From: Alphaproteobacteria bacterium | Lineage (GTDB): Bacteria > Pseudomonadota > Alphaproteobacteria > Micropepsales > Micropepsaceae | Reading direction: 5' to 3' | Assembly (NCBI GenBank): GCA_015654715.1 | Contig: JAATGK010000047.1 | Coordinates: forward strand, 1 to 22,481 | Length of the DNA stretch: 22,481 bases | Shown: positions 1 through 22,481 of the stretch, piece after piece | Layout of the letters: every line of letters starts with the position of its first letter | Position numbering within the stretch: position 1 is the first letter of the stretch | Position numbers and translations under genes: made by a program | The notes under the pieces: model-generated | The model's database searches: none | What the model was told of the DNA's origin: nothing | What the model saw: only the letters and a program-made list of their open reading frames with translations

Positions 1-1018
1 AAAGCCGGATGGCGATGCCGGGCGCCTCACGCCCGGCGCGGCCGGAGCGCTGATCGGCCACCGCGCGGCTGACACGCTCTGTCACCAATCTTGTCAGACC
101 GCTCGCCGGATCAAAACGCGGGGCGCGGCGAAAGCCGCCGTCGATGATGATCCGCACCCCCGGCACGGTGAGCGAGGTTTCGGCAATCGCCGTGGCCAGC
201 ACGACGCGACGGGTTTGCGCGGACCGCAGTGCTAGGTCCTGCGCTGCCGGTGGCAGATCGCCATGCAGCGGCAGCACCAACGCCTCGATCCCTTCGAGGG
301 CGGATTCGGTGCGGCGGATTTCCGCCATGCCCGGCAGGAAGGCGAGGATATCGCCCGGCGCTTCTGAGAGAGCCGTACGAATGGCGCGGGCCATCACCGC
401 CGGCAGATCGCGCAGGTTGGCAAGATCGCGCGCCGCATGGCGAACCTCGACCGGATACATCCGCCCGGCGCTTTCGACGATGGGCGCGGACATGATCGCA
501 GAGAGACGCGCCCCGTCGAGCGTTGCGGACATCGCGAGCAACCGCAAATCCGGCCGCAGCATCGCCTGCGCATCCAGGCACAGCGCCAGCGCCAGATCGG
601 CGTCCAGGGACCGTTCATGGATTTCGTCGAGGATAACGGCGGCAACACCCTCCAAACCGGGATCACCGAGCAGGCGGCGGACAAGCAAGCCGGTTGTCAC
701 CACTTCGATGCGGGTGGCGGCGGACACGGCACTTTCGAGGCGGGTGCGAAAGCCGACCGTCTGGCCCACCGTCTCGCCGATCAGACTAGCCATGCGGCTC
801 GCTGCGGCGCGCGCCGCCAGCCGGCGCGGTTCGAGCATCAGGATGCGGCCCTCAGCTATCGGCGCTGAACTGAGGAGCGCAAGCGGCACGCAGGTCGTCT
901 TGCCCGCGCCGGGAGGTGCGACGAGCACGGCATTAGGCTCACCCCCAAGCACGGCAACGAGGCGCGGCAGGCATTCCGCTATCGGCAGGTCGGGCAGTGT
1001 GAAATGAGGCAGCGGCAT
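1..1018 (-). CDS. hrpB: ATP-dependent helicase HrpB, 5' part only (C-terminus beyond window)
   Basis: This is a DEAH-box superfamily 2 helicase of the HrpB family, a cytoplasmic NTP-dependent RNA helicase type of poorly defined bacterial role. The reading frame runs from the ATG at 1018 off the left edge, so 339 residues are visible; full HrpB proteins are about 800 residues. Visible motifs in order are Walker A APPGAGKTT (residues 34-42), the EPRRLAAR segment (63-70), DEIHER as the DEAH box (131-136), SAT motif III (164-166) and motif VI QRSGRAGR (about 323-330). The stretch from EPRRLAAR through DEIHERSL is characteristic of HrpB rather than HrpA. It lies downstream of the SDR gene on the same strand with a 146-base gap that shows no clear terminator, so co-transcription is possible. 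No frameshift is seen. Orthology is secure; the truncation is due to the window edge only. Confidence 0.93.
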   Translation of the reverse strand, partial: MPLPHFTLPDLPIAECLPRLVAVLGGEPNAVLVAPPGAGKTTCVPLALLSSAPIAEGRILMLEPRRLAARAAASRMASLIGETVGQTVGFRTRLESAVSAATRIEVVTTGLLVRRLLGDPGLEGVAAVILDEIHERSLDADLALALCLDAQAMLRPDLRLLAMSATLDGARLSAIMSAPIVESAGRMYPVEVRHAARDLANLRDLPAVMARAIRTALSEAPGDILAFLPGMAEIRRTESALEGIEALVLPLHGDLPPAAQDLALRSAQTRRVVLATAIAETSLTVPGVRIIIDGGFRRAPRFDPASGLTRLVTERVSRAVADQRSGRAGREAPGIAIRL

Positions 1019-1164
1019 GATCCAGTACTAGCGAAACATTGGCGCGCAAAGAAACTCGAAGCCACATGGCGATTCAAACGACACGACGGAGCGCGCCCTC
1101 GGAACGGCAAGTCCTGGCGGCCGAAGTATGGAAGCCTTCTCAACAACGCCGGAGCATACGCTGC

Positions 1165-1902
1165 TTACACGAATAACACGCCGCCGTTCACCGCGAGTGT
1201 CTGGCCGGTGATAAAGGCGTCTCGGACCAGCAGCAGGACGGCTTGCGCGATCTCCTCGCCCGTCCCGGGGCGGCCAACCGGGATGCGGGCGACGACACCC
1301 GCCTCGATCAGCGGCTTACCCATCTCCGTATCGGTTAAGCCCGGCGCCACAGCGTTGACCGTCACGCCTTCCGGCGCAAGGCGTGCAGCATAGCCTCGCG
1401 TCAAGCCTTCGAGGCCGGCCTTGGAGGCGTTGTAGACGACGCTGATCCCGCCTGCGGCCCGCGCCGCGATAGAAGAAATGTTGACGATCCGGCCCCAACG
1501 CCGCGTTCGCATGCCAGGCAGGACAGCTTGCGTGCAGAGAAAGGCGGATTTCAAATTGACGGCGATCATGCGATCGAAATCCTCCTCGGTGATATCGTCG
1601 AGGCCTCGCGACGCCGCCATGCCGGCGTTGTTGACCAGAATATCGATAGGGTCAAGCTGCCGTTCGACGTCAGACACCAGGCGATGGACGTCACTGGCGA
1701 GCGAAACATCGGCAGCAACAGCAACCGCGCGGCCGCCGCTGCGATGGATCGTTTCGACCACAGAGGCCGCCTCTTGGCCGCGTTCACGATAATTCACCGC
1801 AACCGCGACGCCCTCACTGGCGAGCGCCAAAGCGATCGCCTTGCCAATGCCACGCGAGCCGCCGGTGACCAGCGCGACGCGGTTCTTCAGGTGTTCGGAC
1901 AT
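1165..1902 (-). CDS. SDR family oxidoreductase, FabG-like (3-oxoacyl-ACP reductase type)
   Basis: This is a 245-residue classical short-chain dehydrogenase/reductase, an NAD(P)-dependent cytoplasmic alcohol/ketone oxidoreductase. Visible elements are the cofactor loop TGGSRGIG (13-20), NNAG (91-94), catalytic Ser144 in NISS, and Tyr157-x3-Lys161 in YNASK. Length matches the classical family. An in-frame ATG lies further upstream at 1950, but the start at 1902 (MSEHLKNRV) is preferred: GGGAG sits 7 bases before it and the SDR fold begins directly after it. The Arg in the GGSRGIG loop and the following VNYRER segment are typical of NADP-preferring FabG-type enzymes. The gene stands alone between nnrS and hrpB, so context does not give the substrate. 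It could be a FabG paralogue or a catabolic dehydrogenase; only the family is certain. Confidence 0.85.
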   Translation of the reverse strand: MSEHLKNRVALVTGGSRGIGKAIALALASEGVAVAVNYRERGQEAASVVETIHRSGGRAVAVAADVSLASDVHRLVSDVERQLDPIDILVNNAGMAASRGLDDITEEDFDRMIAVNLKSAFLCTQAVLPGMRTRRWGRIVNISSIAARAAGGISVVYNASKAGLEGLTRGYAARLAPEGVTVNAVAPGLTDTEMGKPLIEAGVVARIPVGRPGTGEEIAQAVLLLVRDAFITGQTLAVNGGVLFV

Positions 1903-2249
1903 GCCAAAGCTCCCATATCTATCGAAATGACTATAATAGGGGGACGGCATCTTTGAAGGTGAAAGAATGGTTTTTCATGGGCACGGATGTCGGAAATTCC
2001 CCAAGCGATGGCAAAAATTACAAAAAAAATGAACTCCCGCCGTGTGCCATTCCTTTCAAAGAATTGTGCCGCATCAACTGATAGCTGACATGCGCTGACA
2101 ATCACGGCCTAGCTTACATAACGCGAGGCAGCCGGATATCCCCCAGCTGGCGCAGAAAACGAAAGAGTTCGGATAGCAGCGCGCCAGCGTAATGCCGTAA
2201 GCAACGCTGCCAGAGCAGAAAGACGTAACCGTATCTGTCCGACCTTTGG
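1903..2249. other. Intergenic stretch between nnrS and the SDR gene
   Basis: These 347 bases hold no convincing gene; the short open frames here match no family I recognise. The part next to the SDR gene carries its likely ribosome site and promoter. Next to nnrS there is an inverted repeat GTAACC (2225-2230) / GGTTAC (2248-2253) that overlaps the nnrS stop codon. On the minus strand it is followed by a short T-rich run, so it may be a weak terminator. A second inverted repeat, GCTGGCGC near 2145 with GCGCCAGC near 2182, is separated by about 27 bases and has no T-run. Confidence 0.4.
1930..1957 (-). promoter_or_regulatory. Possible sigma-70 type promoter of the SDR gene
   Basis: Read on the minus strand there is TTCAAA (1957-1952) as a -35 candidate, a 16-base spacer and TATAGT (1935-1930) as a -10 candidate, 28 bases upstream of the chosen start codon. 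The -10 differs from TATAAT at one base and the -35 from TTGACA at two. This is pattern matching by eye only. Confidence 0.3.
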
Positions 2250-3458
2250 TTACAACTCTTGCCGAGAGAACAAATCGGATGGGGCCGGAGGTTCCAGCAG
2301 GAGCCGAAGATATTTCGACAGCCACACCGCATAAGCTGCCGCCCAAATAAACGCAGAAAGCTCGTAATGCAGTCCGAGCAAGCTCGTGAAGATGTTCTGC
2401 GCGGGCAAAACGCTCACGAAGCACGCAGTCATCGTCAAAGCGATTGCCACGCGCGCCTGCCACGGCAATTCCAGCGGCCGGCCGGTGTGACCGAGGCCGG
2501 TAAGACTGAAAACCGCAATGACGGCAAGCCCCACGCCGCCCAAGCCGAGAATATGTACGCCGACGCCAGCGGAAAAGGACATACCCAAACCTGCCAAGCC
2601 GATGACGATCAGCCCCACACCGGCAAGACAATTTGCCATAGCAAGGGCGAACACAGGACTCTTGAGAAAAATGCGACCGATGAACCATTCCGCGAGACGA
2701 TCCATGAACGCGCATCCGGCGGCAATGGCGAGAAAGGCGGGCGCCTGGGATCTTGGAAAGGCCAGAGCCACCAGCGCATATAGCGCGGTCATGACGGAAG
2801 CCAAATTCTGCCGACCGGGATGCGGCCGATAGGGCGAGGTTTCGCCGGAAGGATCAAGCGCAAGGTTCAGCACGGCAACATTGATTCGTCCGTATACAGA
2901 TGCCAAACCAATCACAAAGATCAGCAACGCAGTTTGTAAAAGCCGCGCCGAGAGTTCGAAATCCTTCGTGATCCAAGCGGCGCAAACAGCGGCTTCCGCT
3001 GCGCCAAGCAATACGATCCAGACAAGAGAAAATAAGTGTCTGCCCGATCGCCGCGCCAGCATCGGCCGAAGCACAAACCAGCCAAGCAAGGAGAGGTATG
3101 TCAGGTCGGTTGCGGTGGAAAACACGATAGCGATGTCGGCGCCCACGATGCCGGCCAATCGCCCAGCCAGCCATAACGCCAGCAGTAGCAACAAAGCCTT
3201 GCCTCGATTGGGCCTGGTGCCGGTCCCTTCAGCAACGGCCGACGTCAGCGCACCGCCTAACGCGGCCGCAAAAGTGCCGAAGATCATTTCGTGGAGCTGC
3301 CACTGCCCCAACGGGACCGACCGTGCAAATGGCAGTTGAAGTCCATAGAGGCAGGCCAACAGCAATGGCCCGATCATCGCATGGACGGCGGCGGCAGGGA
3401 AAAACAGCCGTTCGCCGCCGGCCAACAGATTTCTCCAGTTGCTGCGAAGGACATCCAT
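2250..3458 (-). CDS. nnrS: NnrS family membrane protein (haem/copper type)
   Basis: This is a 402-residue polytopic inner-membrane protein of the NnrS family. Characterised NnrS proteins bind haem and copper and are linked to nitric oxide metabolism or protection; the biochemical reaction is not settled. Support comes from a dozen or so hydrophobic segments over the whole length, the LHEMIFG motif near residue 57 in the first third, an LWLAGRLAG segment, and the diagnostic GHTGRPL near residue 336. It diverges at positions usually conserved: the common VPNWTG-type segment reads AVAEGTGTR, and the GGRVIP-type segment reads YGRINVAV. The start at 3458 (MDVLRSNW) is preferred over 3515 because the stop of the upstream ATPase gene and this ATG overlap as TGATG, which indicates translational coupling. 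It is the last gene of the TonB-ABC operon. No nitrite or nitric oxide reductase gene is present in the window. Confidence 0.82.
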   Translation of the reverse strand: MDVLRSNWRNLLAGGERLFFPAAAVHAMIGPLLLACLYGLQLPFARSVPLGQWQLHEMIFGTFAAALGGALTSAVAEGTGTRPNRGKALLLLLALWLAGRLAGIVGADIAIVFSTATDLTYLSLLGWFVLRPMLARRSGRHLFSLVWIVLLGAAEAAVCAAWITKDFELSARLLQTALLIFVIGLASVYGRINVAVLNLALDPSGETSPYRPHPGRQNLASVMTALYALVALAFPRSQAPAFLAIAAGCAFMDRLAEWFIGRIFLKSPVFALAMANCLAGVGLIVIGLAGLGMSFSAGVGVHILGLGGVGLAVIAVFSLTGLGHTGRPLELPWQARVAIALTMTACFVSVLPAQNIFTSLLGLHYELSAFIWAAAYAVWLSKYLRLLLEPPAPSDLFSRQEL

Positions 3459-4198
3459 CACAGGCACCGCCCTTCGCCATCGAACAGCTCCGCAAACACG
3501 GCATCCCGAGACCATCGTTCGACCAGATCGAATACCATGCGTTCGTCGCGTTCGCCGGGACGCCCGGGAACCGTGCGCACTTCGACGATGCCGCGATGGC
3601 GGCTCGACAGAACGGCAATCCGGTCGGCCACACGAACCGCCTCAACCAGGTCATGGGTGACGAACAGGCCGGAGAATCCTTCTTCGCGCGCCATGCGCAC
3701 CACAAGATCCTGCAATATCCGCTTCAATCCGACGTCGAGGGACGAAAATGGTTCGTCGAGATACATAATGTCGGGCTGCACCGCTAGGGCACGGGCGATG
3801 GCAACACGCTGACGCATTCCGCCCGACAGTTCCGCCGGATATTTGTTCCAATCCATTTGGCCGAGACCGACGGCACGCGCTTTGGCGGCGGCGACGTCGC
3901 GGCACCGCAGACGCGACAGGCCGCGTGGAACCAAGCCGTAAGCGATATTGTCGCGCGCACTGAGCCACGGCAGCAGGCGCGGCTCCTGAAAGACCATCGC
4001 ATGGCGGTTGTAGAGACGCCGCACGCGCCCCCGCAACGGATCGATCAAACCCACGGCGATCGCCAGCAACGTGGTCTTGCCGCACCCGGAAGGTCCAACC
4101 AGGGAAACAATTTCGCCATCGTTCAGGATGAGACTGACATCTTCCAACAGCGGGCGGCCGAGAAACCCATGACCGATTCCTTCGAGCGACAGCTTCAT
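3458..4198 (-). CDS. ABC transporter ATP-binding protein (nitrate/sulfonate/taurine class)
   Basis: This is a 246-residue ABC ATPase that powers the adjacent importer from the cytoplasmic face. Visible motifs are Walker A GPSGCGKTT (35-43), the Q-loop VFQEPRLLPW (Gln71), signature LSGGMRQ (124-130), Walker B MYLDEPFSSLD with catalytic Glu149, and the H-loop THD (His182). The EPRLLPW segment after the Q-loop is typical of SsuB/TauB/NrtD-like ATPases. An upstream in-frame start at 4438 exists, but its extension is the permease gene read in another frame. The ATG at 4198 overlaps the permease stop as ATGA and begins the ABC fold directly, so it is chosen. Its own stop overlaps the nnrS start by one base. 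The substrate cannot be told from the ATPase. Confidence 0.92.
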   Translation of the reverse strand: MKLSLEGIGHGFLGRPLLEDVSLILNDGEIVSLVGPSGCGKTTLLAIAVGLIDPLRGRVRRLYNRHAMVFQEPRLLPWLSARDNIAYGLVPRGLSRLRCRDVAAAKARAVGLGQMDWNKYPAELSGGMRQRVAIARALAVQPDIMYLDEPFSSLDVGLKRILQDLVVRMAREEGFSGLFVTHDLVEAVRVADRIAVLSSRHRGIVEVRTVPGRPGERDERMVFDLVERWSRDAVFAELFDGEGRCL

Positions 4199-4992
4199 GG
4201 CGCGGCATCCCGGGGCTGTCCGGCGCGACGCCAGCTTTCGAGACTTTCGCGCAACGGGTGGAGAATGCCGTAATCGGTGATGAGCGCGAACGTCGCCACG
4301 ATCACCGTCCAAGCGGTCACTTGCGGAATATCGAACATGGTGCGGGCGGTAGCGAGTTCGCCGCCGATGCCGCCGGCATTGGCCAGAAGCTCCGCCATGA
4401 CCGCGACTTTCCAGGCAGTGCCGGCCGTAATCGTCCACGCCGGAAAGAGATAAGAAAGCAGATGCGGCACGGTGATGGTGGCAAAACGGCGAAGCGGCCC
4501 GACACCGTAAACGCGCGCCATGGCATCGAGCGAACGGTCGCGCGTCGCCACCCCCTCAAGTGCACCGGCAAAGGAAATCGGCAAAGCCGCGACCGTCACG
4601 GTTATGACCGGTGTCGTCCCGGTGGCGCCAAACCAGATCATGACCAGGATGATCCACGAAATCTGCGGAACACTCAGAATGACCGCCACCACCGGTTTGA
4701 GCAATCTCATCGCGGCAACGGAATAGCCGGCGACCGCTCCTGCGAGCCCGCCGAGACCGGCGGCAAGCGCAAATCCCAGAAAGGTGCGCATGCAGGTTTG
4801 CGCCGCGACATCGCGAAAGACCGGTCCCTGCACAATTGTTGCAATCTCTGCAAAAGTGCGCAGCGGCGTCGGCAACACAAAACCGCCGTAGACTTCGCTG
4901 CCGAACTGCCAGAGCGCGAACAGGCAGAAAATGCCCGTTGCACTGGCCCATCCGCCCCAAAGATATCTTCCCAACCAACCGAGACGAGGCAT
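4195..4992 (-). CDS. ABC transporter permease (BPD_transp_1, SsuC-like)
   Basis: This is a 265-residue inner-membrane permease of the binding-protein-dependent class. About six hydrophobic segments are visible. The cytoplasmic EAA-type loop that contacts the ATPase is at residues 157-180, with the pattern A-x3-G-V-x9-T-V-P. The GTAWKVAVMAELLA segment is typical of SsuC/TauC/NrtB permeases. The gene starts 38 bases after the binding-protein gene and its last four bases overlap the ATPase start, so the three genes are one transcription unit. The ribosome site before the ATG at 4992 is weak, which would fit translation coupled to the upstream gene. It forms a homodimeric or heterodimeric channel with no other permease nearby, so a homodimer is inferred. 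The substrate is unknown. Confidence 0.9.
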   Translation of the reverse strand: MPRLGWLGRYLWGGWASATGIFCLFALWQFGSEVYGGFVLPTPLRTFAEIATIVQGPVFRDVAAQTCMRTFLGFALAAGLGGLAGAVAGYSVAAMRLLKPVVAVILSVPQISWIILVMIWFGATGTTPVITVTVAALPISFAGALEGVATRDRSLDAMARVYGVGPLRRFATITVPHLLSYLFPAWTITAGTAWKVAVMAELLANAGGIGGELATARTMFDIPQVTAWTVIVATFALITDYGILHPLRESLESWRRAGQPRDAAP

Positions 4993-5030
4993 GCTATCTC
5001 ATTTTCACAATAACGAGACCGACATCGCGG

Positions 5031-6014
5031 TCATAACGCGTAAAATCCGCCATCCGGAAGTTTACCGCCGATAATGCGCGTATCTTCCGCGGCAATAACC
5101 GAGAAAGATTTCTCCACCTCACGCCGAACCGAGGACGCCTTCAAGGCGCAGAGATTACTATGAGGCACCGCCTCCGCAAGCACCGGCGCAAGGATGCCGA
5201 GGTCCGGAAACTGAGACAAGGATATCTGGGATGGATGCGCCGAAACGTCATCGGCGGCGGCATGCAACGCCTCCTGCAAGACCACCAACCCGTTGTGACC
5301 GTATTTCTCGACGAACGTCCGCGTGACCGCCATCCCGGCCAGCGGCAGGATGCCATTCCCGCCCATAAGACGCGTCCATTCCGCCCGGCAATCGATCGCG
5401 CGTATCAGACGCCGGTCGCCGGATTTCGACCGCAGAATGGCGGTACTGATCGCGGGCTCATCCAACAACGCCGCCTCCGCGCGACCCGACAATAACATCT
5501 GAGCCGCCTCCAGTGGCGAACCGACATAGGTCAGCTGGATGTCCTTTCCGATCTGTAAGCCAGCCCGTTTTAACAGACTGCGCAACACGAAATCGGACAT
5601 GTTGTTATGAAAGGGAACAATCAGGTTCTTACCGACCAAATCGGCAAGCCGGTGACAGTCTTCGCCCGCAATGACGTACAAAAGGCCTCGCGTCAGCACG
5701 TTCACCAAAAGGACGCCAAGCCCCCGATTGTAGAAATTTGACGCCACATGCGTGGGAACGATGACCGCCTGCATGCCTCCCGAACTCAATCCGGCCTGCA
5801 AATCGTCCTGCGTCCGCCAGGCTTTGAAGGCGACCGGAACGCCCAGCTTATTGAGCGAACCGCTGGCGATGGCGTGCGCGAGGACGACGGAAGGCACCGC
5901 GGCCGGCCCCCACAGCGTCAGCGTCTCCGCCGCCATTGCCGCGCCAGATCCGGCGACGAGTGCCGAACTGCCCGTGATCAGAAACTTGCGCCTGTTCAAC
6001 ACCGTCAACTCCAT
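5031..6014 (-). CDS. ABC transporter substrate-binding protein, Tat-type signal (NMT1/SsuA-like)
   Basis: This is a 327-residue periplasmic binding protein of the nitrate/sulfonate/thiamine-precursor class. The N-terminus reads NRRKFLITG, then a hydrophobic stretch and an AMAAET cleavage region near residue 29, so a twin-arginine signal peptide is likely. Tat export suggests folding, possibly cofactor or metal acquisition, before export. The mature part alternates alpha/beta segments with a hinge-region motif around LLDEPAIS, as in class II binding proteins. An alternative GTG start at 6002 has GGAG six bases upstream and would give a shorter n-region while keeping the RR motif; the ATG at 6014 has a weaker site. 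The gene lies 48 bases after the TonB receptor and 38 before the permease. The ligand is not predictable by eye; a metal chelate, a tetrapyrrole or an organic sulfur or nitrogen compound are all open. Confidence 0.82.
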   Translation of the reverse strand: MELTVLNRRKFLITGSSALVAGSGAAMAAETLTLWGPAAVPSVVLAHAIASGSLNKLGVPVAFKAWRTQDDLQAGLSSGGMQAVIVPTHVASNFYNRGLGVLLVNVLTRGLLYVIAGEDCHRLADLVGKNLIVPFHNNMSDFVLRSLLKRAGLQIGKDIQLTYVGSPLEAAQMLLSGRAEAALLDEPAISTAILRSKSGDRRLIRAIDCRAEWTRLMGGNGILPLAGMAVTRTFVEKYGHNGLVVLQEALHAAADDVSAHPSQISLSQFPDLGILAPVLAEAVPHSNLCALKASSVRREVEKSFSVIAAEDTRIIGGKLPDGGFYAL

Positions 6015-6062
6015 TCCGTCTTGGATGCAACGAGAGCTTTCATCGGTTCGTGGAATCGATGA

Positions 6063-8369
6063 CTAGAACGCGACCTTAATGCCGGCGTAAAACGCCCGGC
6101 CATCACCAGGTTGGAAGGCGGCCTGATCGGCTCTGGCGGTGTCGGTGATAAGAGTCGATGAGGCATAGGTCTTGTCGAACAGGTTTTGAACCTCGCCGAA
6201 GACCGAAAGCATATCGTTGATCTTGTATTCCGTGCGCAGGCCGAAAATGGCATACGGATCAGAGAACAGGGTGTTCATATTGTCGACCGCCACCTTCTCG
6301 ATCGACCACGAGACCGAGGCCTGAACGGACCAATCCGGCAGCAGCCGGTATGACAGCGTCCCGTTGAGAAGGTGCGGCGGCGCACCGGCAAGAAGGTTAT
6401 TCTTCCGGGTGGGATCGTTCGAAAAGCGGAAATCCTGATAGGTATAGGTGATGCGGCCGGCCAAATCGTCGGTCAAATCGGCTCCCACCCCCAGTTCGAT
6501 GCCAAAATGGCGCGTCTTATCGGCATTTATCGCACCGATCGACGCGCCGGAGGCATCGCGCAGACTGAGCAGTTCGTCGTTGACCCAGGAATAATAGGAG
6601 ACGACATCCCAGTTCAAATCGTCGCTACGTCCCCGCCAGCCACCTTGAACCGTGGTCGCCGTCTGGGCCTTCAGATCGGGGGTCACGAAAGCCGCCGCCG
6701 CCAGCGTGGGGCTGGTCGGAGTTGGCCGGCCCGGACTGCTGTTGGGCGTGCCGTTGTAGGTTGCCAGCAAATCTTCATGGGTCGGCGGTTCGAAACTGCG
6801 GCTGCCTGCGACGAAGACCGTCTGGCCTTCCCCGAAATGATAGGTCAGTGCCAAGCTCGGCGACCAGCCTTCATAGGAGCGGGCATAACTGGTGCTGACG
6901 GCCGGGACGGCGCCATCCGGCAACGCTGACGTCGGACTGGCGGGTTTGTAAGCGATCGTCGGCCGGGTTGCCGCGCGATAAACATCGTCGTTGTCGCGCA
7001 TTGCATGCGCATAGACAATCGTCGGCGACAGGATCAGCCCTTGCATCAGCGGAATATTCAACCCGGCATCTAGAGAGAAGGTTTCGGCATCGAGATCGTT
7101 GGCGCCGAACTCCGCGCCTTTCTTGCCGGACCGATTGAGAAAGTAGGTCCGATCCGCCGAGCCCGCCGCATATTGCGCCGCCCCCTCGAACAGGGGAAGC
7201 AGCGCATTGTCGTCAGGCTTGTAAGCATAGCGAACCACACCGATACCATCCCCGCCGTTAGTGACCCGCACACCGGACGTGATGGGAAAGCGGAACGTAT
7301 CTTCGGTATAGGTGTAACCGCCGATCAGATCGAAGAAATGAGGACCATACACGGCCGTCGTTCGGGTGCCGATCTGATATTGCGCGGTGTCGCGGCGCGG
7401 TGTGTCGCGCACGACGTTCGGGCCGGGATTGATCGCGGCGCCGGACGCGGTCACCGTGGGACCAGTGAAGGATTGTCTCGGGTCCGCCTTCATGCCGTCC
7501 TTGGTCAGAGGCCCGGCGACCTCGAAGCCGAGATCGGTGTAGCCGGCAAAGAAGCGCGTCGTCACGTTGTTCGCCCAATCGATGCCGACGTTGCCGTTCA
7601 CGGCAATGCGATTTGAATCGTTGTAGTCGCGAAAGCCGTCGCGGCGCTGGAAATCGACTTGCAGCAGCCCGTCGACACCGTCGCCGGCCCCGCCGACCTG
7701 CCCGTAAATATTCGCCTGGCCAAAACTGCCGCCACTCGCCACGACCTTCATGCCCGGCGCCGCTGCGCCGGTCGGCGAAAGGAAATTCAGCGCCCCGCCA
7801 AGCACCGTGGCGCCAAGCCGGTTGGACATGTAGCCGCGATAAACCTCGATGCTGCTGGCCATCTGCGGATCCGCAAGACCGACCGTGTAGGAGCCGTCGG
7901 CGCGATTGATCGGCAGACCGTTGAGGAGGATGAGAACCCCGCGTTCGACCGGGCTCTGTTGCAGGCCCGAACCGCGAATCTGCAACCGCGGCTGATCGTT
8001 ACCGCCGAAGAATTGCCGGACAATCACCCCCGGGGCGTTCCCAAGCGCAGAGGCAAGCGTCGGACTGCCCGCCGACACAGCATCATCCGCCGTCACTACG
8101 GAAACGCCACCAGGAAGCGCTGCGAGCGTAGCGCTGGAGGACACCTCTTCGCGCGTCGCCGAAACCACGACGGTTTCCTTCAACGCCGTTCCAGGAGCAA
8201 CCGATTGGGCAAATCCAGCCTGACAGACTGCGGACAGGCACAGCACCGGAAAAATACGGCCAAGCGTCTTGCTCAATAGAAGTATTGCGGTTGAAGCCTT
8301 CAAGGAGGAACGAACGGCAGCGACGTCTCTTTGCCCGGATGAAGCAGTGTCAAACCCAATGCAGCGCAT
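6063..8369 (-). CDS. TonB-dependent outer-membrane receptor (first gene of the ABC/NnrS operon)
   Basis: This is a 768-residue outer-membrane receptor for TonB/ExbBD-energised uptake. A long n-region and a hydrophobic segment end near AGFAQS (residues 51-56), giving a signal peptide. A TonB-box-like ETVVVSATR follows at 65-73, then a plug with RLQIRGSGLQ and VLILLNGLPINRADGS. The beta-barrel ends in the canonical last strand AFYAGIKVAF with terminal Phe; NLFDKTY is the usual near-C-terminal motif. The start at 8369 is preferred over the in-frame GTG at 8396 because AGGGG lies 5 bases before it. The plug motif LLNGLPINRADGSY and the LGATVLGGALNFLSPTG segment resemble receptors of the FecA-like side of the family more than vitamin B12 receptors; this is a weak inference. 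Its position 48 bases before a binding-protein gene argues that the imported compound is handed to that ABC importer. Confidence 0.9.
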   Translation of the reverse strand: MRCIGFDTASSGQRDVAAVRSSLKASTAILLLSKTLGRIFPVLCLSAVCQAGFAQSVAPGTALKETVVVSATREEVSSSATLAALPGGVSVVTADDAVSAGSPTLASALGNAPGVIVRQFFGGNDQPRLQIRGSGLQQSPVERGVLILLNGLPINRADGSYTVGLADPQMASSIEVYRGYMSNRLGATVLGGALNFLSPTGAAAPGMKVVASGGSFGQANIYGQVGGAGDGVDGLLQVDFQRRDGFRDYNDSNRIAVNGNVGIDWANNVTTRFFAGYTDLGFEVAGPLTKDGMKADPRQSFTGPTVTASGAAINPGPNVVRDTPRRDTAQYQIGTRTTAVYGPHFFDLIGGYTYTEDTFRFPITSGVRVTNGGDGIGVVRYAYKPDDNALLPLFEGAAQYAAGSADRTYFLNRSGKKGAEFGANDLDAETFSLDAGLNIPLMQGLILSPTIVYAHAMRDNDDVYRAATRPTIAYKPASPTSALPDGAVPAVSTSYARSYEGWSPSLALTYHFGEGQTVFVAGSRSFEPPTHEDLLATYNGTPNSSPGRPTPTSPTLAAAAFVTPDLKAQTATTVQGGWRGRSDDLNWDVVSYYSWVNDELLSLRDASGASIGAINADKTRHFGIELGVGADLTDDLAGRITYTYQDFRFSNDPTRKNNLLAGAPPHLLNGTLSYRLLPDWSVQASVSWSIEKVAVDNMNTLFSDPYAIFGLRTEYKINDMLSVFGEVQNLFDKTYASSTLITDTARADQAAFQPGDGRAFYAGIKVAF

Positions 8370-8627
8370 AATCACCCCTTTTAGCTTCGTTCGCACTCTT
8401 CTAAAACTTCGACATATTAACGTCAGTGCGTCTTACTTGCATTTTCAGCGAAAAAACGCACATCGACGTGTTGGACACACACCAAGCCATTGAACCCGTT
8501 ATCGCTGCCCGGTCAGTCGCCCGGACGTCCGTATCCGATGGCGGGCTCGAACATCTCGAAATGCGGGCTGGGCGGAGAAAAGCGAGAGACGGGGAACACC
8601 GCTTCGGGCACCGGGTGATGATCGACA
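8370..8627. other. Intergenic region between divergent TonB receptor and hipB-like genes
   Basis: No gene is supported here. On the minus side are the AGGGG ribosome site of the TonB receptor and an AT-rich TAATAT near 8415 that could be a -10 element, with no good -35. An inverted repeat TTGG (8471-8474) / CCAA (8482-8485) spans 15 bases; its odd spacing does not match the 14-base FNR/NNR box. I saw no Fur-, Zur- or CueR-like site. The start of the plus-strand promoter and operator region is described separately. Confidence 0.4.
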
Positions 8628-8641
8628 TTCCCGCTCGGTAA
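8628..8641. promoter_or_regulatory. Upstream operator copy of the hipB-like gene
   Basis: TTCCCG-CT-CGGTAA is an inverted repeat with one mismatch. It is the near twin of the perfect copy 49 bases downstream; the surrounding ATTCCCGCTCGG is identical in both. It lies just upstream of the candidate -35. Paired palindromes around the promoter are the usual arrangement for autoregulation by HipB-type antitoxins, so binding by the gene's own product is inferred. Confidence 0.6.
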
Positions 8642-8649
8642 AATTGGCC

Positions 8650-8678
8650 TCGACAAACGGCCAAAACCCGTCAATATT
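8650..8678 (+). promoter_or_regulatory. Candidate promoter of the hipB-like gene
   Basis: TCGACA (8650-8655, one mismatch to TTGACA), a 17-base spacer and AATATT (8673-8678, two mismatches to TATAAT) lie between the two operator copies. The downstream operator overlaps the -10 by two bases, which would let a bound repressor block RNA polymerase. Confidence 0.45.
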
Positions 8679-8690
8679 CCCGCTCGGGAA
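8677..8690. promoter_or_regulatory. Downstream operator copy, perfect palindrome overlapping the ribosome site
   Basis: TTCCCG-CT-CGGGAA is a perfect 6+2+6 inverted repeat. Its right arm CGGGAA is also the likely ribosome-binding sequence, 7 bases before the ATG at 8698. The centre lies 49 bases from the upstream copy, close to but not exactly five helical turns. Confidence 0.65.
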
Positions 8691-8697
8691 ATTCGCC

Positions 8698-8913
8698 ATG
8701 ACGCCAAAAGACCTCGGAACTGCTATTCGCGCCGCCCGCCATCAGCAAGGCCTGCGTCAGGATCAATTGGCCGCCGCCGCAAAGGTCGGCGTGCGCTTCA
8801 TCGTTGATCTGGAAGCCGGCAAGCCGACCGCCCAGATCGGCAAGGCGCTCGCAGTGCTCAAGGCTCTTGGCCTCGAAGTGATCCTAGAGGCCACTGCAAT
8901 AGATCAGCCCTGA
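8698..8913 (+). CDS. HipB/Y4mF-type helix-turn-helix antitoxin, apparently orphan
   Basis: This is a 71-residue Xre-family DNA-binding protein like the antitoxins that repress hipBA operons and neutralise HipA kinases. The sequence reads as a single HTH_3 domain: helix 1 around LGTAIRAARHQQ (6-17), the turn-helix LRQDQLAAAAKVG (19-31) and recognition helix VRFIVDLEAGKPT (32-44). The tail after ALGLEVIL is short, as in Y4mF proteins. The start at 8698 is preferred over the TTG at 8644 because the domain begins directly there and the earlier start would place the promoter and operator inside the coding region. Two palindromes around the promoter suggest autorepression. The expected hipA partner is only a remnant downstream. 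The gene is transcribed away from the TonB operon and toward the minus-strand SDR gene. Confidence 0.8.
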   Translation: MTPKDLGTAIRAARHQQGLRQDQLAAAAKVGVRFIVDLEAGKPTAQIGKALAVLKALGLEVILEATAIDQP

Positions 8914-9008
8914 ACAGGGCGCTCTTCGTGGGGTGAGATGGCAAGATAGTTGGCCGTCTGACGCTCGGCGAACACGGCGATATGGGCCTTGCCTATGGCG
9001 AGATGTGA
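8910..9008 (+). pseudogene. Probable hipA toxin remnant (N-terminal fragment)
   Basis: Directly after the antitoxin gene, reading from CTG at 8910 (where a HipA start overlapping the hipB stop would sit), the frame gives LNRALFVG, an in-frame stop at 8934-8936, then a 20-residue run at 8937-8996 that starts DGKIVGRLTLGEH and ends GDMGLAY. A second stop follows at 9006-9008. The run matches the usual HipA N-terminus, which has DG-x-LVG-x-L, a G-D/A-M/I-x-F-x-Y pattern and then a WL segment. Beyond 9008 possible remains of the SLSLPL region can be read only by changing frame, up to about 9056, and are not reliable. The kinase domain is absent. The identification rests on the short run plus its position after hipB. 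The call is moderate, not certain. Confidence 0.55.
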
Positions 9009-9056
9009 AAATGACTCGTCCTCGATAGCACGTCGCTTCACACTCAAATCCTGCCG

Positions 9057-9089
9057 CAAAAGAAAAGCGGGCCCTAACCGGACCCGCTT
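9057..9089 (-). terminator. Rho-independent terminator of the transketolase-garR-SDR operon
   Basis: AAGCGGG (9065-9071) pairs with CCCGCTT (9083-9089), extended by two more G-C pairs across one mismatch. Read on the minus strand the stem is followed by TTTTCTTTT (9066-9058), 25 bases past the SDR stop. On the plus strand the T-run is poor, so it serves mainly the minus-strand operon. Confidence 0.75.
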
Positions 9090-9113
9090 GTTCTCACCAC
9101 AGAGAAAAACCTT

Positions 9114-9857
9114 CTAGTCGGCGGTGGCGCCACCATCGACGGCAAGCGCCACGCCATTGATGAAGGCAGCTTCATCGCTGGCAAGATACACTGCCGCGTT
9201 GGCGACGTCGGCCGCGGTGGCCAGATGTCCCATCGGAATTTCGCCGAGACGTTCGGCCCGGCGCTGGGGATCCTTCAGCATCTCGCGTACGAAAGCGGTC
9301 TCCACCGTCGAAGGATGGATCGAGTTGCAGCGGATGTTGTCCTTGCCGTAGCGCACCGCGATCGACTTGGTGAGCAGCGTCAGGGCGCCCTTGGTGGTGG
9401 TGTAGGTCTCGTTGGTATAGGCGTGGCCGATCAGGCCGCACACCGACGACATGTTGAGGATGACGCCGCCGCCCGCTTTGCGCATCACCGGCAACGCGTG
9501 CTTGATGCCGATGAATGGCCCCTTCACGTTGACCGCCAACATCGCCTCGAACGACTCGATCGGCATTTCTTCGATGTTCTTGCGAACATTGATGCCTGCG
9601 TTGTTGATCAGGATATCGAGGCGGCCCGCTTTGGCGATGACGGCCGCAATCGCGCCCTTCCAGGCCTCTTCCGAGGTCACGTCGAGGAGCACAAACACGG
9701 CGCCGAGCGAGGCCGCGGTGGCCTCGCCCTGCTCTTTCGTCACGTCGGCAATGAACACCGTCGCGCCTTCCTCACGGTAGCGCTTGGCGATTGCAGCGCC
9801 GAGACCACCAGCAGCGCCGGTGATCAGGGCAACCTTGTCTGCAAGACGACCGCTCAC
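9114..9857 (-). CDS. SDR family oxidoreductase, last gene of the transketolase-garR operon
   Basis: This is a 247-residue classical short-chain dehydrogenase acting in the cytoplasm. Visible elements are TGAAGGLG (13-20), an Asp after the second strand (Asp38 in FIADV) that favours NAD over NADP, NNAG (85-88), Ser138 in NMSS, and Tyr152-x3-Lys156 in YTTTK. The GAAGGLG/IADV and SSVCGLIG segments resemble catabolic NAD-dependent alcohol dehydrogenases of the cyclopentanol/hydroxysteroid dehydrogenase side. The start is GTG at 9857, overlapping the garR stop as GTGA, with AAGGGGG six bases before it. Its place after garR suggests it oxidises a hydroxyl of the substrate, or of an intermediate, before or after the transketolase step. 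It could equally make hydroxypyruvate or a keto-sugar acid. The substrate is not readable. Confidence 0.87.
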   Translation of the reverse strand: MSGRLADKVALITGAAGGLGAAIAKRYREEGATVFIADVTKEQGEATAASLGAVFVLLDVTSEEAWKGAIAAVIAKAGRLDILINNAGINVRKNIEEMPIESFEAMLAVNVKGPFIGIKHALPVMRKAGGGVILNMSSVCGLIGHAYTNETYTTTKGALTLLTKSIAVRYGKDNIRCNSIHPSTVETAFVREMLKDPQRRAERLGEIPMGHLATAADVANAAVYLASDEAAFINGVALAVDGGATAD

Positions 9858-10750
9858 TTTAAGCCCCCTTTGCGAACCTTGATGCCGGCCAGCTTTTCAT
9901 AGAATTGGATCAAGCCACCATGGTCTTCGCCGGCTTTGCCGTCGACCTTCATAGCCTGCATGAACTCCATCACCGCACTGGTCAGCGGCACCGGCGTGCC
10001 AGTGCCGTGCGCCGTATCGAGAGCGTTCTGCAGATCCTTGATGTGCAGTTCGATTCGGAAGCCAGGCTTGTAATTGCCTTCCAGCACCATCGGCGCCTTG
10101 GCGTTCAGCACCGTCGAACCGGCAAGGCCGCCTTTGATGGCGTTGAAGACCTTCTCGGGATCGACACCGGCTTTAGTCGCCAACACAAAGGCTTCCGACA
10201 TCGCCGCAATGTTGAGGGCGACGATCATCTGGTTGGCCAGCTTGGTGACGTTACCGGCACCGATATCGCCGCACAACACGACGCTGCCCGCCATCTTCGA
10301 AAGGACGTCTTTGACCTTGTCGAAAACGGCTTGCTTGCCGCCGACCATCACCGACAACGTGCCGTCGATCGCCTTGGGCTCACCACCGGAGACCGGCGCA
10401 TCGATCATCTCGATGCCCTTCTTCGCCAGCGCTTCGTAGAGTTCGCGGCTGGCAAGCGGGGCAATCGAGCTCATGTCGACAACAATCGAACCGAGCTTGG
10501 CGCCTTCGATGACGCCGTTTTCGCCCAGCACCGCCGTCTTCACATGCGGTGAGTTCGGCAGCATCGTGATGATGAGTTCACTCTTCGAAGCCACGTCCTT
10601 GGGCGAAGTGCCCGCCGTCGCGCCCGCCTTCACCAGTTCGGCCACAGGCGCCGCCACGACGTCATAAACGACGAGGCTATAACCCGCCTTCAAAAGGTTC
10701 TTCGCCATGGGCTTGCCCATAATGCCCAGGCCGACAAAGCCGATATTCAT
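9854..10750 (-). CDS. garR: 2-hydroxy-3-oxopropionate (tartronate semialdehyde) reductase
   Basis: This is a 298-residue beta-hydroxyacid dehydrogenase that reduces tartronate semialdehyde to D-glycerate with NAD(P)H in the cytoplasm. The N-terminal Rossmann motif is GLGIMGKPM (7-15). The substrate loop is DAPVSGGEPK (117-126) and the catalytic Lys170 lies in GAGNVTKLANQ. Long runs such as ITMLPNSPHV, SSIAPLASRE and GGLAGSTVL match the GarR subgroup from memory, so it is GarR/GlxR rather than a 3-hydroxyisobutyrate dehydrogenase. The ATG at 10750 follows the transketolase C-subunit stop by one base, with AGGAAA before it; the 3' end overlaps the SDR start by four bases. Neither a glyoxylate carboligase nor a hydroxypyruvate isomerase gene is in the window, so the origin of tartronate semialdehyde is open. 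Confidence 0.93.
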   Translation of the reverse strand: MNIGFVGLGIMGKPMAKNLLKAGYSLVVYDVVAAPVAELVKAGATAGTSPKDVASKSELIITMLPNSPHVKTAVLGENGVIEGAKLGSIVVDMSSIAPLASRELYEALAKKGIEMIDAPVSGGEPKAIDGTLSVMVGGKQAVFDKVKDVLSKMAGSVVLCGDIGAGNVTKLANQMIVALNIAAMSEAFVLATKAGVDPEKVFNAIKGGLAGSTVLNAKAPMVLEGNYKPGFRIELHIKDLQNALDTAHGTGTPVPLTSAVMEFMQAMKVDGKAGEDHGGLIQFYEKLAGIKVRKGGLK

Positions 10751-10751
10751 G

Positions 10752-11690
10752 TCACTTTCCTTTTAAAAGTGTCTTGGCGGTTGCTGCAATCGCCGCTGAC
10801 GTCAGGCCATAGCGCGCCATCAGGCCGTCATAACCTTCGGCCGACATGCCGAACGTGTCGGGAACACCGACGAATTCCACCGGCGCATGGCTGACGCTGC
10901 GCAGCGCCTCCATCACCGCGGATCCGAGACCGCCAATCAGCGAATGCTCCTCGGCCGTAACGATGGCATCGACACCGGCCGCGTAACGGACGATCGCCTC
11001 GCGGTCGAGCGGCTTCAGGGTCGAGACGTTGATCACCCGCACCGAAATGCCGTCCTTCTCCAACTCAACCGCCGCTTCAAGCGCCTTCGACACCATAATG
11101 CCGGCGCCGAAGATCGCGACGTGTTTGCCGTCGCGGATCTTGGTGACCTTGCCGATGTGGTAAGGCTCATCGACCGGTGTCACAAACGGCAGATCATTGC
11201 GGTTGATGCGGATGTAGACGGGGCCTTTCCAGTCGAGCAGCGCGTCCATCATCTTTTCGCATTCGATGGAATCGGCCGGACAGATCACAGCCATGTTCGG
11301 GATCGCCCGCATCAGCGCGACGTCTTCGATGCTCTGATGGGTCTTGCCGTCGCCGAAATCGGACAGACCGGCGCTGGAGCCGCAGATCCGGACGTTGAGG
11401 TTCGGAATGCAGATCGAATTACGCAACTGATCATAGGCGCGACCGGTAGCAAAGACGGCAAAGGAGTGGACGAACGGGATCATCCCGGCGAGCGCCATGC
11501 CGGCGGCCGTGGACGTCATGTCCTGTTCCGCGATTCCCATTTGGAAATAGCGGTCGGGGAACTCGGCCTGGAACATCACCGACTGGGTGGATTTGCCGAG
11601 GTCGGCCTCTAGAGCCATGACGCGCCAGTCTTTGCGGCCCAGTCGGACAAGGCTTTCGCCATAGGCAGTTCTCAAATTTGCCGCGGTCAT
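10752..11690 (-). CDS. Transketolase, C-terminal subunit (split type)
   Basis: This is a 312-residue protein with the pyrimidine-binding and C-terminal domains of a transketolase. It pairs with the neighbouring N-subunit to form the thiamine-diphosphate enzyme that moves a two-carbon ketol unit. The activating glutamate is Glu55 in the MGIAEQDM motif; HSFAVFATGRAYDQ and the GDGKTHQSIEDVALMRAIPN loop are typical of transketolase subunits. The ATG at 11690 is chosen over the upstream in-frame start at 11930 because it overlaps the N-subunit stop as ATGA and has AGAGGAA six bases before it. Split transketolases occur as dedicated catabolic enzymes, for example AptA/AptB acting on apulose 4-phosphate and SqwGH in sulfo-sugar breakdown. 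The garR neighbour here differs from both known settings. Confidence 0.92.
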   Translation of the reverse strand: MTAANLRTAYGESLVRLGRKDWRVMALEADLGKSTQSVMFQAEFPDRYFQMGIAEQDMTSTAAGMALAGMIPFVHSFAVFATGRAYDQLRNSICIPNLNVRICGSSAGLSDFGDGKTHQSIEDVALMRAIPNMAVICPADSIECEKMMDALLDWKGPVYIRINRNDLPFVTPVDEPYHIGKVTKIRDGKHVAIFGAGIMVSKALEAAVELEKDGISVRVINVSTLKPLDREAIVRYAAGVDAIVTAEEHSLIGGLGSAVMEALRSVSHAPVEFVGVPDTFGMSAEGYDGLMARYGLTSAAIAATAKTLLKGK

Positions 11691-12526
11691 TGCAGATTCC
11701 TCTTGGCTTCCGCGATTTCGGCAAGCGCCTGATCGTATTGTGGCTTGGTGAGCGAGGCGTTGTGGAACGCGGAGGTGTTTTCGGCGAAGGAAATGCCCTT
11801 GCCCTTGACCGTCTCTGCGATCAGCACGGTGGGAACGCCCTTGGTCGCCGTGGCCGTGTCGAGCGCATCGAGAATCGCGCCGACGTCGTGACCCTCGACG
11901 CTGAGGACATTCCATCCGAACGCCCGCCACTTGGCTTCGAGATTGGGAATGTCGAAGATGTCTTTGGTCGCACCGGTCGCCTGGAAGTGGTTGCGATCGA
12001 CGATGCCGGTGACCGAATCCAGCTTGTAGCGGGCCGCCGCCATCGCGGCTTCCCAGATCTGGCCTTCGGCGATTTCACCGTCGCCCATGACGACGTACAC
12101 GTGCGCCGGACTCTTGGCGTAACGCAGCGCGAGCGCCATGCCGACGCCGATCGAAAGCCCCTGGCCGAGCGAGCCGGTGACGGCTTCCATGCCGGGGGTC
12201 TTCATGTCGGGGTGGCCCTGCGGCTTGCCCTTAAGCGTCTTGAGGCCAGTGATATCCTCGCGCGGAATGATGCCAAGCTCGATGAGCGACGCGTACTGGA
12301 TCGGAACCGTGTGTCCCTTGGAGAGCAGGAAGCGATCGCGGTCCTTGTTGGTGTAGTCCTTGGGATCGAAGTTCATTTTCGAGAAGTACAAGGACGCCGC
12401 AATTTCGGCGAGCGAACACGAACCGCCGATATGGCCTACCTTGCCGACACCGATCATCTGGACGACGTCGGCTCTGAGGTCGCACGCGATTTTTGCAATC
12501 CTCCGGATTTCGTTAGGCTTTGCCAT
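11687..12526 (-). CDS. Transketolase, N-terminal subunit (split type)
   Basis: This is a 279-residue protein carrying the thiamine-diphosphate binding half of a transketolase. The GDG-E-x27-N cofactor motif is at 148-179 (GDGEIAEGQIWEA ... DRNHFQ). Other typical segments are GHIGGSCS (31-38), LLSKGHTVP (67-75) and TGSLGQGLSIGVGMA (117-131). The start at 12526 (MAKPNEIRR) is preferred over the ATG at 12541 because a strong GGGAGGAA lies 5 bases before it. It is the first gene of the operon and faces the 674-base divergent regulatory region. It needs the C-subunit encoded directly downstream for activity. Compared with housekeeping transketolase (one chain of about 660 residues), the split form and operon context point to a dedicated sugar catabolism role. 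Confidence 0.92.
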   Translation of the reverse strand: MAKPNEIRRIAKIACDLRADVVQMIGVGKVGHIGGSCSLAEIAASLYFSKMNFDPKDYTNKDRDRFLLSKGHTVPIQYASLIELGIIPREDITGLKTLKGKPQGHPDMKTPGMEAVTGSLGQGLSIGVGMALALRYAKSPAHVYVVMGDGEIAEGQIWEAAMAAARYKLDSVTGIVDRNHFQATGATKDIFDIPNLEAKWRAFGWNVLSVEGHDVGAILDALDTATATKGVPTVLIAETVKGKGISFAENTSAFHNASLTKPQYDQALAEIAEAKRNLQ

Positions 12527-12682
12527 TCGCGTTCCTCCCATGCAGTTTTCTCGATCCTTGTTTCATCTGAACCTCACTCTCCGAATGGCGCACTCGACAC
12601 GCTTTCAATGTGGCAGTTAGTGCGGAGGGACTGCTCCAAACCTCGGCCTTGTATGAGGCTGTCTCTCGAACAAACGCAGATA

Positions 12683-12711
12683 TCGTATACCGGGACAGCC
12701 GGGATATACGA
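12683..12711. promoter_or_regulatory. Imperfect dyad TCGTATACC ... GGATATACGA, candidate operator
   Basis: TCGTATACC (12683-12691) faces GGGATATACGA (12701-12711) across a GC-rich centre. Its reverse arm reads TCGTATATC, so the two arms agree at eight of nine bases. It lies about 160 bases upstream of the transketolase start. GTATAC cores are known from GntR-family (FCD subgroup) operators in sugar-acid catabolism; the assignment here is inference. Confidence 0.4.
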
Positions 12712-13152
12712 GACGCCAACAGCCGTGACGACCGTGCTTTTTGTCGCCTTCATCGAAGCGAACCGAACGCGCACATCTTGTTGGCCGAAGGTACGCATCA
12801 TTCGTGAACCATGACGGTCGCAAATTTTTTCCATTTATTTCGGGCCGTGCGGCTCCGCCCCAACGCATTTTCCGACACACAATTGCGACAATATCGTTTG
12901 GGCAAACAATCCGTTCCGAACACCAAGGTTGTGTAGCACTACCTCGCAGCCCATGAACCTAGACCAACGTCGATGCGCATATGCGGCGTGCCCAAAAAAA
13001 GACTAATTTACAGATGTTTGTACCATCCATTCACGGCAACAGGACGGCCTGATAAGTTCGGTACATCACCGCACGAAAGAGTTGAGATGTTGCGCCTGGC
13101 CGTGACTATGTGCTCAGGCAATTCGGTCGCATCAATGCTTCCTACTGAATGT

Positions 13153-13160
13153 TCGTATAC
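13153..13160 (+). promoter_or_regulatory. Third TCGTATAC element, overlapping a possible -10 of the glycerate kinase gene
   Basis: TCGTATAC recurs exactly, 41 bases before the glycerate kinase ATG. It contains the start of TATACT, a one-mismatch -10 candidate; no convincing -35 is visible at the proper distance. Sharing this 8-mer with the dyad near the divergent operon suggests one regulator controls both directions. Confidence 0.35.
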
Positions 13161-13200
13161 TTCGCTATCACACTTGCCGGATCGTTGAGGGAACTACCTT

Positions 13201-14472
13201 ATGACCGTGCCTCGTCAAATTCTTCGCGCTATGTTCGATGCCGCCATCGCCGCGGCACAGCCTAGTTTGTGCGTGCCCTCGCATCTGCCGCCGCCGCCCA
13301 AAGGCCGTTTCATCGTCATCGGTGCGGGCAAGGCCTCGGCGGCGATGGCGCGCGCGGTGGAGGACCATTGGCAGGGTCCGCTCGAAGGCCTGGTGGTGAC
13401 ACGATATGGTTACGCCGTTCCCTGTTCCCGGATCGAAATCGTCGAGGCGGCCCATCCGGTGCCCGATGCCGCAGGGCTCGACGCGGCGAAGCGCATTCTC
13501 GCTCTCGCCCAGTCCGCCGGACCCGATGATACCGTGCTTTGCCTGATCTCCGGCGGCGGTTCGGCCTTGCTGCCGCTGCCGCTTGACGGCCTTACCTTGC
13601 AAGACAAGCAGCAAGTGAACCGCGCGCTCTTGGCGTCCGGCGCCAGCATCACAGAAATGAACACCGTGCGCCGGCACCTGTCGGCCATCAAAGGCGGACG
13701 GCTGGCTGCAGCGGCCTATCCGGCGCAAATCCTGACGCTCTTGATATCCGATGTGCCCAGCGACAATCCGGCCGACATTGCCTCGGGCCCCACGGTCGCC
13801 GATTCCACAACCCGCGCCGATGCGCTCGCCATCGTTCGCCGTTACGGTATCGAACTGCCGCCGGCCGTCCGGGCCGCGCTTGACCGTACGGAGGCGGAAT
13901 CCGTGAAACCCGGCGATCCGCGCCTGGCGAACGCCGAAACCAGGATCATCGCCGCGCCGCAAATGGCGCTCGAAGCCGCAGCCGAAGTTGCGCGGGGCGA
14001 AGGCCTGCCCGTGCACATCCTCGGCGATGCCATCGAGGGCGAGGCGCGCGATGTTGGCAAGGTGATGGCCGGTATCGCACGACAAGTGGCCACGCGCTAT
14101 CAGCCGTTCATGGCGCCGTGCGTGCTCTTGTCCGGCGGCGAGACGACCGTCACGGTGCGCGGGGCTGGTCGCGGCGGGCGCAACGTCGAATTTCTGCTAT
14201 CTCTTGGTATCGCGCTTGGCGGACGTCCCGGCATTTGGGCGTTGGCGGGCGATACAGACGGCGTCGACGGCCTCGAAGAAATCGCCGGTGCGGTTCTGGC
14301 ACCCGATACACTGGCACGCGCCGAACACGCCGGCATCCGTCCGCACGACGCGCTGGCCAACAATGATGGTCACGGGTTCTTCGGCGCCCTGGGCGACGCG
14401 GTCGTGACCGGCCCAACGCTCACCAACGTCAACGACTTCCGCGCCATCCTGATCAACCCGGAAGAGATATAA
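13201..14472 (+). CDS. Glycerate kinase, DUF4147/MOFRL type (glycerate 2-kinase)
   Basis: This is a 423-residue cytoplasmic kinase that phosphorylates D-glycerate, in this family usually to 2-phosphoglycerate, feeding lower glycolysis. The N-terminal DUF4147 domain (about 1-235) has the VIGAGKASAAMA nucleotide-fold motif (37-48) and LISGGGSALLPLP (about 114-126). The C-terminal MOFRL domain has LSGGETTVTVRG followed by GRGGRNVEFLL (about 304-326) and the LAGDTDGVDG metal/substrate motif (about 343-352). Length matches the family (TtuD/GckA). The ATG at 13201 has GAGGG 8 bases upstream. It is transcribed divergently from the transketolase-garR operon, whose GarR makes its substrate, so the two units probably act in one pathway and share regulation. 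It converges with the SnoaL-like gene. Confidence 0.92.
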   Translation: MTVPRQILRAMFDAAIAAAQPSLCVPSHLPPPPKGRFIVIGAGKASAAMARAVEDHWQGPLEGLVVTRYGYAVPCSRIEIVEAAHPVPDAAGLDAAKRILALAQSAGPDDTVLCLISGGGSALLPLPLDGLTLQDKQQVNRALLASGASITEMNTVRRHLSAIKGGRLAAAAYPAQILTLLISDVPSDNPADIASGPTVADSTTRADALAIVRRYGIELPPAVRAALDRTEAESVKPGDPRLANAETRIIAAPQMALEAAAEVARGEGLPVHILGDAIEGEARDVGKVMAGIARQVATRYQPFMAPCVLLSGGETTVTVRGAGRGGRNVEFLLSLGIALGGRPGIWALAGDTDGVDGLEEIAGAVLAPDTLARAEHAGIRPHDALANNDGHGFFGALGDAVVTGPTLTNVNDFRAILINPEEI

Positions 14473-14510
14473 CAGAGTCTGCCATGGCCCCCGCGAAGGC
14501 TGCCGGTAAC

Positions 14511-14544
14511 ACCACGCTATTCGCTGCCGCTAGACCAGCGTGGT
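14511..14544. terminator. Possible bidirectional hairpin at a convergent gene junction
   Basis: ACCACGCT (14511-14518) is a perfect inverted repeat of AGCGTGGT (14537-14544) across an 18-base loop. It lies 38 bases past the glycerate kinase stop and overlaps the last codons of the opposing SnoaL-like gene. Neither side has a clear T-run, so termination is only suspected. Confidence 0.25.
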
Positions 14545-15042
14545 TGCGAGCTTTGCCAGCACGATGGACCAAACGCCGTCGGCTTTGACGTAATCGATCG
14601 TCAGAACGCGCGCTTCGGTCCGGCGAACAAAACCACCACCCTGCAGATGTGCCATCCGCGCCAACGTACATGTCGGCGCGATAGGTGTCTCAAGTTCGAC
14701 CGCGCAATGGAACCTTCCGGTTGCACGTTTCCCGCCGGCAGCAATCTCGATTTCGTCCGTCGGCCCCACCTGGTTCGCCATAATGCTGCGGATTTTGTCC
14801 CCGACCGCCACGGCATCGGGATTCAACCGCGGCAGTCCCCTACGGAGCATCGTCTCTGCATTGGCGTTGCGCATCCAGGTTTGATGTAGATCGCGAAGGG
14901 CACGCTCGTCCTCGAGCTGCGCCAAACGGGCTTTGGAACCGTCGCTTGCGAGCGCCGCACCGGACATCGCTGCCAACGGCGCGGCGAGCATGGCCCCAGC
15001 CTTCAGAAAGTAGCGCCGGCTCGACATATCGTTCTTGGTCAT
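14530..15042 (-). CDS. SnoaL/NTF2-like protein with Tat signal peptide, exported
   Basis: This is a 170-residue protein. The N-terminus MSSRRYFLKAGAMLAAPLAAM followed by ASDGSK is a clear twin-arginine signal with SRRYFLK and a cleavage region near residue 37, so the protein is exported folded to the periplasm. The mature part starts with a helix LAQLEDERALRDLHQTWMRNAN and ends with beta strands such as ARVLTIDYVKADGVWSIVLAKL, the pattern of the SnoaL-like/NTF2 cone fold. That fold serves as small-molecule isomerase, lyase or hydratase, or only binds ligands. The ATG at 15042 has GGGGAGGA 4 bases before it and overlaps the MoaF-like stop as ATGA. Last gene of the TonB operon. No catalytic residues can be assigned; a Cys at the centre (TPIAPTCTLAR) is notable. 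Confidence 0.75.
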   Translation of the reverse strand: MTKNDMSSRRYFLKAGAMLAAPLAAMSGAALASDGSKARLAQLEDERALRDLHQTWMRNANAETMLRRGLPRLNPDAVAVGDKIRSIMANQVGPTDEIEIAAGGKRATGRFHCAVELETPIAPTCTLARMAHLQGGGFVRRTEARVLTIDYVKADGVWSIVLAKLATTLV

Positions 15043-16751
15043 GCCGTCCTCCCCGACCGGTTCACCTGGAAAAAGCGCGCGATGTCGTAATGGCCAACGT
15101 GGCGGCCCAAGGCACCGACCGGGTCCATCTTGATCCCGTCGTTCTTGTCGCACATGAGGCCAATGCCGGCATCGTGCATGGTGTTCAGATTGACAAGAAT
15201 GGTGCCGAGCGCGCCGTTGCACGCCTCTTCAAGCCAATAGGCGAAATACAGGCCTTCGCGGATTTTGACGTAGGCTGCGGAGCCGCTCCACTGCATGCCA
15301 CCGGCGCCGCTCTCCGTGAAGATCACCCACGACGCAGAATACGGCGTGGTATAGACGTGCATCGATGTGAGACCGGGCGAATACTCCCAGCTGATCGCAT
15401 GGCCGACCAATTCGTCGGTGAAGTGATGGCGCCGGTACGCCGGCGGAATGATTCCCTCCATCTCGACAACACCGAACAACGTCTTGGCACCGGATTCATT
15501 GGCGAAATACGGCGTGTTGAAGAAGCCGTTGTAGCAGGTGACGAGCCCCTGGTCGAAATCGACGCAAATCGAATGGCCGTCGTGGTTGGGCTCGCCTTCC
15601 AGCAAGTGGCCGAACAGGATCACGCCGGGTGTCGATTCCCACGCGTGGTAGCGCGTCTTGATCCAGCGCTTGCTGCCCTCTTTGCGCCAATGCAGGGTCT
15701 CGCGTTCGTCGATGCGGTATTCCATCGCCGGCGCGTTGTCGTAGCGTAGCGTGAAACTCTTGCCGACGAGATAGTCCGTGATTGGATCGCCGTTACCGGC
15801 CATGTCGGTATGCATAATAAAGGCCGTCTTGCGCGCGGCGGCCACTTCCGATTTGGACATGATTTCCCACGTCTTCAGCGGTCGGTAGACGGCGCGGGCG
15901 CCCTTGGCGAGCGGCTTGCCGTCCTCGGCCCGCGGCGGCACCACATCGCCTTTGACGTCGCCGAACTTCTCGAAGTGGGCAATCTGGCCAACCCATTCGC
16001 CCTTGCCGCGGAACACATAGTATTCCAGCGCATCTTCGGCATTGAACCCGAGCCGCAAGCCGGCCTGCTCGATATGATTCAGATCGATCACATAGAGCGT
16101 AAAAATGCCCGAAAATTCGCATTCGGTCCGGGTATAGATGAAATATTCGGTATCGATCTTGATGTAGTCGGAAGGCGCGCAATACCCAAGTTCACCGCCA
16201 AGACGGGACATCTCCACCCACAGCGAATAGGCGGCCGAGGGATAGAGGTCCAGCGTCTCGATGCCGTTATCCTGCGTCCAGTGATAGCCGTGGCCTTCCA
16301 TCCGGTTGGTCGCGATGTGGCGCGCTTCGGCCGGCTTCTTACCGGATTTCTCGACATAGCCGTGATAGATTTCGCGCTGGACCTCGCGTTTGTCCTCATA
16401 GCCGCTGAACCACAGTTCGAAAACCGTGACGAGATCGGTTTTCTGGTCGACGATCACGGCGTAGCCGCGCTGCGTGCCAGGGATGAGATGCGAGAACACC
16501 GCCACGCGGCCGAGCGCCTGGGCGCCGTAACCGGCCTCCACCGTCGCGCCGCCATTCTCGGACACCGTTAGGCGGCTATTGCCGCGGAAGCTGTAGCTGA
16601 GCTTGAGGCCCTTGTCGGTGGCAATATTGAGCGATTTGCCAGCGAAGACATCTGAAAGCGGAGAGGCACTTGTCGGCCCGCCGGACACAACTTTGCTCAA
16701 CTTGCTCTCGATATCTCTCGCCGAAAGCTTGCTATACGCGATGCGATGCAT
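15039..16751 (-). CDS. MoaF-like protein with two tandem MoaF units
   Basis: This is a 570-residue protein made of two repeats of the MoaF architecture, about twice the usual length of roughly 270. Unit 1: an N-type lipocalin-like domain (about 38-150, with the GYAVIVDQKTDLVTVFELWFSG core) and a C-type domain (about 155-275, with DTEYFIYTRTE and FTLYVIDLNHIEQAGLRLGF). Unit 2: N-type (about 325-440, core HSICVDFDQGLVTCYNGFF) and C-type (about 445-555, HHFTDELVGHAISWEYS, then GLYFAYWLEE and TILVNLNTMHDAGIGLM). Strand-for-strand the last halves of both units align: Y-F-x-Y then a V/L-x-L-N-x-M/I stretch. MoaF was named from a molybdenum-cofactor locus but has no proven role there; the family is calycin-like and probably binds or transforms small molecules. 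No signal peptide is evident. The ATG at 16751 has a weak ribosome site. The gene overlaps the exported SnoaL-like gene by four bases. Confidence 0.72.
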   Translation of the reverse strand: MHRIAYSKLSARDIESKLSKVVSGGPTSASPLSDVFAGKSLNIATDKGLKLSYSFRGNSRLTVSENGGATVEAGYGAQALGRVAVFSHLIPGTQRGYAVIVDQKTDLVTVFELWFSGYEDKREVQREIYHGYVEKSGKKPAEARHIATNRMEGHGYHWTQDNGIETLDLYPSAAYSLWVEMSRLGGELGYCAPSDYIKIDTEYFIYTRTECEFSGIFTLYVIDLNHIEQAGLRLGFNAEDALEYYVFRGKGEWVGQIAHFEKFGDVKGDVVPPRAEDGKPLAKGARAVYRPLKTWEIMSKSEVAAARKTAFIMHTDMAGNGDPITDYLVGKSFTLRYDNAPAMEYRIDERETLHWRKEGSKRWIKTRYHAWESTPGVILFGHLLEGEPNHDGHSICVDFDQGLVTCYNGFFNTPYFANESGAKTLFGVVEMEGIIPPAYRRHHFTDELVGHAISWEYSPGLTSMHVYTTPYSASWVIFTESGAGGMQWSGSAAYVKIREGLYFAYWLEEACNGALGTILVNLNTMHDAGIGLMCDKNDGIKMDPVGALGRHVGHYDIARFFQVNRSGRTA

Positions 16752-16757
16752 CTGCGC

Positions 16758-16781
16758 TTAGGGATACTGCGTCCCCGGCAT
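16758..16781 (-). other. Seven-codon minicistron in frame before the MoaF-like gene
   Basis: On the minus strand an AGAGGGAG sequence is followed 10 bases later by ATG, six more codons (reading MPGTQYP) and TAA. The next two codons lead straight into the MoaF-like ATG at 16751 in the same frame. This may be a leader that couples translation by reinitiation, or a recently acquired stop near the real N-terminus, or chance. Confidence 0.3.
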
Positions 16782-16882
16782 TTCTTCGTATCTCCCTCTG
16801 GCGATCCGTCTTCACGCGGATCTGTCGATGTAAAACAAAACTTTCGCCGAAATATAATCAGCGCCTCACATGTCTGACGCTT

Positions 16883-19800
16883 TCATTTGGCCACGTCGAC
16901 CAAGCCGATCGAATAGAGGGCGCGGTTCGTGAGGATATATAACGTCTGCCGATTGGCCCCGCCGACCACCACTTGAAGCGGCCGATCCGGCACGTCGACG
17001 CGTCCCAACTCGCGGCCGTCGGGCGCGTAGACGTAGACCTGACCGTTCGCCAGATAGACCCGGCCGGCCGCATCATGGGTGACGCTTTCGCCGCCGCGGT
17101 CGACGAATTTTTTCAGATCGGTGAGCGTGCCGCCCTTGCCGAGTTTGCCGCTATAGGTTCGTCCTTCCGACGAGTTGGCGACGTAAATCCGCTCGCCCGC
17201 ACGAGCCACATTGAGGCCGTAGGCGTCGAGCGAATGCGAGAACCGCCAGCCGCGATAATCCGGCGTGCCCTGCGCGACCGTGGTATAGGCCGGCAGCACC
17301 AGACTTCCGTCCGGCGACACGAACTCTTTGCGCGGCGCGGACGCTGCATCCTTCGCGAACATCTCGGCCAGCGTCGTGAAGTGGTCCTTCGCCGGATCGT
17401 ACTGATCCTTGAACTGACCATCGCACCACCAGTTGCCTGGCATAGCGATGGCCGCCCGTGCATTCGGCCCGACCGGTGTTGCTGCGATCACCTTGGGCGA
17501 ACCGCCGACGTCGAGGCTGAACACTGAGCCTTCGGGTCCAGCCGAGGACACCACCATGACATTGCCGGAATTGTCCACGGCGAGATTGACCGGATCGAGG
17601 GTGTGATCGCTGAGGATGTTGAGCCCCTCGCCTTCCGACCAGCGGTAGATGCGCTGGGCGATGCGGTCGGCGAAGTAGAGATTGCCCTTGGCGTCGACCG
17701 CTCCGCCCGAGATCGCCGAGAAGCCGGCGGCTACCTTCTTGAGCTTGGCGTTTTCCGGCGGGGGCGCAGACGGCTTGCTGGTCACGTCCAGCATGGCGAA
17801 CTGGCGATCGCGCACCATCGTGCCGCGGCTGACGTCTTCAATGGAATTCTCGAACGGATACTTATTGGCCCTGAGATACGTTATGCATTCACCGTCCTTG
17901 CACCCGGTGTAGCCGTGCTCTGCGTTCATATGCACGTTGCGGAAGCGGATATCGCGGACATTGTAGAGCTGCGCCGCGGCGACCATCGGACCGGACGTAC
18001 GCGTCACGCGGAAAGCGCGATAATTCGCGATCAGGATGTTGATGGAATCGCGGATCTCGAACGAAATGGCAGAACGGCTTTCGCCAGACTCCTCTTCGGT
18101 CTGCGGCGCGAGCAGCTCCCAGTTGGACACCCGCGACATCACGATCTCGGTACGGGGATGATGTTCGATCGAAGCCTGGTAGACATGACCTGGCGTTGCT
18201 GTATCCGAAATATAGAATCCTGCCTCGGCGAAGGTATTAGGGCACCAGAAACCGTTGAAGGTGCCGCCGCCGTTCTTGGTGACCCAAAGACTCGGGTAGG
18301 TGCCGCCCCAGCGCTTCGCGGTATCGGGATCGGCGCTGCGATTGTTGTTGAAGATCGGGAAGCCCATCGCGTGGTCGACGTCGCCACCGGGGCGGCCGAA
18401 GAAGCGCACGTCGTCGAGCAGCGACTTCTCGCCCGCCATCCACAGCAACGTCGTGACGCGCGGATTGAGGCCGCCGCCGAACAGTCCGAGACCGGAGACG
18501 ATCGCATCGCCGCCCTCGGCGGTCTGGATCATGGCCTTGGGTTCGCCGATACCTTGAAAGCCCGGCGTGCCTTCGGTTAGCACGATCTGCGTCAGCGAGG
18601 GATGCAGACCGATGAGAACCGTGTCCGGCTTCAGACGGATGGTATTGCCGACGCTGTAGATGCCGGCGGGAAAATAGAGCGTACGGTGGGTATCGATCGC
18701 CCTTTGGAGCGCCGCTGTGTTATCCGTCTTGCCATCGCCGACAAGTCCGAGATCGTGCACATTCGCCCAATCGCCGACGGACGGCAGGTCGCGGATCGCA
18801 GGCGCCCGTTCAGCCGGCATGGCGTCAATCGCCGCGATATCGCTGCGGGTCTCGTACTTGCCGACCTGCCCGACTTCCGGAATCGCCAGACCGTAATTGA
18901 ACGACTTGACGCGATAGGCACCTGCCTTGCCGTCAACGGTCCGTCCGCTGTCGCGGAAGCGCGCGAAAACCGGCGTATCGGCAGCGAGCGCATTGTCGAA
19001 GCCGATTTGTGTAAACGCAATGTTCTCCTGGGAGATAACGATCGCGGCCTGACGCACCTGTTCAAAGCGAACGTCTTTTCCCCAAAGCTGATCGCTGTAG
19101 CCTTTGTCGATCTCGATTCCGACCGGCACGTCGCGCATCGCGACATTGACCAGAGTGAGTCCCGTCTCATGTTCGCGAATGGCGGCTGCGCGCTGGCCGT
19201 CGAACGTCGAATCGATGACCAGGAAGGGCCACGCGGGTGGTGTCTTTTCGGTCACGAGGCCATAACGGCCGCCGTGAAAATGGACGTCCCGCACGACATT
19301 TCCACCCTGGTAGACACCGGCGAAGCCGGAACCAAGGTGCATGTCCATGTGGCTGAGAATGGCATGTTGGGCGACGCGAAAGCGGATCGCCGTGGCGGCG
19401 GAATTGCCCGCACCAATCTCCACGTTGATATTGCTCATCGAGGAGAAAAACGTGCCCTGGTGGCCGTCGAGAATCTTGGAATCGAACGGCACCGAACCGG
19501 GCGGCGGGAACGGAACCGCTATTGGCAGCCGCGGGGCGCCAGCGAACACCACCATATGGGCGATGCCGCGTTGGAAACCTGGTGTGTGATCTTTGAGAAC
19601 CAGAACCGGGCGCGTCGGCCCGGTCCCGAAGACCCGGACGCCGGGCCAGATATATATGGTCCGGCTAATCCGGTAACGACCTGAGGGTAGAAAGACGATA
19701 CCACCGCTCGCCTTCGCCGCGCGATCGATCGCTCCCTGAATGGATTTGGTATCGTCCGCCTGTCCGTCGCCGCGACCAACCATCGTACCAGTATACGGAT

Positions 19801-19960
19801 CGGCGGGAGCCGCGGTGTAGACGGACGTAGACGCCAAAGCGAAGCCGGACAGGACCAGCAACGCAGCGACGCAAACGAGCCAAAAATCCATTCTCCAGCC
19901 CAGTAGACCGGCCGTTGCCGGCCGGCCCCCAAGGTGGATAGAGGTGCAATCTACCCTCAT
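16883..19960 (-). CDS. Exported double beta-helix (pectate-lyase-3/GH55-like) protein fused to an SMP-30/NHL-like beta-propeller
   Basis: This is a 1025-residue protein with a signal or anchor segment (DFWLVCVAALLVLSGFALAS, residues 25-44). Two right-handed beta-helix domains follow, each opening with the Pectate_lyase_3 hallmark: GDGQADDTKSIQGAID at 64-79 and GDGKTDNTAALQRAID at 408-423, then FLPSGRYRIS / YFPAGIYSVG. This paired arrangement is that of GH55-type exo-beta-1,3-glucanases and related lyases. The last 290 residues (about 735-1025) form a beta-propeller like gluconolactonase/SMP-30 or NHL proteins (GNLYFADRIAQRIYRW; GNVMVVSSAGPEG; GRVYLANGQVYVYAPDGREL). It should act on a polysaccharide or glycoside in the periplasm or at the surface; substrate unknown. 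The start at 19960 has AAAGGG 8 bases before it; the ATG at 19891 would give a tighter signal peptide. It begins 19 bases after the TonB receptor. Confidence 0.8.
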   Translation of the reverse strand: MRVDCTSIHLGGRPATAGLLGWRMDFWLVCVAALLVLSGFALASTSVYTAAPADPYTGTMVGRGDGQADDTKSIQGAIDRAAKASGGIVFLPSGRYRISRTIYIWPGVRVFGTGPTRPVLVLKDHTPGFQRGIAHMVVFAGAPRLPIAVPFPPPGSVPFDSKILDGHQGTFFSSMSNINVEIGAGNSAATAIRFRVAQHAILSHMDMHLGSGFAGVYQGGNVVRDVHFHGGRYGLVTEKTPPAWPFLVIDSTFDGQRAAAIREHETGLTLVNVAMRDVPVGIEIDKGYSDQLWGKDVRFEQVRQAAIVISQENIAFTQIGFDNALAADTPVFARFRDSGRTVDGKAGAYRVKSFNYGLAIPEVGQVGKYETRSDIAAIDAMPAERAPAIRDLPSVGDWANVHDLGLVGDGKTDNTAALQRAIDTHRTLYFPAGIYSVGNTIRLKPDTVLIGLHPSLTQIVLTEGTPGFQGIGEPKAMIQTAEGGDAIVSGLGLFGGGLNPRVTTLLWMAGEKSLLDDVRFFGRPGGDVDHAMGFPIFNNNRSADPDTAKRWGGTYPSLWVTKNGGGTFNGFWCPNTFAEAGFYISDTATPGHVYQASIEHHPRTEIVMSRVSNWELLAPQTEEESGESRSAISFEIRDSINILIANYRAFRVTRTSGPMVAAAQLYNVRDIRFRNVHMNAEHGYTGCKDGECITYLRANKYPFENSIEDVSRGTMVRDRQFAMLDVTSKPSAPPPENAKLKKVAAGFSAISGGAVDAKGNLYFADRIAQRIYRWSEGEGLNILSDHTLDPVNLAVDNSGNVMVVSSAGPEGSVFSLDVGGSPKVIAATPVGPNARAAIAMPGNWWCDGQFKDQYDPAKDHFTTLAEMFAKDAASAPRKEFVSPDGSLVLPAYTTVAQGTPDYRGWRFSHSLDAYGLNVARAGERIYVANSSEGRTYSGKLGKGGTLTDLKKFVDRGGESVTHDAAGRVYLANGQVYVYAPDGRELGRVDVPDRPLQVVVGGANRQTLYILTNRALYSIGLVDVAK

Positions 19961-19979
19961 ATTATAAGCCCTTTGGAGA

Positions 19980-22481
19980 TTACAAATTTATGCGAACGCC
20001 GATGCGGTACATCCGTCCCGACAGATCGTAAAGGGCTGTGCTGACGTCCTGCCCGGTGTTGAACTGGGGCATCGGTGTCGGATCCTTATCGAACAGGTTG
20101 TCGATCTTGAAGTAGGCCTGCATCGCATCGTTGATGTTGTACGTACCGCCGAGGTCGATATAAAGCGCCCCGGGCATGCCGTTTCTGTTGATCGTGTAGT
20201 TCCCACCCACCGACACCGGGCAGTTGGTCTGGCACTCGATGTAGCTCCTGCCGTACACGCCGTCGCTGAACCAACGTTCCTGCAGATTGATCGAAAACTT
20301 CTCGTTGTCGTAGCTCTGCGTCAACAGCACTTTCCAATGCGGAATGGAGCCGCTATTCGTACCGGCCGTCTGCTGGTTGGGATCATTCGGAAGGCCAGTG
20401 TTGGTCTGGTACGTATAGACGTTGGTTGCCAGACCATGGATCGTGTAGTGACCCGAAAGGACTCCATCGAGATTGAACTGATAGCTTGCCTCGTAGTCCA
20501 TGCCTTCGGTCAGGATCCAGGACATATTGAAGCTCTGGATGTTCACGTAGCCGATACTGCCGTCGGTCGGGTAATAGTAGTAGGGGCTGGGAACCGTAGG
20601 ATCGGCGCTGCAGTATTTCGTGACACCGCGAGCGCACATGGTTCCCGGATCGGACGCACTGTTGATGACGTTGGTCATCTTGATCCGATAGTAGTCGATC
20701 GACGCACTCAGACCCGGCAGCCAGTCGGGCTGGCTCAGGACCGCGCCCACTTCGATGTTACGTGCGACTTCCGGCTTCAGAGCGGCATTGCCGACCGTGT
20801 TCTGCATAACCGTGATCGTATAGGGATTCTTAACGACCAGAACCGAGTAGTTCGGTAACGTCGTCGCGATCGGTGCGGCGAATAGTTCCGACAGGTTCGG
20901 CGCCCGCAGGTCGCTCGACGTTACGGCGCGCAAGCGCACCGCCGGAATCGGCGTTTCCCAGGTGCCGCCGATCTTCCACGTCCAAGCCTCGCCGGCGGTC
21001 GAATAGTATTCATAACGGCCGGCCGCGTTGAGGTTCACGCTGCCAAAATCCTTGGAGTCGAGCAGCGGTACGTTGGTTTCGATGAAAGCTTCCTTCACAT
21101 CGAACTTGCCAGTGCCGTCGTGGTAGTTGCCGGCAAACCAGTTTGCGCCGTTGGTCGTGGCCGGGTTGAAGTTCAACACCGGATCCGCCGGGTAATCGGT
21201 AGTGAAGGGGTTGGTGCTGGTCACGCCATTACCGTAGGGGTCGCCTTTGACGCGATAATATTCCCGGCGGTATTCGCCGCCGAACGCGACCGACACCGGG
21301 CCTGCCCACGAAGAGACAGGCTCGCCGTTGATCGCGAAGCTCGCCACGTCCTGGGTCTGGTAGGTGTGCTGATGCGGGCCATTCGCCGGCATGAAGTAGT
21401 CGAGCGACGCTTCGTTGACCGGATCCCCGCCCATGATGTCGAACGGCACGCAGCCGCTGGCGCGCGCGGTGGCACTGGCGCAGACGATCTGGCCATTGAG
21501 AACCGTCGCGTTCGCCGCCTGGGTATAGCGCGACGTGAGCATGACATTGGAGACATGGATGTCGGTGACGTTGGTACCGTGCTCCAGATAAGCATCATAG
21601 CTCCAAGTCTTGCCACCCAACTCGACCTTGCCGTCCGCCCCGAGCACAAGACGAATCTGCTTGCGCGACGGCGCCACGAGCGGATCCTTCGGGAAGTTGC
21701 CGTTAGCCGTGCCGAGCTTAAAGCTCGTTATATTGTTGGTTGCACACGCCTGCTGAATCGACGCCGGGACATACGGGTTCGAGCACTGGACCGTAACGCT
21801 GCTCTGCGCACTGCCGACATATGGCTGGTTGGTGGTGTTGACCTGGGCCACGTTGACGGTGGCGTATATCTCGGCTTCCGAATTGAGATCATAGGCAACC
21901 CGGGAATACGCGTTCAAGCGATGGAGCGAGGACGCCATCGATGCGCCCATGCCGACGCCGGCCGAAACATCGCCGCCACTGCAGAAGCCGTTGAAGCAAC
22001 CTTTGGTATAGTTGTTGGTCGGAACACCGTTGCCGGTTCCATAAACAAACGGATAGGGATTCCCATTGACGTCGAACGCCGTTCCCGCCAGCGGTCCTGA
22101 GTTGATGAGACCGTACTTGGAATAGGCCGTCGACTGGAGGTGATTCAGGACGTAATAGCGCGGATTGCCGTTTTGGGTGGTCGTGGGGGTGTTCAAGCCG
22201 GTATCGAAGAATGTTATGGCGTGATACCACTCGCGGCCGTTCGGGGCCTGTTCGCCCATACCACCAGCCGGAATGCCGTCTTCGTGATCGTATTCACCCG
22301 CGACAATCACATGCAGCCGGCCACCGAAAAAAGCCTTGCCGCCCGCGATCTGAACCATGTTCTGGGCGTTGTCGCCATAGGTGGATATGCCGCCTTGGAC
22401 GTTCGCCTTGAAGCCTTCGAAATGCTTGTTGGTGATGAAGTTCACCACACCACCGACCGCGTCCGAGCCCCAAGAGGCTGA
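19980..22481 (-). CDS. TonB-dependent receptor, large type, N-terminus outside window
   Basis: The frame is open to the right edge, giving 833 visible residues of an outer-membrane receptor; signal, TonB box and most of the plug lie beyond the window. The first residues read SASWGSDAVGGVVNFITNK, the end of the plug domain. The rest is barrel, with the family motifs TSSDLRAPNLSELFAAP, ALKPEVARNIEVGAV and NLFDKDPTP. The last strand reads MYRIGVRINL and ends in Leu, where most barrels end in Phe. Extracellular-loop-like segments hold cysteine pairs (GCFNGFCSGG; CSNPYVPASIQQAC; ECQTNC), as often seen in large carbohydrate- or glycoside-linked receptors of alphaproteobacteria. No SusD partner is present. 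It is the first visible gene of the operon with the beta-helix enzyme, so import of an oligosaccharide or glycoside is inferred. Confidence 0.92.
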   Translation of the reverse strand, partial: SASWGSDAVGGVVNFITNKHFEGFKANVQGGISTYGDNAQNMVQIAGGKAFFGGRLHVIVAGEYDHEDGIPAGGMGEQAPNGREWYHAITFFDTGLNTPTTTQNGNPRYYVLNHLQSTAYSKYGLINSGPLAGTAFDVNGNPYPFVYGTGNGVPTNNYTKGCFNGFCSGGDVSAGVGMGASMASSLHRLNAYSRVAYDLNSEAEIYATVNVAQVNTTNQPYVGSAQSSVTVQCSNPYVPASIQQACATNNITSFKLGTANGNFPKDPLVAPSRKQIRLVLGADGKVELGGKTWSYDAYLEHGTNVTDIHVSNVMLTSRYTQAANATVLNGQIVCASATARASGCVPFDIMGGDPVNEASLDYFMPANGPHQHTYQTQDVASFAINGEPVSSWAGPVSVAFGGEYRREYYRVKGDPYGNGVTSTNPFTTDYPADPVLNFNPATTNGANWFAGNYHDGTGKFDVKEAFIETNVPLLDSKDFGSVNLNAAGRYEYYSTAGEAWTWKIGGTWETPIPAVRLRAVTSSDLRAPNLSELFAAPIATTLPNYSVLVVKNPYTITVMQNTVGNAALKPEVARNIEVGAVLSQPDWLPGLSASIDYYRIKMTNVINSASDPGTMCARGVTKYCSADPTVPSPYYYYPTDGSIGYVNIQSFNMSWILTEGMDYEASYQFNLDGVLSGHYTIHGLATNVYTYQTNTGLPNDPNQQTAGTNSGSIPHWKVLLTQSYDNEKFSINLQERWFSDGVYGRSYIECQTNCPVSVGGNYTINRNGMPGALYIDLGGTYNINDAMQAYFKIDNLFDKDPTPMPQFNTGQDVSTALYDLSGRMYRIGVRINL

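What the first reader, a model, noticed from the sequence alone, without database searches (positions are those of the whole stretch)
2250..8369. A TonB receptor, complete ABC importer and NnrS in one overlapping operon
Five minus-strand genes run TonB receptor, 48 bases, Tat-type binding protein, 38 bases, permease, ATGA overlap, ATPase, TGATG overlap, NnrS. This gives a full path from outer membrane to cytoplasm and ties it by translational coupling to a haem/copper-type membrane protein. NnrS is usually discussed with denitrification, but no nitrite or nitric oxide reductase gene, and no FNR/NNR-type box, is seen here. One model is import of a metal chelate or tetrapyrrole that NnrS uses or senses. 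Another is import of an organic nitrogen or sulfur compound with NnrS guarding against reactive nitrogen. The Tat signal on the binding protein would suit a ligand bound before export.
Basis: partly seen in the sequence, partly recalled or inferred. Interest (0 to 1): 0.72.

Follow-up and report, generated by a model that had tools for sequence, protein, structure and literature searches.

The report
NnrS-linked importer of NO-respiring bacteria
Five neighbouring genes form a conserved unit that appears to pull a scarce small molecule into the cell and tie that uptake to a haem-protein relative of nitric oxide reductase; the unit recurs in many denitrifying bacteria, and what it carries is unknown.

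Summary
In detail: TonB receptor, Tat-type binding protein, permease, ATPase and NnrS, with the stated gaps and overlaps. It is a real conserved unit: 79 of 80 genome loci found with a binding-protein alignment carry binding protein, permease, ATPase and NnrS in that order (the 80th contig ends after the binding protein), and 45 of 80 have the receptor within 6 kb. In 101 Paracoccus genomes the receptor occurs in 7, all among the 9 with the binding protein. The linked NnrS is a separate subfamily: PEWTD replaces PNWTG, two conserved histidines are lost, one gained. Its AlphaFold2 model has the fold of the NO-reductase/cbb3 catalytic subunit. The family is tied to nitric oxide: FNR/NnrR-type boxes near 45 of 86 first genes, 6.5 expected; 36 of 50 system genomes have nirK or cNorB. 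The window copy has no box, no detected nirK or cNorB in an incomplete genome, and a lost conserved histidine. Nearest solved relatives include the PQQ proteins PqqU and PqqT, but the PqqU signature is not met. Best guess: uptake of a small organic anion or its metal chelate; ligand unproven.

The parts
6063..8369 (-). TonB-dependent outer-membrane receptor; nearest solved relative is PqqU/YncD (about 25% identity), PQQ signature not met
5031..6014 (-). Substrate-binding protein, NitT/TauT (SsuA/NMT1) fold, Tat-type RR signal
4195..4992 (-). ABC permease, SsuC/TauC/NtrB type
3458..4198 (-). ABC ATPase; ATGA overlap with the permease
2250..3458 (-). NnrS of the importer-linked subfamily, ATG start in the TGATG overlap; haem-copper-oxidase/NO-reductase fold in the model; first His of WHxHEM is Gln here
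4195..4198 (-). ATGA start/stop overlap, permease-ATPase (an overlap in 75 of 85 loci)
3456..3460 (-). TGATG stop/start overlap, ATPase-NnrS (an overlap in 75 of 85 loci)
8370..8720 (-). Region upstream of the operon: no TTG-N8-CAA box, unlike 45 of the 86 loci tested

Best explanation
A conserved uptake-plus-NnrS module. Shown: gene order, overlaps, co-inheritance of receptor and importer in Paracoccus, a dedicated NnrS subfamily, and association with nitric-oxide/low-oxygen type regulatory sites. Inferred: the receptor pulls a scarce, small (PQQ-sized), probably anionic organic molecule, free or as a metal chelate, across the outer membrane; the Tat-exported binding protein hands it to the ABC importer; the co-translated NnrS, a haem protein of NO-reductase-like fold, works beside the importer in the inner membrane when NO is present, shielding the imported ligand or the iron and haem that depend on it, or passing electrons to or from it. 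In this organism the module has lost the usual regulatory box and one conserved histidine, so its NnrS may work differently or more weakly.
Against: Ligand untested; PqqU signature not met and PqqT pocket pair not kept. 35 of 80 loci have no receptor within 6 kb, only 3 of them with under 3 kb held upstream; 2 of 9 Paracoccus with the binding protein lack the receptor at 1e-60. 14 of 50 system genomes showed neither nirK above cut-off nor strong cNorB, though nirS and qNOR were not sought and several are drafts. 41 of 86 loci have no exact box. The window genome has neither gene nor box. Joint function of NnrS with the importer is inferred from operon structure only; Foldseek E-values for the NnrS fold are above 0.001.
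Confidence: 0.5

Rival explanations
1. Metallophore or copper/iron-chelate importer that feeds metal to NirK, NosZ, cbb3 or haem enzymes under denitrifying conditions, with NnrS as the haem/copper user or sensor.
For: Neighbours in some loci: pseudoazurin (Martelella), cytochrome c oxidase and Fe-enterobactin importer genes (Shinella), haem uptake genes and a metal P-type ATPase (Cereibacter); a distant relative of the binding protein in P. denitrificans sits with TonB receptors, a methyltransferase and ABC exporter-type genes; the receptor also hits siderophore- and haem-receptor models, below their cut-offs.
Against: No conserved Cys or Met in receptor or binding protein at 95%, two conserved His in the receptor only; neighbours vary between genera.
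Confidence: 0.25
2. Importer of PQQ itself (a PqqU-PqqT type system).
Against: PqqU signature residue Y99 is Pro in 49 of 49 and R304 is Thr/Ser in 49 of 49 (signature from PMC12124388, passages seen); PqqT Y161-W162 align to Asp/Ser-Glu; 3hn0, whose ligand I do not know, is the closer relative of the binding protein.
Confidence: 0.08
3. Ordinary sulfonate, taurine or nitrate-type importer with NnrS only as an NO guard placed in the same operon.
For: The permease and ATPase hit Ssu, Tau, Ntr and similar models among others.
Against: All curated equivalog cut-offs shown were missed; such systems are not usually paired with a TonB receptor (recalled); the linked NnrS is a separate subfamily and 48 of 50 genomes have a further NnrS match.
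Confidence: 0.13
4. Chance adjacency in this genome.
For: Binding protein absent from the 95 other genomes of the order searched.
Against: Same gene set in 79 of 80 loci elsewhere.
Confidence: 0.01

Closest known systems
NnrS (PF05940) of denitrification and NO-stress regulons
   Same: Family hit E 1.4e-61; shares conserved His 303 and 325 and several W and R; NnrS is NO-regulated elsewhere (PMC1274295 and PMC6710368, passages seen)
   Different: PEWTD for PNWTG, two conserved His lost and one gained, joined by gene overlap to an ABC importer; window copy also lacks the first His of WHxHEM
Haem-copper oxidase / nitric oxide reductase catalytic subunit (NorB, CcoN)
   Same: Fold of the predicted model over most of its length
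   Different: No detectable sequence relation to one NorB (hhalign probability 0.7%); about 10% identity; ligand histidines not shown to match
PqqU (YncD) PQQ receptor
   Same: Closest solved TonB receptor, about 25% identity; R365 kept, basic residue at K274
   Different: Y99 and R304 not conserved in any of 49 receptors
PqqT and SsuA/TauA/NMT1-type binding proteins
NitT/TauT ABC importers (SsuBC, TauBC, NtrBCD)
   Same: Permease and ATPase class
   Different: Below the curated equivalog cut-offs shown; adds a TonB receptor and NnrS

Membership tests
NnrS (PF05940) | Score above Pfam gathering cut-off | tested here: met
   209 bits against 28
NnrS (PF05940) | PNWTG-type segment and the His set common to other NnrS of the same genomes | tested here: not met
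   Linked subfamily: PEWTD; His at P0001 positions 160 and 274 lost, 214 gained; window also lacks His 55. The family membership rests on the cut-off; this marks a subfamily
NnrS (PF05940) | Bound haem and copper | not testable with these tools
   Described for NnrS in passages seen (PMC4417242); not measured here
Haem-copper oxidase superfamily | Fold of the catalytic subunit | tested here: met
Haem-copper oxidase superfamily | Six ligand histidines in TM2, TM6, TM7 and TM10 (recalled) | tested here: inconclusive
   WHxHEM lies in the model helix 50-79, and H302/H324 (P0128 numbers) at the ends of helix 297-324; no residue-level superposition available
Haem-copper oxidase superfamily | Sequence relation | tested here: inconclusive
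   hhalign of A3 to one NorB: probability 0.7%, E 0.08
PqqU | Y/F/W99, R304 and R365 signature | tested here: not met
   P, T/S and R in 49 receptors
PqqU | NCBIfam NF041535 cut-off | tested here: not met
   107 bits against 1200
PqqT | Aromatic pair Y161-W162 | tested here: inconclusive
   HMM alignment puts Asp/Ser-Glu there; about 20% identity; their contact with PQQ was not checked
NitT/TauT-type ABC importer | Binding protein, permease and ATPase of this class | tested here: met
Tat substrates | Twin-arginine motif in the signal | tested here: met
   NRRKFL in the window; RR-type motif in 82 of 86 loci; export not tested

The most novel reading that the evidence does not exclude
NnrS is a divergent branch of the haem-copper oxidase/NO-reductase fold, and in this module it has been recruited as a dedicated partner of a TonB-ABC importer, its metal-ligand set remodelled so that it processes or protects the imported molecule (for example by reduction or removal of bound NO) rather than acting as a free-standing NO-stress protein.
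Probability: 0.25. Interest if true: 0.82.

Novelty: new variant of a known kind. Interest (0 to 1): 0.62.

Why it matters
NnrS has been an NO-response protein without an agreed function (from the passages read). Linked importers in 79 of 80 loci found, a defined subfamily with its own residues, and a model with the NO-reductase fold give three direct handles: identify the ligand of the binding protein, test the histidines, and test whether importer and NnrS act together. The importer may also be an unrecognised feature of denitrifiers, which govern N2O release.

Tried and rejected
Chance adjacency: rejected. PQQ as ligand: suggested by nearest solved relatives, weakened by the signature test. 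Recent-island idea from base composition: operon GC 0.605 against 0.607 elsewhere in the window, no signal. Mis-binned contig: the HrpB flank is 78-86% identical to four same-genus genomes and 58% or less in the class genomes that matched, but 20 of 24 other same-genus genomes gave no match at 1e-40; synteny next to the operon could not be read because relatives' contigs were short or did not match there. FNR/NnrR box in the window: none upstream; an exact word at 5986-5999 lies in the binding-protein coding start and the window total matches chance. Sigma-70 and terminator scans were at shuffle level. NnrS homology to NorB by profile: not significant. PHROGs and Rfam gave nothing useful. First gene-neighbour clustering was spoilt by shadow ORFs and replaced by a codon-scored one. 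First extraction of other NnrS failed and was replaced, where one of 53 'other' rows (L034) is a mis-split cassette copy and some rows are the same gene fetched twice. The gap test ignored in-frame stops and was replaced. Context of distant binding-protein relatives did not fix the ligand. Literature: searches showed no paper on this module in the listings seen (one search listed 40 of 170, one search listed 10 of 607, most of them off the subject) nor in passages of nine NnrS-mentioning papers; other listed papers were not opened. Subscription papers are mostly not held, and no search was made for a link between NnrS and the oxidase fold.
Full report
What is there. The five minus-strand genes are as described: receptor 6063-8369, 48 bases, binding protein 5031-6014, 38 bases, permease 4195-4992, ATGA, ATPase 3458-4198, TGATG, NnrS 2250-3458. 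The window is contig C303 of a 3.13 Mb, 518-contig assembly, 74% complete, with one detected NnrS. The HrpB flank at the left end fits the genus: 78-86% identity in 4 of 24 other same-genus genomes (20 gave no match at 1e-40), 56-58% in the five other class genomes that matched.

Is it conserved. The binding protein was absent at 1e-5 from the 95 other genomes of the order that were searched. In a class sample of 289 (the window genome included), five matched at 1e-20: the window genome; one with the full four-gene cassette beside genes that look like nar genes by eye (G257, L143); and three weaker matches in a different context, with no importer genes directly beside them (in L140 another binding protein and permease lie about 8 kb away). 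A search of genome contigs with a binding-protein alignment kept the best 80 of 161 loci. Of these 80, 79 have binding protein, permease, ATPase and NnrS in that order; in the 80th (L076) the contig stops just after the binding protein. In L018 NnrS appears in two ORF pieces and in L034 it shares one long ORF with the ATPase region. The search used no NnrS information. Forty-five of 80 have the receptor within 6 kb. Layouts over 86 loci (these 80, five plasmid loci and the window): receptor first 35, receptor between permease and ATPase 9, receptor reversed upstream 4, receptor downstream 1, no receptor 36, binding protein alone 1. Junctions in 85 loci: permease-ATPase overlap 75, 0-20 bases 1, no start found 9; ATPase-NnrS overlap 75, 0-20 bases 7, more than 20 bases 3; binding protein-permease overlap 35, 0-20 bases 34, more than 20 bases 13, none found 3.

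Do the receptor and importer belong together. In what the answers show as the same 101 Paracoccus genomes (P. denitrificans genus, evenly drawn), the binding protein is in 9 and the cassette-type receptor in 7 at 1e-60. All 7 are among the 9; none of the 92 others has it; Fisher 2e-9. In one genome (G464) the two lie on different contigs. Related genomes are not independent, so the p-value is only a guide.

Which NnrS is it. From the system loci and genomes I aligned 85 cassette-type NnrS with 53 other rows, one of which (L034) is a mis-split cassette copy and some of which are one gene fetched twice. Cassette copies read PEWTD where the others mostly read PNWTG (IPNWTG 21, VPNWTG 18 of 53). 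The Gly at P0001 position 81 (51 of 53 others) is Asp in 78 of 85. His at 160 (49 of 53) is Arg in 73 of 85; His at 274 (50 of 53) is Ala, Met or Gly in 78 of 85; His at 214 is in 85 of 85 cassette copies and in at most 5 of 53 others. His 303 (53 of 53, 85 of 85) and 325 (51 of 53, 85 of 85) are shared. One branch separates all cassette copies with support 1.0 (FastTree). Window NnrS and its closest relative P0129 (77% identical) carry Gln for His 55, which is His in 82 of 85 and 51 of 53; since both share it, a sequencing error is unlikely. The window copy also has VAEGTG. Forty-eight of 50 system genomes searched hold at least one further NnrS match; two (G385, G395), and the window genome, show only one. 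Twenty-two of the 85 comparison loci have a second NnrS within the fetched stretch, and in a Martelella plasmid the order is pseudoazurin, cassette, second NnrS, NnrU (reversed), Rrf2.

Link to nitric oxide. TTG-N8-CAA occurs in -350..+60 of the first gene in 45 of 86 loci against 6.5 expected from other windows of the same loci; nine of the 45 lie at or inside the ORF start because ORFs were taken to their furthest start. The NnrR consensus ctTTGcgnnnncgCAAag is from PMC1274295 (passages seen). An Rrf2-like gene occurs in 16 of 86 loci, at distances from about 0.4 to 9 kb; the representative is Rrf2 by Pfam, and the four scanned score best to RirA or NsrR models, below those cut-offs; only some have the three-Cys pattern. 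Neighbours in single loci include nor, nap and NnrU (Agrobacterium) and, in Paracoccus and Bosea, DUF1971 with an FmdE-like protein. Copper nitrite reductase is above cut-off in 26 of the 50 system genomes searched and cNorB at 1e-40 in 26 (one weak, 33% identity); 36 of 50 have nirK or strong cNorB, 14 neither; nirS, qNOR and nosZ were not searched. The 50 were chosen by me from 80 for genus spread. Background cNorB in the class sample is 8 of 289 (one weak), a sample not matched for lineage. Within Paracoccus, cNorB is in 9 of 9 with the system and 45 of 92 without (p 0.0025). The window genome shows neither gene, but is only 74% complete.

How it most likely works. Shown: one conserved operon, often with an NnrR/FNR-type word near it; co-inherited receptor in Paracoccus; a dedicated NnrS branch. 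Inferred: uptake of the ligand through receptor, binding protein and ABC importer; NnrS acting next to the importer as a haem protein under NO. What NnrS does to the ligand, if anything, is unknown. In this organism the module appears detached from denitrification and its NnrS has drifted.

Novelty. No paper describing the module came up in eight searches, in the listings seen and in passages of nine papers, of a library without most subscription journals. The parts are known; the fixed combination and the NnrS subfamily appear undescribed there.

Noticed in passing
window 8644-8913 (+): A small HTH_3/XRE-type gene lies divergent to the operon, with a TTCCCG-N2-CGGGAA palindrome near its start and a repeat of the half-site; a possible local regulator of the operon.
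   Followed up: partly
window 9114-12541 (-): SDR, 3-hydroxyisobutyrate-type dehydrogenase and a split transketolase pair lie upstream of the operon; the transketolase pair also occurs near the cassette in Azospirillum TSH58 (L006) and a Xanthobacteraceae MAG (L010), 3 of 86 loci.
   Followed up: partly
window 8485-8471 (-): Inverted repeat TTGG-TGTGTGT-CCAA upstream of the receptor, spaced unlike an FNR box.
   Followed up: no
L140-L142, around the binding-protein match: Three distant binding-protein relatives with no importer genes directly beside them sit between genes that look, by eye, like Mrp-type antiporter and CO-dehydrogenase accessory genes.
   Followed up: partly
L144:20-13076: A second, distant binding protein-permease-ATPase set in P. 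denitrificans with a methyltransferase, two TonB receptors and two ABC exporter-type genes.
   Followed up: partly
L007 (Cereibacter azotoformans plasmid): The cassette lies on a predicted conjugative plasmid near anaerobic haem-degradation and haem-uptake genes and a metal P-type ATPase.
   Followed up: no
window 15039-16751 and 16883-19960 (-): A 570-residue MoaF-domain protein and a 1025-residue pectate-lyase-like protein ending in a gluconolactonase-like domain.
   Followed up: no
L022:6088-6729 and L004:10861-11481: An FmdE-like protein (below cut-off) between Rrf2 and DUF1971 genes near the cassette in Bosea and Paracoccus.
   Followed up: partly
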